A DNA stretch of 64,000 nt, from contig NZ_JANHAW010000003.1 of assembly GCF_024464595.1 (NCBI RefSeq), positions 434,001 through 498,000 of the forward strand, written 5' to 3'. A model generated the notes under the pieces. The model was not told the origin of the DNA, searched no databases, and saw only the letters and a list, made by a program, of their open reading frames with translations. Shown in pieces: positions 1-64,000 of the stretch (position 1 is its first letter; every line of letters begins with the position of its first letter). The translations under genes and the position numbers were made by a program. The stretch comes from Halobellus litoreus. GTDB taxonomy: Archaea > Halobacteriota > Halobacteria > Halobacteriales > Haloferacaceae.

Positions 1-7
1 TTCTCGC

Positions 8-565
8 TCAGCGGTCGAACCGTCCGAGAAATCCCCCGCTTTCGGTCGATTCCTCGGGACCGTCAGGTTGGTTGATCTCGGGTGATTCGGTATCGGACTC
101 GTCGTCGTCGTCGTCGTCGGCATCTTCGGATACCGACGGCGTCTCCGCCCGGCAGGTAACCGAAATGGGTTCGCCGTTTCGGGCGGCTTCGACCGCCCAC
201 ATCTGTCCGCATCCGAGAACAGTCTGCCAGTCGTCGCCCGCCCGGCGAGCGACGGAAACGAGTATCTCGTCCGTCTCGGCGTCTCGGCCCGCGTACTCGA
301 TGCGGAACAGATCGCCGTAGATCTTCAGTCCGGAGGGCGTGTCGAGTCTGACCGGTGTGGTATCGGTCGACCCGTCGGGGCTCTCGACGGCCACTTCGAC
401 GACGGGGACGTCCTCCTCGGGCGTCGAAAAGGCGATTTCGAGCGTGTTGCCGTCCAGTTCGACGTCGGTCAGATCGACGAACGAGGCCGACTGACCGGTC
501 GCTTCTGCCACGCGTTGCCGGAGCGGTTCGAGCGGAAGCCGGACAGTGTCGCGTCCCTGTGTCAT
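8..565 (-). CDS. Acidic haloarchaeal hypothetical protein
   Basis: A 185-residue protein that I do not recognise by family. It has no signal peptide or membrane segment. The first 130 residues look like a compact domain with many beta-type segments. The tail, from about residue 143, is low-complexity and rich in Asp/Glu with a run of six aspartates, followed by a short Gly-Phe-Leu-Gly-Arg ending. Acidic tails of this sort are common in haloarchaeal cytoplasmic proteins. The stop codon lies only a few bases from the window edge, so nothing can be said about a downstream partner. It is divergent in use from, and not obviously linked to, the recombinase beside it. Confidence 0.75.
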   Translation of the reverse strand: MTQGRDTVRLPLEPLRQRVAEATGQSASFVDLTDVELDGNTLEIAFSTPEEDVPVVEVAVESPDGSTDTTPVRLDTPSGLKIYGDLFRIEYAGRDAETDEILVSVARRAGDDWQTVLGCGQMWAVEAARNGEPISVTCRAETPSVSEDADDDDDDESDTESPEINQPDGPEESTESGGFLGRFDR

Positions 566-656
566 CTCTCCGAGGGCCTACACGGGGGAGACGTATGACT
601 TCTCCGGCGTTAGGACGGGGCCCTACCGGAGCTGGCTACCCCTCGTTAGGGAGAGC

Positions 657-1928
657 TTATAACCGCGGTCCGAAGACGTCGGCGAGTTCGTCCCGGACGA
701 GGTCGCGCATCGCCTCGGCACGGGCCTCCCGCCGCGTCCGCTCGTCGAGGTAGTTTCGATCGGAGACCGCCGCGTCTCGGCTCCCTTGGGCGGCCGCGAC
801 GGCAGCCGTTCCGGCCTCGATCGAGGGCTGTTGCTGCCGGTAGAGCCGGTACCACGTCCGTCGGCCCATCTTCGGGAGCGGATGCCCGCCGTCGATCTGC
901 ACCCCCGCGCGCGCTCCGAGGTCCCGGAGCCACCTGCGCGCGGTCGCGGTCGACATCGGGCGATCGAGGGATTGGCCGGGCAACAAGTATCCCGTCCAGC
1001 CGTCGCGGTCCGCGAGGTCGTCGATGCGCCGTTGGGTCGCATCGACCCCGACGAGTAGTTCCACGGTGGCGCGCGTCCGACGGGCGTTCTTCCGTTCCCC
1101 GGCGGCAAACTCGATGTACGGAACGGTTCCCTCCCGATCGGATGGGTCGAGCACGAGTTGATCGACGTGAAGCTCGCAGGCCTCGACCGGGCGGAGTCCC
1201 CACCCGGCGAGCGCGAGGAGGAGGAAACCCTCGTCGGCGTCGGCGACGTCGAGCATCGCAACTAGGTCGTCGCGTGAGAGCGCGGGGTGATCGTAGCGCG
1301 GGTCCTCGTCCCACCCGAACCGGTTCAGGAGGTTCTCGGCGGGGTTGTAGAGCCCTCGGCCCATCTCGACGACGAACGTGTACCAGTTCTTCACTGCCGA
1401 GACGTACTTCTTTTTCGAGGCGAGCGTTCCGAGTTCGTCGTCCAGAACGCGGAACGTATCGCGGACCCGGGCGATCTCGTCGGGTTTGGCGGTCTCGTCC
1501 AGCAGCGGCGTGAGCAAGTCGCTCGTTCCGTTGACGTCGCGGTACGTCGTCGCGAACGTTTTCAACCGAGATTTGCGCGGGGCCACCGTCGTCGAGGCGC
1601 GTCCTCGGTCCCGTTCGAGTTCTTCGAGGTAGTCCTCGAATACCTGAACGGTGGGGTCGTGATCGAGCCCCCAACCGTCGGTTTCGTCGTCGTTGCTGGC
1701 AGGTGGCAGACCTACCTTTTCGTAGAACTGGCCGGGCGAGAGGTCGTACGAGCGTCGAAGTCGTTCGACGAACCCCGAATAGTTCGATTTGAGCCACGCG
1801 TACGTCGGCGTTTCGCGAGTCGGGTCGAGTTCGACGGCGGGGTCCGCGCGGATCGCTGGAATGATCTCATCCCGATAAAACCGATCGAACTCGCCTAAAT
1901 CGTCGAATTGGGCGTATTTCGGCGTCAT
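657..1928 (-). CDS. Tyrosine-type recombinase/integrase
   Basis: This 423-residue protein has the layout of a phage/XerC-type site-specific recombinase, with an alpha-helical N-terminal core-binding region (about 90-200) and a C-terminal catalytic domain (about 215-410). Recognisable catalytic positions are Arg246 in GWGLRPVEACELH, a candidate beta-hairpin Lys280, Arg356/Arg357 in PKMGRRTWY, and the nucleophile candidate Tyr393 in SDRNYLDE. The box that is usually H-x-x-R reads K-M-G-R here, so the first histidine is missing. It is the only mobile-element enzyme in the window. No tRNA or clear attachment site lies next to it, so I cannot tell whether it belongs to an integrated element on the left or is a resident recombinase. 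Confidence 0.8.
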   Translation of the reverse strand: MTPKYAQFDDLGEFDRFYRDEIIPAIRADPAVELDPTRETPTYAWLKSNYSGFVERLRRSYDLSPGQFYEKVGLPPASNDDETDGWGLDHDPTVQVFEDYLEELERDRGRASTTVAPRKSRLKTFATTYRDVNGTSDLLTPLLDETAKPDEIARVRDTFRVLDDELGTLASKKKYVSAVKNWYTFVVEMGRGLYNPAENLLNRFGWDEDPRYDHPALSRDDLVAMLDVADADEGFLLLALAGWGLRPVEACELHVDQLVLDPSDREGTVPYIEFAAGERKNARRTRATVELLVGVDATQRRIDDLADRDGWTGYLLPGQSLDRPMSTATARRWLRDLGARAGVQIDGGHPLPKMGRRTWYRLYRQQQPSIEAGTAAVAAAQGSRDAAVSDRNYLDERTRREARAEAMRDLVRDELADVFGPRL

Positions 1929-2257
1929 ATCTCGATTTCGAGCCGCCGGAGAAACCCGCTCGCTCCGTCCGTGGGTGATTCGAAGTGCATCCGTTTGGGT
2001 GGGTAGAGCGTTTCTATCTAGGATATTATAATTTGTGGTGTGTCGTTGTCCCGAGCAGACAACGAAACAACACAGAAATAGCGACGGTCGAGGACACTAA
2101 GCGATAAATCATATAGCGCGATATCAAATTTTCCAGTGCGGACTGCGGCACCCTTCACTCCGGCGTCCGAGGAGTTCGGGACGCTACGGCGTGAAATCGG
2201 TCGGAGACGACGCGTCACACCGGAGAGGTCGCTGCGCGAGAAAAACTGGCCGAGCCG
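1929..2257. other. Intergenic region with a short inverted repeat
   Basis: No convincing gene is present between the recombinase start and the E1 beta stop. The stretch is AT-richer than its neighbours around 2020-2110. It contains an 8-bp perfect inverted repeat, TCGTTGTC and GACAACGA, at 2043-2065 with a 7-base spacer. An AT-rich stretch at about 2027-2034 could serve as the promoter of the recombinase. Confidence 0.5.
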
Positions 2258-3223
2258 TCAGTAGTCCGCGACGCGCTCGATCGCTTCGGCGATGCGCGGG
2301 GGATGCGGGATGTAGTAGTCCTCCATCGACAGCAGCGGGACGGGGATGTCGAATCCGGTCACGCGCTCGATGGGCGCTTCGAGGTACATCAACACCTCGT
2401 CGTTGATCGTGGCGATGATCTCGCTGGCCCAGCCGCCCGACTTCGGCGCCTCGTGGACGACCACGCAGCGACCGGTCTTCTCGACCGAGTCGACGACCGT
2501 CGCTCGGTCCATCGGTGAGATCGTTCTGAGATCGATCACCTCCGCGTCGACGTCGATCTTCGAGACCGCTTCGAGCGTCTTGTGCATCATCGCGCCCCAC
2601 GAGATCACCGTCACGTCCTCGCCTGCGCGACGAACGGCGGCCTCCCCGATCGGAACCTCGTAGTCGTCGTCGGGCACGTCCTCGCGGATCGACCGATAGA
2701 CGTGCTTCGGCTCCATAAACAACACCGGGTCCGGGTCCCGAATCGAGGCCTTGAGCAGGCCCTTCGTGTCGTACGGCGTGCTCGGAATGACCACCTTCAG
2801 TCCCGGAATGTGCGCGTATGCGCCTTCGAGGCTCTCGGAGTGGTGCTCCAGCGCGCGGATCCCCGCCCCGTACGGCGTTCGGACGACCAGCGGCGCGCTC
2901 CACTCGCCGCGGGTGCGCCACCGCATCCGACTCGCGTGGGTGACGAGTTGGTCGAACGCCGGCGGGAGGAACCCCGAGAACTGGATCTCCGCGACCGGGC
3001 GCAGCCCGAAGACCGCCAGTCCGACCGCGCCGCCGGCGATGGCGATCTCCGAGAGCGGCGTGTCCACCACGCGTGTCCCGCCGAACCGGTCTTTCAGCCC
3101 CTCCGTCGCCCTGAACACGCCGCCGGTCTCGGCGACGTCCTCGCCGAAGACGACGACGCTGTCGTCGCGTTCCATCTCCTCGGTCAGCGCCATATTGATC
3201 GCGTTGATGATAGTTTCAGGCAT
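2258..3223 (-). CDS. 2-oxoacid dehydrogenase E1 component, beta subunit
   Basis: A 321-residue transketolase-like protein, the usual length for E1 beta of pyruvate or branched-chain 2-oxoacid dehydrogenase. Typical family stretches are VVVFGEDVAETGGVF near the N terminus (the glutamate contacts the thiamine diphosphate aminopyrimidine ring), DTPLSEIAIAGGAVGLA, and HEAPKSGGWASEI in the C-terminal transketolase domain. It pairs with the E1 alpha gene just upstream, six bases away, so the two are almost certainly one transcript. The complex would oxidatively decarboxylate a 2-oxoacid to an acyl-CoA. No E2 gene is next to it, so the lipoyl partner must be elsewhere. The substrate is not resolvable from sequence. 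The neighbouring aldolase suggests pyruvate or a related 2-oxoacid. Confidence 0.93.
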   Translation of the reverse strand: MPETIINAINMALTEEMERDDSVVVFGEDVAETGGVFRATEGLKDRFGGTRVVDTPLSEIAIAGGAVGLAVFGLRPVAEIQFSGFLPPAFDQLVTHASRMRWRTRGEWSAPLVVRTPYGAGIRALEHHSESLEGAYAHIPGLKVVIPSTPYDTKGLLKASIRDPDPVLFMEPKHVYRSIREDVPDDDYEVPIGEAAVRRAGEDVTVISWGAMMHKTLEAVSKIDVDAEVIDLRTISPMDRATVVDSVEKTGRCVVVHEAPKSGGWASEIIATINDEVLMYLEAPIERVTGFDIPVPLLSMEDYYIPHPPRIAEAIERVADY

Positions 3224-3229
3224 AGATGC

Positions 3230-4378
3230 TCACCCCTTGGGTCGCCGCACGATGTGCTCGTCTAAGTCGTCCAGTTCGCTCAGGCTGCGTTCGAGCTCTC
3301 GCAGTTGCGCTTCGAGCTCGGGCGGCATCTCCTCGTAGAGGTGGACGAACAGCTCCTCGACCTCGCGGGGGCCGTACGCGTCGGCGGCTTCGATCGCCGC
3401 ATCGAACTCCTCGTCCACCTCGGCGACCATCGCCTCCCTGTCGACGTGGTCCCACAGTCCTTCCGACTTGAGGAAGGACTCGTAACGCTCGATCGGGTCG
3501 CGGTCGAGCCACGGTTTCACCTCGTCTCGATCGCGGTACTTCGTGGGGTCGTCGCTCGTGGAGTGACCCTCGCGGCGATAGGTGAGTCCCTCGAAGAGGA
3601 CGGGATTGCCCTGCAGCGCGAGCTCTCGGGCCTCGCTCATCGCGTGATACGTCGCGAGAACGTCGTTGCCGTCCACGCGGATCCCGTGAACGCCGTATCC
3701 GACCGCGCGCTGGGCGATCGAGTTGGCGTTCGTCTGCTTCTCGAACGGCGTCGAGATGGCCCACTGGTTGTTCTGACAGTAGAAGATCGTCGGGGCGTCG
3801 AGTACCCCCGCGAAGTTGACCGCCTCGTGGAACGCGCCGGTACTCGTCGCGCCGTCGCCGAAGTGCGCCGTGACGACCGAGTCGGTGTCGGTGATGTTCA
3901 TTCCCCACCCGATGCCGGTGACCACGGGAAGGTAGCCGCCGACGGAGATACCGATCATACAGTTCTGTTCGGCCAGGTACTTCTGCGCGTCCTCGATGCC
4001 GCGCCAGAAGAGCAGAATGTCCCGCAGTGAGACCCCCTTCATTAGCATCGCGCTGGTTTCGCGTCCCATCGCCAGCAGGTAGTCGTCCTCGGCGAGGGCG
4101 TAGCCGCTCCCGACGATACTCGCCTCGTGGCCGCGGCTCGACCCGACGGTCCCCATCTCGCCGCGTCGCTGGAGGTTGATCATCCGCTCGGCGTACCGCT
4201 TCTCGACGAGCATCCAGCGATACAGATCGATGAACTCCTCGGTGTCGAGGTCCGGCACGTCCGCGGGGTCGTACTCGCCGTTTTCATCTATTATTTGATA
4301 TTTAGTGACGGGGAGGTCGTCCTGCGTGATCCACGGGGCTTCCAGTTCAGTGGCCCCCTGTGAGGTGTTTTCGGTCAT
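3230..4378 (-). CDS. 2-oxoacid dehydrogenase E1 component, alpha subunit
   Basis: A 382-residue thiamine diphosphate-dependent E1 alpha. The ThDP/Mg motif starts at HFGDGATSTGAFHEAVNF (about residue 172) and closes at CQNNQWAIS, the expected G-D-G-x(~27)-N-N spacing. The phosphorylation-loop-like part reads YRREGHSTSDDPTKYR, typical of the family. It is the first gene of a two-gene unit with the beta subunit. Upstream sequence has an AT-rich TATA-like box. The gene is divergent from an amidohydrolase, and the whole unit sits at the edge of the aromatic catabolic region, where it could take 2-oxoacids made by aldol cleavage. A second E1 alpha of a different, acetoin-like type starts at 63554. 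Confidence 0.93.
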   Translation of the reverse strand: MTENTSQGATELEAPWITQDDLPVTKYQIIDENGEYDPADVPDLDTEEFIDLYRWMLVEKRYAERMINLQRRGEMGTVGSSRGHEASIVGSGYALAEDDYLLAMGRETSAMLMKGVSLRDILLFWRGIEDAQKYLAEQNCMIGISVGGYLPVVTGIGWGMNITDTDSVVTAHFGDGATSTGAFHEAVNFAGVLDAPTIFYCQNNQWAISTPFEKQTNANSIAQRAVGYGVHGIRVDGNDVLATYHAMSEARELALQGNPVLFEGLTYRREGHSTSDDPTKYRDRDEVKPWLDRDPIERYESFLKSEGLWDHVDREAMVAEVDEEFDAAIEAADAYGPREVEELFVHLYEEMPPELEAQLRELERSLSELDDLDEHIVRRPKG

Positions 4379-4415
4379 ATCTCGTGGCTTCCGTGTCGGT
4401 AGACTTGTCGTGTCG

Positions 4416-4427
4416 ATAATAAATATA
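4416..4427 (-). promoter_or_regulatory. TATA-like promoter for the E1 alpha/beta unit
   Basis: An AT-only 12-bp block, read on the minus strand as TATATTTATTAT, lies 38-49 bp before the E1 alpha ATG in an otherwise GC-rich region. This fits an archaeal TATA box with a leader of about 10-20 bases. Confidence 0.5.
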
Positions 4428-4664
4428 CCGAACGAATTGACGCCGTGTGGTGATTGGAGCGGCGGGACCGGACAGTACGGCAGCCACCTCTGGAAAAGTC
4501 CGAGACCGACCGTGTCGAACCCAGTTACCTAAACGTCTAAATGGCGTGGCCGACGTACATCGGTGATGTATGGCAGAGAGTGTCACCCACGGTTGGTCGG
4601 TCCCAGATTCGTGCTCCGTGGCATCGAGCGAGAGCACTGGTCAGTTCGCCCGGGTGATTGCCCG

Positions 4665-5753
4665 ATGATCGACGCGGCCGAGGAGCGGGTCGTCGACTGC
4701 GACTGGCACTACCAGGACTCGTTCACAGAAGTCGCGAAGTATATGCCCGAGCCCTGGCGCACGAAGTACAAGAACAGCAATTGGGAGGACGCCGGCGTCA
4801 CGCAGGCGCTCAGTTCGTTCTTCCCGACGTCGACGGGCGACAGACAGAATTACGGCAAGGTGCTGCGGGAGCACTCGAACTACCCCGACGAACCCGAAGA
4901 GCCCGAACGCGTCCGCGAGGGAATGGACTTCCTCGACGTCGACGTCTCCCTGCAGATCTCGCATCTCATCCTCGCTACAGGCGGAATCAACGCCGACGAC
5001 GAACGCATTCAGGCGTTTACGAGGGGATATATCGAGTATATGTTGGCGGAGGTGCTGGACCCCGACGACGGCGTCTACGGCCTCGCGCCGGTCCCGTACG
5101 GCGACATCGACGCCTCACTTCGGATCCTCGATCGCGTCGAGGACGAGGAGGCGTTCGTGGGAGCGTGCTTCGTCACGGCGGGGGCGAGCCCGCCGCTCGG
5201 CAATCGGAAGTACGATCCGATCTACGAGCGCTGCGAAGATATGGACCTCCCGGTGGTCTATCACACGGGCGGGTCGGGACTCGACGAGTACGTCCGTGCG
5301 GGCTATCAGGAGATGATCGAGACCCACACGCTCGGGTTCCTCGAGTCGAATATGTCGCAAATCGTCAGCGTCGCCTGCCAGGGCGTCCCCGAGAAGTACC
5401 CCGACCTCGACATCGTCTTTATGGAATCGGGCGTCACCTACATACCCGGCTTGGTGAGTCGTCTCGACGAGGAGTACCTCAAGCGCCCCGAAGAAACGCC
5501 GCTACTGGATACGCGACCCAGCGAGTACATCACGGACTTCTACTTCGGGACCCAACCGCTGGAGATCTCCGCCCGCAACGATCTGCTCGAACTCTGCTTC
5601 GATATGATCGGCACGGACCAACTGCTCTATGCTTCGGACTATCCACACTGGGACTTCGACAGTCCCTCGGTCATCAACGACCTGCCGATGCTCGACGACG
5701 ACGACCGCCGCGCGATTCTCGCCGGCAACGCGATGGAGGTGTTCGGGGTATAG
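4665..5753 (+). CDS. Amidohydrolase 2 family metal-dependent hydrolase/decarboxylase
   Basis: A TIM-barrel amidohydrolase of the ACMSD/LigW-like family (362 residues from this start). It has the N-terminal DCDWHYQD motif, YHTGGSGL, FMESGVTYIPGLVSRLDEEY (typical of this family) and the C-terminal YASDYPHWDFDSP with its metal-site Asp. The N-terminal motif reads D-W-H rather than H-x-H, a variant also common in this family. Members act on aromatic or ring-cleavage intermediates as hydrolases, hydratases or decarboxylases. The frame is open to a GTG at 4563, but those 34 extra residues are basic and unlike a halophilic protein. A Shine-Dalgarno-like GGGTGA precedes the ATG chosen. It is divergent from E1 alpha and convergent with the binding-protein gene. 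The exact reaction is unknown. Confidence 0.82.
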   Translation: MIDAAEERVVDCDWHYQDSFTEVAKYMPEPWRTKYKNSNWEDAGVTQALSSFFPTSTGDRQNYGKVLREHSNYPDEPEEPERVREGMDFLDVDVSLQISHLILATGGINADDERIQAFTRGYIEYMLAEVLDPDDGVYGLAPVPYGDIDASLRILDRVEDEEAFVGACFVTAGASPPLGNRKYDPIYERCEDMDLPVVYHTGGSGLDEYVRAGYQEMIETHTLGFLESNMSQIVSVACQGVPEKYPDLDIVFMESGVTYIPGLVSRLDEEYLKRPEETPLLDTRPSEYITDFYFGTQPLEISARNDLLELCFDMIGTDQLLYASDYPHWDFDSPSVINDLPMLDDDDRRAILAGNAMEVFGV

Positions 5754-5847
5754 GCAGACGCAAGAGTCCCTGACCAGCGATGTAGATTGACGTGGAAAGC
5801 AGGGACGGCGGCGGGTGGCCGATCGGCGAAAGACGACGCAGAAGCGG

Positions 5848-6873
5848 TCAGTTCGAGGGGATGTAGTCGTTGGTCGCGTACTCCGTGACGTCGAAGCTCT
5901 CCTCGACGAACCCGAGGTTGACCATCTCGTCCATCGTGAACTGCAGGCGGTCCATATCGATCGTGAGGTCCTGCCGGTAGTAGTCGTTGTTCGTGAGGAA
6001 GAAGCCGTCGACGAGCGGCTCGGGAAGCTCGAAGTACTCCGCGGCGAGCGAGACGACCTCGCTGCGGTTCTCGTAGGCGTAATTGACCATCTCGCGGAAG
6101 TCCTCACCCCACGCCGCGATGGCGTCGCCCTTCTCGTCGATGGAACTGTTCGCGGCGACGGTGTAGGCGAACGGGTACGCCTGGTCCCACGTCTCCTGTG
6201 AGGTGTACACTTCGGTGAATCCCTCGCCGCGAGCGGAGACGGCGAAGATCGCCGGGAAGACGCCGGCGTCGATACGACCGTCGTTGATCGCGGAGACGAA
6301 CGTCGGGAACGGCAGTTCGACGATCTCAGCGTCGTTCTCGGGGTCGAGGCCGACCTGCTGGAACTTCTTGACGATCATCGCGTGGACGCCGGTCCCCTGT
6401 GCGTTGACGCCAATGGTCGCTCCTTCGAGGTCTTCGGGTTCGGTGATGTCCGAGTCCGCGCCCGAGAAGATGGTGATGCCGTACCAGTCGGGGTGAGCGT
6501 CCCAGAAGTCCGTCGCGATCATCGAGATGTTCCCCGGGACCGCCTCCTGACGGACGGCGGACGCGTAACTCACCGTCGAGAGCAGCGCCATATCGGCGTT
6601 GCCCGCCGCCATCTTGTTCAGCGAGTCCGGCGTGCTCTGGTCACGAGTGACGTTGAGTTCGTACTCCGAGCCGAGGTTCGTGAGTTGTTCTTGGATGTCT
6701 TCGATCGCGAACAGCGAGGCGATGTTCTCGACGGGTACGGTAAACGCCAGCCCGAGTTCCGGCGTCCCGCCACCGGTGATGCTCGAACACCCGGCGAGGC
6801 CGGTGAGTCCGACGGTCCCGACCGCGGCGCTGTGTTTCAGAAACGATCGGCGACCCGAGTTTTTGAGTGGCAT
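5848..6873 (-). CDS. NMT1/SsuA-like substrate-binding lipoprotein
   Basis: A 341-residue exported binding protein. The N terminus has a Tat motif (RRSFLKHSAA) and a lipobox ending TGLAGC, so it should be anchored outside the membrane by a lipidated cysteine. The mature part resembles periplasmic binding protein-like II domains of the NMT1/THI5, SsuA/TauA and TAXI groups: an N-terminal lobe with AAGNADMALLSTVSYASAV and a middle segment EGATIGVNAQGTGVHAMIVK. These bind sulfonates, pyrimidine precursors, or aromatic and organic acids. No permease or ATPase gene is adjacent, so the transporter partners lie elsewhere or are supplied by another system. It is last in a minus-strand series with the ring-cleavage genes, suggesting an aromatic or related substrate. 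It has its own promoter-like box. Confidence 0.85.
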   Translation of the reverse strand: MPLKNSGRRSFLKHSAAVGTVGLTGLAGCSSITGGGTPELGLAFTVPVENIASLFAIEDIQEQLTNLGSEYELNVTRDQSTPDSLNKMAAGNADMALLSTVSYASAVRQEAVPGNISMIATDFWDAHPDWYGITIFSGADSDITEPEDLEGATIGVNAQGTGVHAMIVKKFQQVGLDPENDAEIVELPFPTFVSAINDGRIDAGVFPAIFAVSARGEGFTEVYTSQETWDQAYPFAYTVAANSSIDEKGDAIAAWGEDFREMVNYAYENRSEVVSLAAEYFELPEPLVDGFFLTNNDYYRQDLTIDMDRLQFTMDEMVNLGFVEESFDVTEYATNDYIPSN

Positions 6874-6897
6874 CGTAAAGTGAGTAACATAATCGAA

Positions 6898-6908
6898 CTA
6901 AATAAATG
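6898..6908 (-). promoter_or_regulatory. TATA-like promoter for the binding protein at 5848-6873
   Basis: The minus strand reads CATTTATTTAG here, 25-35 bp before the ATG of the binding-protein gene, with a very short or absent leader. This spacing is what archaeal TATA boxes use. Confidence 0.55.
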
Positions 6909-7147
6909 TTTGTGAATATACGCCAACAGCGGCGTTCGGACGGCGACGACGAGAGCACTCTCGTCACCGGCGAGTTGCACGAACGCGTTCCGGCCAGCGA
7001 AAGAGGCGATCGAAGCGGTAGAGTACCGTCGAGCATCGGATCTCGGGGGGTGCCGACGGCTGACAGGGAGCTATCGGCAGTTAAGAACATAATAACAGTC
7101 GTGGACACGACCGTGCGGCGTTTCGTCAAAAACGCGGACGCGTCGCC

Positions 7148-8080
7148 TCAGTAGTTGACGCGGGCCTTCGACTCGATTTGCCCGATCCACTGCCGGTCTT
7201 CGAGATCGCCCTCCTGCCACTCGATGGTCTCCCACTCCGGATCGAAGACGAGGTAGCCGCCGGCGTTGAACTCGATGCGGTGGCCGCTGACGGGGTCGCG
7301 CACGTAGAGGAACTTCCCGCGGGAGATGGAGTGCTGTCCGATCCCGTCGGTCGGGATGCCGTGCTCGTTCATCGCGTCGTGCGCGTCGAAGAGGTCGTCC
7401 GCCGTGTCCACTTTGTACGCGATGTGGTGCAGCGCGGGGTCGTTCGCCGGGTCCTCGTCTTCGATCACCGCGGCCTCGATCTTGTTGCCGTTGGCGCTGA
7501 GGAAAGTCCCCCATCGCGAGCCGTCCTTGCGGTCGTACCGCTCCTGCACGCGGAAGTTGAGCGCCTCCTGGAGCCACTCCCGGAAGTCGTTGGCCGCGGG
7601 GTCCCACAGCTGGACGTGATCGATTCGCTTGGGCGCGATCGGATTCGTCGTCGTCCGGGAGTACGTCTTGTTCTTGAGCTTCGAGCGACGCTCCGCCGGC
7701 GGGTCGGGTTTCTCCATTTCGTAGTAGAACTCGAACTCGTGTCCCGTGGGCGTCGTGAAGCGATAGGCCTCGCCCTGGCCGAGTTCTTCGCCGTCGTCGA
7801 TCCACGTCACGTCGATGTCCCGCTCCTCGAGGGCTTCCTCGAAGGCTCCGAGATACTCGGGCTTACGCGTCTGCCAGCCGACGTGGTCGACCCCGGCCTC
7901 GTCAGCCTCCGAGAGGACGATCGAGTGGTGGTCGAACTCGTCGACGGCGCGGAGGTACGACGTGTCGCCGTCGCGTTCGACCTCTTCGAAGCCGACGGCG
8001 TCCCTGAAGAACTCCAGCGAGCCGTCGAGGTCGGGCGTTTCGAGCGCTACGTGACCGAGGCGAGCGAGTTCTGGATTCAT
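7148..8080 (-). CDS. Extradiol-type ring-cleavage dioxygenase (VOC superfamily, catechol 2,3-dioxygenase-like)
   Basis: A 310-residue two-module vicinal oxygen chelate protein, the length of type I extradiol dioxygenases. The C-terminal catalytic module keeps the iron-binding triad positions: His155 in RIDHVQLWD, His218/219 in PALHHIAYKV and Glu270 in GHRIEFNAGGY. The preceding GQHSISRGKFLYVRDP matches the active-site loop of the XylE/BphC class. The N-terminal module (residues 1-125) is the degenerate structural repeat. Such enzymes open a catechol ring next to the diol using Fe(II) and O2. It sits 87 bp after an HpcH/HpaI aldolase in the same direction, the classic meta-cleavage pairing. 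The ATG is preceded directly by an in-frame GTG. A non-aromatic VOC dioxygenase remains possible. Confidence 0.85.
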   Translation of the reverse strand: MNPELARLGHVALETPDLDGSLEFFRDAVGFEEVERDGDTSYLRAVDEFDHHSIVLSEADEAGVDHVGWQTRKPEYLGAFEEALEERDIDVTWIDDGEELGQGEAYRFTTPTGHEFEFYYEMEKPDPPAERRSKLKNKTYSRTTTNPIAPKRIDHVQLWDPAANDFREWLQEALNFRVQERYDRKDGSRWGTFLSANGNKIEAAVIEDEDPANDPALHHIAYKVDTADDLFDAHDAMNEHGIPTDGIGQHSISRGKFLYVRDPVSGHRIEFNAGGYLVFDPEWETIEWQEGDLEDRQWIGQIESKARVNY

Positions 8081-8167
8081 CACAACTCAGTGCACGTCGG
8101 TCTCCGATAATAACCTATCCTTCCGAACGGACGTTCGCCGGAACCGAAGGAGTCGAGCGTCCGGACG

Positions 8168-8953
8168 TTACCGCAGCGAGTCGACCGAATCCAGCCGTTC
8201 CGAGAGCGTCGACTTGATCGACGCGAGGTCGCCCCCGATTCGGATGATCTGGTGGCCGTCGTCGACGGCCGATTCGATGGCCTCGGGCTCGGTCTCGATG
8301 ACGCCCGTCGGAACGTCCGCCTCGTGACACGCCTCGGTGATCTGCTCGATCGTCTCGACCACTTCGGGATGCGTCTTCTCGCCGGGGTGACCCATCTGTA
8401 CCGAGAGGTCGGAGGGACCGATGAACACGAAGCCGAGTTCCGGAACCGAGAGGATGTCGTCGAGCTCGTCGACCGCGGTCGTCTTCTCGATCATCACGCC
8501 GAGGCACACCTCCCGGTCTTCGGTCTCGATGTAGTCACCGCCGGACAGCCCCCACGTCCGGGAACGACCGCTCGCCATACCCCGTTCGCCGGGTTCCCCG
8601 TCGTAGACGAACCGAGCGGCTTTCGCGGCCTCGCGGACCTCCTCGGCGGTGTCGACGCGCGGGATGAAGACGTTTCTGACGCCCGCGTCCAGCACCTTGC
8701 GGATCAGAGAGGGGTCGCCGCTCGGGAGCCGGACGAACAGTTCCGTCCCGCCGATTTCGGCCGCCCGTGTCAGTTCCTCGAAGACGGTGCTGTCCCACGG
8801 GCTGGGACCCATGTGTTCGAAGTCCAGCCAGACGAAGTCGATCCCGAGTTCGCCGTAGATCTCGATCACTGTGGGGGAGAAGGTCGACGACCGGGCACCG
8901 AAGACGACGTCACCGTTCTCGATGGCGTGCCGGAAGGCGTTTCGTTGCTCCAT
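8168..8953 (-). CDS. HpcH/HpaI family class II aldolase
   Basis: A 261-residue pyruvate-type class II aldolase. Motifs include DFVWLDFEHMGPSPWDS, IPRVDTAEEVREAAKAARF, GERGMASGRSRTWG, and the divalent metal ligands in LGVMIEKTTAVDELDDIL (Glu) and FIGPSDLSVQMGHPG (Asp). Family members cleave 4-hydroxy-2-oxo acids to pyruvate plus an aldehyde or to oxaloacetate-type products, the last step of meta-cleavage routes. The start was set at the ATG before EQRNAF; the longer open frame adds 36 basic residues that do not fit. It follows a VOC gene and precedes the extradiol dioxygenase, consistent with the lower pathway of ring cleavage. The actual hydroxy-oxo acid is not determined. Confidence 0.9.
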   Translation of the reverse strand: MEQRNAFRHAIENGDVVFGARSSTFSPTVIEIYGELGIDFVWLDFEHMGPSPWDSTVFEELTRAAEIGGTELFVRLPSGDPSLIRKVLDAGVRNVFIPRVDTAEEVREAAKAARFVYDGEPGERGMASGRSRTWGLSGGDYIETEDREVCLGVMIEKTTAVDELDDILSVPELGFVFIGPSDLSVQMGHPGEKTHPEVVETIEQITEACHEADVPTGVIETEPEAIESAVDDGHQIIRIGGDLASIKSTLSERLDSVDSLR

Positions 8954-9183
8954 TGTGGGAGCGACTGCGGGAGCGAGTGTGTTATACGTTCCGATCGAAT
9001 CACTCGACGGGCCTCGCGGGCGACGCGGTCGGCGGAAAGAGACACCGAATCGGGGGGGCATCGGACGAATCTCCGGCGACGGCTGTATCGGCGGAGTACA
9101 CCCGGGGATTCTCGACGGCAGTCCCGGAGCGGCGGCTCCGGGGTAGAACCGAAAGAAGAGGGACGGACGCGGCGTCGGCCGCG

Positions 9184-9549
9184 CTATTCGTCGTCTTGAA
9201 CGATCTGGAAGCGGCGGCCGTCGGGGTCGCGGAAGTTGGTGATCGTGCGGCCGGTCTTCTCGACGTGGTAGGGACCGACGATGGAGTCGACCTCTTTCTC
9301 TTCGAGGTCCGCAGTGATCTCTTCGATGTTGTCGACGCCGAACGCGATGTGGTTGATACCGGGGACTTCCTCGCCCTCGACGGTGTGAATCTCGAAGAGC
9401 GGGCCGTCGCCGTCACCGGGGACGAGTTCGAACGACTGGCCGTGGTGTTCGGTCTCGCGGTGCTCCTCGTAGCCGAGTTTCTTCAGGAAATCGGCCATCT
9501 CGCTCGCGTCGCTGGCTTCGATCTCGATGTGGTCGATCTCGCCGATCAT
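9184..9549 (-). CDS. Small VOC/glyoxalase-fold protein
   Basis: A 121-residue single-module VOC protein starting at the ATG before IGEIDHIEIEA. The metal-site positions His in IDHIEIEA, His in GINHIAFGVDN and Glu or Gln near the ends (RRFQIVQD) place it with lactoylglutathione lyase-like or methylmalonyl-CoA epimerase-like enzymes, but it is too generic to name. A TATA-like block (about 9571-9580) lies 22-31 bp upstream. The gene stands between the CoA ligase and the aldolase, so it may be an isomerase, epimerase or small dioxygenase in the same route. Confidence 0.78.
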   Translation of the reverse strand: MIGEIDHIEIEASDASEMADFLKKLGYEEHRETEHHGQSFELVPGDGDGPLFEIHTVEGEEVPGINHIAFGVDNIEEITADLEEKEVDSIVGPYHVEKTGRTITNFRDPDGRRFQIVQDDE

Positions 9550-9657
9550 ACTCCGAAAGTGCCGTGCAACGGTAGTAAGTATTCCGATATTGGTACCCAA
9601 AGTGAGGGACGCGACGCCGGCCTCCCGAGCGGCGGCAGTCCTGCCGGGCTGTTCGCG

Positions 9658-11229
9658 CTACTCTCGGTCGGGAACCAGTCGCGACCGGAGTTCGGCGCGG
9701 TCGAGTTTCTCCGTCGCGGTCCGGGGGAACGACTCGTCGACGAAGTGATACTCGCGCGGCCGCTCGAAGCGGGCGACTTCGTCGCTCTCGAGACACCACG
9801 CCTCGAGCTCGTCGGGGCCGACGTCGGCGTCGGTCCGGCGAACCACCGCGACGACCTTCTCGCCGTACTCGTCGTCCGGCACGCCCACCACCGCCGCCTG
9901 CTCGACTGCCGGGTGTTCGAGCAGGCGCTCCTCGATCGGCGTCGGGAAGACCTTGATTCCCTTCGATTTGATCATGAAGTCGGTCCGACCCTCGACGTAC
10001 AGGTAGCCGTCTTCGTCCTTGTATCCGAGGTCGCCGGAGTACCACCACCCGTCCTCGAACACCTCCTCTGTCTTTTCCGTGTCGTTCCAGGCCCACGCCG
10101 CGCAGTCCGGACCCTTGATGATGATCTCGCCGGTCTCCCCCGCGGGTCTGACCGCGTCAGGTCGGCCGCCTGGTTCGACGACTCGGACCCGGGTTCCGGA
10201 GATCGGCTTGCCGACGCTCCCCGTCCGATCTTCGGTCAGTTCCGCCGCGCTGATTTCGGTGCCCAGGACCTCGGTTGCCGCGTAGCTGTTGAACACGTCC
10301 TCGCAGATCTCCTCGCGGATGGAGGCGAGCGTGCGCTCGTCGAGGTACTCGCCGCTTGTCACCACCCGGTCAAGCGAGCCGAGATCGTACTCCGAGAGCG
10401 AGTCCAGCCGGAGCACCTCCTGCCACATCGTGGGAATCAGATCCGCGGTCGTCAGGTTCTGTTCGTCGATCAGACGGACGTACGCCTCGGGATCCCACTC
10501 CGAGAGGAAGTACGTCGTCGCGTTCGACGACAGGGCGGGGAGGAACAGCGCGTACCACGCGGCGAAGGAGGGGGTGAACACGTGCGCCTGGGCCGCAGTG
10601 CGGTCGAGTGCGAGGAGCTTTTCGAGGTGGAGCGCCTTGTGACAGAGCGCACGGTGGGTGTGACACCAGCCCTTCGGTCGCCCGGTCGTGCCGGAGGTCC
10701 ACTGGATGGACGCGACGTCGTCCTCCCGGACGCGGATGTCGGGGGCGACTGCCTCGTGCGATTCGATCAGCGGTTCGTGCGACTGCTCGTAGTCAGTCCG
10801 CTCGGTGCCGGTCGTGATGACCGCGCTGAGGTCGGTCGTGATCTCGTCGTAGAGGTCCGATTCGACGAACGCGGAGAACTGCTCGTCGACGACGAGCACG
10901 CGGGGGCGGATCGAGTCGATACAGTACCGCAGCGTCTCCGCCGAAGCGCGCGTGTGAAGGTTGGAGACGATGCACCCCGCTTTCATCGCGCCGTTGAACA
11001 GGATGCTGTGCGCGATCGAGCAGTCGCAGAGGAACGCCACCCGGTCGCCCTGCGCGCAATGCTCGCTGAAGGCGTTCGCCGCACGGCGACTCCGCTCGTC
11101 GAACGTCGACCACGTCACCTCTCGCCCGGTGGTCGCCTCGCCGTACGCGATCCGATCGGGATTGTTGGTCGCGGCCATCTCCGAGAGTTCGTGTATCGGC
11201 GGCAGCCCGACGGTGGATGTCGTGTGCAT
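9658..11229 (-). CDS. AMP-forming acyl/aryl-CoA ligase (copy 1)
   Basis: A 523-residue class I adenylate-forming enzyme. It shows the P-loop-like motif QWTSGTTGRPKGWCHTH, the A5 region FNSYAATEVLG, the A7/A8 hinge YSGDLGYKDEDGYLYVEGR followed by DFMIKSKGIKVFP, and the C-terminal catalytic lysine in PRTATEKLDRAEL, where the glycine usually before the Lys is Glu. It activates a carboxylic acid to the acyl-AMP and then the CoA thioester. The amidohydrolase gene ends only 7 bases upstream, so the two are translated from one message. It is clearly paralogous to the ligase at 25269-26822; both begin M-H-x-T-S-T-V. Context suggests an aromatic or phenylpropanoid acid, but the substrate is not fixed by the motifs. 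Confidence 0.92.
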   Translation of the reverse strand: MHTTSTVGLPPIHELSEMAATNNPDRIAYGEATTGREVTWSTFDERSRRAANAFSEHCAQGDRVAFLCDCSIAHSILFNGAMKAGCIVSNLHTRASAETLRYCIDSIRPRVLVVDEQFSAFVESDLYDEITTDLSAVITTGTERTDYEQSHEPLIESHEAVAPDIRVREDDVASIQWTSGTTGRPKGWCHTHRALCHKALHLEKLLALDRTAAQAHVFTPSFAAWYALFLPALSSNATTYFLSEWDPEAYVRLIDEQNLTTADLIPTMWQEVLRLDSLSEYDLGSLDRVVTSGEYLDERTLASIREEICEDVFNSYAATEVLGTEISAAELTEDRTGSVGKPISGTRVRVVEPGGRPDAVRPAGETGEIIIKGPDCAAWAWNDTEKTEEVFEDGWWYSGDLGYKDEDGYLYVEGRTDFMIKSKGIKVFPTPIEERLLEHPAVEQAAVVGVPDDEYGEKVVAVVRRTDADVGPDELEAWCLESDEVARFERPREYHFVDESFPRTATEKLDRAELRSRLVPDRE

Positions 11230-11236
11230 CGTCCGT

Positions 11237-12319
11237 TCAGAGGTCGATGTAGTTGCGGAACATCCGGTTGTCCGGGACGTCGAGGTCGAACAGGCGAACC
11301 GCGTTGCCGCCGAGGATCAGGTTCAGATCCTCCTGCGGGAGGTCGCGGTCCATCGCGAACTTCTGGAGTTGGCGGAGGCTCGGCCCCCAGAAGTCGACCT
11401 GGTGCGCCGGGAGTCCGCGGTCTGCGACCTGGTCCCAGTAGTATGGCGGGTCCTCGTTCGGCTGGCTGATCTGCGGCATCGACGCGCCCCAGTCGGTCCC
11501 CCAGAGCAGCTGGTCGACGCCGATGTTGGGGTCGTTCAGCGGTTTCTTCAGCAGGTCGGCCCAGTAGAGGCCGATCTCGAGGTAGACGTCGTCGAAGGAC
11601 GCGGCGACCTGACAGCACTGGTCGACGTGGTGTTCGCGCCACGTGGCCTGCATCCCGCCGTGGTCGAAGATTATCGGGACGTCGGGATACTCGGCCTTCA
11701 TCTGACTGGCGAGCGTCGGGTCGCTCCAGTCCGGGAAGTGATCGAAGATCCCGAGCCCGGTGGCGTAGCCGGAGACGTAGCCGGTGTGCCAGCGGATCGG
11801 CACCTCGTGTTTGGCGGCGACGTCGAAGAACTCGCGGAGTTCGTCCTTTCGGTCGGCCCAGTCCATCGGCTCCTCGGTCGTCGGGTCGTACGGCATCCCC
11901 TCGCCGATCATCCGGAAGCCGTCCTCCTCGAGCCACTCGTCGACCTCCGCGGCAGCCTTCTCGGCGGTCCACTCCTCCTCGCCGCGCTGGGCCGCCTTCA
12001 TCGTCTGGACCGGGTAGGCGGCGGCGACGAACTTCTCGGGGTGTTCCTCCATCATCTCGGCGTGCATCTCGTTCGTGAACCCGAAGGTCCCCGGGAGGAG
12101 GACGCACATGTCGACGCCGTAGGTGTCCATATCCCGGAGGACGCGATCGGAGTTGTCGTAGACGATCACCTCGTCGTCCTCGGTGGCCTCGTCGCCCGGA
12201 ACCGCAGTCACCATTTTTTTCGCGAGTTCACCGTAATCGGCCTCGCCGTCGAGTTGGATCCGCGCGGCGTGGCGCTGCGCGTGGCAATGCGTCTCAACCA
12301 GGAATCGACCCAGCTTCAT
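11237..12319 (-). CDS. Amidohydrolase family protein
   Basis: A 360-residue metal-dependent TIM-barrel hydrolase. Metal-site motifs are ETHCHAQR (H-x-H), IRWHTGY, IIFDHGGMQATWREHH and LLWGTDWG with its Asp. It belongs to the amidohydrolase 2 group like the protein at 4665-5753 but is not a close copy. It is the first gene of a unit with the CoA ligase, from a strong promoter-like box. Possible roles are hydrolysis, hydration or decarboxylation of an aromatic acid or ring-cleavage product; LigW, LigJ and LigI of the bacterial lignin pathway belong to the same superfamily. The precise reaction cannot be read from the sequence. Confidence 0.85.
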   Translation of the reverse strand: MKLGRFLVETHCHAQRHAARIQLDGEADYGELAKKMVTAVPGDEATEDDEVIVYDNSDRVLRDMDTYGVDMCVLLPGTFGFTNEMHAEMMEEHPEKFVAAAYPVQTMKAAQRGEEEWTAEKAAAEVDEWLEEDGFRMIGEGMPYDPTTEEPMDWADRKDELREFFDVAAKHEVPIRWHTGYVSGYATGLGIFDHFPDWSDPTLASQMKAEYPDVPIIFDHGGMQATWREHHVDQCCQVAASFDDVYLEIGLYWADLLKKPLNDPNIGVDQLLWGTDWGASMPQISQPNEDPPYYWDQVADRGLPAHQVDFWGPSLRQLQKFAMDRDLPQEDLNLILGGNAVRLFDLDVPDNRMFRNYIDL

Positions 12320-12337
12320 ACCTGACCATTCCGCTAT

Positions 12338-12350
12338 CTTTTAATAAATG
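12338..12350 (-). promoter_or_regulatory. TATA-like promoter for the amidohydrolase-CoA ligase unit
   Basis: The minus strand reads CATTTATTAAAAG here, ending 19 bp before the ATG at 12319. The region just beyond is GC-rich, so the box stands out. It implies an almost leaderless mRNA. Confidence 0.6.
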
Positions 12351-12586
12351 TATGTGTACACTCGATCGCTGCAACGCGATGGCTGGACACGTCGCAGATC
12401 GACGCCGTGTTCAGATCAAACGGAGACGTCCGTCGACCGGCCGTACGGGTGGGCAAGTACAATAATCCGTATGAATATCGGAGCGTTTGCGAGCCTTCGC
12501 TCCCACGGTCTCACGACGGCGTGCGACCCGGATGGAGTTGCAACCACCACAGTATCAGAGCGTTACCGTAAGTCGCACGTCGTTCA

Positions 12587-12669
12587 CCGCGAGGCTCGCG
12601 AACGCAAGCCTCGCGGCCTTTTTTGGTCCAGATTTTTTGCGGGGGTTCGAGGCCGCGCGTAGCGCGGCC
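12587..12669 (+). ncRNA. Tandem hairpin element, candidate terminator or small structured RNA
   Basis: A perfect 10-bp stem (CCGCGAGGCT at 12587-12596 with AGCCTCGCGG at 12607-12616, 10-base loop) is followed by CCTTTTTTGG. About 25 bases later comes an 8-bp stem, GGCCGCGC at 12651-12658 with GCGCGGCC at 12662-12669. Between them lie two T-runs. The first hairpin plus T-run looks like an intrinsic terminator for plus-strand transcription, yet no plus-strand protein gene precedes it. It may therefore end a small RNA starting further left, or be a dispersed haloarchaeal repeat. The second hairpin could stabilise the 3' end of the binding-protein mRNA read from the right. Confidence 0.4.
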
Positions 12670-12694
12670 GAGGACTCCCGATAAAAGAGGTGGG

Positions 12695-13924
12695 TTAGAG
12701 GCTGCAGCGGGCGTCCGGAATGACGTCGGGGTACTCTGCGAGGACTTCGACCTCCGTGGCGTCACCGGCCTCGACGCGTCGGCCGCCGAAGAAGTTGAGC
12801 GCTGCCTGGTGATCTTCCTCGCGGAACTGGATCGGACCGAAGACCGAATCCCACTCCAGCCCTTCGAGTTCGGTAATGATGTCGTCGGTGCCCGTGCCAC
12901 CGGCGGCCTCGATCGCCGTCGCGAGCGCACGCATAAGCTCGAAAGAGGCCCCGGCCGTCGAGTTCGGCAGCAGGTTGCTGTCGAGGTTGTTGTAGAGGCT
13001 CTTGAACTCGTTGTTGACCTCGGTATCGAGACTGGGGTTGTAGAAGTGCGTGCCGAACCAGCCGTCGACGGTGACTTCGTTGGCCATCGTCGAGGCGGCG
13101 AACTGGCCGATCGGCTTCCCTGAGTTGAACATCATCACCTTCTCCTCGGGGAGCCCGAACGAGTTGGCCTGCGGGATCAGCTGCGCGGCCGCACCCCAAG
13201 TGAGGACGCCGGTCACGACGTCGGCATCGCTGTTGGAGATCTCGGAGATGTACGTCGACCAGTCGGTTTCGCCGAGCGGGACCAGCGTGCTGCCGGCGAC
13301 TTCGCCGCCGACCTCGCTCATCGCCTCCTCGACCAGTTGGAGGCCGTTCTGGCCGAGCGCGTAGTCCTGCGACACGTAGTAGACGCTCGAGGGGTCGATG
13401 TCGCGGTCGATGTGGTTGGGGAGCTCCTGGATGAACTGCGTCCCCGTCGGCGCCAGGTGCCGGTTGCTGGGCCAGATGAAGAACGCGTACTCGTTACAGT
13501 TTTCAGGGTTCTCACGGGCCTCGACCGAGGAGGCCGTCGTCAGGAGGTGCGGCACCTGCCCGTCCTCTTTGATGTACTGCATCACGGCGATCGAGTTCCC
13601 ACTGCTCACCGGGCCGATGATGGCGTCGACGTCCTCGTCTTCGACGAGCGTTCGGGCCGCCTGAATCGACGCTTCCGGCGTGGACTCGCCGTCCTCGATG
13701 ATGAGTTCGAACTCCTCGTCGAGGATCGTGTTGTTGAGATACTCTTGAGCGACTTCGAGCCCGCGTCGGTTCTCTTCACCGGTCCGGGCGAACGGGCCAC
13801 TTAGGGCCATCACCGCACCGATCGTGACCGAGTCGGACCCGCCGCCACCCCCACCGAGGCAGCCGGCAGCCGACGTAATGCCCGCGACGCCCGCAGCTTT
13901 GAGGAACGATCTTCTCTGAAGCAT
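12695..13924 (-). CDS. LIV-type ABC transporter substrate-binding lipoprotein
   Basis: A 409-residue periplasmic binding protein-like I (Leu/Ile/Val-binding) protein. It has a Tat motif (RRSFLKAAG) and a lipobox with the cysteine in SAAGC, followed by a glycine linker. The mature domain starts VTIGAVMALSGPFARTG and carries INGPVSSGNS-like ligand-loop sequence (IIGPVSSGNSIAVMQ). It is the binding component for the permeases and ATPases at 14068-17650. Related bacterial proteins in aromatic-degradation loci bind benzoates, coumarates and similar acids as well as amino acids, and the surroundings here favour an aromatic acid. The upstream in-frame ATG at 13957 is not used in this model because it would bury the Tat signal. 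Confidence 0.92.
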   Translation of the reverse strand: MLQRRSFLKAAGVAGITSAAGCLGGGGGGSDSVTIGAVMALSGPFARTGEENRRGLEVAQEYLNNTILDEEFELIIEDGESTPEASIQAARTLVEDEDVDAIIGPVSSGNSIAVMQYIKEDGQVPHLLTTASSVEARENPENCNEYAFFIWPSNRHLAPTGTQFIQELPNHIDRDIDPSSVYYVSQDYALGQNGLQLVEEAMSEVGGEVAGSTLVPLGETDWSTYISEISNSDADVVTGVLTWGAAAQLIPQANSFGLPEEKVMMFNSGKPIGQFAASTMANEVTVDGWFGTHFYNPSLDTEVNNEFKSLYNNLDSNLLPNSTAGASFELMRALATAIEAAGGTGTDDIITELEGLEWDSVFGPIQFREEDHQAALNFFGGRRVEAGDATEVEVLAEYPDVIPDARCSL

Positions 13925-13954
13925 TGTATGCCTACACTGTGTGTTACCAGTATT

Positions 13955-13967
13955 CATAATAAAATTT
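13955..13967 (-). promoter_or_regulatory. TATA-like promoter for the binding protein at 12695-13924
   Basis: Minus-strand AAATTTTATTATG lies 31-43 bp before the ATG. It suggests that the abundant binding protein has its own transcript in addition to read-through from livHM. Confidence 0.5.
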
Positions 13968-14067
13968 CGGGTTGGATTGCGGCGAATTTAGCGGCCTTTG
14001 CGACGAGCGGGGCGAATCGAGCGGGAGCGAGTGGACCGACCGAGAGAGCGAAACGGGAGCGGAAGCG

Positions 14068-15030
14068 TTACTCCTTACCCCTGATGAACCCCATAATCCC
14101 GTCCGGGAGGGCGAAGACGAAAATCACGAAGAGGAGACCGAGAAGCAGCCGGTAGCCTTCGAGCCAGATGCTCTGGAGGACCTCTTGCATAAACACGAGG
14201 CCGATGGCCGCGGCGAACGGTCCGAGGAGCGTCCCCGTCCCGCCGACGATGATCCAGATGATCACGTCGCCGGTCAGCGCGAAGGAGATCAGCGACGGCG
14301 AGGCGATGCCGATGGAGCCGACGTACACTGCCCCAGCCAGGGCGGAGACCACGGCGGAGACGACCCACGCGATCATCAGCTCGCGGTTCGTGTCGTATCC
14401 GAGGTACCGCATCCGGAGTTCGTTCTGTCGCGTCGCCTGCAGAACGTCGCCGTAATCGCTCTTGATCAGCACGTACAGGCCGATCCCGAAGACGGCGACG
14501 ACGAGCAGCGTGAAGTAGTAGTAGGGCGTGCTGCCGCCGAGATCGAGGCCGAGGACCTCCGGCGGGCTGAAGAAGCCGAGACCGTCGGAGCCACCGGTCA
14601 CCGAAGTCGTGACGAACGTGAAGTCGTATGCGATCGCCCCGAAGGCGAGCGTGAACAGCACGAAGTAGACGTCACCGATCCGGCGTTTGATCGGGACGTA
14701 GCCGACGATGACCGCCATCACGATCGCGAGGACGACGGCGACAGGGAACCCGAGCCAGAACGACTGTCCGTAGTCGACGACCACCTTGGCGACGGAGTAG
14801 GCACCGAGTCCGAAGAACGCCGCCGGGGCGAGCGTGAGCAGTCCGGCGTAACCGAGGACGACGTCGACCGAGATGGCGAACAGCCCGAAGATGAGCGCCT
14901 CGGTGGCGAGGCTGGACTGACTGGGGGCGAGGATCGGAACCGAGAGCAGCAGCAACGCGCCGAAGACGAACAGGGGACGCCGAGCTCGCCCGCGAACGAA
15001 CTCGCGGGCCTCGGTCAGCGTGTCGCTCAT
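14068..15030 (-). CDS. livM: LIV-type ABC transporter permease (LivM family)
   Basis: A 320-residue integral membrane protein with about nine hydrophobic segments and an extra N-terminal part compared with its partner, as in LivM. The conserved AAFFGLGAYSVAKV stretch and the GGTGTLLGPFAAAIG stretch near the C terminus are the family hallmark and its ATPase-contact region. Its start overlaps the stop of the LivH gene by 4 bases, so the two are translationally coupled. It forms the inner-membrane channel with LivH. Confidence 0.92.
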   Translation of the reverse strand: MSDTLTEAREFVRGRARRPLFVFGALLLLSVPILAPSQSSLATEALIFGLFAISVDVVLGYAGLLTLAPAAFFGLGAYSVAKVVVDYGQSFWLGFPVAVVLAIVMAVIVGYVPIKRRIGDVYFVLFTLAFGAIAYDFTFVTTSVTGGSDGLGFFSPPEVLGLDLGGSTPYYYFTLLVVAVFGIGLYVLIKSDYGDVLQATRQNELRMRYLGYDTNRELMIAWVVSAVVSALAGAVYVGSIGIASPSLISFALTGDVIIWIIVGGTGTLLGPFAAAIGLVFMQEVLQSIWLEGYRLLLGLLFVIFVFALPDGIMGFIRGKE

Positions 15031-15914
15031 TCGTGCACCTCCGGCTTACCGAAGAAGCCGCGCGGTTTGTACAGGATGAACACCATCGCCGCCGCGAAGA
15101 TGAGAATCCGGACGTACGTGGGAGCGAGAAGCAACCACCCGAAGGCGATGACCTGCCCGACGATCATACTCACGACGAACGAGCCTTTGAAACTCCCCAT
15201 CCCGCCGACGATGATGACGAGAAACGCCATCGTGATGTAGTCGAGCCCGATCGTGGGATACATCGACGTGATCGGGGCGGTGAGCGCCCCGGCGAGCGCC
15301 GCCAGCGCGGTGCCGAGGACGAACGTGACGGTATAGACCTTAGACGTGTCGACGCCGAGGATCTCGGCAGTCGGCTGCATATTCGCAGTGGCGTGGATCT
15401 CCAGTCCCAGTCGTGTTCTGGTCAGTAGCAAGCCGATAGCGAGCGCGACGGCCGCGCCGACGGCGATGACGAAGATCCGATACGAGGGGTAGCTCACGCC
15501 GAACAACTGAATCGACTCCGGAAGCGGCGACTGAACCGTGTACGATCGGCTCCCGAAGTAGACGGCGAGGGCCTCCTCGATGACCAACCCGATGCCGAAC
15601 GTCGAGAGGAACCCGAGCAGCGGTTCGTCGTAGATCCAGTACAGGACCTTCCGTTCCAGTGCGAGCCCCAAGAGCGTCACCAGCACGACCGAAATCACGA
15701 GGCCGAGCCAGAAGTTCCCCGTCACCTGAAGCACGACGTAGGTCCCGTAGCCCCCCAGGGCCAACATCGCGCCGTGCGCGAAGTTGATGAGACCGATCAG
15801 CCCGAAGATGAGCGAGAGCCCGCTCGCCACCAGAAAGATGATCATCCCACGACTGAGGCCGTTCAGTACGTATGTGATGAAGTTGTCAGCGGTGATAAGT
15901 GGGAGTTCGTACAT
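15027..15914 (-). CDS. livH: LIV-type ABC transporter permease (LivH family)
   Basis: A 295-residue membrane protein with eight or so hydrophobic segments. It has the LivH signatures GLINFAHGAMLALGGY near residue 40 and IIVGGMGSFKGSFVVS near residue 230. It is the first gene of the livH-livM-binding protein unit. It lies about 310 bp downstream of the two ATPase genes, so this transporter is encoded in two adjacent transcription units reading the same way. Confidence 0.92.
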   Translation of the reverse strand: MYELPLITADNFITYVLNGLSRGMIIFLVASGLSLIFGLIGLINFAHGAMLALGGYGTYVVLQVTGNFWLGLVISVVLVTLLGLALERKVLYWIYDEPLLGFLSTFGIGLVIEEALAVYFGSRSYTVQSPLPESIQLFGVSYPSYRIFVIAVGAAVALAIGLLLTRTRLGLEIHATANMQPTAEILGVDTSKVYTVTFVLGTALAALAGALTAPITSMYPTIGLDYITMAFLVIIVGGMGSFKGSFVVSMIVGQVIAFGWLLLAPTYVRILIFAAAMVFILYKPRGFFGKPEVHE

Positions 15915-16224
15915 AGATGTTACCCGAGATCGATATCCAAGTGATCGCAGTCGGACCCTCGACGACTGTGCGAGTTACCGGTCGTCATACATAACACACT
16001 GTACGCGATACTCCACATCATAATATAATTTTTGTTAAAGTGGGAAACGAGACGCAATTCGGAACCCCACTTGTCGCGGATTGAAAGGCATTCTGCGGGA
16101 GAGCGGCCGCGTTCGCCCGGCTGCACCTTGTCGAGCGCAGGTGACGAGCGGGGTCGAACCGGAGGTCTGACAACGTCGAAAGGGCTGCCGGGGGACCGTT
16201 GCGGTGGCAACCGCTGTCGGGAGT
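15915..16224. other. Intergenic region between livF and livH
   Basis: No gene is seen. An AT-rich patch (16018-16040, minus strand containing AATTATATTATGATG) and a second TATA-like patch near 15985-15995 probably make up the promoter region of livH. The rest is GC-rich without clear structure. Confidence 0.45.
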
Positions 16225-16935
16225 TCAGACAGTCAGATACTTGTCCTGAATTCCCTCGTCGCCGAGGAACTCCGAGTCGCCCTCTTCGACGATCTGACCG
16301 GTCTGGATCATATACCCGCGGTCGATGAGCGGCAGCATCCGATTGATGTTCTGCTCGGCGATCAGAACCGCGCGATCGCCCGTCACGAGCGATTCCAGTA
16401 TCTCGACGACGTCGTCGATGATCGTGGGCGCGAGCCCCTCAGTCGGCTCGTCGAGGAGGAGGAGGTCCGGGTCCGTGACCAGCGCACGTCCGATGGCGAG
16501 CATCTGTTGTTCGCCGCCGCTCAGCGTCCCGCCGCGCTGGTTCTGCCGTTCGCCGAGGCGTTCGAACTGCGTGAAGACGTTCTGGATCCGGTCTTCGCGG
16601 ACGTCGTCGCCGACGTCCGCCGACATCGCCAGATCGAGGTTCTCCCGGACCGAGAGCGCGGGATAGATTTCGCGCTCTTCAGGAACGTACGCGATGCCCT
16701 CTCGGATGATCTCGTGTGGCGACCACTGGGAGACGTCTTGCCCCCGGTAGGTGACGGTTCCCGTCTTTCGATCGATGCGGTTCACGAGGCTGTTCAGGAG
16801 GGTCGTCTTCCCCATCCCGTTCCGGCCGAACACGCCGACGACGTCGTTCGTGCCGAGGTTCATCGAGACGTCGAAGAGGACCTGACTATCGCCGTAAAAG
16901 GCGTTCAGGTCCTCGACGGAGAGGAGTTCACTCAC
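16225..16935 (-). CDS. livF: LIV-type ABC transporter ATPase (LivF family)
   Basis: A 236-residue ABC ATPase of LivF length. Walker A is GRNGMGKTTLL (residues about 37-47), the signature is GGTLSGGEQQMLAIGRAL and Walker B is LLLLDEPTEGLAP. It ends in the typical DRGYMIQTGQIVEEGD segment. Its start overlaps the LivG stop by 8 bases. It powers import by the LivHM channel. Confidence 0.94.
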   Translation of the reverse strand: MSELLSVEDLNAFYGDSQVLFDVSMNLGTNDVVGVFGRNGMGKTTLLNSLVNRIDRKTGTVTYRGQDVSQWSPHEIIREGIAYVPEEREIYPALSVRENLDLAMSADVGDDVREDRIQNVFTQFERLGERQNQRGGTLSGGEQQMLAIGRALVTDPDLLLLDEPTEGLAPTIIDDVVEILESLVTGDRAVLIAEQNINRMLPLIDRGYMIQTGQIVEEGDSEFLGDEGIQDKYLTV

Positions 16936-17650
16936 CGAGATACACCTCCTTGACCTGGGAGTTCTGAACGACGTTTTCCGGGGTGTCGGTCGTGAGCACT
17001 GACCCGTTGTGGAGAACCGTGATCCGGTCCGAAATCGCCCTGACCAGGTCGATGTCGTGTTCGACGATCAAGATCGCGTAGTCGCCGCGAAGCTCTTCGA
17101 GGATCTCCCTGACCTCGTTCGTCTCCGACTCGTTCAACCCGGCCGCGGGTTCGTCGAAGAGGATGACCTTCGAGTCCATCGCGAGCACCATCGCGATGTC
17201 GAGGAATCGTTTCTGCCCGTGAGGGAGGTTCCGCGCGACCGTGTCGAGTTGGTCTTCGAGGTGGGCCAGCTCGGCGACTCGCTGGATCTCCTCCGAGTAG
17301 TCGGCGTCGCGGTCGAGAACGCTACGGACGGTCCGCGTCGACTCGCGGACGGCGAGACGGAGGTGCTTTCTGACCGTCATCTCGGGAAAGTACTGGACGA
17401 CCTGGAACGACCGCCCGATCCCGCGGCGTGCGATCGTCGACGGGGAGAGGCCGACGAGGTCCTCGCCCTCGAATTGAATGGTGCCCCTCGTCGGAGTCAG
17501 CTCTCCGGTGATGAGGTTGACCGTCGTCGTCTTTCCGGCCCCGTTGGGACCGATGAGTCCGTGGATCTCGCCGGATCGGAGCTCCAGGTCGACGTCGTCG
17601 ACGGCGACGACAGAGTCGAACTTCTTCGTGAGTCCCTCGACCGAGAGCAT
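16928..17650 (-). CDS. livG: LIV-type ABC transporter ATPase (LivG family)
   Basis: An ABC ATPase with Walker [19 protein letters not shown], a LivG-specific middle segment GIGRSFQVVQYFPEMTV, a degenerate signature LPHGQKRFLDIAMVLA and Walker B KVILFDEPAAGLNESET. The start is set at the ATG before LSVEGLTKKF, the usual LivG N terminus. The frame stays open to a GTG at 17728, and a TATA-like box near 17766-17775 leaves that longer form possible. It is the first gene of the ATPase pair. Confidence 0.92.
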   Translation of the reverse strand: MLSVEGLTKKFDSVVAVDDVDLELRSGEIHGLIGPNGAGKTTTVNLITGELTPTRGTIQFEGEDLVGLSPSTIARRGIGRSFQVVQYFPEMTVRKHLRLAVRESTRTVRSVLDRDADYSEEIQRVAELAHLEDQLDTVARNLPHGQKRFLDIAMVLAMDSKVILFDEPAAGLNESETNEVREILEELRGDYAILIVEHDIDLVRAISDRITVLHNGSVLTTDTPENVVQNSQVKEVYLGE

Positions 17651-18016
17651 ACTATACCCCTCGGGTCCGTCGGGCGTCTGGTTTCCGGTCCGGATTCGGC
17701 CTGCAAGGGAGGCGCGAGATGTACTCACCCATTGTGGTTTCTTATCGGGAGGTTATCCCCGACCAGTATAATCCTTTTGTCAACTGCGGAACCGCTGTCA
17801 GGTTTGTCAGGATCACTGTGTGGCGACGGCGGCGTCGGTCTGTTTTTCGTCCACGTTCGTGACGCACCGAGAAAGGCGGTCCGAGGAGCGACCCCAACGT
17901 GTCACGGGAAGACCGCCCGGCCAGCTCCCCGAAAGAGACGGCACACACTGTCGCCCAACGGTCGAACGTATCGGCGTCAAAATATGTAGCCGAAGCGCGT
18001 AATCCAGAGTGTCAGG
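17651..18016. other. Intergenic region upstream of livG
   Basis: It holds a TATA-like sequence (minus strand GGATTATACTGG, about 17765-17776) as the probable livG promoter and a possible GTG-started N-terminal extension of LivG. I see no independent gene between it and the MetF stop at 18017. Confidence 0.45.
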
Positions 18017-18871
18017 CTATATTCGCTCGGTCCGCCAAGCTTCCGTGTCGGGGACCTGATTGAACGTGTAGACGTGGAGGCCGCGGATGTTGTACGTCGG
18101 ATCGTCGGCGTACGGTGCCAGCCCGTCGACAAGTTCGTCCGGCCGGTATCGACCGCGGGACCCGATGAACTGCTTGACGAAGCCGACGATTCCGGTCGTC
18201 TTCTTCAGAAATCGCACCGAGTCACCGACGCCGACCTTCTGGGAGATGCTCAGGAGCTTCTCGTACTTCATCACGCCCGGAATCCCGACTTCGACCGGGA
18301 GGTCGACGCCGCGGTCGCGAACCGTCTCGATCCATTCGAGGATGGTGTCGGGGTCGTAGCACAGCTGCGTGGCGATGTACGTCGCGTACGGGGCCTTCTT
18401 TTTCATCGCCTCTGCGAGCGTCTCGTCGTCGATGAATTCGTGGCCCTCGGGGTAGCCCGTGATACCGATCTCCTCGAACTCGTACTCCAGGTCGTCGAGC
18501 GCGAGGAGCATATCGTAGGCGGATTCGAACTCGCCGATCGGTTCCTCGCGGTCGCCGCCGGGGACGAAGATGTCGTCGATGCCGACCGCGGTCAATCGCT
18601 CGCAGATCTCCGCGAGGTGCTCGGGACCGCGGACGTACCGCGCGGAGACGTGCGGGACGACCTCGTAGCCCTGCTCTGCGGCTCGCTCGGCCGCGTCGAT
18701 CGTCGCCTCGAGCTCCAGCTGCGGCGAGGCGGTGATCGTGATCGTCGCGCCGTCCGGGAGGTGTGCGATCTCGTCGTCGAAGCTGTCGAACGGCATCAGC
18801 TCGAAGCGCGGCGACGCCAGAAGGTCTGACGGCGAGGATCCCCGAGCCGGACTGCGCGCCTCAGATGCCAT
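18017..18871 (-). CDS. metF: Methylenetetrahydrofolate reductase-like protein (MetF family)
   Basis: A 284-residue TIM-barrel flavoprotein of the MetF family. The N-terminal PRFELMPFDSFDD keeps the catalytic glutamate (Glu24) in the place of the FEFFPP motif of bacterial MetF, and VGIDDIFVPGGDREEP matches the strand before the flavin site. In bacterial lignin-monomer metabolism, methyl-THF formed by LigM is re-oxidised by MetF to methylene-THF, so its place directly after a LigM homologue (213 bp gap, same strand) is telling. A Shine-Dalgarno-like GGAGGGA lies 6-7 bases before the ATG. It is divergent from housekeeping MetF, so its direction and electron carrier are open. Confidence 0.85.
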   Translation of the reverse strand: MASEARSPARGSSPSDLLASPRFELMPFDSFDDEIAHLPDGATITITASPQLELEATIDAAERAAEQGYEVVPHVSARYVRGPEHLAEICERLTAVGIDDIFVPGGDREEPIGEFESAYDMLLALDDLEYEFEEIGITGYPEGHEFIDDETLAEAMKKKAPYATYIATQLCYDPDTILEWIETVRDRGVDLPVEVGIPGVMKYEKLLSISQKVGVGDSVRFLKKTTGIVGFVKQFIGSRGRYRPDELVDGLAPYADDPTYNIRGLHVYTFNQVPDTEAWRTERI

Positions 18872-19083
18872 CTGCGTCCCTCCGGGTCGTCGATCGGGTC
18901 GGTCGCGTGTGAGATGCCTGGGTGGCCGGTCCGTAGCCGAAGAAACCGCTCGCTGTGAACTGTCTCATCGTTCGGAAATTCGGACCGGTGATGAAAAAGG
19001 TTGTCTTGCACCGGCGATCGGACCCGGACGAACGAACCCGGAGCGGACGAACGAATCCGATGCCGACGCGACCGGTGCGCGCT

Positions 19084-20430
19084 TCACCGATTGTCGGTCG
19101 TGTATGGAACCGGGGCGACGGTCGTGGAAATATCCGTTTGCGCGTGGCGTTCGACTGCGGGATTCCGTCGCCCAGCGGGCTCGCCCCAGCGGAGTGAGAG
19201 TTCCGTCCCCCGCTCTGCGTGGTCGGAGTCGACGACCGCCAGTGAGATCACCGTCCGTTCGTTGTAGGTGTACGCCGCCCACGTCGACATCCCGACCCGC
19301 TCGTCGCCGTCGAGCACCGCGTCGTGGTGGGAGGCCGAGCGCCACGGCACGGGCAGGTCGAGGAACTTTTTGCTCGGTCCGTCGGCGAACAGCGACGCGA
19401 ACGTGTCGACGACGTCTGCGTCGTCCCATTCGAGCGTCACGAGCCGTCGCGAGGGATCGGTGGCTTCGGCCGCCAGGGCCTCCTTCCCGACGAAGTCGTG
19501 ATCGAAGTCGATCAGGCGATCGTAGCCCAACTCGACTGGCGTCACGTAGTAGTCGGTCACGTCGTCGGAGTCGAGGCTGCCGGCGATCGAGTAGTGAGCC
19601 TCCAAGCTGTGCGGGCCGAGCCACTCGCGGTAGTCGGCCATCGCCTCGCTGTCGTACACGGCCGGAAGCGGCATCCCGACCCAGCCGGAGACGACCGCCG
19701 AACTCCCGTAGCTCCTCGCGCCCAACTGTCTGATGCCACGCTCCGCGCCGGCGTCGAGGATCGTCGATCTGATCGCCTCGGCGTCGGCCCACGGACCCCA
19801 GAACTCGAAGCCGGCCTCGCCGGCCATTCCGTGTCGAAGCAGCGTCACCTCGCGGCCGTCGATCGAGACGTCGTCGAAGTGGAAGAAGCCCAGATCGGGA
19901 AGTGGCCCGTCGGTGACTTCGTCCATCAGCGCGACGGCCTCGGGTCCCTGGAGCTGGTACCGGTAGTTCGTGGGCGGACCGTCGCGGACGCCCGACGTCT
20001 CGGCGCGCTCGGTCCGCACGTCGTAATCGCCGGTCTCGACGTGGTACTGGACCCAGTTCGGCCCCTGGGGCGGTCCAACCAGGACGAACTCCCTGCGGTC
20101 GAGATTCAGGAGGATCCCGTCGCCGATGAGGTACCCCTCGGGGTTCGCGAGAACGAGCTGTTTCGCCGTTCCAGGCTCGAACCCCGAGAAGTCGTTGACG
20201 GCCAGGTGCGAGAACAGTTCGATCGCGTCGGGACCCTCCACCCGGAGGTCCACCATATGATGCGACTGGTCCGCGAACGATACCGTTTCCGCCCACGCGC
20301 GTTGTTCTTCGATCCAGTGGGTGTGCTCGTCGGGGACGTTCGGAAACCCGACCCAGCCGCCGCGGCTTCGCAACAGGTCGACGACGGAATCGGCGGACTG
20401 GAGGACGTCTTCCAGGCTCGAAACAGACAT
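19084..20430 (-). CDS. ligM: LigM-like tetrahydrofolate-dependent O-demethylase (copy 1)
   Basis: A 448-residue GcvT/aminomethyltransferase-fold protein. It has the length and block order of LigM/DesA aromatic O-demethylases rather than of glycine-cleavage T protein or DmdA. Matching blocks are FADQSHHMVDLRVEG, KQLVLANPEGYLIGDGI, NWVQYHVETGDYDV, LLRHGMAGEAGFEFWGP, DYYVTPVELGYD and KKFLDLPVPW. By alignment from memory with Sphingobium SYK-6 LigM, catalytic Tyr247 corresponds to Tyr241 here, while substrate-carboxylate Arg122 is replaced by Pro120 (VGPPQGPNW) and Tyr31 by Phe29. The expected reaction moves a methyl group from an aryl methyl ether to THF. MetF follows on the same strand; a thioesterase gene is divergent. 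The start at 20430 removes a basic 11-residue extension. Confidence 0.88.
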   Translation of the reverse strand: MSVSSLEDVLQSADSVVDLLRSRGGWVGFPNVPDEHTHWIEEQRAWAETVSFADQSHHMVDLRVEGPDAIELFSHLAVNDFSGFEPGTAKQLVLANPEGYLIGDGILLNLDRREFVLVGPPQGPNWVQYHVETGDYDVRTERAETSGVRDGPPTNYRYQLQGPEAVALMDEVTDGPLPDLGFFHFDDVSIDGREVTLLRHGMAGEAGFEFWGPWADAEAIRSTILDAGAERGIRQLGARSYGSSAVVSGWVGMPLPAVYDSEAMADYREWLGPHSLEAHYSIAGSLDSDDVTDYYVTPVELGYDRLIDFDHDFVGKEALAAEATDPSRRLVTLEWDDADVVDTFASLFADGPSKKFLDLPVPWRSASHHDAVLDGDERVGMSTWAAYTYNERTVISLAVVDSDHAERGTELSLRWGEPAGRRNPAVERHAQTDISTTVAPVPYTTDNR

Positions 20431-20506
20431 AACGATGAGTCGAACCCTCGGGCGAACGGTCATAACTGTTTCTAGTGAGAAACCGACACGGCAGTCGCCT
20501 GAGAAA

Positions 20507-20517
20507 ATTATTTATAT
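20507..20517 (+). promoter_or_regulatory. TATA-like promoter for the thioesterase gene
   Basis: ATTATTTATAT lies 22-32 bp before the ATG at 20539, giving a near-leaderless transcript. It sits in the 108-bp divergent region shared with the LigM-like gene, so one regulator could control both. Confidence 0.6.
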
Positions 20518-20538
20518 CAGTGAAGGAAATCAGGAACG

Positions 20539-20934
20539 ATGTTCGAGTACGAATGGAAGTGCGCCTGGGGAGACGCCGATCCCCACGGTATCGCCTACTA
20601 TCCGAACCTCGTCGACGCGATGCACCGCGCCGGGGAGGAGTTTATGGACGACCGCGGAGTGGCTTACTGGGACATTCCGGAGGATTACGGCGTTCACCTG
20701 CCGATCGTTTCGATGGACACCGACTTCAACCGCCCCGTGACCGTCGGCGACGTGGTTCGGATCACGGTCGAACCCGACGTGGGATCGAAGAGCCTCGGGA
20801 TGGAGTTGACGGGGCGCGACGACGACGGAAACGCCCTTTTCACCGGAGACGAGCGCCACGTCTGCGTGTCGAAAGCCGACAACGAACCGCAGGAACTGCC
20901 GGAAGCGGTGAGAGACGCCATCGACGACGATTGA
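20539..20934 (+). CDS. Hotdog-fold acyl-CoA thioesterase (4-hydroxybenzoyl-CoA thioesterase family)
   Basis: A 131-residue single hotdog domain. The N-terminal WGDADPHGIAYYPNLVDAMH matches the active-site segment of 4-hydroxybenzoyl-CoA thioesterases (W/F-x-D-x-D-x-x-G-I-x-Y-Y-P-x), with the catalytic Asp in place. Such enzymes release a free acid from an aryl- or acyl-CoA. It is one of the few plus-strand genes in the cluster and is divergent from the LigM-like gene. With two CoA ligases nearby, it supports a route in which aromatic CoA thioesters are made and later hydrolysed, or it recycles trapped CoA. Confidence 0.88.
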   Translation: MFEYEWKCAWGDADPHGIAYYPNLVDAMHRAGEEFMDDRGVAYWDIPEDYGVHLPIVSMDTDFNRPVTVGDVVRITVEPDVGSKSLGMELTGRDDDGNALFTGDERHVCVSKADNEPQELPEAVRDAIDDD

Positions 20935-21201
20935 GGGTACGACAGCGATACGTCTCACGCCAGGCAAGTAAATCGCAGCGGGTAGAAGAGAAGCGCGACC
21001 CGCAAACGTGCCGCGACGACTCCAAAAAATTCCAGCACCGAGGCATCCCACGGACCGTCGCCGAAGGCACAGACACCGCCGACGATCACCGGGGCTTCGC
21101 TCCATCGGTCCGCGCGTTTGGGGGTTCACAACGTCGGGAACATCTGAAGGGTCACGAGTACCCGAGGTCAGCGATGCGGAACGCACGTATGCGGGGCGGG
21201 G

Positions 21202-21963
21202 TCAGTTCCCGTACTGGTAGTTGATCGTGACCTTGTTCGTCATCTCCTGCAGTTTCTGAACGATCTCCTCCCGATACGTCGAGTCCCGAATGCGGCCCGT
21301 CGGCACGACGATGCCGAACGAGCCGAGGATCTCGTCGTCGATGATGATAGGCACCGCAGCCATCCCCATCCCGATGACCTGTTCGTCCCAGTCGACGGCG
21401 TAACCGTCCTCTCGAATCTGTTCGAGTTCGCGTTTCAGCGTCGCCGGGTCCGTGATCGTCTGGTCGGTCCGCTGTTCGAGCCCCCGCTCGTCGATGATCT
21501 CGTCGATCCGCTCCTCCGGGAGGTACGCGAGGATCGCCTTCCCGGTGGCGACGGTGTGGAGCGGGGTCGTCGCACCCGAGTACGTCCCGAGGTTGAGGGC
21601 CTGCCTGCCCTCTTCCTGGTGATACACCAGCGCTCGGCCGTCGTTTTCGACCGTCAGACCGACCAGCTCGTCGGTCTCGGAGACGACCTGTTTCATCTCC
21701 GGCTTCGCCACCTGATACAGTCGGTTCCGATACTTCATCTTCCCGCCGATCGTGATGAAGTACGAACTGAGACGGTACTCCCCGTTCTCCCGGGAGACGA
21801 ACGGCGTCTGATTCAGCGAACGGAGATAATCGTACGCGGTGCTGTCGGGCAGCTCTAAGCGGGCAGCGATTTCGGAGGGACCGGCACCGTCCAGTTCCCA
21901 GAGCAAGTCCAGGACCTCGAACGCTCGCGCGACGGTGGTGAGCGGCGTACGGTCAGTGGGCAT
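21202..21963 (-). CDS. IclR family transcriptional regulator
   Basis: A 253-residue regulator of normal IclR length. It has an N-terminal winged helix (residues about 10-70: TTVARAFEVLDLLWELDG, PSEIAARLELPDSTAYDYLR, RENGEYRLS) and a C-terminal GAF-like effector domain (LVGLTVENDGRALVYHQEEG, TVATGKAILAYLPEERIDEI). IclR proteins often control aromatic catabolism in response to pathway intermediates. It is the only pathway-type regulator between the two LigM-like genes, so it is the best candidate for control of the whole region. The start was set at the ATG before PTDRTP; the longer open frame codes for a basic, unrelated 101 residues. Confidence 0.93.
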   Translation of the reverse strand: MPTDRTPLTTVARAFEVLDLLWELDGAGPSEIAARLELPDSTAYDYLRSLNQTPFVSRENGEYRLSSYFITIGGKMKYRNRLYQVAKPEMKQVVSETDELVGLTVENDGRALVYHQEEGRQALNLGTYSGATTPLHTVATGKAILAYLPEERIDEIIDERGLEQRTDQTITDPATLKRELEQIREDGYAVDWDEQVIGMGMAAVPIIIDDEILGSFGIVVPTGRIRDSTYREEIVQKLQEMTNKVTINYQYGN

Positions 21964-22713
21964 ACCGGAGGAAGGCCGTGAAGCGTGTTGAATATTCCGA
22001 TTTTTCCGGACAGATAGGGACGATCCAGCGCGGTCCGCCGGTCGACGGTCACGGTTCGTCGGATAGTGGACGCCGGAAGCGGGGCGGAATCCACCGGTTG
22101 CCCGTGGTCCGCCGGAGCGGTTCCATCCAGCGAACCACCGGACGACTCCGGGAAGCGGGCCCCAGAGCCGACCTCTCGGTGCCTTCTCGCTCGTACGCCA
22201 CCCAGCCGGGATGAGTTCGTTCCATAGGACGTTCCGAGTAGTTGCGATCATATCGGAAATATACAAATGAATGATTATGATATTCCAAACGGGGGGTCGG
22301 CGTAGATGGAGGAGAATCGGCTTAGAGGTGCTAGAGGGCCCGAAACAGCCGGGTGTTGCGAAATTTTACTGCTTATTCAAAGCGCGGCGAATCGCCTCCA
22401 GCGAAGGGTGTCGATCGTTCGCCGTACGAGGATCTACTATATTCGGCCCAGAACCGCATAGAAATAACACGAGTACGCCTGTGATTTTCAGTAGTTTTCG
22501 GTCGCTGAGGCTCCATCTGACCGAAAACAGTGCGAAAAATAGTCCCGGTCATATCGGATTGGTTCGTTTTCTGAAACGAGTTCCACCGTCGATATCGCGT
22601 CGAATCAGCCCCAGCGAGGACTGGAGACAGGGCTAAAATTCGGTTATTTCACGAGCATATCGGACGGTACACCAAAGCGGATAATATGTAGTCAGATCGG
22701 CCTGGCCAGTGTA
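21964..22713. other. Long non-coding gap with lower GC
   Basis: About 750 bases between the IclR start and the hydroxyacid dehydrogenase stop hold no convincing gene. Open frames in it are short and basic. The part from about 22250 to 22700 is visibly AT-richer. A TATA-like stretch at about 22235-22265 could belong to the IclR transcript with a long leader. This is the largest empty stretch in the left catabolic region. Confidence 0.5.
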
Positions 22714-23670
22714 CTAGCCCCTGACCGGGACGTAGCGGTCGAGAACGGGTTCACCGGCGAACAGGCGGGTGACGTTCTCAGCGAGTTGATCGATGTTGCC
22801 GCGGCGACACTCGTCGGTCATCGCCGCGACGTGCGGGGTCGTCACCACGTTTTCGAGCGTCAGCAGTGGGGAGTCGGATCCGAGGGGTTCGTCCTCGAAA
22901 ACGTCGAGCCCCGCACCGCCGATCTCGTCCGACTGAAGCGCTTCGACGAGGGCGCTCTCGTCGACGACGGGGCCGCGGGAGACGTTGACGAGAACGGCGT
23001 CGTTCCCCATCCGACGCAGTTCGGACGATCCGATCAGATGCCGCGTCTCGTCGGTCAGTTCCGGAGAGAGGATCACGAAGTCGCTCCCCTCGAGGAGAGC
23101 CTCGAATGGCCTGATCTCGGCGTCGGCGAGTTCCGCGTCGATAGTCGGGACGTAGGGATCGTGGACCAGCACGTCGACGTCGAACCCCGAGAGGAGCTTG
23201 CCGACCCGTTTGCCGACGTTGCCGAAGCCGACGAGGCCGACGGTCGATCCGGAGAGCCGCGTTCCCAGCGGATACTCGTCCCGCCACCGCCCCTCCGAGA
23301 GGAGGTTCCCGGCCGTCGGAAGCCTGCGGGCGCACGCGAGCGTGAGACAGAGCGCGTGTTCGGCGACAGACAGCGCGTTGTGGCCGGGCGTGTGCGTGAC
23401 GGTGACTCCGTGCTCTCGGGCGGCGTCGAGGTCGACAGAATCGATACCCGTTCCGAGTTTCCCGATCAGTTTGAGCCGATCGGCCGCCGCGATGACGTCG
23501 CGAGTGAGCGGGACGCGGGACGTGACCAGAAGAACGTCGTAGTCGTCGACGACGTCGAGGAGCGCGTCTTCGTCGCCGTCGACGCCGACAGTCGTCTCCC
23601 AGGTGTCGTCGAGGTGGTCAAGCAGTCGGTCGGTCGGGGTGATGTCCTGATCGATCAGCGCGCGTGTCAT
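22714..23670 (-). CDS. D-isomer-specific 2-hydroxyacid dehydrogenase family protein
   Basis: A 318-residue NAD(P)-dependent dehydrogenase. It has the Rossmann motif GLVGFGNVGKRVGKLL, the catalytic Arg in VNVSRGPVVDE, Glu in GLDVFEDEPLG and His in VTTPHVAAMT. The family reduces 2-oxoacids or oxidises D-2-hydroxyacids (glycerate, phosphoglycerate, lactate and similar). It lies 116 bp after the second LigM-like gene on the same strand, third in a CoA ligase - LigM - dehydrogenase order. The open frame runs much further upstream, but that part is antisense-free overlap with the LigM-like gene in another frame, so the ATG before TRALIDQD was chosen. Confidence 0.9.
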   Translation of the reverse strand: MTRALIDQDITPTDRLLDHLDDTWETTVGVDGDEDALLDVVDDYDVLLVTSRVPLTRDVIAAADRLKLIGKLGTGIDSVDLDAAREHGVTVTHTPGHNALSVAEHALCLTLACARRLPTAGNLLSEGRWRDEYPLGTRLSGSTVGLVGFGNVGKRVGKLLSGFDVDVLVHDPYVPTIDAELADAEIRPFEALLEGSDFVILSPELTDETRHLIGSSELRRMGNDAVLVNVSRGPVVDESALVEALQSDEIGGAGLDVFEDEPLGSDSPLLTLENVVTTPHVAAMTDECRRGNIDQLAENVTRLFAGEPVLDRYVPVRG

Positions 23671-23786
23671 ACGTCGCCCGAGGGGCCTGGGGTACTTTGC
23701 AGTTACCACCTCAGGTGACGTGGTCTCGAAAAATGGATCGAACCGGGCGACAGGTCCGCAGGTGGATTGGTCAGTCGGGAGCCGAG

Positions 23787-25142
23787 TTATCGGCTGTCTT
23801 CGGTGTAGGGTGCCGTCGCGACGGTCGCGCGGATCTCGGTCTGCTCGTGACGTTCGACCCGCTTGTTCGTGTTGTCCTCGGGTTCGCCCCAGACGAGCGT
23901 GATCTCGGTGCCGGGTTCGGCGTACTCGCTGTCGACAACGCCCAGCGAGATCAGCTCGCGCTGGTTGTAGATGTAGGACTTGTCCGTGGAGACGCCGACC
24001 TGTTCGCCGTTCTCGTCGAGCACCTTGTCGTAGTGACACGCCGAGGAACGCGGGTGCGGAAGCCGCATAAACTTCTTCGTCGGGCCGTCGCGGAACAGCG
24101 ACGCGAAGACGTCGACGACGTCCTCGTCGTTCCAGACGAGCGTGACCTTCTCGCGGTCGGGGTCGCCCGCTTCCGCGGCCAAGGCCTCGCTGCCGCAGTA
24201 GTCGGCGTTCGTGTCGATGATGTGGCCGTAGCCGAGTTCCGTCGGCGTGAAGTAGTAGTCGGTGATGTCGTCGGACTCGAAGCTGCCGCCGATCGAGAGC
24301 AGGCCGTCGCCGACGTCGAGCCACTCGAGGTAGTCCTCCATCCCCTCTTCGAAGATGGCGGGGACGACGAGCGGGATCCAGCCCAGGATCGCGTTCGGCG
24401 TCTGGTAGCTCTCGGCACCGAGGTGCTTGATGTCGTACTCTTCGCCGGCGTCCATAAAGATCTCCTTGATCTCCTCACCCTCCTCGTAGGGGCCCCAGAA
24501 CTCGTATCCGGCCTCGCCGGCCATTCCGTGGCGGAGGATGTTGACGTCGTGGCCCTGGATGGAGATGCTGGTGTGGTTGAAGAAGCCGAGGTCCGGCAGC
24601 GGCTCGTCGGCGACGTCCCGCATTACGTCGATCGCGTCGGGACCCTGCACTTGGAACCGGTAGTAGGTGGGATCCTCGTCCATCGTGACGGGGCGGGGTT
24701 GCATCTCCGCCTCGAGATCGTAGTCGCCAGTTTCGGCCTGGTACTGGAGCCAGTTGTGCGCGGCGGCGCCGCCGACGCTCAGGAACTTGTCCTCCTCGAG
24801 GTGGAACCAGATCGCGTCGCCGATGAACTTCCCGTTGGGGTTGGCGACGACGAGCTGTTTCGCCTTGCCGGGCTCGGTGTTGTCGAATTTGTTGACGGCG
24901 TAGTCGCGATAGAAGTCGAGCGCGTCGGGACCCTCGACGTAGTGATCCGTCATGTGGTACGACTGGTCCGCGAAGCCGACGGACTCCCGCCAGGAACGCT
25001 GTTCTTCGATCCAGTTGGTGATCTCGTCAGGGACCTTGGTGAACTTCCCGACGCCGAGGTCGCGCATAAGTTCGACCGGACTGCCCGCCTTGTCGGCGGC
25101 CGCTGACATACTGTCGCTGAAAGACCACGATCGTTCGCTCAT
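23787..25142 (-). CDS. ligM: LigM-like tetrahydrofolate-dependent O-demethylase (copy 2)
   Basis: A 451-residue paralogue of the protein at 19084-20430. It has the same blocks: FADQSYHMTDHYVEG, KQLVVANPNGKFIGDAI, NWLQYQAETGDYDL, ILRHGMAGEAGYEFWGP, DYYFTPTELGYG and KKFMRLPHP. Tyr246 lies in LGAESYQTP, at the place of catalytic Tyr247 of SYK-6 LigM (alignment from memory). The carboxylate-binding Arg122 position is Gly125 (SVGGAAAHNW). The two copies are diverged enough to suggest different methoxyl substrates, as LigM and DesA have in bacteria. It lies between a CoA ligase and a hydroxyacid dehydrogenase on one strand, with its own TATA-like box. Confidence 0.88.
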   Translation of the reverse strand: MSERSWSFSDSMSAAADKAGSPVELMRDLGVGKFTKVPDEITNWIEEQRSWRESVGFADQSYHMTDHYVEGPDALDFYRDYAVNKFDNTEPGKAKQLVVANPNGKFIGDAIWFHLEEDKFLSVGGAAAHNWLQYQAETGDYDLEAEMQPRPVTMDEDPTYYRFQVQGPDAIDVMRDVADEPLPDLGFFNHTSISIQGHDVNILRHGMAGEAGYEFWGPYEEGEEIKEIFMDAGEEYDIKHLGAESYQTPNAILGWIPLVVPAIFEEGMEDYLEWLDVGDGLLSIGGSFESDDITDYYFTPTELGYGHIIDTNADYCGSEALAAEAGDPDREKVTLVWNDEDVVDVFASLFRDGPTKKFMRLPHPRSSACHYDKVLDENGEQVGVSTDKSYIYNQRELISLGVVDSEYAEPGTEITLVWGEPEDNTNKRVERHEQTEIRATVATAPYTEDSR

Positions 25143-25167
25143 AGTAGTGCAGCCTAATGGAGAGACG

Positions 25168-25180
25168 TATTGTACTTAAG
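25168..25180 (-). promoter_or_regulatory. TATA-like promoter for LigM-like copy 2
   Basis: Minus-strand CTTAAGTACAATA lies 26-38 bp before the ATG at 25142, in the short gap after the CoA ligase gene. It suggests that the demethylase can be transcribed apart from the ligase. Confidence 0.5.
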
Positions 25181-25268
25181 GTTTAGGTAAAATAGGCGCG
25201 TTCTCCGGGGAATGTTTCCGCCAACGGGCGTGTGGCAATCGTCGACAGAAAATAGTATATAAAAGCTA

Positions 25269-26822
25269 CTACTCGTCTTTCGCGCTCAACCGATCCAGTT
25301 TGCCCGTCGAGGTCCGGGGGAGCGACTCGTCGACGAACCGATACTCGCGTGGTCGCTCCATCCGAGCGAGTTCGTCGCTCGCGAGGCACCACTCGTCCAG
25401 TTCGTCGGCCGTCAGGTCGGGATCGTCGGGGTAGATGTACGCCACGACCTTCTCGCCGTACTCGTCGTCCTCGACGCCGACGACCGCCGACTCGTTGACG
25501 TCCGGGTGCGCGTTGAGTCGTTCCTCGACGGGAGCGGGGTACACCTTGATTCCCTTCGAGAGGATCATCAGGTCGGTCCGACCCTCGAGGTAAATGAACC
25601 CCTCCTCGTCTTTGTACCCGAGGTCGCCGGAGTACCACCAGCCGTCCTCGAACACGTCCTCGGTCTTCTCGGTTCGCTCCCAGGCCCACACCGGGCAGTC
25701 CGGGGCTCTGACCGCGAGTTCGCCGACCTCCCCGGCGGGCTTGACGTCCTCGTAAGTGCCGTCCTCGTCGACGATGCGGATCTCGACGCCGGGGACGGGC
25801 TTGCCGACGCTCTCGACGCGGTCTTCGGTGAGTTCGGGGTTCTCCATCACGGTGGCGTACGCCTCCGTCGCCGCGTAGGAGTTCTTGACCACCTCGCAGA
25901 CGTTTTCGCGGAGCCGTCTGAGCGTCGTCGCATTCAGGACTTCGCCAGCGGACATAATGCCCGAGAGCGAACTCAGATCGTACTCGTCGAACGAGTCGAG
26001 GTTGAGGATCTCCCGCCACATCGTGGGCACGAGGAGCGCACTGGTCAGGTCGTGTTCGTCGATCATTTCCAGATACGTCTCCGGGTCCCACGAACTGAGG
26101 AAGTACGTCGTCGCGCCCGAGACGAGGGCCGGAAGGACCACGGAGTACCACGCGGCGAAGGAGGGCGTGAACACGTGCGGCTGTCGGGCGGGCCGGTTGA
26201 GTTCGTAGACGCTCACCAGTGCGTTCGCACGGAAGTAGAGGCCGCGGTTCGTGTGGCACCACCCCTTCGGTTCGCCGGTGGTTCCCGAGGTCCACATCAC
26301 GACGGCCGTGTCCTCCTCTCTGACGCGGACGTCGGGTTCGGTCGTCGAGTGTCCCTCCAGAAACGGCTCGAAGGACTCCTCGTAGTCGGTCTGTCCCTCG
26401 CCGACGTTGACGATCACGTCGAGGTCGGTGTCGATCTTCTCGCGCAGGCGCTCCTCGAAGAACTCCGAGGTATCCTCGTCGACGACGAGCACTCGGGGGC
26501 GGTAGGAGTCGATGACGTGTTCGAGCGTGTTCGGCGACGCCCGGACGTGGAGGTTCGAGACCGTGCAACCGGCCTTGAGACCGCCGTTCCAGAGGACGGT
26601 GTGTTCCAGCGAGTTCTCACAGAGTAGCGCGATACGATCGCCCTGACCGACGTACTGTCTGAACGCGTTCGCGGCCCGGTTACTTCGCCGATCGAACTCC
26701 GACCAGGTCACCGTCTCTCCGTCGACGCCGTTGCCGAACGCGACCTTGTTCGGATTGTTCTCCGCCGCAATTCGAGATAGATCTTTGATAGGAGGCACCT
26801 CTACCGTCGACGTGTGATGCAT
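25269..26822 (-). CDS. AMP-forming acyl/aryl-CoA ligase (copy 2)
   Basis: A 517-residue class I adenylate-forming enzyme. Motifs are MWTSGTTGEPKGWCHTNRGL, KNSYAATEAYA, YSGDLGYKDEEGFIYLEGR and the C-terminal PRTSTGKLDRL with the catalytic lysine. The sequence parallels the ligase at 9658-11229 from the first residues (M-H-H-T-S-T-V versus M-H-T-T-S-T-V), so the two arose by duplication. It heads the unit with LigM-like copy 2. The start is the ATG before HHTSTVEVPP; a longer frame upstream crosses the promoter. Substrate is unknown; a methoxylated aromatic acid is the contextual guess. Confidence 0.92.
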   Translation of the reverse strand: MHHTSTVEVPPIKDLSRIAAENNPNKVAFGNGVDGETVTWSEFDRRSNRAANAFRQYVGQGDRIALLCENSLEHTVLWNGGLKAGCTVSNLHVRASPNTLEHVIDSYRPRVLVVDEDTSEFFEERLREKIDTDLDVIVNVGEGQTDYEESFEPFLEGHSTTEPDVRVREEDTAVVMWTSGTTGEPKGWCHTNRGLYFRANALVSVYELNRPARQPHVFTPSFAAWYSVVLPALVSGATTYFLSSWDPETYLEMIDEHDLTSALLVPTMWREILNLDSFDEYDLSSLSGIMSAGEVLNATTLRRLRENVCEVVKNSYAATEAYATVMENPELTEDRVESVGKPVPGVEIRIVDEDGTYEDVKPAGEVGELAVRAPDCPVWAWERTEKTEDVFEDGWWYSGDLGYKDEEGFIYLEGRTDLMILSKGIKVYPAPVEERLNAHPDVNESAVVGVEDDEYGEKVVAYIYPDDPDLTADELDEWCLASDELARMERPREYRFVDESLPRTSTGKLDRLSAKDE

Positions 26823-27191
26823 AGAAGCGAAGAGGAGATGATCTAACTTATAATTTGAGAAAGACTCCGCGCCGTAGACCGAGATCAATACTCAATTTCC
26901 AGTCAAGTAATTCAAAATATATAAATAATATATTTGTATAGAATAAAATATTTATTTTATTCGATTAGCTTTGAAATGAACAATTGAGCCGTTAGAAGAC
27001 GTTTCAACAATTCAAGTCGTAATACTGAAACTGATAGTATCAATCATAAATTCTTATATGTACATAAAATTCACAGTAGGTGGTGTCAACAGAATAGCTA
27101 TTGCGACACAGCGCTCACTGACGGCTGTCACTGCGGTTCGGGTAGTGCCGTCCGACCACGGACGAGGGTAAAAGGACCCGTCGTTCGGAGG
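26823..27191. other. AT-rich intergenic region closing the left catabolic cluster
   Basis: About 370 bases without a gene. From about 26885 to 27080 the sequence is strongly AT-rich with several TATAA-like runs, very unlike the flanking genes. It separates the catabolic cluster (leftward) from the winged-helix regulator and peptidase genes and could be a regulatory region or the scar of an insertion boundary. I see no ORF or clear repeat in it. Confidence 0.5.
26845..26856 (-). promoter_or_regulatory. TATA-like promoter for CoA ligase copy 2
   Basis: Minus-strand AAATTATAAGTT lies 23-34 bp before the ATG at 26822. The sequence on both sides is GC-richer, so the box is distinct. Confidence 0.6.
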
Positions 27192-27803
27192 TCAATTGTC
27201 GGTCAGTCCGGCCAGACCGACCGCAACAAAGACAGCGAGTCCACCCAAGAAGAAGAGCAGCCCTGGTTCCGCGAAGAGTAGCACGCCGCGGAGAAGCGAG
27301 CTACCATCCGGAACGCCGAGACTCGCCGGTTCGAATAGTGACGCCGTCGAGCCGGCGAAGAGGCGTTCGGCGGTGAGTTGGACGGCGAAACTCGTCAGTG
27401 TCAGAACGGTCACGGCCGTGGCCCAGTCAGAAAGCGAGCGTCGGAGCGTGTCGCGCTGACCCGACGAGGCGGAGCCGACCAGAACGATCGGTTCGGCCGC
27501 CGGACCGTACACGGTCATCTCGTTGCCCTTCTCGGAGAGGCGGGTCCCGACCGATTCGACGACGCCCGCCGTTTCGAGCTTCGAGAGGTGATAGTGGACG
27601 TTCTGGACGGAGGTATCGAGTTCGCGAGCCAACTCTGACGGAGGTGCCGGTTCGTCGTGGAGCGCGCTGAACAAGTTCCGAGCGGTCTCGGAACTCAGCG
27701 CGTCGACCAGTTCGCCGGCGTCGTCCCCAGCGACGTCGACGACCGTCGGGCTCGCATCTGGTGACTGCGTTCTGTCGCCCAGTCGAGCGATCGGAGAGGA
27801 CAT
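27192..27803 (-). CDS. Winged-helix regulator with C-terminal membrane domain
   Basis: A 203-residue protein. Residues about 35-105 form an ArsR-like winged helix (SSETARNLFSALHDEP, PPSELARELDTSVQNVHYHLSKLETAGVVE). The C-terminal third has two hydrophobic segments (ATAVTVLTLTSFAVQL and LLFFLGGLAVFVAVGLAGL), so it is likely membrane-anchored. This layout is common in haloarchaea for one-component regulators of envelope or secretion functions. It lies downstream of a peptidase gene on the same strand. The ATG before SSPIARLG was chosen because an upstream start would run into the next intergenic region. Targets unknown. Confidence 0.82.
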   Translation of the reverse strand: MSSPIARLGDRTQSPDASPTVVDVAGDDAGELVDALSSETARNLFSALHDEPAPPSELARELDTSVQNVHYHLSKLETAGVVESVGTRLSEKGNEMTVYGPAAEPIVLVGSASSGQRDTLRRSLSDWATAVTVLTLTSFAVQLTAERLFAGSTASLFEPASLGVPDGSSLLRGVLLFAEPGLLFFLGGLAVFVAVGLAGLTDN

Positions 27804-27950
27804 CGACAGCCGATCGGTACGGACACCGGGGGTATCAATGTGGGCGTAACTCAAGTGCCCGTTTTAACGGCTCCGGGGGGTCGGAGCCGACGCACCCGCA
27901 CGCGCGGACAGTACGGCGGGGCCGCGGGTCTAGAGACAGTCCGAGACTCG

Positions 27951-29318
27951 TTACCGTGCGCGGGCACGCTGAACAGCAGCGACGACGTCGAGCCGTCCCG
28001 CTCCGGCCGCGAAGTCACGGCCGAGGCCACCAGCCGAAGCCCGAAGGATCCCTGCCACGTCGGAGGGGCCGAGGTCCGGGGCGGCGTCGAGAACGAGAAC
28101 GGCGGCTCCGGCCGTGCGCGCCGCGGCGGCCGACGTCCCGGGAGCGCCGGCACCGATCCACGGGACCGGTGGCGCGACGAGGTCGACGCCGTCCGCTCCG
28201 TTCGACGTCGGTCCGCGCCCGCTGTGCGGCGGGACCTCGCTCGCGGTCGTCGCGTCGCCGTCAGTGCGGGATCCCTCGTCGTCGGTGACCCCGACGCCAA
28301 CGACTCCCGGAACGCTCGCGGGGACGGCGATGCTCCCGTTCGGACGTGGGGACGCGAGCGTATGCGTCGGCGTCGTCACCGTGACACGCCCGGTCTGGTC
28401 GACGTGGGAATCGGAGCCGCCGCCGGCTGGCGATCCATCGCGGCCCGCGGGACGGACGACGAGGGCGAACTCTCCGTCGGAAAGGTCCGCGACCAAGCGC
28501 TGTCCGACTCGCGAAGTCGTGGACCGCGAGAGCGACACGAGGTTCCAGCGTTGGCCGTCGTCGACTGATCGGAGAAGCGCGAGCGTGAGATCGACTTCGA
28601 TTTCCGGGGCGGCGACGAGCCACGCGACGAACCGCCCGGCGACGGTGTCCGTGTCCGCTCCGGATCGACCGGCTATTCGCAATCGTCGACGTCTGTCCGA
28701 GCCCTCGGCTGCGAGAGCGCCATACGGCCCCTGCCAGTGACCGAGCGCCGCGTTGCCAGTCGGGGCGACGAACGTGCACCCGGCGTCGACTGCGCGGCGA
28801 GCGGCGCGGTACACGTCGGATCGAGGCGTCGCCGCCGTTCCGTGGGCGGCGACCGGAGCCAGTATCACGTCCACCGCCTGCCGGCGGGCCCACTCGATGC
28901 CTTCGACGAACTCCGAGGTCTCTTGGAACGACGCGAGCCACAGTCGAGAGTCGGGCGCGAGTCGTGTCACCGACGCCGCAGCGGCGGTCCCGTGGCTGAC
29001 GCCGTCGACGATGGCGCGTTCGGAGCCGAACTGGCGGACCGCTTCGATGGAGCCCATCAGATCGCCGTGGGTCGGATCGAACCCGGTCGGGTCGAGGACG
29101 GCGACGCGACCCCCTTCGCCCGTGATCCCCACTTCGTGAACACGTCCGATCGAATCGGGCTCGTCATCGATCCGAGGGGTTCGGTTCCGACCACCGAGTT
29201 CGGCGGGAGCTGAGACGCCCCCGCCGGCGACGACGCTCGCGGTCGCCGCGCCGCCGATTGCGACCGCTCGTCGACGGCTGATCCGGAAGCCGAGTCCGTC
29301 CGTTCGATCCCCGCTCAC
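27951..29318 (-). CDS. Divergent subtilase (S8) family secreted serine peptidase
   Basis: A 455-residue exported protein with a Tat-type N terminus (SRRRAVAIGGAATASVVAGG). The subtilase triad can be placed: Asp76 in VAVLDPTGFDPTHGDL, His109 in DGVSHGTAAAAS and Ser396 in GAPGTSAAAARTAG. Spacing from His to Ser is long, with an inserted domain of about 130 residues (roughly 205-330) that looks beta-rich. The wording around the catalytic Asp (D-P-T-G instead of D-T-G) is unusual, so activity is not certain. A surface protein is divergent and a membrane winged-helix regulator follows. It could process surface proteins. Confidence 0.82.
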   Translation of the reverse strand: MSGDRTDGLGFRISRRRAVAIGGAATASVVAGGGVSAPAELGGRNRTPRIDDEPDSIGRVHEVGITGEGGRVAVLDPTGFDPTHGDLMGSIEAVRQFGSERAIVDGVSHGTAAAASVTRLAPDSRLWLASFQETSEFVEGIEWARRQAVDVILAPVAAHGTAATPRSDVYRAARRAVDAGCTFVAPTGNAALGHWQGPYGALAAEGSDRRRRLRIAGRSGADTDTVAGRFVAWLVAAPEIEVDLTLALLRSVDDGQRWNLVSLSRSTTSRVGQRLVADLSDGEFALVVRPAGRDGSPAGGGSDSHVDQTGRVTVTTPTHTLASPRPNGSIAVPASVPGVVGVGVTDDEGSRTDGDATTASEVPPHSGRGPTSNGADGVDLVAPPVPWIGAGAPGTSAAAARTAGAAVLVLDAAPDLGPSDVAGILRASAGGLGRDFAAGAGRLDVVAAVQRARAR

Positions 29319-29529
29319 GTCTACGCCAGTCCGCCCGGGCGAGTGTTGATACTGTCGGTCGGGTTCGCGGACGACCGGCCCGGTAGCGTAAGTAGTCGTT
29401 GAAGCAACCGAGCGTTCTTAATCGAACCCTCCCGTTCGTCGACACGTATGCCCTCTAAGCACGAGTCGACCACGCGCAGTGTAGCGAGTCCGGGCCGGTC
29501 CCAGACGGATCGGAGGTGCGAGGTGCGCG

Positions 29530-30555
29530 ATGTGTAGCCGTCGCCGTGCGAGAGTGCTGATAGTGATCGTCGTGGCCTCCGCGCTCGCGACCGCAGCGCT
29601 CTCGGGTTCTGTCGCGGCTGATCCGAGCGTGAGCGTCGACCGCGACGGTGACACCGTGACAGTCGCTAACGGGACGTCACAGGTGGTGAGCGGGACGGCG
29701 GACGCGCCGGTCGGAACCGAAATCGTGGTCCGGGTCCGATCCGCGAGCGAGACCGAACCGGTGTTTCTCAAGTCCGCGAGTGGCGTCGTGACCGAGAACG
29801 GCACGTGGGCGGTCGCGTTCGACTTCGAGTCCCAACGCGCCGGCGACACGTTTGCGCTGACCGCGCGATTCGAGAACGGAACGGCCGAGACGGAAGTCGA
29901 CGGAGCGGTCGTCGCCTGCGGAGAGGACTGCGCGGAGAGACCGCCGAGTGGCACGCCGACGCCGATCCCCGAGCAGACGCCGACGGCGACGCGGACGGCA
30001 GGCCCGTCCGCACCAGTCGCGTTCGGCGAGAACGTCTTCCTCGTCGAATCCGGCACCGTGGCCGCGATTCCGATCACCTTCGACGGAGCGGGCCGAAAAG
30101 AGGCGGCCGACGAGGCCGTCGTGGTCCTCGGGAACGAGAGCGAGTCGAACTACGAACTCGAAGCGGTCGTGAGCGACGACGACGGCGACGGACAGGCCGT
30201 CCTCTACGTCGACACCGCGTTAGCCGGGCGCAGCGAGGAGACCCTGAGCACCTCCGGCGGCGACAGCGTGCGTGTCGAGTCCGAGACGTCGCTGGAATCG
30301 ATGCTGGGCCCCGCCGAGTACGACGTCTCGCTGTACGCGGGCGGCGAACGGGCCGGGGAAGCCGACGACGTGGGCAGTCTCGTGATCCAGGCGGCGACGA
30401 CCCGAGCGGCGGCGACGTCGACGCCTTCGACGCACGCCGAGCGCGAGTCGGGGACCAACGGCATCGGTCTCGGCCCACTCGCACTCAGCGGCGTCGTCAG
30501 CGGTGCGTTCCTCGTCGGCGGCGCTGCGCTGGCGGCGGTGCTGCTCAAGGACTGA
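29530..30555 (+). CDS. Secreted, C-terminally membrane-anchored surface protein
   Basis: A 341-residue protein with a Sec-type signal (VLIVIVVASALATAAL, cleavage near ADPS), a beta-rich extracellular domain (about 30-150), a Thr/Pro-rich linker (TPTPIPEQTPTATRTAG), a second domain (about 170-290), another Thr/Ala spacer and a C-terminal hydrophobic segment ending in LLKD. The plan resembles haloarchaeal BGTF-type adhesive surface proteins. I do not recognise a specific function. It is divergent from the subtilase, which might be its processing partner. Confidence 0.8.
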   Translation: MCSRRRARVLIVIVVASALATAALSGSVAADPSVSVDRDGDTVTVANGTSQVVSGTADAPVGTEIVVRVRSASETEPVFLKSASGVVTENGTWAVAFDFESQRAGDTFALTARFENGTAETEVDGAVVACGEDCAERPPSGTPTPIPEQTPTATRTAGPSAPVAFGENVFLVESGTVAAIPITFDGAGRKEAADEAVVVLGNESESNYELEAVVSDDDGDGQAVLYVDTALAGRSEETLSTSGGDSVRVESETSLESMLGPAEYDVSLYAGGERAGEADDVGSLVIQAATTRAAATSTPSTHAERESGTNGIGLGPLALSGVVSGAFLVGGAALAAVLLKD

Positions 30556-30749
30556 CCGTGGGCTGACAGTCGGCACCCGCCGATGGCGACGGTCTCGCCC
30601 CCCTCGCCGCCACAACACCTGCGTCGACGTGCCGAGCAACCGCGACCCGACACAGGTGGGTTCTACGTCACACTCCCGCTGGCCGCCCACTCATATATAA
30701 AATTACGTCGGGAGTTCGGAACGAAGGTGCCCCGCGTTCACCCGCGCGA

Positions 30750-31325
30750 TTACTCGTGGTCGTGAACGTCGACCGGGAAGTCGCGTTCGCCCGCCTCGAT
30801 GGGCACGTCCAGCCAATTCGACGCCGGGACGAGCGGGCACTCGTACGCCGGATTGTACGCGCAGGTCGGGTTGTACGCGCGGTTGAGGTCGAGAATCCAA
30901 GTCCCGTCGTCGCGGCGGTCCTCCGCGGGTTCGAGGTCGACGTACCGACCCGCCCCGTACGTCTCGTCGCCGCTCGTCGCGTCGCGGAACGGGACCCACA
31001 GCCGATCGCTCCCGTCGGTCGGTTCGAACGCGTCGAGCGTGACCTCGGTCCCGTCGACCGCGAATCGGAACTGTCCCACGCGCCGGTACGTCTGTTCGCC
31101 GTCCGCCGTCGTCTCGACGACGACCGTCTCCGGGTCGTCGTACCGGTCGAGTTCCAACTCGAACCGGTAGTCCGGGTCGACGTCGTAGAAATCGAGGCCC
31201 GGGAACGCCTCGTCGCGCAGTTCGGGCGGGATCGGAGACCGCTGGTTCTCGCGGAAGTAGCGTTCCTTCCGCTCGCGATTGCGTTCGATCGCCTCCTGCC
31301 AGTCGCCGCTGTCGTGTGTGCTCAT
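30750..31325 (-). CDS. DUF1684 family protein
   Basis: A 191-residue soluble protein of the DUF1684 family. The family block LDLNRAYNPTCAYNPAYECP followed by ASNWLDVPIEAGER near the C terminus is clear, as is the N-terminal W-x-x-x-I-x-x-x-R-x-x-K-x-x-Y-F pattern. The function of the family is not established. It stands alone between a plus-strand surface protein and cysE. Confidence 0.88.
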   Translation of the reverse strand: MSTHDSGDWQEAIERNRERKERYFRENQRSPIPPELRDEAFPGLDFYDVDPDYRFELELDRYDDPETVVVETTADGEQTYRRVGQFRFAVDGTEVTLDAFEPTDGSDRLWVPFRDATSGDETYGAGRYVDLEPAEDRRDDGTWILDLNRAYNPTCAYNPAYECPLVPASNWLDVPIEAGERDFPVDVHDHE

Positions 31326-31567
31326 AGGTTGAAATCCGGTGGATCGACGCCTTCAGTCGTTCGGTCACGTCGATATTGTATACACCAGACAATAACACTT
31401 GCGCGGTCGTCGGGAGGGAACGCACGAGCGACGAGACGAACTCCCGGTCGCGGGGATCAGCCCGGGCGCCCGCGTCGAACGGGGGCCTCACCCCCCGGTG
31501 AGCGAGAACAGGGCGAGAGAATCCCTGCAAACGCTACAATAATACGGGTCTGGGGCTAACGCAGCGT

Positions 31568-32431
31568 ATGGAATATCGGTACGCCGGCGACGCCCACGAA
31601 CGACTGTTCGCCTCGTATCACGACGACGCGGAGCCGTTTCCGACGAGTGTGACGGCGTGCTTCCCGGATCGGGATCACCGCCGCGAGGAGGTGGCGATCC
31701 TCCAGGAACTGTTCTTCCCGACGTGTTGGAACGCGCCGGAACTCGTCCGCGACGAACTGGCCGTGCTGGATCGGCTCGACGAACTCGGGAGCCTGTTCAA
31801 GGCCGGCATCTGCCCGTACTCGGACGGTCGCCCCGACGAGATGGTGGCGGCGGTGCTCGACAGCCTCCCCCGGATTCGAGAGCGCCTCAAACTCGATGTC
31901 GAGGCCGCGTACAAGGGCGATCCGGCGGCGAAGACGTACATGGAGATCATCCGATCGTACCCCGGGTTCCTGGCGATCGCGGTCCAACGCGTCGCCCACG
32001 TGCTCTACGACATCGGCGCGGCCGAGTACGCCCGGGAGCTCACCGAGTACGCGAAGACCCAAACCGGCATCGACATCCACCCCGGTGCCGAAATCGGCGA
32101 CCACTTCTTCATCGATCACGGCACGAGCGTCGTCATCGGGGAGACGGCGACCGTCGGGGAGTGGGTGCGGCTGTACCAGGACGTGACGTTGGGCGCGCTC
32201 CACTTCGAGGAGGAGGAGGGCGACGAGCACGCGCTGAAGAAGGGATACAAGCGTCACCCGGACATCGGTGACCACGTCGTCATCGGCGCCGGGACGAAGG
32301 TCCTCGGGTCGGTGACGGTCGGCGACCACGTGAGCATCGGGGCGAACTCCTGGATCACCGAAGACGTCCCCGATCACACGAAAGTATTCATCAAAAATCA
32401 CCCGACGCAGGAGCGCAAGCGCTACGATTGA
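31568..32431 (+). CDS. cysE: Serine O-acetyltransferase
   Basis: A 287-residue enzyme of cysteine synthesis, making O-acetylserine from serine and acetyl-CoA. It has an all-helical N-terminal domain (1-170) and a C-terminal left-handed beta-helix of hexapeptide repeats: GIDIHPGAEIGDHFFIDHGT, VVIGETATVGEWVRLYQDVT, HPDIGDHVVIGAGTKVLGSV. The catalytic His in IDHGTSVVIGE and the DVTLG turn are typical. It probably has its own promoter; no cysteine synthase lies beside it. Confidence 0.94.
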   Translation: MEYRYAGDAHERLFASYHDDAEPFPTSVTACFPDRDHRREEVAILQELFFPTCWNAPELVRDELAVLDRLDELGSLFKAGICPYSDGRPDEMVAAVLDSLPRIRERLKLDVEAAYKGDPAAKTYMEIIRSYPGFLAIAVQRVAHVLYDIGAAEYARELTEYAKTQTGIDIHPGAEIGDHFFIDHGTSVVIGETATVGEWVRLYQDVTLGALHFEEEEGDEHALKKGYKRHPDIGDHVVIGAGTKVLGSVTVGDHVSIGANSWITEDVPDHTKVFIKNHPTQERKRYD

Positions 32432-32503
32432 CCGACAGGGCGGAATTCCGCCGCCGGAACCGAGGACGAAAAACCGAAGCCCCTCGACCGCATCGGTCCG
32501 GTT

Positions 32504-32875
32504 ATGTCTACCGCACAGACCCTTGTGAGAGACGTGATGTCGAAACCGCTCGTGACGATCAGCCCGGACGCGACGCTCGTCGAAGCGGCGACGCGGATGA
32601 GGAAGGAGAGTGTCAACGCCCTCCTCGTCCCGACGACCGAACTCGCGATCGTCACCAGTACGGACGTGCTCGATGCGGTCGCCGCCGAGCGCGACCCGGC
32701 GGCGGCCACCGTCGCCGACGTGATGACGGAGTCCGTCGAGACGGTCCCGCCGGACCTGCGACTCACCGAGGCGGCAGCGATGATGGAGAACTTCGGCATC
32801 AGCCACCTCCCGGTCGTCGACGACGACCTCGTCGGGATGGTCTCTTCGACCGACATCACGGCACAACACACCTGA
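32504..32875 (+). CDS. Two-CBS-domain protein
   Basis: A 123-residue protein made of two CBS motifs in tandem (VRDVMSKPLVTISPDATLVE at the N terminus and VADVMTESVETVPPDLRLTE in the middle), ending HLPVVDDDLVGMVSSTDIT. CBS pairs bind adenine nucleotides and regulate partner proteins. It lies between cysE (73 bp upstream) and yqeC, all plus strand. The partner is unknown. Confidence 0.92.
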   Translation: MSTAQTLVRDVMSKPLVTISPDATLVEAATRMRKESVNALLVPTTELAIVTSTDVLDAVAAERDPAAATVADVMTESVETVPPDLRLTEAAAMMENFGISHLPVVDDDLVGMVSSTDITAQHT

Positions 32876-32937
32876 ACGGGAGGTGGACACCGAGAGAGAA
32901 ACGTGCGATTGAACTGCCCCGCGCCCGTCTCGACGGT

Positions 32938-33696
32938 ATGAACCTCGTTAGCGCACTGAACGCCGAGACCGGGACGACCTGCGTCGTCGGCGCCGGCGGG
33001 AAGAAGACGACACTCGCGGCGCTCGCGGCGCGACTGGACCGGGCGGTCGTGACCGCGACGGTCCGAATTCCGATCTTCGACGACTGGGTCGAACGGGTCG
33101 TCGTCACCGACGACCCCGTCGGCGTCGCCCGCGAGCGGTTGGCGGCCGATGGAAGCCAATCGGGCGGCCCGGCGGCCGGGATGTGGCCGCTCGGCCTCGT
33201 CCCCGAACGGGAGCGCGACGACCGGTATCGCGGCTACGACACGTCGGTCGTCGACGCGCTCGGCGAACTCGACGTGCCGGTCCTCGTGAAGGCCGACGGC
33301 GCGCGGATGCGGCGGTTCAAAGCGCCGGCCGACGAGGAGCCGCAGGTCCCGAGAACAGCGGACACGGTGGTGTCGATCGCGAGCGTTCAAGTCGTGGGCG
33401 AACCGCTCTCGGAGTCGATCGTACATCGGGTCGACGAAGTGTGCAAACTCACCGGGCTGGAACCCGGTGAGACGATCCGGGCGGCGGACGTCGCCGCGGT
33501 GCTCGCGAGCGACCGCGGCGGTCTCAAGGACGTCCCCGCGGACGCGATGCCGATCCCGCTGCTCAATATGGTCGACGACCCGGACCTGGAAGCGACGGCC
33601 CGGGAGGTCGCACGGGAGATCCACGACCGAGCGGACGTCCCGCGGGTCGTGCTCGCCGAGATGCGCGCGGACGACCCGGTCGTCGACGTCGTGTGA
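32938..33696 (+). CDS. yqeC: YqeC-like putative molybdenum/selenium hydroxylase accessory protein
   Basis: A 252-residue P-loop-type protein: CVVGAGGKKTTLAALAARL at the N terminus, then LVKADGARMRRFKAPADEEP and VSIASVQVVGEPL, typical for the YqeC family. YqeC genes occur with selenium-dependent molybdenum hydroxylases in bacteria; the exact role is not known. The neighbour mobA (convergent, 21 bp away) supports a link with molybdenum cofactor. The long upstream open frame is not used; this ATG is the only one near the conserved start. Confidence 0.82.
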   Translation: MNLVSALNAETGTTCVVGAGGKKTTLAALAARLDRAVVTATVRIPIFDDWVERVVVTDDPVGVARERLAADGSQSGGPAAGMWPLGLVPERERDDRYRGYDTSVVDALGELDVPVLVKADGARMRRFKAPADEEPQVPRTADTVVSIASVQVVGEPLSESIVHRVDEVCKLTGLEPGETIRAADVAAVLASDRGGLKDVPADAMPIPLLNMVDDPDLEATAREVAREIHDRADVPRVVLAEMRADDPVVDVV

Positions 33697-33717
33697 GCGC
33701 GGCGAAACTCGGACGCC

Positions 33718-34332
33718 TCACTCCGCTTGGATCCGCGCTTTCGCCGTCTCGAACTCCTCGGGCGTATTGACGTTCTCGAAGGTCTCCAGCGATCCGACTG
33801 CCTCGATCTCGTCGGCGTCGACGACGACCTCGTCGAGGTCCGCGAGCGGCGCGACGATGCGGTCGTCGCCGCGGTCGAGGGCGCGTCGACAGGCCGGCGC
33901 CATCGCCTCGGTCCGGTAGACCGCCTGCGTCGTCTGGAACCACTCGTCGGGACGTGGGATCGCCGCGTCGGCGCCCTCCGCGCGCTCGAAGAGGTACTGG
34001 ACGACTCGGGGATCGACGAACGGCATATCGCAGGCGACGACGACGGCGTACGCCGCGGAGACGGCCTCTAGGCCGCGAGCGATGCCGGCCATCGGTCCCT
34101 CGTCGGGGTCTCGGTCGATCGCGAACTCGGGATCGAACGGGGCGTCCGAAAAGGCGTCGTCGATGGCGTCGACCTGGTCGTCACGACAGTTGATGACAAC
34201 CTCGTCGACGACGGGGGCGAGGCGGTCGACGACGCGGCGGATCATCGGCGTGCCGTCGAGATCCGCGACGGCCTTGTCCCGGTCGCCGAATCGGGTCGAG
34301 CGGCCGCCGGCCAGGACGAGTGCTGCGCGCAT
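33718..34332 (-). CDS. mobA: Molybdenum cofactor guanylyltransferase
   Basis: A 204-residue nucleotidyltransferase that attaches GMP to molybdopterin to make the bis-MGD precursor. The GTP-binding signature ALVLAGGRSTRFGDRDKAV starts at residue 4. EGPMAGIARGLEA and VVACDMPFVDP with the metal-binding Asp follow. Convergent with yqeC. A MocA-type cytidylyltransferase is a less likely alternative. Confidence 0.9.
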   Translation of the reverse strand: MRAALVLAGGRSTRFGDRDKAVADLDGTPMIRRVVDRLAPVVDEVVINCRDDQVDAIDDAFSDAPFDPEFAIDRDPDEGPMAGIARGLEAVSAAYAVVVACDMPFVDPRVVQYLFERAEGADAAIPRPDEWFQTTQAVYRTEAMAPACRRALDRGDDRIVAPLADLDEVVVDADEIEAVGSLETFENVNTPEEFETAKARIQAE

Positions 34333-34456
34333 ACGCCCCCTAGGCGAACGAGGATCAAGAACGTGACGAGGGCCGGCGAAGAGGAACGGATCGAAGCGAT
34401 CGGTGCGATCGCACGGAGCGGAGCGCCTATATCCCGCCGGCCAGTCACTCGAACCG

Positions 34457-35038
34457 ATGCGGGAGGACGAACTGGCGACGGCGGCGGTCGAGCACTTCGA
34501 GACCGCGTTCGAGGACCCCGAAATCGGCCTCGAAGAGCCGTACGACCACTACGGCAACCGGGGAAGCGTCGATCTCTACGTCCGGACGAAACCGCCCGAG
34601 CGGACCGAGTATCTCGTCGAGTTGAAAGCGGATCCGGCCGTGAGAATGGCCGGTGGAGCCAACGAGATCCTCAGGCAGTACCGGCGAATGGAGCGGTACT
34701 TCTACCGCGACGACGAGCACAGCCTCCGGAAGCGCCTCGGTCGGGAGGGGCCGGGGCTGTACCTGCTGTTGCTCTTCGCCCCGACGGCTCGCTGCGTCGA
34801 ACACGTGCACGAGCACCGCCGGCTCTACGGATCGGTCGACGCGGACCTGACCGTCGACGGCGTCCCGGCGACCCGGAAGATCGCGTTCCTGGCTAACCTC
34901 GACGACGCGGCGGCCGGTGGGCTCGGATTCCTCTCGGTGAACGGCGAGGCGGGGATCGGCTCCGCGGCGTTCGAGTCGGCCGTCCCCGAAGGCTCCCGGC
35001 TCGCGGCGGCGCTCAGCGAAGTAGATATATCGACATAA
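34457..35038 (+). CDS. Hypothetical protein with a PD-(D/E)XK-like pattern
   Basis: A 193-residue soluble protein I do not recognise. The segment GSVDLYVRTK...YLVELKADPAV (residues about 34-60) has the Asp ... Glu-x-Lys pattern of PD-(D/E)XK nuclease-like folds, followed by helices rich in Arg (ILRQYRRMERYFYRD). It could be a restriction-like nuclease domain or a non-catalytic relative. The start was set at the ATG giving an acidic N terminus. No partner gene is evident. Confidence 0.68.
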   Translation: MREDELATAAVEHFETAFEDPEIGLEEPYDHYGNRGSVDLYVRTKPPERTEYLVELKADPAVRMAGGANEILRQYRRMERYFYRDDEHSLRKRLGREGPGLYLLLLFAPTARCVEHVHEHRRLYGSVDADLTVDGVPATRKIAFLANLDDAAAGGLGFLSVNGEAGIGSAAFESAVPEGSRLAAALSEVDIST

Positions 35039-35140
35039 GATTGATATCTGGGCGTGGGGAGAGCATTCGTTTCTCGACCGGCTGCCCTCGAAAGGGAATC
35101 TGACGAACTCGAGAGCGGACTCAGTCGGGGCGGGGGTCGT

Positions 35141-36361
35141 TCACCACGCGCGTTCGAGAATCCCGACGATCTCTCCGACCGTCGGATCGAGGCCGTCGGG
35201 CGCGACGTCGAGCAGGTCGTCATCGGCCACGATCGCGGCGACCTCGGGGAAGTGCTCCTGTTCGACGCCCTCGACGTCGCGGAGTCGGTTGGGCAGTCCG
35301 AGGTCGTCGCGGACGGCCGCGACGGCGTCGACGACGCCCGCCGCGACGGCGGTGTCGGAGAGCCCCGCGACGTCGACGCCCAGTGCCTCTCCGAGCAGGT
35401 CCCGCCTCCCGTCGACCGAATCGAAGACGTACCGGAGAACCTGAGGTGCGAGGACGCCGTGGATCGTTCCCTGGTGAACGTCGTGCCCGTGCGAGAAGCC
35501 GTGGCCGAACGCGTGGATGATCGAGGCGCGGTAGCCGTCCACCCCGGCGAGCCCGTACTGGACGTTCACGATTCCACCCAGGACGTCCGCGAGTCGGTCC
35601 GCGTCCATCGGCTCCGCCCGAATCGTTCGCAGCCCCGACTGGAGGAGGCGCAGACCGCGAGCGGCGGTCCCGTCGGTGACGGGCGTCGCGTGCGGCGAGT
35701 ACAGCATCTCGATTCCCTTATCGAAGCCGTTCATCGCGGAGGCGGCGAGGACAGAGGTCGGCGTCGTCCGGTACAGGTCGCCGTCGTAGAACAGCGCCTC
35801 GGGCATCAGCCGGGGATCACCGACGCCGCCGGTTTCGTGGCTCGCGTCGGCCGAGACGTCGCCGTCGAGGGTGAGCGTCACCCCCGCGATATCCGAGAGG
35901 TCCGCGCCAGCCAGCGTCGTCGGGACGGCGACGATCGGGAGCGGATCGCCGTCGGCCGCGACGGGCAACTCGCCGGTCTCGACGGCGCGCTCGGCGACCG
36001 ACTCGCTGTCCTCGTGCGAGGAGAGCGCCGCGAGGGTCTTCGTCGTGTCCAACGTGCTGCCGCCGCCGACGGCGACGACGACGTCGACGTCGCGGTCGCG
36101 GGCCAGTCGGAGGCCGTCGAGCGCGGTGCCGAGCGTCTTCGCGGGCGTCGTCTCCGGGAACTCCGCGACGAGCCGGTCGCCGAGTCCCTCGCGGATCGGG
36201 TCGACGACCGCCGGCGTCGTGCCCGCGGTCCGGCCGCCGACGAGCAGCGCCCGCTCACGTCCGCGTCGGTCGAGTTCGTCGCCGAGGCGGTCGAGACAGC
36301 CGGCACCGACGACGATCGTTCCGGGGCGGAAGTCGAAGGTGAATCCCTGGGTCCGGGTCAT
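35141..36361 (-). CDS. Iron-containing alcohol dehydrogenase family protein
   Basis: A 406-residue group III metal-dependent dehydrogenase. It has the NAD-binding VVAVGGGSTLDTTKTLAAL (GGGSxxD), the PTTLAGADLSDIAG loop and the metal-binding histidine cluster HAFGHGFSHGHDVHQGTIHG. The substrate could be an alcohol, a lactaldehyde-type compound or maleylacetate. It ends about 100 bp from the plus-strand hypothetical gene. It is distinct from the GldA-type protein at 62347. Confidence 0.88.
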   Translation of the reverse strand: MTRTQGFTFDFRPGTIVVGAGCLDRLGDELDRRGRERALLVGGRTAGTTPAVVDPIREGLGDRLVAEFPETTPAKTLGTALDGLRLARDRDVDVVVAVGGGSTLDTTKTLAALSSHEDSESVAERAVETGELPVAADGDPLPIVAVPTTLAGADLSDIAGVTLTLDGDVSADASHETGGVGDPRLMPEALFYDGDLYRTTPTSVLAASAMNGFDKGIEMLYSPHATPVTDGTAARGLRLLQSGLRTIRAEPMDADRLADVLGGIVNVQYGLAGVDGYRASIIHAFGHGFSHGHDVHQGTIHGVLAPQVLRYVFDSVDGRRDLLGEALGVDVAGLSDTAVAAGVVDAVAAVRDDLGLPNRLRDVEGVEQEHFPEVAAIVADDDLLDVAPDGLDPTVGEIVGILERAW

Positions 36362-36443
36362 ACCCCGGACCACGGCGCGGCGGGGGAAAGTTTTACCCCG
36401 GTTCTGCGCGTTTCGACCGCTACGCCGACCCCGGCAGCGATCG

Positions 36444-36533
36444 CTATCCCCGGTCGTCGTCGACCGCTTCGAGCCTGGCGATCGCGTCGTCGAACGCCTC
36501 CCGGATCGGGTCGGCGGCGTCGCCGCCGATCAT
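36444..36533 (-). CDS. 29-residue acidic small protein
   Basis: A very short frame whose ATG overlaps the stop of the preceding gene (ATGA, 4-base overlap at 36530-36533), suggesting translational coupling. The product is acidic with an amphipathic helix-like middle (DPIREAFDDAIARLEA), which fits halophilic protein composition. Too short to assign. It may be a genuine small protein or a chance frame. Confidence 0.4.
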   Translation of the reverse strand: MIGGDAADPIREAFDDAIARLEAVDDDRG

Positions 36534-37030
36534 CGTCCGAGGTCGAGGTCGAGTTCGAGCGAGTCCAGAATGCTGTGGTAGACGGCTCGTTTGTCCGTTC
36601 CCGTGTTCCTGCAGAGCGCGTCGATATCCTCGGCGGTGAACGTCGGGCCGAGTTCGACGAGCAGGTCGTGAAACGACGCCGAGTACCGGGGGCGCTCCTC
36701 TTCGCTTCGGGCGACCAGTCCCGCGTCGACGAGCCCATCGAGTGCGATCTCGAAATCGGGTTCGGTCGCCGGAGCGTCCGGGCGGGTGCCGTACTCCGGG
36801 TGGTTGGCGAACTGATAGAAGTGATCGGCGGCGGACCGGATCGACGGGTCCCCCTCGTCGAGAAACTCGTACACTCGGGCTCTGGCGTCGTCGAGCGACT
36901 CCGGGTCCGGGGCGTCGACGTCGGCTCCGTACCGCCACAGCAACGCCTCGATCAGTTCCGAATCGATATCGTACCGTTCGATCAGATCGTGGGCTCGGTC
37001 GGACACGAAGCGGACTTCGGAACGGCCCAA
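36530..37030 (-). CDS. Haloarchaeal hypothetical protein, helix-rich
   Basis: A 166-residue acidic protein with no signal or membrane segment. It has repeated helical stretches such as DDARARVYEFLDEGDPSIR and a C-terminal TFTAEDIDALCRNTGTD that could be a small winged-helix-like end. Family unknown to me. It is divergent from the AEC transporter gene and may be coupled with the small frame after it. Confidence 0.7.
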   Translation of the reverse strand: MGRSEVRFVSDRAHDLIERYDIDSELIEALLWRYGADVDAPDPESLDDARARVYEFLDEGDPSIRSAADHFYQFANHPEYGTRPDAPATEPDFEIALDGLVDAGLVARSEEERPRYSASFHDLLVELGPTFTAEDIDALCRNTGTDKRAVYHSILDSLELDLDLGR

Positions 37031-37118
37031 AATAAAACATCACCGCGGACGCTTCGCCGCCGGAGATCGAGAATCGCGAGTCGAACAGCGTAAGTCGTCG
37101 TATCGACTCGCGGGAGGT

Positions 37119-38027
37119 ATGGAGGTCCTCGGCCGGCTGCTCGGACTGCTCGCGCTGCTCTCGGTCGGGACCGGACTGCGGTTCTCTGGCGTGCTCGACG
37201 CGGGAAGGACCCAGCGGCTCAACGCGCTCGCGTACTACGTCGCCCTCCCGGCGCTCGTCTTCGTCTCGACGTACGACCGGGCGGTCGGCGAACTACTGAC
37301 GGCGGACCTGTTCGTGGGGGTGCTGGCGGTGGTCTTTACCACCGCGGGCATCGCGTGGCTCGTCCATCGCCGACAGGACCGTCGCGGCCGGCAGAGCGTC
37401 GCCATCATCCAGTCGTACCACTCCAACCTGGGATACCTCGGACTGCCGCTCGTCGCAGCCACGTTCGACGCCCGCGTAACTGCGATCGCGAGCGTCGTCC
37501 TCGGCGTGGCGTCGCTGACGCAGGTGCCGCTCACGATCGTCGTCCTCAGCGCGATCAACGAGGCGGACGCCTCGGTCGCGAGGGAGTTGGGCAGACTCGC
37601 CCGCAACCCCGTTCTCGTGATCCTCGTCGTCGGACTGACGGTCGGATCGCTCGGACTGTCGGTTCCCGGGCCGGTGACTGCGGGGCTCGACGTCCTCGGG
37701 GCGCTGGCGCTACCGATCGCGCTGCTTTGCGTCGGCGCGTCGCTCCAGATCGATCGACCGAACGTCGACATCGGCGCGAGTGGGGCCGTCGTCGCGACGA
37801 AAATCGCGGTTATGCCGGTGCTGGCCTGGGCCGCCTTCTCGCTGCTCGGCGTGGACGCCGCGACATTCACGGCCGCGATCGTGATGCTCGGAACGCCGAC
37901 GGCGGTGTCGACGTACGTGTTCGCGAACGAACTCGGCGGGGACGAGGAGTTCGCGTCGCTGAACGTGTTTCTCACCACGCTCGTGTCGGTCGGAACGCTG
38001 TTCGTGCTCATCCGTGCGGTCGGGTGA
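37119..38027 (+). CDS. AEC family transporter
   Basis: A 302-residue membrane protein with about ten hydrophobic segments in two halves, of the auxin efflux carrier family. Its YHSNLGYLGLPLVAATF stretch is the family's conserved N-x-x-x-x-G-x-P crossover in the first half, and VMLGTPTAVSTYVFANELGG is the matching one in the second. It probably moves a small organic acid such as malate or malonate. A GGGAGGT lies just before the ATG. It is convergent with the phosphatidyltransferase gene. Confidence 0.92.
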   Translation: MEVLGRLLGLLALLSVGTGLRFSGVLDAGRTQRLNALAYYVALPALVFVSTYDRAVGELLTADLFVGVLAVVFTTAGIAWLVHRRQDRRGRQSVAIIQSYHSNLGYLGLPLVAATFDARVTAIASVVLGVASLTQVPLTIVVLSAINEADASVARELGRLARNPVLVILVVGLTVGSLGLSVPGPVTAGLDVLGALALPIALLCVGASLQIDRPNVDIGASGAVVATKIAVMPVLAWAAFSLLGVDAATFTAAIVMLGTPTAVSTYVFANELGGDEEFASLNVFLTTLVSVGTLFVLIRAVG

Positions 38028-38081
38028 GCGGAACTGGTGCGGAGCGTGTGTGGCCGATCGGAAGCGGGTTCGGGCGCGGCC

Positions 38082-38939
38082 TCAGTCCGACGTCCTCCCA
38101 GAGCGCCACCCCGCGACGACGGCGTAATCGCGAACGAAGACGGCCAGCGACGGGGCCAGCACCACGGCCGCGAGCGGGCGGGCCGTCGCCGGCGAGAGAA
38201 GCGGCGTGAGCGCGAGTGTGATGAACACCATCTGGAGGCCCGCGAGCGGGCGACGAACGACGCTGTCCGGCAGGTCGGAGACGGAACGGCCGCGACGGCG
38301 ACGGACCCCGCGCCCGAGTTTGAACAGGTAGCGCGCGGCCGACAGCGACAGGTACCAGACCGGCAGTTGCCCCCACAGCACCGCGACGACGGGCGCGACG
38401 AGGAAGCCGGTCGTGTCGAAGGCGAGGTCCAGTTTCGCCCCGAGGACGGTCCGGCGGCCGGTCCGACGGGCGAGGAACCCGTCGACGAAATCCAGCGCGC
38501 ACCCCCCACCGTAGAGGAGCGCCGGCAGCCAGGCGATTTCGGCGCGCGGCGCGAGCGCGCCGAACCCCGCTAGGGCGGCGAAGAGGCCCCCGCGACTCAG
38601 CGTCACGAGGTTTGGAACGCCGAGCGACTCGTAGACGGACACGGGACGGTCCGTGGCGTCGGCCGCGGCCCGGTTTCCGGACCCGTCCGGTCGGTTCGCG
38701 CCGAGGTATCGGAAGCAGAACCACAGCTCGAAGGCCGCGACGGTCGCGGCGGGGAGGAACCACCGGGTCCCCACTCCTGGCGTCCAGGTGCCGGAGAGGC
38801 CGGTGTCTACGAGGGGGATACCACCGGTCACGACATACGACAGCAGCGCCGCGCCGCCGACGAGGAGCACCGAGACGGCCACCGACACGGTTGCCCACTC
38901 CCGGCGGAGCGTCGAGGGGACGGTCCGAACCGCGGTCAC
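38082..38939 (-). CDS. CDP-alcohol phosphatidyltransferase family protein
   Basis: A membrane protein of 285 residues. The complete family motif D-x-x-D-G-x-x-A-R-x(8)-G-x(3)-D-x(3)-D is present at ALDFVDGFLARRTG followed by GAKLDLAFD, with several hydrophobic segments around it. The enzyme would join a CDP-activated lipid to an alcohol head group. The start is a GTG that overlaps the stop of the upstream oxidoreductase fusion (GTGA, 4 bases), so it is co-translated with it. This hints at a sugar- or polyol-type head group. The N-terminal 100 residues add three extra membrane segments. Confidence 0.85.
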   Translation of the reverse strand: MTAVRTVPSTLRREWATVSVAVSVLLVGGAALLSYVVTGGIPLVDTGLSGTWTPGVGTRWFLPAATVAAFELWFCFRYLGANRPDGSGNRAAADATDRPVSVYESLGVPNLVTLSRGGLFAALAGFGALAPRAEIAWLPALLYGGGCALDFVDGFLARRTGRRTVLGAKLDLAFDTTGFLVAPVVAVLWGQLPVWYLSLSAARYLFKLGRGVRRRRGRSVSDLPDSVVRRPLAGLQMVFITLALTPLLSPATARPLAAVVLAPSLAVFVRDYAVVAGWRSGRTSD

Positions 38940-40951
38940 CGTTCGAACCCCGGATCTTCGAGCGTCGCGAGTCGCTCGCGGTCGGCGGCGGTCAGCCGCA
39001 GTCGGGCGGCCGCGAGGTTCGAAACGACGTGTTCGGAGTCGTTGCTGGCGGGAATCGGTACCACGCCGCGGTCGACGTGGAACGCGAGGGCGACGACCGC
39101 GGGGGAGACGCCGTGGTCGTCGGCGACCTCGCGAAGGGGCGGTTCGTCGAGGAGGCCCGGTGCCGACAGCGGCGAGTGCGCGACGACGCGGATCCCGCGC
39201 GCGTGACACCACTCGATCAGGTCCGTCCGCGGCAGATACGGGTGCGATTCGACCTGGACGATCGCCGGGGGAACCCGCGCCGCGTCGACGATCCGCTCAA
39301 GCTGGGGAAGCGACACGTTGCAGACGCCGAGCGTCCGCGTGAGCCCCCGCTCGTGCAGCCGTTCGAGCCGCTGCCAGGTCGCTTCGAGCGGGACGTCCAC
39401 GGTCTCGGGATTTCCGTCGGCGTCGGTCGGAAACGTCAGGGCCTCCCGTTCGGCCACCGGTTTCGACGCAAGATCCGAGAGCGGCCCCTGGTGGGCCCAC
39501 GCCTCGGGCCAGTGGAGCAGGTACGAGTCGAAGGCGTCGATCCCGAGTTCGTCGAGGCTCCCGCGACACGCTTCCGAGACGTGTTCGTGGTTCGTGTTCC
39601 AGACCTTGCCGATCAGGAACAGCCCTTCTCTGTCGGGCGATCCCGGCGCGTCGAGCAGGTCGCCGATCCGCGTCTCGTTGCCGTACAGTTCGGCCGAGTC
39701 GAACAGCCGGTAGCCGGCGTCCAGCGCGGTCGCGATCGAGTCGATTCGATCGACGTACTCGCCGTCGCGGTACCGCGAACAGCCGAATCCGACCCGCGGG
39801 AGCCGAATCGCGGCGTCGCGGACGGGCGGTCCGATCCGGTCTGCGGTTTCGGCCGTCCGCCGAACGGTCGCGTCCCGATACGACGGGCGAATCGAGGAAG
39901 GTCGAAGGTCGGATGCGTCTAACCCATCCGTCTCCGCGTCCGGGACGGGAACAGTCGTACCGTCGGCGGCGGCCCGTTCGACGGCGTTGCAGACGGCGAC
40001 GACGTGCGCCGCGCGGCGAGCGCTCCGGATGGGGATTCGCCCGTCCGCCACCGCCGACGCGAGTCGCTCCGGGCCGGCGAGGTAGCGGCGCTCTCGCCGG
40101 GGCTGCGGATGAGGTGCCGCAACGTACGGTCGGCCCGCACCGCCGACGGAGACGGTGTCGCGTTCGGCCGCGAGCGCGCCGCTGTCGGCGAGGTACAGCG
40201 AGCCGTCGTCGCCGTGGAGTTCGAGGCTGTTGAACTCCCGCGATCGGTGAGGGGCATAGAGGCTCGCGGTGAGCCGCACGATCGGTCCCGACGCGAACTC
40301 GACCGTCGCTTCGACGTGTGCCGGCCGCCCGGGTGCTCGGTCCTCCCGATCGGGCCAGACGTCGAGCGCGTCGGCGCTTCTGACCGTCTCGACGGGACCG
40401 AAGCAGGAGACCAAGAGCGACAGGGGATACACCGCGCCGTCGTACAGCGGCCCCACGTCGAGGAAGGAGCCGGGATCGTCGTGCCACTCGGTCACGCGAC
40501 CCACGTGAGCGTGTGCGTACCCCAATCGGATCGGACCGAAGCGGCCGTCGTCGAGAAACGAGCGGGCGTGCCGCTGCGCGTCACACCGGTGGTTTATGGG
40601 CGCGCAGCCGAGGGCGAGCCCTCGCCCCGCGGCGGTTTCGACGAGCGCCAGGGCGCGATCGGCGTCGAGTGCGATCGGTTTCTCGCTGAAGACGTGACGG
40701 TCCGCCTCGAGACAGGCGCTCGTGACGTCCGCGTGAGCCGCGTGGCTCGTGAGATTCACGATCAGGGGCGCTGACTCGGCGTCGAACAGGGTATCGAGAT
40801 CCGAGTACGCCGTCGCGCCGTGATCCGCCGCCAGGCGCTCCGCCCGGTCGACGTCGAGGTCGCAGACGGCCGTCAGCCGGAGCTCGGAATCCTCCAGCCC
40901 CGAGGCGTACTTCTCGGCGACGGCGCCCGCGCCGACGAACGCGCACTTCAT
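38936..40951 (-). CDS. Gfo/Idh/MocA oxidoreductase fused to an aldo/keto reductase
   Basis: A 671-residue two-enzyme fusion. Residues 1-310 are a Gfo/Idh/MocA dehydrogenase: CAFVGAGAVAEKYASGLE Rossmann motif, HVFSEKPIALDADRAL with the catalytic-type Lys, and a C-terminal substrate domain with GPLYDGAVYPLSLL. Residues about 385-671 are an aldo/keto reductase: RVGFGCSRYRDGEYVDR, FDSAELYGNETRIGD (Asp, Tyr), LIGKVWN (Lys) and YLLHWPEAW (His), so the catalytic tetrad is complete. Both act on sugars or polyols with NAD(P). The gene is coupled to the phosphatidyltransferase after it. A single uninterrupted frame supports a true fusion. Confidence 0.88.
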   Translation of the reverse strand: MKCAFVGAGAVAEKYASGLEDSELRLTAVCDLDVDRAERLAADHGATAYSDLDTLFDAESAPLIVNLTSHAAHADVTSACLEADRHVFSEKPIALDADRALALVETAAGRGLALGCAPINHRCDAQRHARSFLDDGRFGPIRLGYAHAHVGRVTEWHDDPGSFLDVGPLYDGAVYPLSLLVSCFGPVETVRSADALDVWPDREDRAPGRPAHVEATVEFASGPIVRLTASLYAPHRSREFNSLELHGDDGSLYLADSGALAAERDTVSVGGAGRPYVAAPHPQPRRERRYLAGPERLASAVADGRIPIRSARRAAHVVAVCNAVERAAADGTTVPVPDAETDGLDASDLRPSSIRPSYRDATVRRTAETADRIGPPVRDAAIRLPRVGFGCSRYRDGEYVDRIDSIATALDAGYRLFDSAELYGNETRIGDLLDAPGSPDREGLFLIGKVWNTNHEHVSEACRGSLDELGIDAFDSYLLHWPEAWAHQGPLSDLASKPVAEREALTFPTDADGNPETVDVPLEATWQRLERLHERGLTRTLGVCNVSLPQLERIVDAARVPPAIVQVESHPYLPRTDLIEWCHARGIRVVAHSPLSAPGLLDEPPLREVADDHGVSPAVVALAFHVDRGVVPIPASNDSEHVVSNLAAARLRLTAADRERLATLEDPGFER

Positions 40952-41063
40952 CGGTGGCGGTTCGCCCGCGGGGATAAAAAACGCGCTGGCAGGAGCGGGG
41001 TCTACGAGTGCCTCGGCGGGGTCGGGCCAACGGAGTAATCACAGGGCGCGTCGAATGGTCGGT

Positions 41064-42185
41064 ATGGCACGGGTGGCCGTCGTCCACAACACGCTGGACT
41101 TCCAGGGCGGTGCCGACATCGTCTGTCTCTCCGTCTGTGCGGCGCTCCAAGGCGAACACGACGTCACGCTGTACACCCTCTCGGAAACCGATCCCGGAGC
41201 CCTCGCCGAGCGGTTCGACGTCGAGCTCGCACGTGAGAGGCTGAACGTCCGGAGGCCGACCGGTGGCGGGACCGCGTCCCGAACGCTCTCCGCTGCGGCC
41301 CCGTTCGTCGGCCCGCAGTTGCCGCTGCGGAGCGTTCTGGTCCATCGGCTCTTCGAGCGGGACGCCGAGGCGTTCGACCTCGTGGTGAGCACCGCGAACG
41401 AGTTCGCGTTCTCGCTCCCGTCGGTCCAGTACGTGCACTACCCGCAGTTTCACGCGAGACGGCTCGCGGACGACTCCTCGGACGCGTTGAATCGTCTCTG
41501 GAGCCGTCTCGCCGGGCCGAACCGAGCGGAGATCGCCAGCGACTCGCTCACAACACTCGCGAACTCTGAATGGACGGCCGACGTCGTCGAGCGTGTCTAC
41601 GGGATCCGACCGGCGGTACTCCACCCGCCTGTCGATCCGATCGACGGCCGGTGGCAGTGGGAGGAGCGGGAAGACGGCGTCGTCGTCGTCGGGCGAATCG
41701 CGCCCGACAAGCGGGTGCTCGACGCCATTCGGGTGGTCGACGGCGTCCGCGAGCGCGGCCACGACGTGCACCTCCACATCGTCGGTGCAGCGCCGAGAGC
41801 GTATCGTCAGTACGTCGAACGCGTCGAGGCGGCGGCGAGCGAGCGAGCGTACGTCGCCGTCGAACGAGACGTCCCGCGGGACCGGATCGAGACCCTGCTC
41901 GGCACACACAGGTACGGCCTGAACCTCAAACCCGAGGAACACTTCGGGATGTCGGTCGCGGAGTACGTCGCTGCGGGGATGATCGCGTTCGCTCCCGACA
42001 GCGGTGGGCAGCGAGAGATTCTCGACGGGCGCGACGACCGACTGTTCGCGTCGGTCGAAGAGGCAGTCGAGCGGCTCGCCCACGCGGTCGAAACCGGGGA
42101 GCAGCCCTCGCAATCGGCGGATCGATTCGACAGCGGGCGGTTCCGCGAGGCGATCCGTCGGACAGTCGCTCGGGCCCTACATTAA
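41064..42185 (+). CDS. GT4-type glycosyltransferase
   Basis: A 373-residue GT-B fold glycosyltransferase. The N-terminal VAVVHNTLDFQGGADIVC carries the glycine loop, and the C-terminal KPEEHFGMSVAEYVAAG has the E-x7-E motif of GT4 retaining transferases with GGQREIL after it. VVVGRIAPDKRVLDAI opens the nucleotide-sugar domain. An ATG three codons upstream is equally possible. It is divergent from the oxidoreductase fusion and may act on a glycolipid or surface glycan together with that gene and the phosphatidyltransferase. Confidence 0.9.
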   Translation: MARVAVVHNTLDFQGGADIVCLSVCAALQGEHDVTLYTLSETDPGALAERFDVELARERLNVRRPTGGGTASRTLSAAAPFVGPQLPLRSVLVHRLFERDAEAFDLVVSTANEFAFSLPSVQYVHYPQFHARRLADDSSDALNRLWSRLAGPNRAEIASDSLTTLANSEWTADVVERVYGIRPAVLHPPVDPIDGRWQWEEREDGVVVVGRIAPDKRVLDAIRVVDGVRERGHDVHLHIVGAAPRAYRQYVERVEAAASERAYVAVERDVPRDRIETLLGTHRYGLNLKPEEHFGMSVAEYVAAGMIAFAPDSGGQREILDGRDDRLFASVEEAVERLAHAVETGEQPSQSADRFDSGRFREAIRRTVARALH

Positions 42186-42211
42186 AGACGATATACGTCG
42201 ATTGTCAACGT

Positions 42212-42580
42212 ATGGCTACCCAGACCTCGGACGGAATCGCGCTCCGGACGGAGACGCTGACCGGCCTCCACTGGGCGGGGATCGGGTTGGCAGCGATAAC
42301 CGGACTCATCCACCTGTGGCTCGGCGTGAGCTTCGCTCCGAGCCCCATCGGAATCGCGTTCCTCGTGGCCACGGTGGGGTTTTTCGCCGGCGTCGCCGCC
42401 GTGCTGGTCGATTACCGCCGCCGGCTGATGTATCTCCTCGGGATCCCCTTCACGGCCGGACAGGTCGTAATGTGGTACCTCGTCAACGCCCCCGACTTCG
42501 GCCCGCCGGGGATCGCAGACAAAGTCGTACAAGTGCTGTTGATCGCCGTCCTGATCGCGCTGTATCGGCAGTCGGCCTAA
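42212..42580 (+). CDS. Small four-helix membrane protein
   Basis: A 122-residue protein with four hydrophobic segments (WAGIGLAAITGLIHLWLGV, IGIAFLVATVGFFAGVAAVL, LMYLLGIPFTAGQVVMWYLV, VVQVLLIAVLIAL) and a charged DYRRR loop. It resembles widespread haloarchaeal membrane proteins of unknown function. It is 26 bp after the glycosyltransferase and convergent with aIF1A. The ATG lies inside a longer shadow frame. Confidence 0.78.
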   Translation: MATQTSDGIALRTETLTGLHWAGIGLAAITGLIHLWLGVSFAPSPIGIAFLVATVGFFAGVAAVLVDYRRRLMYLLGIPFTAGQVVMWYLVNAPDFGPPGIADKVVQVLLIAVLIALYRQSA

Positions 42581-42589
42581 CGGCGAAAA

Positions 42590-42874
42590 CTACTCGATGT
42601 GGCCTTCTTCGCGCAGTTGCTCGGCGTCCTGCTCGGAGTACCGCCACTCGATGTTCGCCTTCTCGTCCTGCCAGTCCCACGGCTCGACGAGGACCACGTC
42701 GCCCTCGTTGATCCAGGTTCGGTACTTCATCCGGCCGGGGATCCGGCCCATCCGGTTCTTGCCGTCTGCACATCGAACGCGAACGTGGTTGCCGCCGTTG
42801 TGTTCGGTCACAACCGCGAACAGCTCGTCACCGTGGGGCATCCGTAGGTTCCGACGCCCTGATTCTTCAGTCAC
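42590..42874 (-). CDS. eif1A: Archaeal translation initiation factor 1A (aIF1A)
   Basis: A 94-residue OB-fold initiation factor that helps position the initiator tRNA in the small ribosomal subunit. [20 protein letters not shown] and [20 protein letters not shown] are highly conserved. The start is a GTG, with a TATA-like box (CTCATAAATGG, 42897-42907) 23-33 bases upstream, so the mRNA is close to leaderless. This housekeeping gene marks the end of ordinary chromosomal sequence; the region to the right has IS remnants and lower GC. Confidence 0.96.
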
Positions 42875-42896
42875 AACGGTAATACGTCGGCAGGGC

Positions 42897-42907
42897 TCAT
42901 AAATGGC
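42897..42907 (-). promoter_or_regulatory. TATA-like promoter for aIF1A
   Basis: Minus-strand CCATTTATGAG lies 23-33 bp before the GTG start, supporting the GTG as the true, nearly leaderless start. Confidence 0.6.
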
Positions 42908-42983
42908 CGGTTCCCCTCACGCGGTCGTGCGATCCGTTCACACGGCTGTGGCCGCGTGCAGTCCATCGCAGTGACGGTCGAAG

Positions 42984-43234
42984 CATTGACATCCTCCTCC
43001 GCGTGAACGCGGAGGAATCCCGACCGCAGTTGGGATCTGACGGTTTGGAACTCGCCTGTTCGCTCGGTGCGAAACGCCCCGAGTCCTCTGTCGGAGGGTT
43101 CTGAGTTATCTTTCTGCGAATGTTCACCGCACCATTCTTGAACATCGTCGGAGTCGCGTTCGTCCTGACATAGATCTACAACGCCACCCGGAGCGTCCTG
43201 CTCGCTTCTCAAACTGGTTTAACTAGACAGTGCC
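42984..43234. mobile_element. Insertion sequence remnants (IS200/IS605-type end and IS6-like terminal repeat)
   Basis: At 42984-43021 there is a TTGACATCCTCC sequence with a perfect 9-bp hairpin (TCCTCCGCG with CGCGGAGGA, loop TGAA), which resembles the right-end structure of haloarchaeal TnpB-type (IS200/IS605 family) elements. At 43216-43234 lies GGTTTAACTAGACAGTGCC, which looks like a terminal inverted repeat of haloarchaeal IS6-type elements (both recalled from the families, not searched). No intact transposase is present. The minus-strand frames between them may be decayed transposase tail. This marks an old insertion hotspot next to aIF1A. Confidence 0.45.
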
Positions 43235-43765
43235 GACGAAACATTAATATAAACAAAATTAGTAATACTAGTATTATATAAATATCGAGCAATTAAGCAG
43301 ACGGTCACGCCCGTCAGGACGTTCACCGTCCGACGCCACGCGACCGGATGTTCGCTCAGCGAAACAGCAGCGGTTCTTGCTGAATCGGGCGTATAACGAT
43401 CTCAGCAGGAGATGCAGGTCGGTACATCGGCTGGCTGACAGCGTTCCAGATCCGAAGTCGTTAACGAGACCCTGGTCCGATTTAGCGGCGAGTTGTCTTG
43501 GAAATGCATTGCAATAAAGATCGACTCAAAGTTGCTGCTCGGTACCGATCACTATGAACGATGAGGCACCGATACAGCGACTAAGTTTCACATCGGCAAA
43601 ATACGGATTGAATTCTTCCATCACTCGTGTGATAACAGTAGGGCAATCGTCGCCCACTGCCTTGCACAGTTCGCCAAGTGGTGTAACTTTCACCGACTGC
43701 ATCAAGCGCCGAGCGACCGAGCGACAGCTAAAAAACATTAGTAGACAGTTACTTTTGGAAACTTA
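43235..43765. other. AT-rich region with a doubtful 70-codon frame
   Basis: From 43235 to about 43300 the sequence is almost entirely A and T. The remainder has mixed composition. A minus-strand frame at 43526-43738 could code for 70 residues (middle part GELCKAVGDDCPTVITRVME), which I do not recognise; it may be the tail of a decayed gene. There is no other gene-like signal before lpd. Confidence 0.4.
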
Positions 43766-45181
43766 CTAATTATTTGTTGTATGGATTGCACGCCCAGACG
43801 CGTTTTCAGCCGCTTCCATTACGGCTTCGGACAAGGTAGGATGGGTGTGAATTGTCGCCGAAACATCGTCGATTGTTGCTCCCATTTCAATAGCTAGACC
43901 GACCTCTCCAACTAATTCAGAAGCTTCCGGTCCAACTAGCTGACCACCCAGAAGCATTCCGGTTTCCTCATCTGCGATTAATCGGACGAACCCCTCAGAC
44001 GTTCCTGTTGTAAGGGCCCTTCCAGAGGCACTGAACGGGAACTCACCTGTTATAAACTCGATGTTGCTCGACTGGGCGCGCTCCGGTGTCCATCCCACCT
44101 GTGCGATCTCTGGCTCTGTGAAAACCACTGCCGGAATCGTTTGATAGTCAACTGCAGCAGGCTCACCCGCGATGACCTCCGCAGCCGTTTTTCCCTCCAT
44201 ACTTGCCTTATGTGCTAATAGAGGTTCACCCGCAGTATCTCCGACAGCATAGATATTATTGTAGTTAGTTTGGCATCTCTCGTTAGTGTCGATGAAGCCG
44301 TTTTCCGTCACCGAGATACTGATGTCTTGCACTCCGACCGTGTCCGTGACCGGTTCACGACCTACTGCGACGAGTACTTTATCAGCTGCAAGCGTACGTT
44401 CTTCACCATCCTCGGTTTCCGTTTTGAGAGTGACCCGGTCCCCCGCCAATTCCCATTCACTGGCCATCTCGCCAAATCGGAAATTGATGCCGAGATCTTC
44501 GGCGCGTTCCCTAACGGGAGCGACTAGGTCATCAGCGTACATCGGTATTATCGAATCCAACATTTCTACGACAGTGACGTCGCTCCCAAGCTTTGCGAAC
44601 ACGCCCGCCATCTCTATCCCGATATATCCCGCACCGATAATCGCTAACTTCTCTGGTAGCGACTCAAGCGCGAGAGCTTGTTTGGAGTTGAGAATCGGTC
44701 CATCGCTGTACGAAAAGCCCGGAATCTCTACCGGACGACTCCCTGTCGCGATGATCGCATCTTGAAACTCGATGGGTTCTTTTTCGCCTTCGGACCGTAC
44801 AACGGCAGAGTGTTCATCGACTAACTTTGCTTCACCGTTCACTAATTGGACCCCGTTCGTCCGGCACAGACCTTCGACACCATTGGTTAGATTTGAGACA
44901 ATTCCCTCTTTCCAGTCCACCATTTCCGAAAGATCAACTTGAAAATCCCCGTAAATTCCCATCCGTTCCGCATTCCCCGCTTCGAATGCGAGGTTGGAAG
45001 CAGTAATCAATGCCTTTGATGGGATGCAGCCATAATTTAAGCAGGTCCCGCCGAAAGCGTCTTTCTCAACCAGTGTAACATCCATATCCAACTGTCCTGC
45101 CCGGATAGCAGCAACATATCCGCCAGAACCCCCACCAATCACTAGCACGTCAGTCGAATTTGGTATGCCAGCATCAGACAT
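43766..45181 (-). CDS. lpdA: Dihydrolipoyl dehydrogenase (E3)
   Basis: A 471-residue flavoprotein disulfide reductase. The N terminus has VLVIGGGSGGYVAAIRA, and the redox-active disulfide is Cys47/Cys52 in GGTCLNYGCIPSKAL. A second NAD-binding motif LAIIGAGYIGIEMAGVF and the C-terminal active-site HTHPTLSEAVMEA (His and Glu) follow. It reoxidises the lipoyl arm of 2-oxoacid or acetoin dehydrogenase complexes. An E1 alpha of that kind starts at 63554 on the other strand, so it may serve that complex. The ATG at 45181 is chosen because a TATA-like box ends 22 bases before it. Codon use is AT-richer than in genes left of 43 kb. Confidence 0.95.
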   Translation of the reverse strand: MSDAGIPNSTDVLVIGGGSGGYVAAIRAGQLDMDVTLVEKDAFGGTCLNYGCIPSKALITASNLAFEAGNAERMGIYGDFQVDLSEMVDWKEGIVSNLTNGVEGLCRTNGVQLVNGEAKLVDEHSAVVRSEGEKEPIEFQDAIIATGSRPVEIPGFSYSDGPILNSKQALALESLPEKLAIIGAGYIGIEMAGVFAKLGSDVTVVEMLDSIIPMYADDLVAPVRERAEDLGINFRFGEMASEWELAGDRVTLKTETEDGEERTLAADKVLVAVGREPVTDTVGVQDISISVTENGFIDTNERCQTNYNNIYAVGDTAGEPLLAHKASMEGKTAAEVIAGEPAAVDYQTIPAVVFTEPEIAQVGWTPERAQSSNIEFITGEFPFSASGRALTTGTSEGFVRLIADEETGMLLGGQLVGPEASELVGEVGLAIEMGATIDDVSATIHTHPTLSEAVMEAAENASGRAIHTTNN

Positions 45182-45202
45182 ACGTAGCGCCATTCGACAT
45201 TG

Positions 45203-45213
45203 TGTATTAAATT
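45203..45213 (-). promoter_or_regulatory. TATA-like promoter for lpdA
   Basis: Minus-strand AATTTAATACA lies 22-32 bp before the ATG at 45181. An in-frame ATG at 45193 is too close to the box, which decides the start. Confidence 0.55.
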
Positions 45214-45299
45214 GAAGGGTTTGGTCTCTTCCGCCACAATCTGAGGTTTTCCAACTACGTATGCTGAGGCGACAGCGGGAACTATCGTAAAGGTTAGTC

Positions 45300-45660
45300 C
45301 CCTCGTTGTCCCGGCTTGTCAGAGGACTCGACCGTCGCAGTAGGATCGTCGAGTGTCCTCGTCGATACGAGTCCACATACCTCAACGGATGTATGACGAC
45401 GAAGAAAGTGGCTATCACGGCCGTGCCACCGACGCGCTGTTTATCGAAACCCACGCGAAGTTCGGTACTACTACTTGGACTGGTCCGATGTGGAGTCACG
45501 CTATCGCTTGCCCGAGAAAGCGATAGTGACGGCCACGACGCGGAATGGGACGTTCGGTTGGTTACTATCTCGTGGGGCCCGCTCTGTAGGCCGGTCGGCG
45601 GCGTCCGCACTACGGGCTTCGTTGAGCCAGCCCAGAACGCTCAGACCAAACTAGGTGGTC
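45300..45660 (+). pseudogene. Possible decayed gene fragment
   Basis: The 664-base gap 45182-45845 has no intact gene. On the plus strand around 45380-45655 one frame reads a protein-like stretch (VRYYYLDWSDVESRYRLPEK, then AIVTATTRNGTFGWLLSRGA) without an acceptable start and with interruptions upstream. I do not recognise the family. It could be the remains of a gene disrupted when the island formed. The final part, up to 45845, is intergenic. Confidence 0.3.
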
Positions 45661-45845
45661 ACTTTGTGCGTTACCGATGCTGAACTCCCCCCTGGTGATG
45701 CAACAGATATCAGTGACATGTGATATGTATATTCCGTTATGTTGGCTCGTGAGATTTCGTAAGTGCGGGGTGCCACGGTGTTAATTTCCGGTCAGACTTC
45801 TACACCACTTCTGACTGCCGGGAGAAGGTATCCCGCCGCGTCAAG

Positions 45846-47303
45846 TCAGTCCTCGAGATGCGTGACGTAGACCGCTTTTTCGTGGGAAAAGAACTCCAAC
45901 GCCTGGCGCCCTTGCTCCTTGAATGTCTCACTGCTTGACTGTTTCCGGCCACCGAAGGGCATCTGCATCCCAACGCCGGTTGACGTTTGGTTTACCTTCA
46001 CGACACCGGTTTCAATATCTCGGGTGAATCGTTGGGTACGACTTAGATCATTCGTACATAAGGATGCAGTGAGACCATAATCGACTCCGTTAGCCACCGA
46101 AATCGCTTCCTCAAATCCGGAGACCGATAGCACAGCGAGAACTGGTCCGAAAATTTCCTCTTGCGCGATTCGCATATCCGGTTCGACCTCTGTAAACACC
46201 GTCGGCTCAACAAAGAACCCATCTTCATACTCTCCGCCAGTGAGTTGATCCCCCCCAACGGCCAGGGTAGCTCCTTCGTTCTCACCGATCGCAATATATT
46301 CGAGGTCACTATCCAGCTCCGACTGACTCACCTTCGGCCCTAGATTGGGATCTGACTCCGTAGGATTAGCGACAGTGAGGTCCTCTACACTCTTAATTAG
46401 CTGCTCCAGGTACTCATCGTAGACCTCTTCAAATACGATAGCGCGGCTCGTCGCCGTGCACGCTTGCCCTGCAATTCCACTAAAGGCACCACTAATAGTT
46501 AGTTGTACGGCGTGTTCGATGTCCGCCGTTTCATCGACGATGATGGGATTTTTCCCACCCATTTCCGTCTGAACACGCTTTCCATCGGAGACTGCAGATT
46601 CGTAAACGTGCTTCCCGACTCGGGAACTACCGGTGAACGAAACGACGTCCACCGAATCGGAGGTGACTATTTCGTCACCAACCTCACTCCCACTTCCAGG
46701 AACGAAATTGAGAACGCCCGCTGGAAGGTCGGCCTTATCAAATGCCTGGACGAGTGCGGCCGCGGTGCCGGGAGTCAGAGAGGCAGGCTTGAAAACCACA
46801 GTATTTCCAGCAACCAGAGCAGGAGCAATTTTCCACGTCGGTATCGCGATTGGGAAGTTCCAGGGAGTGATTACCCCTGCTGTCCCCCAAGGTTCCCGTT
46901 TCGTGTATGTAAGCGTTTGCTGACTCGCACTGGGCGGTGCAATACCCCCTTTGTCTCGAGCTACCTCGGCATAATAATTCAAGAGGTCAACAGTCCGCTG
47001 TACCTCTCCACGAGCGGAACCCTCTGTTTTACCGAGTTCTCGGACCACGAGGTCCACGATTTCGTCAAACCGCTCCTCAACTACCTCGGCTGCATCTCGA
47101 AGGTAGGAACCACGCTCTGGCTGTGTCAGACTTTTCCACTCGTCCTGCGCCTCAACGCTTGCGTCAATCGCTTGCTTAGCAGTCCCCCGGTTTCCCTTGG
47201 AAACCCGAGCAACAACTTCCTGAGTATTCGCGGGGTTCTGGCTGGCGATTTCGTCACCTGTCTCGATCCACTCACCGTTGATGTACACGTTTTCAGTTAA
47301 CAT
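45846..47303 (-). CDS. NAD(P)-dependent aldehyde dehydrogenase
   Basis: A 485-residue member of the ALDH superfamily. All key residues are visible: Asn149 in ITPWNFPIAIP, Lys172 in VVFKPASLTP, Glu247 in QTEMGGKNP and the nucleophile Cys282 in IAGQACTATSR. The C terminus keeps MPFGGRKQSS. Length and motifs fit the group that includes 2,5-dioxopentanoate (alpha-ketoglutarate semialdehyde) and succinate semialdehyde dehydrogenases, but the substrate cannot be fixed. A TATA-like box (about 47338-47348) precedes it. It stands between lpdA and a stress protein, all minus strand. Confidence 0.93.
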   Translation of the reverse strand: MLTENVYINGEWIETGDEIASQNPANTQEVVARVSKGNRGTAKQAIDASVEAQDEWKSLTQPERGSYLRDAAEVVEERFDEIVDLVVRELGKTEGSARGEVQRTVDLLNYYAEVARDKGGIAPPSASQQTLTYTKREPWGTAGVITPWNFPIAIPTWKIAPALVAGNTVVFKPASLTPGTAAALVQAFDKADLPAGVLNFVPGSGSEVGDEIVTSDSVDVVSFTGSSRVGKHVYESAVSDGKRVQTEMGGKNPIIVDETADIEHAVQLTISGAFSGIAGQACTATSRAIVFEEVYDEYLEQLIKSVEDLTVANPTESDPNLGPKVSQSELDSDLEYIAIGENEGATLAVGGDQLTGGEYEDGFFVEPTVFTEVEPDMRIAQEEIFGPVLAVLSVSGFEEAISVANGVDYGLTASLCTNDLSRTQRFTRDIETGVVKVNQTSTGVGMQMPFGGRKQSSSETFKEQGRQALEFFSHEKAVYVTHLED

Positions 47304-47454
47304 TTTACCAGCCGCTGTACTCGGTTGCTCTTACGGATCCTTAATACAATTTTCGAAAGTGGTTCGACGATAATAATATGTGGAACGTCAAATTCCTCGT
47401 AACCGCTGCTCGAAGTATATTGGTCGCGAATTTGTGAAACGTTTCGACTGTATT

Positions 47455-47862
47455 TCAGGCAGAGATGACCGTTACCGGAATATCCGCTTCCAAAATGACA
47501 GACTGAGTAACACTTCCTAAGATGGCTTTTTGCGTCGGACTGCGCTTTTTTCCTGATAAAACGATCTCGTCAAAATCACCCTCCTCAGCGAGTAACACGA
47601 TTCCCTTAGCTGGTGGAGAACTTACACCCTGGGTATTAACGTCAATGCCAGCATCTTCTAGCACCCGTTTCGCTGCTCTGACTGCTTCCGATCGATCCGG
47701 CTGCTGCATCTGTGCGGGAACATCTTTCTCAGATCCTGTCAAGGCGTGAACGAGAGTCACACTGAGTTCCTCTGCAGCGCTTGGAAGTCGGGTGACGTAC
47801 TCGGCTTGCTTTTCAGCCCGTTTATTCTCGCCTCCAACAGGAATCAAGATTCGATATGCCAT
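47455..47862 (-). CDS. Universal stress protein family protein
   Basis: A 135-residue UspA-fold protein. It has an N-terminal YRILIPVGGENKRAEKQAEY and a C-terminal GSVTQSVILEADIPVTVISA; the ATP-binding G-x2-G-x9-G-S/T pattern is only partly kept (SGKKRSPTQKAILGSVTQ). Many haloarchaeal USP genes sit beside transporters or catabolic genes. The start is fixed by a TATA-like box 24-33 bp upstream. Confidence 0.9.
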   Translation of the reverse strand: MAYRILIPVGGENKRAEKQAEYVTRLPSAAEELSVTLVHALTGSEKDVPAQMQQPDRSEAVRAAKRVLEDAGIDVNTQGVSSPPAKGIVLLAEEGDFDEIVLSGKKRSPTQKAILGSVTQSVILEADIPVTVISA

Positions 47863-47885
47863 CACACACCCCGTTCTGATTGCCA

Positions 47886-47895
47886 CTATATAAAC
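47886..47895 (-). promoter_or_regulatory. TATA-like promoter for the universal stress protein
   Basis: Minus-strand GTTTATATAG lies 24-33 bp before the ATG at 47862; one of the clearest archaeal TATA boxes in the window. Confidence 0.65.
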
Positions 47896-48294
47896 TACCG
47901 GGAGAGGCCCACCCGTTTGTAGACTTGGTACCTCGCGAAGCAGGCTAGTTTAGAAATCTGACTGTGTGTACGCCGACCGGCTGGTGGACAGTGGAACCTC
48001 CGAAACGAAGTTGCGTAATCTCTTCATCAGCCGAGTTGACGAAGAAGTTTTCCTCTGCTAACGACCGTCCTTCAGGTGAGCGATCGCTGGCCGGAGAACC
48101 CCCGCGGGGGGCTTCCGGACTATTCTCCGTACCGTTTTCGCTGATCTCAATGTAACTAAACAGTACCGTCGCTGGGGCAGTTCCTACGGAGTCCACCCCC
48201 CAGTTTTGACCCGTCGAGTGAAGTCTCACTGGAAGATGCTCTACCCGATCGACCCAAGCAATGGAATTTTGCCTTTGGATCTTAACCCGGAGGT
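47896..48294. other. Intergenic region with a possible IS end
   Basis: No convincing gene. At 48151-48167 the sequence TGTAACTAAACAGTACC is similar (14 of 19 aligned bases, extending two bases to the left) and in the same orientation to the putative terminal repeat at 43216-43234. The sequence to its left (about 47945-48150) might be the remnant of an element. A G/A-rich GGAGGT lies directly before hemB. Confidence 0.4.
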
Positions 48295-49278
48295 ATGGAC
48301 TTAGTAGATCGCCCCCGTCGCCTTCGAATAGACGGAATCAGCGAGATGGTACGCGAGACGTCACTCTCCGCCACCGACCTGATTGCTCCTGTCTTCGTGG
48401 ATGCGACAATCGACGAGCGCGTCCCGATCGAGTCGATGCCTGGTCACGAACGCCTGCCCGTCGATCATACGGTCGATCGCGTTGAAGAGATACTGGATAC
48501 CGGCGTCGAGTCAATTCTCCTCTTCGGTGTGCCAGCGAAAAAAGACGAGGTGGGGTCGCGGGCCGACGCCACAGACGGTGTCGTTCAAGAGGCGACTCGA
48601 GCGATCTCTTCTGAAACTAGTGCTACGGTAATCACCGACGTTTGCCTGTGCGAGTACACAGACCACGGTCACTGCGGTGTTCTCGAGGAATCGGCTCCTG
48701 AACAGACCACGCTCACGGTCCAGAACGACCCGACACTCGATCGCTTAGCCGACATCGCGGTCTCTCACGCCGAAGCCGGTGCCGACGTTGTTGCTCCTTC
48801 AAGTATGACCGACGGGATGGTCGGAGCTATCCGAGCGGGTCTTGACGACGCTGGGTTCAATGACATCCCGATTCTAAGCTACGCGGTGAAGTACGAGAGC
48901 GCTTTCTACGGCCCCTTTCGCGACGCCGCTGATGGTGCACCGGCTTTCGGGGACCGCCGGCATTACCAGATGGACCCTGGCAATCGCCGCGAGGCAATCC
49001 GGGAAGTTGATCAAGACGTAGAACAGGGCGCTGACTTTCTCATAGTTAAGCCAGCTCTCCCTTACCTCGACATCGTGAGAGATGTCCGGGAGCACTCCAC
49101 TCTACCGGTCATCGCGTACAACGTCAGCGGAGAGTACGCTATGATCCAAGCCGCCGCCGAGAAGGGCTGGCTCGACCTCGAAGCCGCGGCAATGGAGTCG
49201 CTCCTCTCCATCGAACGAGCCGGCGCGGACGCCATTGTGACTTACTTTGCCGAGCAGATTGCCGAGCGACTGGACTGA
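48295..49278 (+). CDS. hemB: Delta-aminolevulinic acid dehydratase (porphobilinogen synthase)
   Basis: A 327-residue HemB that condenses two 5-aminolevulinates to porphobilinogen in tetrapyrrole synthesis. Schiff-base lysines are Lys199 (SYAVKYESAFYGPF) and Lys252 (IVKPALPYLDI). Zinc-site cysteines Cys117, Cys119 and Cys127 (DVCLCEYTDHGHCG) make it a zinc-type enzyme. It is alone here: no other heme gene is near, and it lies inside the lower-GC catabolic island. It may be an extra copy of a chromosomal hemB. It is followed closely by the VOC gene. Confidence 0.96.
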   Translation: MDLVDRPRRLRIDGISEMVRETSLSATDLIAPVFVDATIDERVPIESMPGHERLPVDHTVDRVEEILDTGVESILLFGVPAKKDEVGSRADATDGVVQEATRAISSETSATVITDVCLCEYTDHGHCGVLEESAPEQTTLTVQNDPTLDRLADIAVSHAEAGADVVAPSSMTDGMVGAIRAGLDDAGFNDIPILSYAVKYESAFYGPFRDAADGAPAFGDRRHYQMDPGNRREAIREVDQDVEQGADFLIVKPALPYLDIVRDVREHSTLPVIAYNVSGEYAMIQAAAEKGWLDLEAAAMESLLSIERAGADAIVTYFAEQIAERLD

Positions 49279-49383
49279 TATTCGCCGCATAAGTATTAGT
49301 TGACCGAGTCCTGTCTGTTTGTGGAATTGGAGTTGCTCGTAGAAAACAATACACTCATAGGTGGTTCACCCTACGTTGCGCTT

Positions 49384-49800
49384 ATGCAGTCGCCAACTGC
49401 GCACCACCTTGGAATAGCCGTGGAGGACTTGGAAACAATGGTCGCGTTCTACAGGGACACGCTTGATTTCGAGGTGACACAGGAGTTTACCCTCGCCGGT
49501 GAAGCGTTTTCGAAGGGTCTCGGTATCGAAGACACGAAAGGCGAGTTCGTCCGGCTCTCGATGGGGGACATACTTCTGGAGCTTGTTGAATACACCCCCG
49601 CACATAATCCGACACCGTCGAGTGGTGTCGCAGATCCAGGATCAATACATATTGCGGTCTCATATGACGACGTGAACGAGTTTTACGAGGAACTCAGCGA
49701 CGTCGAGACCGTCAGTGAGCCCGTCACGACTCCCAGCGGCACTACGATCGTGTTTCTTCGCGACCCTGAGAACAACCTCGTCGAGATCGTCTCTGGGTAG
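49384..49800 (+). CDS. VOC/glyoxalase family protein
   Basis: A 138-residue two-half VOC protein. Metal-site positions are His in AHHLGIAVEDLE, Glu in LLELVEYTP, His in SIHIAVSYDD and Glu in NNLVEIVSG, which together fit glyoxalase I or methylmalonyl-CoA epimerase-type enzymes. The start at ATG before QSPTAHHL gives the standard family N terminus. It precedes the LIV importer operon and may act on its substrate or detoxify an aldehyde product. Confidence 0.85.
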   Translation: MQSPTAHHLGIAVEDLETMVAFYRDTLDFEVTQEFTLAGEAFSKGLGIEDTKGEFVRLSMGDILLELVEYTPAHNPTPSSGVADPGSIHIAVSYDDVNEFYEELSDVETVSEPVTTPSGTTIVFLRDPENNLVEIVSG

Positions 49801-49891
49801 ATTTTTTCTCGTACGTGTACAGAAGATGTGGTGAACGATCCGTGACCGAAGAAGTCGGTTCACCCCGGTCCTATTGGGAATAATATAGAAT

Positions 49892-49902
49892 GATATATAA
49901 GG
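49892..49902 (+). promoter_or_regulatory. TATA-like promoter of the second LIV operon
   Basis: GATATATAAGG lies 22-32 bp before the ATG of livH at 49924, giving a near-leaderless mRNA for the livHMGF operon. Confidence 0.65.
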
Positions 49903-49923
49903 TAGTTCTAGATATTGCACTTC

Positions 49924-50841
49924 ATGGTACAGGTAGACATCCTGTCACAGATAATACTGTATGGGGTCCTGACCGGTGGGGTCTACGCCCTCGTCGCGAT
50001 GGGGCTCTCACTGATATTCGGAGTGATGGACGTAGTGAATTTCGCGCATGGGGCGTACCTTATGCTCGCGATGTATAGTTCGTACTTTGCCTGGCAATTA
50101 CTTGGACTCGACCCGTTCTTGTCCATCCTGTTGGTGGCACCGGCGTTCTTCGTCTTCGGCGTGATTAGTGAGCGGCTCATCATTCACCCGATCATTGACG
50201 AGCCCGACTTCGCGCAGATTTTCGCGACTGTTGGGCTCATTTGGGTGTTCGAAAACTTTGCCCACTACTTCATCGGCACTGATCCCAAAGGGATCGATGC
50301 AGGGTACGGTGGGATGTCGCTGTTAGGCGTCCCCGTGCAAGAAGTACGTGTCTATGGGTTCGTCATCGCGCTGCTGACTGCGCTTGGAATGTACCTGTTA
50401 TTGGAAAAGACAAAAATTGGCCTTGCCATTCGCGCGACGGCACAAGATAAGGAAGCTGCGGAGCTTATGGGTATGAGCAGTGAGGTCGTCTATATGGTAA
50501 CCTTCGGACTCGGCATCGCTTTGGTAGGTGTCGCGGGTCCAGTTATGGCATCGATTTACTCGACCACGCCCACGGTCGGGGCGAACTACGTATTGATTGC
50601 GTTCGTTGTCGTGGTTCTTGGCGGATTAGGTGACGTCTTCGGCGTCCTCTGGGCCGGTGTGCTCATTGGGATTGTCGATGCTGCCGTGGCCTACTTCTAC
50701 GAACCGACGTTGAGCGCCCCGGTTTACTACACGATATTCATCGCCGTCCTCGTGCTTCGAGCAACCGGTCACCTTGGCGGATCTGATGAAGGCCTCCTGA
50801 GCCGGATCGCTAATCTAGCGTCCTCAAACAAAAGTTCCTGA
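49924..50841 (+). CDS. livH: LIV-type ABC transporter permease (LivH family, second system)
   Basis: A 305-residue membrane protein with about eight hydrophobic segments. It has the LivH block GVMDVVNFAHGAYLMLAMYS near the N terminus and VVVLGGLGDVFGVLWAGVL in the second half. It is first in a four-gene operon, livH-livM-livG-livF, with gaps of one base or overlaps. Codon use is AT-richer than in the first LIV system, and gene order differs, so the two are not a recent local duplication. Confidence 0.93.
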   Translation: MVQVDILSQIILYGVLTGGVYALVAMGLSLIFGVMDVVNFAHGAYLMLAMYSSYFAWQLLGLDPFLSILLVAPAFFVFGVISERLIIHPIIDEPDFAQIFATVGLIWVFENFAHYFIGTDPKGIDAGYGGMSLLGVPVQEVRVYGFVIALLTALGMYLLLEKTKIGLAIRATAQDKEAAELMGMSSEVVYMVTFGLGIALVGVAGPVMASIYSTTPTVGANYVLIAFVVVVLGGLGDVFGVLWAGVLIGIVDAAVAYFYEPTLSAPVYYTIFIAVLVLRATGHLGGSDEGLLSRIANLASSNKSS

Positions 50842-50842
50842 A

Positions 50843-51883
50843 ATGAGCCTACAACAACGAAAATCGACAGAAAGCATCGCCGAGAAGATCATCAAGGCCG
50901 TCGGGAAACCGACTGGATATCTTTCCCTACTCGTGCTCTTAGTTGCGCTTGCAGTCCCATTTTTCGCAACGAACTACATCCTCCACATCCTAATCCTGGT
51001 GTTCATCACCGGAATTGGTGCAATCGCCTGGAACATAATCGGAGGATATGGGGGTCAGTTCGCCCTGGGGAACGCGGTCTTCTACGGGTTCGGTGCCTAC
51101 TCTGTGGCGCTGTTAGTTAATAACTATGGGCAGAGCTTCTTTGTGGCTCTCGCGGTGGGAATTGTCCTCTCAGTGCTCGTAGCGGTCCTGGTGGGATACC
51201 CGACTTTCACCCTCTCAGGCCACTACTTCGCTCTTGCAACCATTGCAGTCGTCGAAGGGATGCTATATCTCGTCTTATTCTTCGGCGATTTCACCGGTGG
51301 TGCGATCGGGCAGTCTGTCACCCCAGCCCCCTGGCTCGCCGATATAGTGGGGAACCGGGTGATCGCCTTCTACATCTTCTTCGGGATCTTCCTCCTCAGC
51401 ATATTGGTCTCTACGTGGGTCCGGTATTCGAAGTTGGGGTATTACCTCCTCGCAATTCGAGAGGACCAAGATGCGGCGGCGGCACTCGGAGTTAACACAA
51501 CCCGGTACAAGATCTACGGGTTCGCCCTTAGTGCAGCTATGACGGCCCTCGCTGGCGGGATGTACGCCATCTACGGAACGTACGTGTCTCCCTCGGGTGC
51601 CTTCTCACTCGACCTGTCGATTCAGTACGCACTGATCACACTAATCGGTGGAATGGGAACCATCGTCGGTCCAATAGTTGGGACGCTGTTTATGGTGCCC
51701 ATTCAGCAATATGTAACGACAGTTCTCGGTGGAAATCTCGGGTCGCTCGCGTACATCGGCTACGGCGTGGTATTGATTGTCGTCATTATCTACGCGCCAG
51801 AGGGTCTGGTAACCCGGCTCTCGTTCGTTCGCGCGTGGATTGACAATACGCTCCCAGAGGTGAAATCAGATGCTGAAGACTGA
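50843..51883 (+). CDS. livM: LIV-type ABC transporter permease (LivM family, second system)
   Basis: A 346-residue membrane protein with nine or ten hydrophobic segments. The blocks [20 protein letters not shown] and [20 protein letters not shown] are LivM hallmarks, and [10 protein letters not shown] closes the protein. It starts one base after the livH stop, and its end overlaps livG by 14 bases, which implies tight translational coupling. Confidence 0.93.
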
Positions 51884-52574
51884 AAATCTCACAAAGCGGT
51901 TCGGAAGTGTCGTGGCGGTAGACGATGTCTCGATTGAGATCCCAGAAGGAGAAATCACCGGGTTAATCGGCCCGAACGGAGCGGGGAAGACGACCCTGTT
52001 CAACCTAATCACTGGCTTCTATACGCCGAGCAATGGGACGGTTACTTACAAAGGCGAAAATATCACTAACGTCGCACCCCACGAGATCTCAAAGAAGGGC
52101 GTGTCCAGAACCTTCCAAGTGCCAAAACCTCTGAATCAACTCTCTGTGACGGAGAACGTCGTTGTCGGGGCACTCGGCGAAGGTAAAGGTCGGCAGGCCG
52201 CTATGGAGAAGGCAAACGACACTCTTGACAGAGTGAATTTCCAGGGTGACTACTCGATGACTGCCAATAGCCTCAACGTCGGCCAACTGAAGCGGCTTGA
52301 GATCGCGAAGGCTGTTGCGACAGATCCCGACCTGCTTATGCTTGATGAGGCCGTTGCCGGTCTCAACCCGGACGAGCGGGGCAAGTTGGTCGACGTCATT
52401 GAAAAACTCAATAATCAGGGTATCACAATCCTGATGGTCGAACACGTTATGGAGGTCGTGATGGGTCTCTCAAACAGAGTGATCGTCTTAGACGAAGGAA
52501 AAGTACTCGCCGAAGGGACCCCAGAGGAAGTGCAGAACGATGACGAGGTCATCGAGGTCTATCTAGGGACGTGA
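51870..52574 (+). CDS. livG: LIV-type ABC transporter ATPase (LivG family, second system)
   Basis: A 234-residue ABC ATPase. Walker A is [18 protein letters not shown], the LivG switch segment is [17 protein letters not shown], the degenerate signature is [16 protein letters not shown] and Walker B is [17 protein letters not shown]. It ends in EVIEVYLGT, typical for LivG. It overlaps both neighbours. Confidence 0.94.
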
Positions 52575-52579
52575 AAAAT

Positions 52580-53302
52580 ATGAGCAATAAAGAAACGCTA
52601 CTATCGGTCGACGACATCGAAGTATTCTACGGCGAGACGCAGGCCCTCTTCGGGGTATCCCTCGACGTATACGAGGGTGAACTCGTCACGATGATTGGCG
52701 GAAACGGTGCGGGGAAAACTACGACGCTGAGAACGATCTCCGGACTCCTCTCACCGAGGGTCGGATCAATCACATTCAAAGGCGACGGAATCGCAGGGGA
52801 GGGTCCCGACGAAATCGTTAAATTGGGGATCTCGCAGGCTCCGGAAGGTCGTATGCTCTTCTCTGGACTAACTGTCGAGGAGAATCTCTACGCTGGCGCG
52901 TACCACCGGAGTGACGAGGCAGCTGTCGAGGAGGACTTGGAGATGGTATACGATTACTTCCCACAGCTACCCGATCTCTTGGATCACAACGCCGAGGATC
53001 TCTCTGGGGGCCAACAGCAGATGCTTACCATCGGACGTGCCCTAATGTCTGATCCTGATCTCCTCCTTATGGACGAACCATCTCTTGGCTTAGCACCCCA
53101 GCTAGTCCAGACGATCGGTGGTATCGTAGAGGATCTCCGGGACGATGGTCAAACGATCCTACTCGTAGAACAGAATGCCGAATTAGCACTCGACATCTCT
53201 GACCGCGGCTACGTGGTCCAGACGGGAGAGGTAGTCGCCTCGGGCCCGACGGAGGAACTGCGCGATACAGACGCGGTTCGGTCTGCGTACTTCGGTCAGT
53301 AA
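52580..53302 (+). CDS. livF: LIV-type ABC transporter ATPase (LivF family, second system)
   Basis: A 240-residue ABC ATPase. Walker A is GGNGAGKTTTLRTISGLL, the signature is LSGGQQQMLTIGRALMS and Walker B is LLLMDEPSLGLAP. The C terminus RGYVVQTGEVVASGPTEEL is a LivF feature. A GTG three codons upstream (52571) overlaps the livG stop by 4 bases and is an alternative start. Confidence 0.94.
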   Translation: MSNKETLLSVDDIEVFYGETQALFGVSLDVYEGELVTMIGGNGAGKTTTLRTISGLLSPRVGSITFKGDGIAGEGPDEIVKLGISQAPEGRMLFSGLTVEENLYAGAYHRSDEAAVEEDLEMVYDYFPQLPDLLDHNAEDLSGGQQQMLTIGRALMSDPDLLLMDEPSLGLAPQLVQTIGGIVEDLRDDGQTILLVEQNAELALDISDRGYVVQTGEVVASGPTEELRDTDAVRSAYFGQ

Positions 53303-53375
53303 CCCCCCGGTCTGCAGAGGAGACTGTCTCGGTTCGGTGCCGTCGTTTTCCACCCAGATTCCTTCCGGAAGCACA

Positions 53376-53389
53376 ATATCTTTTAGTAG
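53376..53389 (+). promoter_or_regulatory. TATA-like promoter for the ornithine cyclodeaminase-family gene
   Basis: ATATCTTTTAGTAG lies 20-33 bp before the GTG at 53409 and so selects that start over the earlier in-frame ATG at 53337. Confidence 0.5.
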
Positions 53390-53408
53390 CGTTTGTGTTC
53401 CTCTCACT

Positions 53409-54407
53409 GTGTCGGACATTACCTACCTCGACGGAATGGACGTTGCCGATCTCGCAGAGCCCGCAGAATACGTCGATGCAGTTCGCGAAGCCTACGCAGA
53501 GCGTGGAGCAGGGGCAGATGCCCGACCGCGTACAAAACTGACTCGCGACGAGACACCCGGTATGATGACGGGATATCTGGCAATCCTGCCGGAGAAAGGG
53601 TATATGGGTGGCTATATGTACGCTGCCGGCTTCGGAGCGAGCGACGCATGGTTCGTGACCCCGCTGTTCGATGCCGATGAGGGCGAGTTGCAAGCTATCA
53701 TCGACGGCGCCAGTATGAATCCATTCAAAACGGGGGCGACCGGGGCTGTCGCAGTTGATGAACTCGCCAGGGACGACGCGAAAGAGCTGGCTGTCATCGG
53801 CACCGGGTCACAAGCCCGGGGGCAACTTATCACGACGGCAACCGTGCGTGATCTCGAAACCGTCCGCGTTTTTTCGCCGACACGAGAGAACAGAGAATCG
53901 TTTGCAGCCGATTTCGACGACGAACTTGACGCCGCAGTCGAGGCCGTTCCAGATAGCACCACCGCCGTCAAAGATGCCGACATCATCATCACGGCGACAA
54001 CCGCCTCTGATCCGGTCATCGCCAATGAGGACATCGAGGACGGCACCCATATCACGGCGATGGGGCAGTACGATCCAGAGAAACGCGAGCTAGATGCTGA
54101 TACGATTTCCCGAGCAACGTACGTCCCAGACCTACGTGAGCGGATACATCAAGATGCGGGGTCGTTTATCCTGGCGCGTCAGGAAGGAATGATCGACGAC
54201 GATCACGTCCACGGCGAACTCGGCGAGGTAGTAGTCGGTGACCGACCGGGTCGAACCTCTGAAGACGAAGTGACCGTCTTCGACAGCGGTGGGACCGGCA
54301 TTGAGACGATTGGTGCTGCGAGTATGCTATACGAGAAAGCGGTCGCGGAGGAACTCGGAACCACCCTGCGGTCCTTCCCAGCTAGCGAAGCGATGATAGG
54401 CAACTAA
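53409..54407 (+). CDS. Ornithine cyclodeaminase/mu-crystallin family protein
   Basis: A 332-residue NAD(P)-dependent enzyme. It has LAVIGTGSQARGQLITTATV (Rossmann G-x-G-x-x-A/G), an N-terminal KLTRDETPGMMTGYLA segment and the C-terminal DSGGTGIETIGAASMLYEKA. Family members include ornithine cyclodeaminase, alanine and lysine dehydrogenases, ketimine reductases and tauropine-type enzymes, so the substrate is open. The GTG start is supported by the TATA-like box. It comes after the LIV permease operon, with the matching binding protein 3 kb further on. Confidence 0.88.
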   Translation: MSDITYLDGMDVADLAEPAEYVDAVREAYAERGAGADARPRTKLTRDETPGMMTGYLAILPEKGYMGGYMYAAGFGASDAWFVTPLFDADEGELQAIIDGASMNPFKTGATGAVAVDELARDDAKELAVIGTGSQARGQLITTATVRDLETVRVFSPTRENRESFAADFDDELDAAVEAVPDSTTAVKDADIIITATTASDPVIANEDIEDGTHITAMGQYDPEKRELDADTISRATYVPDLRERIHQDAGSFILARQEGMIDDDHVHGELGEVVVGDRPGRTSEDEVTVFDSGGTGIETIGAASMLYEKAVAEELGTTLRSFPASEAMIGN

Positions 54408-54428
54408 AACCACTCGGCGGTTACCATC

Positions 54429-54440
54429 TAAATTTATAAC
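54429..54440 (+). promoter_or_regulatory. TATA-like promoter for the epimerase gene
   Basis: TAAATTTATAAC lies 22-33 bp before the ATG at 54462. It probably drives the epimerase and the coupled alcohol dehydrogenase. Confidence 0.6.
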
Positions 54441-54461
54441 CGTGGTGGCTGAGGTGTAGTT

Positions 54462-55424
54462 ATGAGTGACCGCACGATACTCATTACCGGAGGTACTGGA
54501 TTTATTGGTGCATATACTGCCGCCGAGGCCGTCTCAAACGGTGATTCTGTCGTTGCATTCGACATTAGCGCCGACAGCCGGATTTTTGAGAAACTCGGTA
54601 TTGCTGACCAAGTAGAAATCATTGAGGGAGACATCACCGAGACGACGAGTGTCTTTGAAGCCGTCAAGGAAACGAGTGCTACCCACATCATCCACTTGGC
54701 AGCCTTCCTGACGAACCGCTCGAATCAGTATCCCCGGAAATCAATCGATATTAACATCAAGGGGACGAACACGGTTTTCGAGGCAGCTCGCGTCTTCGAT
54801 ACCCAAATTGAACGAGTGGTATGGGCCTCAAGCTCTGCTGTCTACGCGCCGCAGCACAGGTATGACGATCCAGATGTTGATGAGGACGACTTGGTCTATC
54901 CCGCGACACTGTACGGAGCGGCGAAGGAGTATAACGAGCACCAGGCAGACATTTATCGGGAGAATTATGACCTTTCACTAATCGGACTGCGGCCGACGCT
55001 CGTTTACGGACCTTACCGGGAATCGGGTAGTGCATCGGCATATGCGCAGGTCATTGAGGGGCCAGCACGTGAAAACGCCGTGGAGGTAGGACCGAGTGAC
55101 TTCGTCTTCGATTGGCAATACGCTGCTGATGCTGGGGCCGCCTTCTACGGGGCGACGTTGACCCCTGAATCTGAGCTATCTTATAGTGTGTACAACATTT
55201 GTGGTGAACGGGCAACTCTCGCCGAAGTCGCGGACGTCGTTCATAAGTACCTGCCAGACGCGGATATCACACTCACAGACGAGGGGGACGCAGTATGGAA
55301 CCACCATATGAAGATGAACGCAGCAAAGGAAGAGCTCGGATATGACCCAGAATACGGCCTTGAACGCGGTGTGAAAGCCTACATCGACGTAGTCAGAGAG
55401 AATGCGGGGCTCGATCCGGTGTAA
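54462..55424 (+). CDS. NAD-dependent epimerase/dehydratase (extended SDR)
   Basis: A 320-residue extended short-chain dehydrogenase. TILITGGTGFIGAYTAAEAV is the NAD motif. The catalytic Ser-Tyr-Lys is seen as WASSSAVYAPQ and LYGAAKEYNEHQ, and GLRPTLVYGPYRESG follows. Sugar epimerases, dehydratases and sugar lactone-forming dehydrogenases such as uronate dehydrogenase share this plan. The last base of its stop is shared with the next gene's ATG (TAATG), so it is coupled to the zinc alcohol dehydrogenase. Confidence 0.88.
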   Translation: MSDRTILITGGTGFIGAYTAAEAVSNGDSVVAFDISADSRIFEKLGIADQVEIIEGDITETTSVFEAVKETSATHIIHLAAFLTNRSNQYPRKSIDINIKGTNTVFEAARVFDTQIERVVWASSSAVYAPQHRYDDPDVDEDDLVYPATLYGAAKEYNEHQADIYRENYDLSLIGLRPTLVYGPYRESGSASAYAQVIEGPARENAVEVGPSDFVFDWQYAADAGAAFYGATLTPESELSYSVYNICGERATLAEVADVVHKYLPDADITLTDEGDAVWNHHMKMNAAKEELGYDPEYGLERGVKAYIDVVRENAGLDPV

Positions 55425-56467
55425 TGTCGATGGAGACAATCATCTTCGCCGACGACGGAGAACGATCACTCGAACGTAGCACGGCCACAATACCAGAACC
55501 TGGACCACGAGAGGTCCAGCTGGAAATCAAGGCTACTGGCGTCTGCGGTAGCGATGTCGGCGCTTGGCATCGTAAGTCCGCATACGAATTCATCGAGACC
55601 CCTCGGGTTCCGGGCCACGAGTACGTCGGCGTCATCAGTGAGCTCGGAGAAGACATCGAATACTTTGCCGTGGGTGACAGAGTCGTTGAGCGGCCACTCC
55701 ACTCGTGTGGAGTCTGCAGCGCGTGCCGAAACGGTGCTTCCCACGTTTGCGAGAACCTCGAGATTACCGGCTTCCATTTTGATGGGGGGTTCGCACCTTA
55801 CAGTGTTGCCCCAGTTTACTCACTTCATCCCGTCCCCGACAGCCTTACTGATCAACAAGCAGCTATGGCCGAACCGATGGCAGTTGCTGCGCGTGCAACA
55901 GTAAATCGAACTAATCTAACTACGGGCGACGACGTACTGGTACTGGGCGCAGGTCCGATGGGCGCATTCAGTGCCCTAATCGGGGATACTCTAGCCGCAA
56001 ATGTAACCGTTGGTGGGCTTTCGAGGGATAGACCTCGGTTTGCGGTGCTCGAAGATCTCGGGATCAGGACCGTCAACCTCGAGACTACGTCGGCGTCCGA
56101 GTCCGCAACTGAATATGCGGATGGGGGGTTCGATGTCGTTGTAGATGCGACCGGTTCGACGAGTGCATTGGCAGACGGACTCGCTGCCGCCCGTCCGAAT
56201 GGCGAAGCAGTGGTTATCGGAATCCCCTCTGGAAATCTTGATGTAACAGCCCCCGAGTTCGTGCGCCAAGAGCAACGTGTGAGCGGATCTTATGGTGCAC
56301 GACCCGCCGACTTCGAACGCGCCTTGGAAATTATCGAAGGCGTTCCGGACGAACTTGATGCTATGTCGCAGTCTTACGAACCGGACGATGTCGAGGACGC
56401 CTTCCGAGCATTCGCCGATGGAGAAATCATCAAACCAATTCTCGAGACAGCACTACTGGCGCAATAG
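55424..56467 (+). CDS. Zinc-dependent alcohol dehydrogenase (MDR family)
   Basis: A 347-residue medium-chain dehydrogenase. The catalytic zinc site is Cys-Gly in GVCGSDVGAWH with GHEYVGVISELG. The structural zinc cysteines lie in HSCGVCSACRNGASHVCEN, and the NAD motif is LVLGAGPMGAFSALIG. The substrate is probably a polyol, sorbitol-like sugar alcohol or threonine-like compound. It is coupled with the epimerase, so the two likely act in sequence. Confidence 0.9.
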   Translation: MSMETIIFADDGERSLERSTATIPEPGPREVQLEIKATGVCGSDVGAWHRKSAYEFIETPRVPGHEYVGVISELGEDIEYFAVGDRVVERPLHSCGVCSACRNGASHVCENLEITGFHFDGGFAPYSVAPVYSLHPVPDSLTDQQAAMAEPMAVAARATVNRTNLTTGDDVLVLGAGPMGAFSALIGDTLAANVTVGGLSRDRPRFAVLEDLGIRTVNLETTSASESATEYADGGFDVVVDATGSTSALADGLAAARPNGEAVVIGIPSGNLDVTAPEFVRQEQRVSGSYGARPADFERALEIIEGVPDELDAMSQSYEPDDVEDAFRAFADGEIIKPILETALLAQ

Positions 56468-56617
56468 TTTCATTTCCCGTTGAAACCTTCAAAATAGCGT
56501 AGCAGTGGGCTCCCATTCGGTTGATTTTGTGGATCTGTTTACTCATCGGCTTCGCAAAGAATCGCGATTTCGAATCGCCCTGGCCAATATTTTCGTCTCC
56601 ATCGGTATTTGATAACA

Positions 56618-56628
56618 ACATTTATGTA
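56618..56628 (+). promoter_or_regulatory. TATA-like promoter for the second LIV binding protein
   Basis: ACATTTATGTA lies 30-40 bp before the ATG at 56658. It gives the binding protein its own promoter, apart from the permease operon. Confidence 0.5.
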
Positions 56629-56657
56629 GGTACTCTAATGAAGTGCTATTGAACAAC

Positions 56658-58091
56658 ATGGTAGATAGCAACCAATCGGGTAGTCCGGAGACCAATCGGC
56701 GTCGATTTCTCAAAGGAGCTACGGCTTCTGGCCTAGCCTTGACGACAGGGCTCGCAGGCTGCAGCAGTGGTGGGAGCAATAGCGGCGGAGGAGATGGCAA
56801 TAGCGACGGTAGTGGCGGAGGACAGACGACTAATCAAGGCAACGGAGACACAAACAGCGGAAATAATCCAATCAAAGTTGGAGCACTCTTCCCCCTCAGC
56901 GGCAACTTGGCACAGCTGGGCGAAGAGAGTCTCCGTGGCGTGGAAATCGCCGTTGAAGAGCGAAATTCGAATGGTGGTGTCCAAGGGCGAGAGATACAAC
57001 TCGTCACCAAAGACGCTCCGAACGCCGACGCTGGTGTGAGCACGATTGAGAACCTCGCGACCGTCGAGGATGTGCCGGTAGTCGTCGGCTCGTACTCGAG
57101 TACGATTTCGCGGGCAGCCAGCCAGCGAGCCGCTGGCTATGATCTCCCATACTGGGAGCTCGGAGCTGTCGCTGACGTTATTACCGAAGAGAACCCCGGC
57201 AACGTCTTCAGGACGAACCCGCAGGCTTCCTTCTTTGGTAGATCTGGCGTTCAAACCGCGAGGGACGTCGTCGCCCCCGCTCTGGACAAAGATCCCAGTG
57301 ACCTCAACGTCGCCGTGATGTATGAGAGCGGTGCGTACGGTAACTCAGTCGGCGGGACAGTCAAAGAACTCTCCGAACAGGAGGGTATGAACGTGGTCGA
57401 GGACATTGAATACGACGCGGGGACCGGCGACCTCTCCTCGACGATTCAGACTCTCAAGAGTGCGGACGTTGACCTCCTCAACCACACAGGCTACTCCTCT
57501 GACATCTACCTCTTGTGGAATCAGAGTAAGTCCCTTGGCAACTACATCCCCGCAGCTATCGGCAACGGTGGTGGTTACTCTCTGCAAGCGTTCGTCGAGA
57601 ACATCGGGACGACAGCCGCTATGGGGGTCTTGAACCAGGACTTCACGCAGTACAACACGAACCCTGAATACGCGCCTGGAATCGCAGACTTCGTTGCGCA
57701 GTATCGTGAGACCTACGATGAACCCCCACTTTCGGGGCACTCGCTCGGTAACTACTTCGGGATGAACGTCCTGTTGGACACGCTGGAGGCCCTGGACGAC
57801 CCGTCCGGCTTCTCACTCAGCGCGATGCAGGATGCTGCACTCGGGATTGAACGGGAAATCGGTACGAGTGCGACGTCTTGGGGTGTGAAATTCGACAGCG
57901 AGACCTTCCAGAACAGCCGTACAAAGGTTACCGGCCATCAGTGGCAGAAAGATACGTACACAGACGACATCTGGCATCCAGAACGGGAAGACGGAACGGC
58001 TGACCTGTACACGCTCTATCCCGAGGAAGGACGGCTCTCGTTCGCGGACATCAAGAATATCCCGCGGCCGGATTACACACAAGAATCGTAA
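56658..58091 (+). CDS. LIV-type substrate-binding lipoprotein (second system)
   Basis: A 477-residue exported binding protein. It has a Tat motif (NRRRFLKGATASG), a lipobox ending GLAGC, and a long Gly/Ser/Asn linker. The mature part begins IKVGALFPLSGNLAQLGEES with VVVGSYSSTISRAASQRAA as ligand loop, typical for Leu/Ile/Val-type proteins but of the longer kind. It probably feeds the livHMGF system at 49924-53302, from which it is separated by three enzyme genes. A GTG start at 56643 would add five residues. Confidence 0.92.
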   Translation: MVDSNQSGSPETNRRRFLKGATASGLALTTGLAGCSSGGSNSGGGDGNSDGSGGGQTTNQGNGDTNSGNNPIKVGALFPLSGNLAQLGEESLRGVEIAVEERNSNGGVQGREIQLVTKDAPNADAGVSTIENLATVEDVPVVVGSYSSTISRAASQRAAGYDLPYWELGAVADVITEENPGNVFRTNPQASFFGRSGVQTARDVVAPALDKDPSDLNVAVMYESGAYGNSVGGTVKELSEQEGMNVVEDIEYDAGTGDLSSTIQTLKSADVDLLNHTGYSSDIYLLWNQSKSLGNYIPAAIGNGGGYSLQAFVENIGTTAAMGVLNQDFTQYNTNPEYAPGIADFVAQYRETYDEPPLSGHSLGNYFGMNVLLDTLEALDDPSGFSLSAMQDAALGIEREIGTSATSWGVKFDSETFQNSRTKVTGHQWQKDTYTDDIWHPEREDGTADLYTLYPEEGRLSFADIKNIPRPDYTQES

Positions 58092-58164
58092 ACACCAGAA
58101 GTCGCTGGCTTCTCTCGGTCTCCCTTTTCTCGTAGTATTTCGACGGTAGATGTTCTCCTTCCCG

Positions 58165-58174
58165 TTATTTTAAG
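58165..58174 (+). promoter_or_regulatory. TATA-like promoter for the FAD/Fe-S dehydrogenase
   Basis: TTATTTTAAG lies 26-35 bp before the ATG at 58200. Confidence 0.55.
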
Positions 58175-58199
58175 CCTCTTAGATTCATTCGATAGGCCG

Positions 58200-61094
58200 A
58201 TGGCAGCCCATACCTCACCTCCCGATCCCGCAACGACTGTAACCACACTTACTGATCGTCTCGCTGGAAACGTGGCAACTGGCGATGCGGAGCGTGCTTT
58301 GTTCGCGACTGACGCCAGCGTGTATCGCCAGCAACCGGAGATCGTTGTCTTCCCCCAGACCGTCACAGATGTGCAAGAGGCTATTGCCTTTGCATCGGAA
58401 ACGGGCCGTTCAGTAACCGCCCGTGGCGCTGGAAGTAGTCTCACTGGTAATGCCATCGGTTCCGGAGTGATAATAGACACCACCCAGCACCTGACCGACA
58501 TTCAGGAAATCAACCCCGCTGAGCAGTCAGTTACTGTTGACCCAGGGGTCGTGCTAAATGAGTTAAATGAGTCTCTCCAAGAGTACGGACTCTACTTCCC
58601 ACCCGATCCGAGTACAAGTGATACGTGTACCATCGGAGGTATGGTCGCTAACGATGCTGCCGGCGCCCACTCCGTCCGCCACGGAACGACCCGGGATAAC
58701 GTCGAATCTGTAGAAGTGGTCCTGGCAGACGGCTCCATAGCGACATTCGGAGAAGTCGATGGAGAGGCTCTCGAGCAGTTACTCGCTACTGAAGGCCGAG
58801 TCGGCGAAGTGACCCAAACGGTCTCTGACCTTTGTCAGGAACACGCCGACGAAATCGCGGAACAATATCCGGACGTGGATCGAAACTCGAGTGGATACGA
58901 TCTGCAATCTGCAGGTGATGCAGACGGGCAGTGGCTCGATCTCTCGAAATTGCTGGTCGGAAGCGAGGGCACGCTGGGGTTCATAACCAGTGTGACGCTC
59001 GACTTGACACCGCGTCCAGAGAGACGAGCCGCGGCTATGATCTATTACGAAAATGTTGTTATGGCTGCCGACGCTGTTCAATCTACGCTCACCGCCGACC
59101 CCAGTGCTGTCGAACTCATTGACGACACTGTACTCAAATACGCTCGCTCTGCGTGGAACTTCGAGCGAATTCCTGAGGATGCCGGTGCGGCACTTCTCGT
59201 CGAAGTTGAATCCACTTCGGAGAGAGCGATCAGTGATCGGCTCGATGTAGCCATCGATATGGCTAGAACCGATAGTACCGTTGCCGTCGAGCGAGCAGTA
59301 GAAAGCGACGAACAAGAAACACTCTGGAAGATTCGGAAGGCATCAAATCCGCTCCTGAACCGGCGTCCGGGTCCTGAAGAAGCGCCATCGTTCATCGAAG
59401 ACGCCGCGATACCCACTTCTGAACTCGCGGGGTACCTCTCAGAAGTACTGGAAGTGCTCGACAAGTACGCACTCGAGACGAGTGGTTTCGGCCACGCAGG
59501 CCAAGGTGTTCTCCACATCAAGCCGTTCCTTGATCTTCGAACTGTGGAAGACCGCGAGATATTCGAAGCCGTTTCCGAGGAGGTTCATACTATCGTGCTC
59601 AAGCACGGTGGCAGCGTCAGTGGTGAACACGGTGACGGACGGTTGCGGAGTCGGTACGTGAAGCAACAGTACGGCAAGGAGCTGTACGCGGCATTCCGTA
59701 GAGTGAAACAAGCTTTCGACCCGGAGGGCGTATTCAATCCGGGGATAATCGTTCCCGATTCCGGAGGTACCGTTGCGGAACTAGATGAAGGATTCCGCTA
59801 CGAGGACTACGAGCCATCAGCCCCAGAACCGTCTCTCGACTTCGGAGAAGAGAAAGTAGGGGGGCATATTGAGCGATGTAATGGTTGCTCGAAGTGTCGG
59901 TCCACAGGAGATGGGGTGATGTGTCCCACCTACCGTGCGACGCGCGATGAGGTTATGAGTACGCGCGGACGCGCAAACTTGCTACGTGAAGCTATGGACG
60001 GGACGCTCGGTCAAGATGCTATCGAGAGCGATTGGTTCCACGAAGAAGTCCTCGATCTCTGTATAAGTTGTAAGGGCTGCGAGACCGAGTGTCCGACAGG
60101 AGTGGATATGGCGAAACTCAAGACAGAACTCAAACATCAAAAACACCAGTCAGACGGGATCCCACTCCGCTCTCGGCTGTTTGCGAATATCCGATTTGTA
60201 AACAGACTCGGCACTGCACTTGCCCCGATGACGAATTGGATTAAGGATCGCTCCTTCGTCAAGCGCGGGATCGAAGCCACGATGGGAATCGACAGTCGAC
60301 GGTCTCTGCCCGATTTCGCTGCCGAATCTTTCCTCTCGTGGTACTCCGACCGAGGTGATTCTAGTACGCCAAAGAGCGGCCGCAAAGTCGTCTTTTTCCC
60401 CGATTCGTATACCTCGTATAATCATCCGGACGTGGGAAAAGCTGCAGTTCTGCTGCTCGAAAACCTAGGCTACGACGTAGTTGTTCCTCCAGTCACTGAC
60501 AGCGGGCGGGCCTCACTATCACAGGGTATGATTGACCGTGCCCGCGCTTTCGCTGAAACCAATGTGGATGTACTGGCGCCGTATGCGGACGAAAACACGC
60601 CAGTTGTGGGAGTCGAACCATCGAGTGTATCCGCACTTGTCGAATACGATGACCTCCTCGATGACGCAAAAGGGGTCCCAGAAATCGCTACGACAGTGTC
60701 CCAATTCATCCTCGACGACCTCACGCCCCAGCAAATTAGCGACGCTTTCTCTGTGCGCAGAAATCAGCGGATCGCATATCACGGCCACTGTCATGCAAAA
60801 GCGAAGGGGTGGTCAAGTGCGGTTCGAACACTCCTTAGCCTCGCTGGATACGACGTCGTAGAAACTGACACCACGTGTTGTGGTATGGCCGGGTCTTTCG
60901 GTTACGAGAGCGAACACTACGACCTCTCGGTGCAAATGGGTGCCAAATTGGAAAATCAGTTGGATGCCGTCGACCCCGATGTCATCGCCGTAACGGGTGC
61001 CTCATGCTCCCAGCAGCTCGCTGATAGCGGTCGAAATTCGCGCCACCCGATACAACTTCTGTCCGAGGGGGTGATTACTAACTCATCGCGTTAA
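58200..61094 (+). CDS. FAD-linked 2-hydroxyacid dehydrogenase fused to Fe-S/CCG subunit (YdiJ-like)
   Basis: A 964-residue fusion. Residues about 40-180 form the FAD-binding 4 domain (VTARGAGSSLTGNAIGSG), and about 230-530 the FAD-oxidase C domain ending SGEHGDGRLRSRYVKQQYG. Residues about 555-640 hold two [4Fe-4S] motifs (CNGCSKCRSTGDGVMCP and CISCKGCETECP). Residues about 720-950 form CCG domains (HGHCHAKAKGW, DTTCCGMAGSFGYES). This resembles D-lactate, glycolate and D-2-hydroxyglutarate dehydrogenases that pass electrons to quinone. It stands between the LIV binding protein and the butanediol-type dehydrogenase. The product would be a 2-oxoacid. Natural substrate not known. Confidence 0.9.
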   Translation: MAAHTSPPDPATTVTTLTDRLAGNVATGDAERALFATDASVYRQQPEIVVFPQTVTDVQEAIAFASETGRSVTARGAGSSLTGNAIGSGVIIDTTQHLTDIQEINPAEQSVTVDPGVVLNELNESLQEYGLYFPPDPSTSDTCTIGGMVANDAAGAHSVRHGTTRDNVESVEVVLADGSIATFGEVDGEALEQLLATEGRVGEVTQTVSDLCQEHADEIAEQYPDVDRNSSGYDLQSAGDADGQWLDLSKLLVGSEGTLGFITSVTLDLTPRPERRAAAMIYYENVVMAADAVQSTLTADPSAVELIDDTVLKYARSAWNFERIPEDAGAALLVEVESTSERAISDRLDVAIDMARTDSTVAVERAVESDEQETLWKIRKASNPLLNRRPGPEEAPSFIEDAAIPTSELAGYLSEVLEVLDKYALETSGFGHAGQGVLHIKPFLDLRTVEDREIFEAVSEEVHTIVLKHGGSVSGEHGDGRLRSRYVKQQYGKELYAAFRRVKQAFDPEGVFNPGIIVPDSGGTVAELDEGFRYEDYEPSAPEPSLDFGEEKVGGHIERCNGCSKCRSTGDGVMCPTYRATRDEVMSTRGRANLLREAMDGTLGQDAIESDWFHEEVLDLCISCKGCETECPTGVDMAKLKTELKHQKHQSDGIPLRSRLFANIRFVNRLGTALAPMTNWIKDRSFVKRGIEATMGIDSRRSLPDFAAESFLSWYSDRGDSSTPKSGRKVVFFPDSYTSYNHPDVGKAAVLLLENLGYDVVVPPVTDSGRASLSQGMIDRARAFAETNVDVLAPYADENTPVVGVEPSSVSALVEYDDLLDDAKGVPEIATTVSQFILDDLTPQQISDAFSVRRNQRIAYHGHCHAKAKGWSSAVRTLLSLAGYDVVETDTTCCGMAGSFGYESEHYDLSVQMGAKLENQLDAVDPDVIAVTGASCSQQLADSGRNSRHPIQLLSEGVITNSSR

Positions 61095-61213
61095 GCGGTT
61101 TTTCAGAGACGAAATCCTCGTAACACGGTTGGGAATTGGTATAGTAGACGTACAGCAACGAGAATCAAAAAGGGGAAAAGCCAAGTCAGCGGTGATATAA
61201 TCTATCTGATTGT

Positions 61214-62350
61214 ATGCCACAGAAATCGCGTGCGCTCGTGATGGAAGAGCCTGGCGAATTGGAAATGAAAGAGCTTGGGGTCCCAGAGGTTGGTGCGAAA
61301 GACATTCTGGTCAAGGTCGAACTCAGTGGGATCTGCGGGTCGGATGTCCATATGTACGATGGAGGTATGGATCTTAACTTCCCCGTACTCCCGGGGCATG
61401 AATTTTCGGGCGTCATCGAGGATCTGGGTGACGATGTGGAAACGGACGCGAAGGGAGAGTCCGTCTCCGAGGGTGACAAAGTGACGGTTGTCCCGGGTAT
61501 CGTTTGTGGCGAATGCTGGTACTGCAACAACGTGCCGACTCGACCCACCACGTGTAAGAACCGCGATGTCTACGGATTCTTGGGTACTGATTACCGGCAG
61601 GGGGTCCACGGCGGCTTCAGTGAGTATATGATCGCTGACGGTCGTTCCAGCTTTTACAAACTCCCTGATGGGATGGATATCGAACTGGGGGCGCTTGCCG
61701 AACCCCTCTCAGTTGCTACGCGCGCCTTCGAACGGGCCTACAGCCCCGGTATCCCAGACGCGCGTGAGGGCATTGGCATCGGGAAGTCCATCGCTGTCCA
61801 AGGCGCCGGCCCAATAGGCCTACTCGCAATGAGCGCCGCTGAGGCCGCTGGCGCTGGTCAGATCATCGCTGTTGACGCAATCGAAGAGCGGCTATCGTTA
61901 GCTCAAGAGTTCGGTGCGACTCACACGGTGGACCTGACTCAATATGACGGCGACGATGATCTCATTCGGGCCGTGAAAGAGTTAACACCCGGAAACGTCG
62001 GACCTGATGCCGCAATCGAGGCCGCAGGGATTCCCGTTGCGTTCAGCCAGGGAATCGAAATTCCCCGCGACGGGGGCACTCTCGTGGAAGTGGGTCACTA
62101 CGCGTATAGCGGTGAAGCCGAAGTCAATCCGACCCGGGTGGTCCAGAAGGACATCGATCTCAGAGGGAGCCTCGCGTATCCCCCGAACCAGTTCGAAACG
62201 TCGCTTTCGCTGCTTGACCAGCTTAAGGACGACGTCCCCTTCGACACGCTATTTAATCACAAGGCCGGATTCGATGACGCTGAGTCGGCCTATGAGGCGC
62301 AAAAGAGCGGCGAAGCGTACCGCGCCACGATCCATCCATTCGGCGTATGA
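61214..62350 (+). CDS. Zinc-dependent alcohol dehydrogenase, butanediol/threonine dehydrogenase-like
   Basis: A 378-residue MDR enzyme. The zinc site is in SGICGSDVHMYDGGM and LPGHEFSGVIEDLG. The structural zinc lobe is VCGECWYCNNVPTRPTTC, and the NAD motif is AVQGAGPIGLLAMSAAEAAG. It is longer than the protein at 55424 and not its copy. Its stop overlaps the start of the GldA-type gene by 4 bases, so the two are co-translated. A 2,3-butanediol or similar diol substrate is suggested by the acetoin-type E1 gene that follows, but this is inference. Confidence 0.9.
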   Translation: MPQKSRALVMEEPGELEMKELGVPEVGAKDILVKVELSGICGSDVHMYDGGMDLNFPVLPGHEFSGVIEDLGDDVETDAKGESVSEGDKVTVVPGIVCGECWYCNNVPTRPTTCKNRDVYGFLGTDYRQGVHGGFSEYMIADGRSSFYKLPDGMDIELGALAEPLSVATRAFERAYSPGIPDAREGIGIGKSIAVQGAGPIGLLAMSAAEAAGAGQIIAVDAIEERLSLAQEFGATHTVDLTQYDGDDDLIRAVKELTPGNVGPDAAIEAAGIPVAFSQGIEIPRDGGTLVEVGHYAYSGEAEVNPTRVVQKDIDLRGSLAYPPNQFETSLSLLDQLKDDVPFDTLFNHKAGFDDAESAYEAQKSGEAYRATIHPFGV

Positions 62351-63423
62351 GAAAACATCTCCTCGCCCCCGGGGCCTATGTGCAGGGCGACGGCGTTATC
62401 GCCACAGGGGAATCGTTCGGGACGCTACAGGGAACGACCGCGTTCGTCCTCGGGGGCGAGACGGCCCTCTCGATGACAGAGTCAGATCTCCACCTCGGAC
62501 TCGAATCAGCAGGAGTGGATGTCGCCGCTATCGAGCCTGGAGTGGATAGTTGTACATTCGACCGGATCGAGTCGCTAGTTGACGACGCAACGGCAGCAGC
62601 AGCGGATACAATCATCGGAGTCGGTGGCGGGGTCGCTCTTGACACGAGTAAGGCGGTTGCCGACGCTCTAGATGCAGAGCTAGTCACGGTTCCGACGATC
62701 GCGAGCACCGATGCGCCCTGTAGCTCGGTTTCGGTTGTCTACGACGAGGAGGGCAACTTCGACGGCTACGTTCACAGGGATCGTGACCCCGATCTCGTGT
62801 TAGCCGACACGGGCGTAATTGTCCGCGCACCCACACGATTCCTTCGATACGGGATGGGTGATGCCTTCGCCACTCGCTTCGAGGCCGAAGCAGTCGCACG
62901 ATCGAACGAAGTAACGCATGCTGGTGCTCACTCGACCGGTGCTGCGTTGACTCTTGCCCGTTCTACATTTGATAACCTCCTATCATATGGAGAGTCGGCA
63001 CTAGCCGCGAACGAGCGGACCGCTGTCACTCCCGCGTTCGAACGCATTGTAGAGACGAACACGTTGCTTTCCGGTCTTGGTTTCGAGTCTGGGGGGCTCG
63101 CTGCTGCCCATGCGTTCGGGAAAGGCTTCTCGAAGACGGACGCAGACGCTCAACACGGGCTCTTGATTGCGTTCAGCACAATCGCCCAACTAGTGCTGGA
63201 AGACCGTGACCCGGACATTCTCGAATCGGCACTGGACGTCTATCACACACTGGGTCTGGACCGCCGGCTCACTGATCTCGGAATCAATGACGGCGCAGTC
63301 GAGACCGTCGCTAAGAACGCTTGTAGTAAGGATACGACGATGAGCAATGAGCCGGTTACTGTCTCCCCCGAACGAGCGGCCGCGGCTCTTCGGACGGCTG
63401 ACGAACTCATCGCTCAGTACTGA
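62347..63423 (+). CDS. GldA-type iron/zinc-dependent dehydrogenase
   Basis: A 358-residue group III dehydrogenase like glycerol dehydrogenase. NAD motif VGGGVALDTSKAVAD, adenine-side loop VPTIASTDAPCSSVSVVY, metal ligands Asp in YGMGDAFATRFEA and His in AAAHAFGKGF and AQHGLLIAF. It would interconvert a vicinal diol and a hydroxyketone. It overlaps the upstream zinc alcohol dehydrogenase by four bases. Together with the E1 gene downstream it fits a diol or hydroxyketone pathway. Confidence 0.9.
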   Translation: MRKHLLAPGAYVQGDGVIATGESFGTLQGTTAFVLGGETALSMTESDLHLGLESAGVDVAAIEPGVDSCTFDRIESLVDDATAAAADTIIGVGGGVALDTSKAVADALDAELVTVPTIASTDAPCSSVSVVYDEEGNFDGYVHRDRDPDLVLADTGVIVRAPTRFLRYGMGDAFATRFEAEAVARSNEVTHAGAHSTGAALTLARSTFDNLLSYGESALAANERTAVTPAFERIVETNTLLSGLGFESGGLAAAHAFGKGFSKTDADAQHGLLIAFSTIAQLVLEDRDPDILESALDVYHTLGLDRRLTDLGINDGAVETVAKNACSKDTTMSNEPVTVSPERAAAALRTADELIAQY

Positions 63424-63553
63424 CCCGCGAATTTCGAAGCGGGTCTGGACTGACCATCCGACACATTTCGCGTCCATCAATCCGAGTGATGTTCGCTGAG
63501 GAAGAGCAGATTTTAGTGGAAAACTATTTGGAGGGGGCGCGGAAGTAACTGAT

Positions 63554-64000
63554 ATGGTAGCGCCTGAGGAGCGAAAAGACCTCCATGAGGATCTATTGTT
63601 GAATAGGCTTTTTGAGGAGAAAGTTCTCGAAGTGTACGAAGACAGTGGCATTCCCGAACTACCTCACTTGAGTTTGGGCCAAGAAGCCGTTGGGGTAGGC
63701 ACGGTGTTCGCACTGGAAGACGATGACTGGCTCTCCCCGTCTTTGCGAACACGTGCGGTCACGCTGATGCGCCTCTCACTACGCGATGTCGTCACTGGTA
63801 TGTTCGGGACGGAATCTGGGCCCACTGAAGGGCGTACGACTCAACACCATCTTGGATCGTCAGAGGCCCACGTTATGGGCACCACCGGTATGGTCGGTAG
63901 CCACCTCAACGTGGCTGCTGGCGCGGGGCTCACCGCACAACAACTCGGGGAGGACCGCGTGACGGCTGTTTTCTTCGGTGACGGTGCAGCTACGCGTGGA
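63554..64000 (+). CDS. Acetoin/2-oxoacid dehydrogenase E1 alpha, partial (cut by window end)
   Basis: The first 149 residues of a thiamine diphosphate-dependent E1 alpha. HLSLGQEAVGVGTVFALEDD and the ThDP motif start FFGDGAATRG, just before the window end, are clear, and GTTGMVGSHLNVAAGAGLTA is closer to acetoin dehydrogenase E1 than to the one at 3230-4378. E1 beta and E2 should follow to the right. A TATA-like ACTATTTGG lies about 25-33 bp before the ATG. The dihydrolipoyl dehydrogenase at 43766 could be the E3 of this complex. Confidence 0.88.
   Translation, partial: MVAPEERKDLHEDLLLNRLFEEKVLEVYEDSGIPELPHLSLGQEAVGVGTVFALEDDDWLSPSLRTRAVTLMRLSLRDVVTGMFGTESGPTEGRTTQHHLGSSEAHVMGTTGMVGSHLNVAAGAGLTAQQLGEDRVTAVFFGDGAATRG

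Follow-up and report, generated by a model that had tools for sequence, protein, structure and literature searches.

The window analysed here is a 64-kb stretch of the Halobellus litoreus genome, in which five genes occupy positions 7148-12319 of the minus strand. Read leftwards, they encode an Amidohydro_2 protein (AH1, 11237..12319; Pfam and fold search), an AMP-forming acyl/aryl-CoA ligase (CoAL1, 9658..11229; Pfam and NCBIfam), a small single-module VOC protein of 121 aa (smVOC, 9549(9600)-9184; Pfam and alignment), an HpcH/HpaI-type class II pyruvate aldolase of 261 aa (8953(9061)-8168; Pfam, NCBIfam and PDB matches) and a VOC-type ring-cleavage dioxygenase of 310 aa (EDO, 8080(8083)-7148; Pfam, PDB alignments, residue table and tree). 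This is the order given by the initial annotation of the locus. Each gene has a Pfam family match, and the orthologues of the five keep this order in four named species of Halobellus and on a plasmid of Halobellus limi; none of the five is a chance ORF. An Rfam scan of window positions 1-28000 gave no match.

The five genes lie within a block at 2-27 kb that is conserved within Halobellus. Its minus strand further encodes the beta (2258..3223) and alpha (3230..4378) E1 subunits of a 2-oxoacid dehydrogenase, an NMT1-type substrate-binding lipoprotein (5848..6873; Pfam and NCBIfam) and a LivK-type substrate-binding protein (12695..13924), followed by two LivM/LivH-type permeases (14068..15914, as 14068-15030 and 15027-15914) and two LivF/LivG-type ATPases (16225..17650, as 16225-16935 and 16928-17650), the Liv-type genes being assigned by synteny and by the RefSeq annotation of the H. 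limi orthologues. An IclR-family regulator (21202..21963), a D-2-hydroxyacid dehydrogenase (22714..23670) and a second AMP-forming CoA ligase, conserved near the second O-demethylase gene (CoAL2, 25269..26711), are also found on this strand, while the plus strand carries a second Amidohydro_2 protein of the ACMSD/decarboxylase superfamily (AH2, 4665..5753; Pfam) and a 4HBT-type acyl-CoA thioesterase (20539..20934; Pfam and NCBIfam).

The initial annotation overlooked a MetF-like gene and two homologues of O-demethylases at a distance of 10-17 kb from the five genes, all on the minus strand. These are LigM/DesA-like aryl O-demethylase 1 (LigM1, 19084..20430; NF047633, PDB and conserved residues), LigM2 (23787..25109; synteny and residues), which is the copy conserved across families, and a MetF-like methylene-tetrahydrofolate reductase (PF02219, 18017..18796; Pfam and NCBIfam). 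The best PDB match of LigM1 was LigM itself (E 1e-108), and its top-scoring models were those of syringate and vanillate/3-O-methylgallate O-demethylases, with 499.9 bits against NF047633 and 444.3 bits against NF047885, below the respective cut-offs of 800 and 580. The GCV_T fold is present with the Tyr247, Glu215 and Trp256 positions of LigM, which we take to be the functional folate-side residues of the O-demethylase, kept in 21/21 aligned sequences. The position of LigM Arg122, presumably the carboxylate-binding Arg, is replaced in all 18 aligned haloarchaeal copies, so that the haloarchaeal substrates may differ from those of LigM. At least seven LigM-like copies are present in the H. litoreus genome (counts being lower bounds, with at most 6 candidates scored per genome), the seventh at C1:602 kb (locus L058). 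RefSeq names the O-demethylase 'hypothetical' or 'aminomethyltransferase'.

With regard to the dioxygenase, Pfam recognised two VOC stretches, equivalent to the two VOC modules of type I extradiol dioxygenases. His155, His219 and Glu270 of EDO align with His155, His214 and Glu267 of HPCD, and His218 with HPCD His213; the iron triad proposed earlier (His155, His218/219 and Glu270) is therefore kept as the 2-His-1-Glu metal site of type I (VOC) enzymes. EDO resembles catechol 2,3-dioxygenase and HPCD in its two modules, this metal site and the His248 and Tyr257 equivalents, and differs by Ile in place of the catalytic His200 and by Gln in place of HPCD Asn157. The substitution of the second-shell acid-base His200, by Ile201 in EDO, had escaped the initial annotation. 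Over 44 aligned dioxygenases this position holds His in 23, Ile in 14 and Tyr in 7. All 14 O-demethylase-linked enzymes carry Ile and form one clade in the tree, in which the metal triad and the His248 and Tyr257 equivalents are invariant (14/14), Asn157 is replaced by Gln and Trp192 mostly by Phe; the bacterial enzymes with Tyr form a clade apart. EDO scored 254.2 bits against catechol 2,3-dioxygenase (TIGR03211, cut-off 320.2) and, second best, 208.6 bits against HpaD (TIGR02295, cut-off 321.4). Its predicted structure model was unusable (pLDDT 37).

The metal ligands previously attributed to the aldolase, a Glu and an Asp, were borne out: Asp44-x-Glu46-His47, Arg75, Glu156 and Asp182 are invariant in 15/15 orthologues, and E156, D182, R75 and H47 align with the HpcH/HpaI class II active site of YfaU. 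In smVOC, which accompanies EDO in 13/14 loci, His7, Glu53, His67 and Gln115 are invariant in 17/17 sequences. For AH1, the fold search agreed with the amidohydrolase superfamily and left LigJ, LigY, ACMSD and benzoate decarboxylases tied at Z about 18-19, and the AH2 relatives 8sm6-8sm9 were absent among its best 50 matches; an invariant Asp276, read without alignment to LigJ, lies close to the end of the strand, at a place expected to hold a Glu (the catalytic Glu284 of LigJ). Relatives of AH1 (E <= 1e-40) occur in only 3/243 genomes of the order, and none was seen in the EDO-LigM loci examined from other haloarchaeal families. On both grounds AH1 was discarded as a universal hydratase of the core. 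In captivus (L027), clavatus (L028) and H. limi, AH2 is close to the other genes of the cluster.

Outside Halobellus, a core composed of the LigM-like protein, the dioxygenase, the HpcH aldolase and smVOC was found again in three other haloarchaeal families, in loci whose genes were called by codon usage, which is weak in low-GC stretches (e.g., G117/L035), and of which L054-L056 were covered in part. The LigM-like, HpcH and smVOC genes lie within about 20 kb of EDO in 13 of the 14 loci with an Ile-type enzyme. Close EDO orthologues were present in 6/243 genomes of the order, all six among the 11 LigM-positive ones (hypergeometric 1.7e-9), and a MetF-like gene in 11/11 LigM-positive genomes compared with 63/243 overall, 52 of them without LigM (hypergeometric 1.8e-7); both values ignore the kinship of the genomes and overstate independence. 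Several core loci adjoin genes for folate synthesis and C1 recycling: FolD, PurU, MptA and TrpG/PabA neighbours scored above cut-off in the other families, where RefSeq annotates folP, pabB, pabA, folD, formyl-THF deformylase and MTHFR. A clear PurU was not found in the H. litoreus genome, which gave a partial 37% match. The C1 carrier of haloarchaea is given as tetrahydrofolate in the relevant part of PMC8305020.

The initial annotation had described the five genes as a complete-looking meta-cleavage lower pathway. The locus is indeed a haloarchaeal aromatic-catabolism cluster that combines a class II pyruvate aldolase with a VOC-type dioxygenase, but a complete classical pathway is not supported, as no semialdehyde dehydrogenase, hydratase or decarboxylase adjoins the five genes. 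Lower-pathway genes, among which the hydratase had been proposed as one to look for elsewhere in the genome, lie at C2:347-358 kb and belong with dioxygenases other than EDO. That locus encodes a catechol-type lower pathway with dmpE/dmpH-like proteins, a 4-hydroxy-2-oxovalerate aldolase and an acylating acetaldehyde dehydrogenase (both above cut-off), two His200-type dioxygenases and its own amidohydrolase; a classical lower pathway within the window was accordingly ruled out. EDO falls in a clade separate from the His200-type C2 enzymes and is associated with O-demethylases. None of the 5 FAA-hydrolase (PF01557) genes of the genome lies inside the window.

Gene identities, synteny, co-occurrence and residue patterns are outcomes of the computation; we infer every reaction and substrate of the route proposed below. 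A predicted role of the cluster in O-demethylation is well supported, and we consider it probable that the cluster as a whole serves the breakdown of methoxylated aromatic acids (lignin-type compounds such as vanillate or syringate), with folate-dependent demethylation followed by ring opening. The LivKHMGF-type transporter would take up the methoxylated acid, and tetrahydrofolate would accept its O-methyl group(s) by the action of one or two LigM/DesA-like enzymes. Oxidation of methyl-THF to methylene-THF by the MetF-like enzyme would then make the C1 unit available for use or combustion and allow THF to be recycled. The VOC-fold dioxygenase, with its Fe site kept and Ile for His200, would open the freed di- or trihydroxy acid; smVOC, in Halobellus perhaps also an amidohydrolase, would handle the ring-opened acid, and pyruvate split off by the HpcH/HpaI-type aldolase could feed the 2-oxoacid dehydrogenase. 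The CoA ligases and the thioesterase have no explained role in a module for methoxylated acids.

Regarding the ring-opening step, we tentatively suggest, at somewhat less than an even chance, that it is gallate-type, with an oxalomesaconate-like keto acid and no semialdehyde as its product. VOC enzymes with Tyr instead of His200 stand beside a CHA aldolase and an oxalomesaconate tautomerase in 4/6 plasmid loci examined, compared with 0/13 annotated plasmid loci of His200-type enzymes, four of these viewed over +/-1.5 kb only. The established gallate/oxalomesaconate pathway, defined by a LigB-type dioxygenase, an RraA-like aldolase and a PrpF-type tautomerase, was not found: the H. litoreus genome gave 0 matches to LigB-type dioxygenases (PF02900), the RraA-like CHA aldolase (PF03737) and the PrpF-type tautomerase (PF04303). 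The lack of a LigB-type dioxygenase speaks for the gallate-type reading of EDO. With the latter two families absent, a gallate-type route would need HpcH together with smVOC or AH1 as replacements. More speculatively, a haloarchaeal gallate/3-O-methylgallate route might have been assembled from unrelated families, namely O-demethylases, a His200-less VOC dioxygenase, smVOC as tautomerase/hydratase and an HpcH aldolase yielding pyruvate and oxaloacetate, with folate supply alongside and a tri-oxygenated substrate making His200 dispensable. Against a gallate-type reading, aldehyde dehydrogenases occur in related loci (L037, L051, L060, L064 and L069) and would suit a semialdehyde route.

One such route would resemble the homoprotocatechuate (HpaD-HpaI) pathway, in which homovanillate-type acids would first lose their methyl groups; ring cleavage would give a semialdehyde for oxidation by an aldehyde dehydrogenase, the final split would fall to an HpaI-like HpcH, and genes elsewhere in the genome would supply the missing steps. 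HpaI is the best NCBIfam match of HpcH (131 bits) and HpaD the second best of EDO, but both equivalog cut-offs are missed. HpaE is one of the models matched, below cut-off, by the aldehyde dehydrogenases encoded near related clusters, and HpaE/HpaH/HpaI genes accompany HpaD in Deinococcus and Shinella; however, no FAA-hydrolase of HpaG/HpaH type is found in the window or in 4 annotated Ile-type loci, and the aligned HpaD-type enzymes keep the His200 that the EDO clade lacks. We regard this route as unlikely. A protocatechuate 2,3-type route seems more doubtful still: vanillate would be converted to protocatechuate, cleaved by EDO, decarboxylated by an ACMSD-like amidohydrolase, a step for which PraH is presumably a precedent, and passed to a catechol-type lower pathway. 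Although the ACMSD/decarboxylase/LigJ/LigY superfamily includes both AH1 and AH2 and such a lower pathway exists on C2, the latter already has His200-type dioxygenases and an amidohydrolase, the EDO-LigM-HpcH-smVOC core occurs without the rare AH1, and HpcH would be left without a role.

The substitution of His200 also raises the alternative that EDO has lost or altered chemistry, such as intradiol cleavage or no oxygenation, and that the cluster is not extradiol at all. According to excerpts of PMC10760822, HPCD without His200 is almost inactive, so that EDO might have lost ring cleavage, and His200, Tyr257 and His248 are computed there and in excerpts of PMC6308299 to decide between extradiol and intradiol outcomes. 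In the closest PDB chain to EDO, 9wgj, which carries the name 'catechol 1,2-dioxygenase', Tyr occupies the His200 position. Yet the invariance of the metal triad and of the His248 and Tyr257 equivalents throughout the Ile clade argues for a working oxygenase, as predicted here, and a pyruvate aldolase is not obviously needed for intradiol products; we judge this alternative improbable.

The proposed module for methoxylated acids can be compared with several known systems. In Sphingobium SYK-6, metF presumably adjoins ligM. Halobellus shares with the SYK-6 LigM/DesA system the O-demethylase homologues with conserved folate-side residues beside a MetF-like reductase; it differs in being archaeal, in its 7 divergent copies with a replaced Arg122 position, and in pairing them with a VOC-fold instead of a LigB-type dioxygenase and with HpcH instead of a LigK aldolase. 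Tetrahydrofolate-dependent O-demethylation of vanillate and syringate by LigM/DesA is described in excerpts of PMC12314914. Folate/C1 genes and ring cleavage also come together in a related bacterial cluster, on a Rhodococcus plasmid, where a LigM-like gene lies with the same C1 genes, a LigAB-type dioxygenase, a PIG-L deacetylase and a CHA aldolase. By RefSeq/GenBank annotation, the gallate-type operons on plasmids of Agrobacterium, Thioclava and Roseibium likewise combine a His200-less VOC dioxygenase with a keto-acid aldolase, but their enzymes have Tyr instead of Ile and belong to the separate clade, and they include a PIG-L deacetylase-type protein, a LigK aldolase and an oxalomesaconate tautomerase, of the RraA-like and PrpF families absent from H. 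litoreus. Archaeal demethylation of methoxylated aromatics, as proposed for Halobellus, is known from MtoABCD methoxydotrophy in Methermicoccus and Archaeoglobus; that system is anaerobic and corrinoid-dependent, with the methyl group most likely passed to H4MPT (excerpts of PMC8359953), whereas Halobellus has a folate-dependent enzyme type and predicted aerobic ring cleavage. In the openly licensed literature, no paper was recognised as describing a haloarchaeal O-demethylase/dioxygenase system, and the main text of PMC3102087 contains no aromatic terms.

The presence of the His200-less clade and of His200-type paralogues in one genome allows the influence of second-shell residues on the ring-cleavage outcome to be tested in a natural setting, a question treated, in excerpts of PMC6308299 and PMC10760822, by an HPCD mutant and calculations. 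If the gallate-type reading is true, enzymes acting on this class of substrate would bear a recurrent mark, the replacement of His200 by Ile in archaea and by Tyr in bacteria. If the cluster does serve methoxylated acids, genes listed in RefSeq as 'hypothetical protein' or 'aminomethyltransferase' could be given names, and Archaea of salterns and saline soils would join the organisms that use methoxylated (lignin-type) aromatics aerobically and with folate.

The five minus-strand genes described in the initial annotation are present in the window in the order given there, namely an Amidohydro_2 amidohydrolase (AH1, 11237-12319), a CoA ligase (9658-11229), a small VOC protein (9184-9549), an HpcH/HpaI-type aldolase (HpcH, 8168-8953) and a 310-residue two-module VOC dioxygenase (7148-8080); the window corresponds to C3:434001-498000 of a 3.86-Mb genome. 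The metal ligands read from these sequences were likewise confirmed: His155, His218/219 and Glu270 of the dioxygenase (310-residue numbering) align with His155, His213/214 and Glu267 of the reference extradiol dioxygenase HPCD, and the aldolase keeps Glu156 and Asp182 along with Arg75 and His47. What had been overlooked is that the position of HPCD His200 is occupied by Ile201. This histidine is described as the proton shuttle of extradiol cleavage (PMC10760822) and as helping to set the extradiol vs intradiol outcome (PMC6308299).

AH1 shares 87-95% identity with proteins of Halobellus rufus, H. rarus, H. captivus and H. clavatus, in which a syntenic block runs IclR, thioesterase, LigM-like, MetF-like, Liv transporter, amidohydrolase, CoA ligase, small VOC, HpcH, dioxygenase and E1, except that the E1 and substrate-binding genes of H. 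clavatus are inverted or moved. This order from IclR to E1 was also found on a Halobellus limi plasmid. The fold of AH1 does not discriminate its function; the gene lies 7 bp from that of the CoA ligase, and the protein may act on a side substrate. Such pairs recur in H. clavatus, where three AH1-like amidohydrolase and two CoA ligase genes occupy ~7.5 kb (L029:5171-12661) of a locus that has no dioxygenase.

With regard to the proposal of a complete-looking meta-cleavage lower pathway in the window, none of the five FAA-hydrolase genes of the genome is located inside it. Two dmpE/dmpH-like proteins are encoded at C2:347-358 kb, with scores below the cut-off. This region also encodes a 4-hydroxy-2-oxovalerate aldolase and an acylating acetaldehyde dehydrogenase (both above cut-off), two His200-type dioxygenases, an aldehyde dehydrogenase and an amidohydrolase, and a similar set is present in a genome of another family (G093). 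A catechol-type lower pathway is thus present in the genome, and the window genes are something else; the classical reading of the window was rejected. Two genes resembling that of aldehyde ferredoxin oxidoreductase (L013:11761-13431 and L057:14017-15693; 67% identity between them) were observed near the catechol-type cluster and an AH1 paralogue.

The 44 dioxygenases aligned differ in their residue at position 200: 23 have His, 14 have Ile and seven have Tyr. The Ile enzymes form a single clade (support 100/100) nested among haloarchaeal His200 enzymes, and the Tyr enzymes a separate one (99/99). All 14 Ile enzymes belong to the group linked to LigM-like genes, that is, homologues of the LigM/DesA aryl O-demethylases; such a gene lies within ~20 kb in 13 of them, and ~32 kb from the fourteenth, which is encoded at C3:80 kb of the window's own genome and has as neighbour a formate dehydrogenase alpha gene that scores above cut-off. 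Tyr-clade members encoded on plasmids of Agrobacterium tumefaciens, A. vitis, Thioclava and Roseibium are accompanied by genes for a PIG-L deacetylase, a CHA aldolase and an oxalomesaconate tautomerase. The alphaproteobacterial Tyr-type VOC 'catechol 2,3-dioxygenase' found beside the latter two (L075:1486-2448, L080:4480-5448, L081:4483-5457, L083:4501-5463) is possibly an unrecognised VOC-type gallate-class dioxygenase. None of the three neighbours occurs within 4.5 kb at the Pantoea Tyr-clade locus, and at that of Roseomonas their place is taken by genes for an extradiol dioxygenase of class III and an alpha/beta hydrolase. They were annotated at none of 13 His200-type plasmid loci, four of which were viewed over only 1.5 kb on each side, and no annotated oxalomesaconate genes adjoin the Ile-clade dioxygenases. 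The PDB chain nearest to the window dioxygenase (9wgj, 'catechol 1,2-dioxygenase') likewise has Tyr at this position. The association of His200 loss with gallate-type neighbours is a correlation.

The window also encodes two LigM/DesA homologues, LigM1 (19084-20430) and LigM2 (23787-25109), and a MetF-like protein (18017-18796). LigM1 matches the PDB structure of LigM over nearly its full length (E 1e-108). Among the LigM residues which we take to be functional, the positions of Tyr247, Glu215 and Trp256 are conserved in 21/21 aligned sequences, and that of Arg122 is substituted in all 18 haloarchaeal sequences aligned. At E <= 1e-60, LigM-like genes occur in 11/243 genomes of the order, and LigM2-like genes in 4/392 genomes of the phylum, all four from this same order; MetF-like genes are found in 63/243 order genomes, including all 11 with LigM. 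The genome itself has seven LigM-like genes, the seventh of which, at C1:602 kb, adjoins another pair of HpcH and small VOC genes in a stretch free of dioxygenase genes (L058:8142-10723). Proteins weakly similar to these (24-27%; L024:11685-14234, 849 aa, and L034:2447-3646) are encoded close to a second MetF-like gene at C3:109 kb, and perhaps serve N-methyl or other C1 substrates.

Close relatives of the window dioxygenase (E <= 1e-90; 62-78% identical in other genomes) were found in 6/243 genomes, all within the 11 with LigM (hypergeometric 1.7e-9, kinship of genomes ignored). Seven genomes, six of them with LigM, encode an HpcH relative that is 68% or more identical, and weaker HpcH relatives are widespread (114/243 at E <= 1e-50). 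Outside the family of Halobellus, plasmid clusters of Halosolutus gelatinilyticus and Halostagnicola larsenii combine two small VOC genes, a dioxygenase, a LigM-like gene annotated 'hypothetical protein', a CoA ligase, a thioesterase and HpcH with C1/folate genes: formyl-THF deformylase, MTHFR, folP, pabB (in H. larsenii annotated as anthranilate synthase component I family), pabA and folD. 2-Oxoacid dehydrogenase genes lie near both clusters, and an aldehyde dehydrogenase gene in H. larsenii. In G129, a further genome, FolD, PurU, MptA and a TrpG/PabA protein score above their cut-offs within 20 kb. Tetrahydrofolate is described as the C1 carrier of haloarchaea (PMC8305020). Plasmid 2 of Halobellus limi carries the minimal set, which consists of the genes for a small VOC protein, HpcH, the dioxygenase, a LigM-like protein and IclR. 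G077 is related to G093 but lacks LigM, and one of its ORFs (L060:13302-13868) starts like the G093 dioxygenase and otherwise matches the small VOC protein; the dioxygenase gene seems to have been deleted, with its start joined to the small VOC gene. G077 still has pab-like genes, HpcH and an aldehyde dehydrogenase.

GC content drops from ~0.70 to 0.52-0.58 near 42.5 kb, and the segment that follows (42500-64000) looks like a separately acquired island. It carries genes for a Pyr_redox protein, an aldehyde dehydrogenase, an ALAD-family protein, transporter parts and a GlcD-like FAD/4Fe-4S protein, and is followed by E1-like sequence in L020.

As for the ring itself, a gallate-type route is our leading, though still tentative, guess, because of the analogy with Rhodococcus and because the small VOC and HpcH genes nearly always accompany the dioxygenase and LigM. 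The related Rhodococcus plasmid cluster combines LigM-like, MetF, PurU, FolD, PabB and folP genes with a LigAB-type dioxygenase, a PIG-L deacetylase and a CHA aldolase, and represents a 3-O-methylgallate/gallate-type route. Against such a route here stand the aldehyde dehydrogenases near several related clusters and the absence of the known tautomerase and aldolase families of the gallate route from the genome.

The separate elements, namely O-demethylation on folate, VOC-type dioxygenases and aldolases of the HpcH kind, are already known. In our searches of the openly licensed literature, we found no description of their haloarchaeal union with folate genes, nor of a dioxygenase clade with Ile for His200. 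The archaeal methoxydotrophy known so far is presented as corrinoid-dependent in PMC8359953, and the haloarchaeal aromatic routes that a review describes are gentisate routes (PMC4005966). The simplest account of the cluster is a series in which the substrate would be taken up and O-demethylated, with its methyl group passed to THF; the C1 unit would then be oxidised by MetF and later enzymes, the ring opened by the His200-less dioxygenase and pyruvate released by HpcH.
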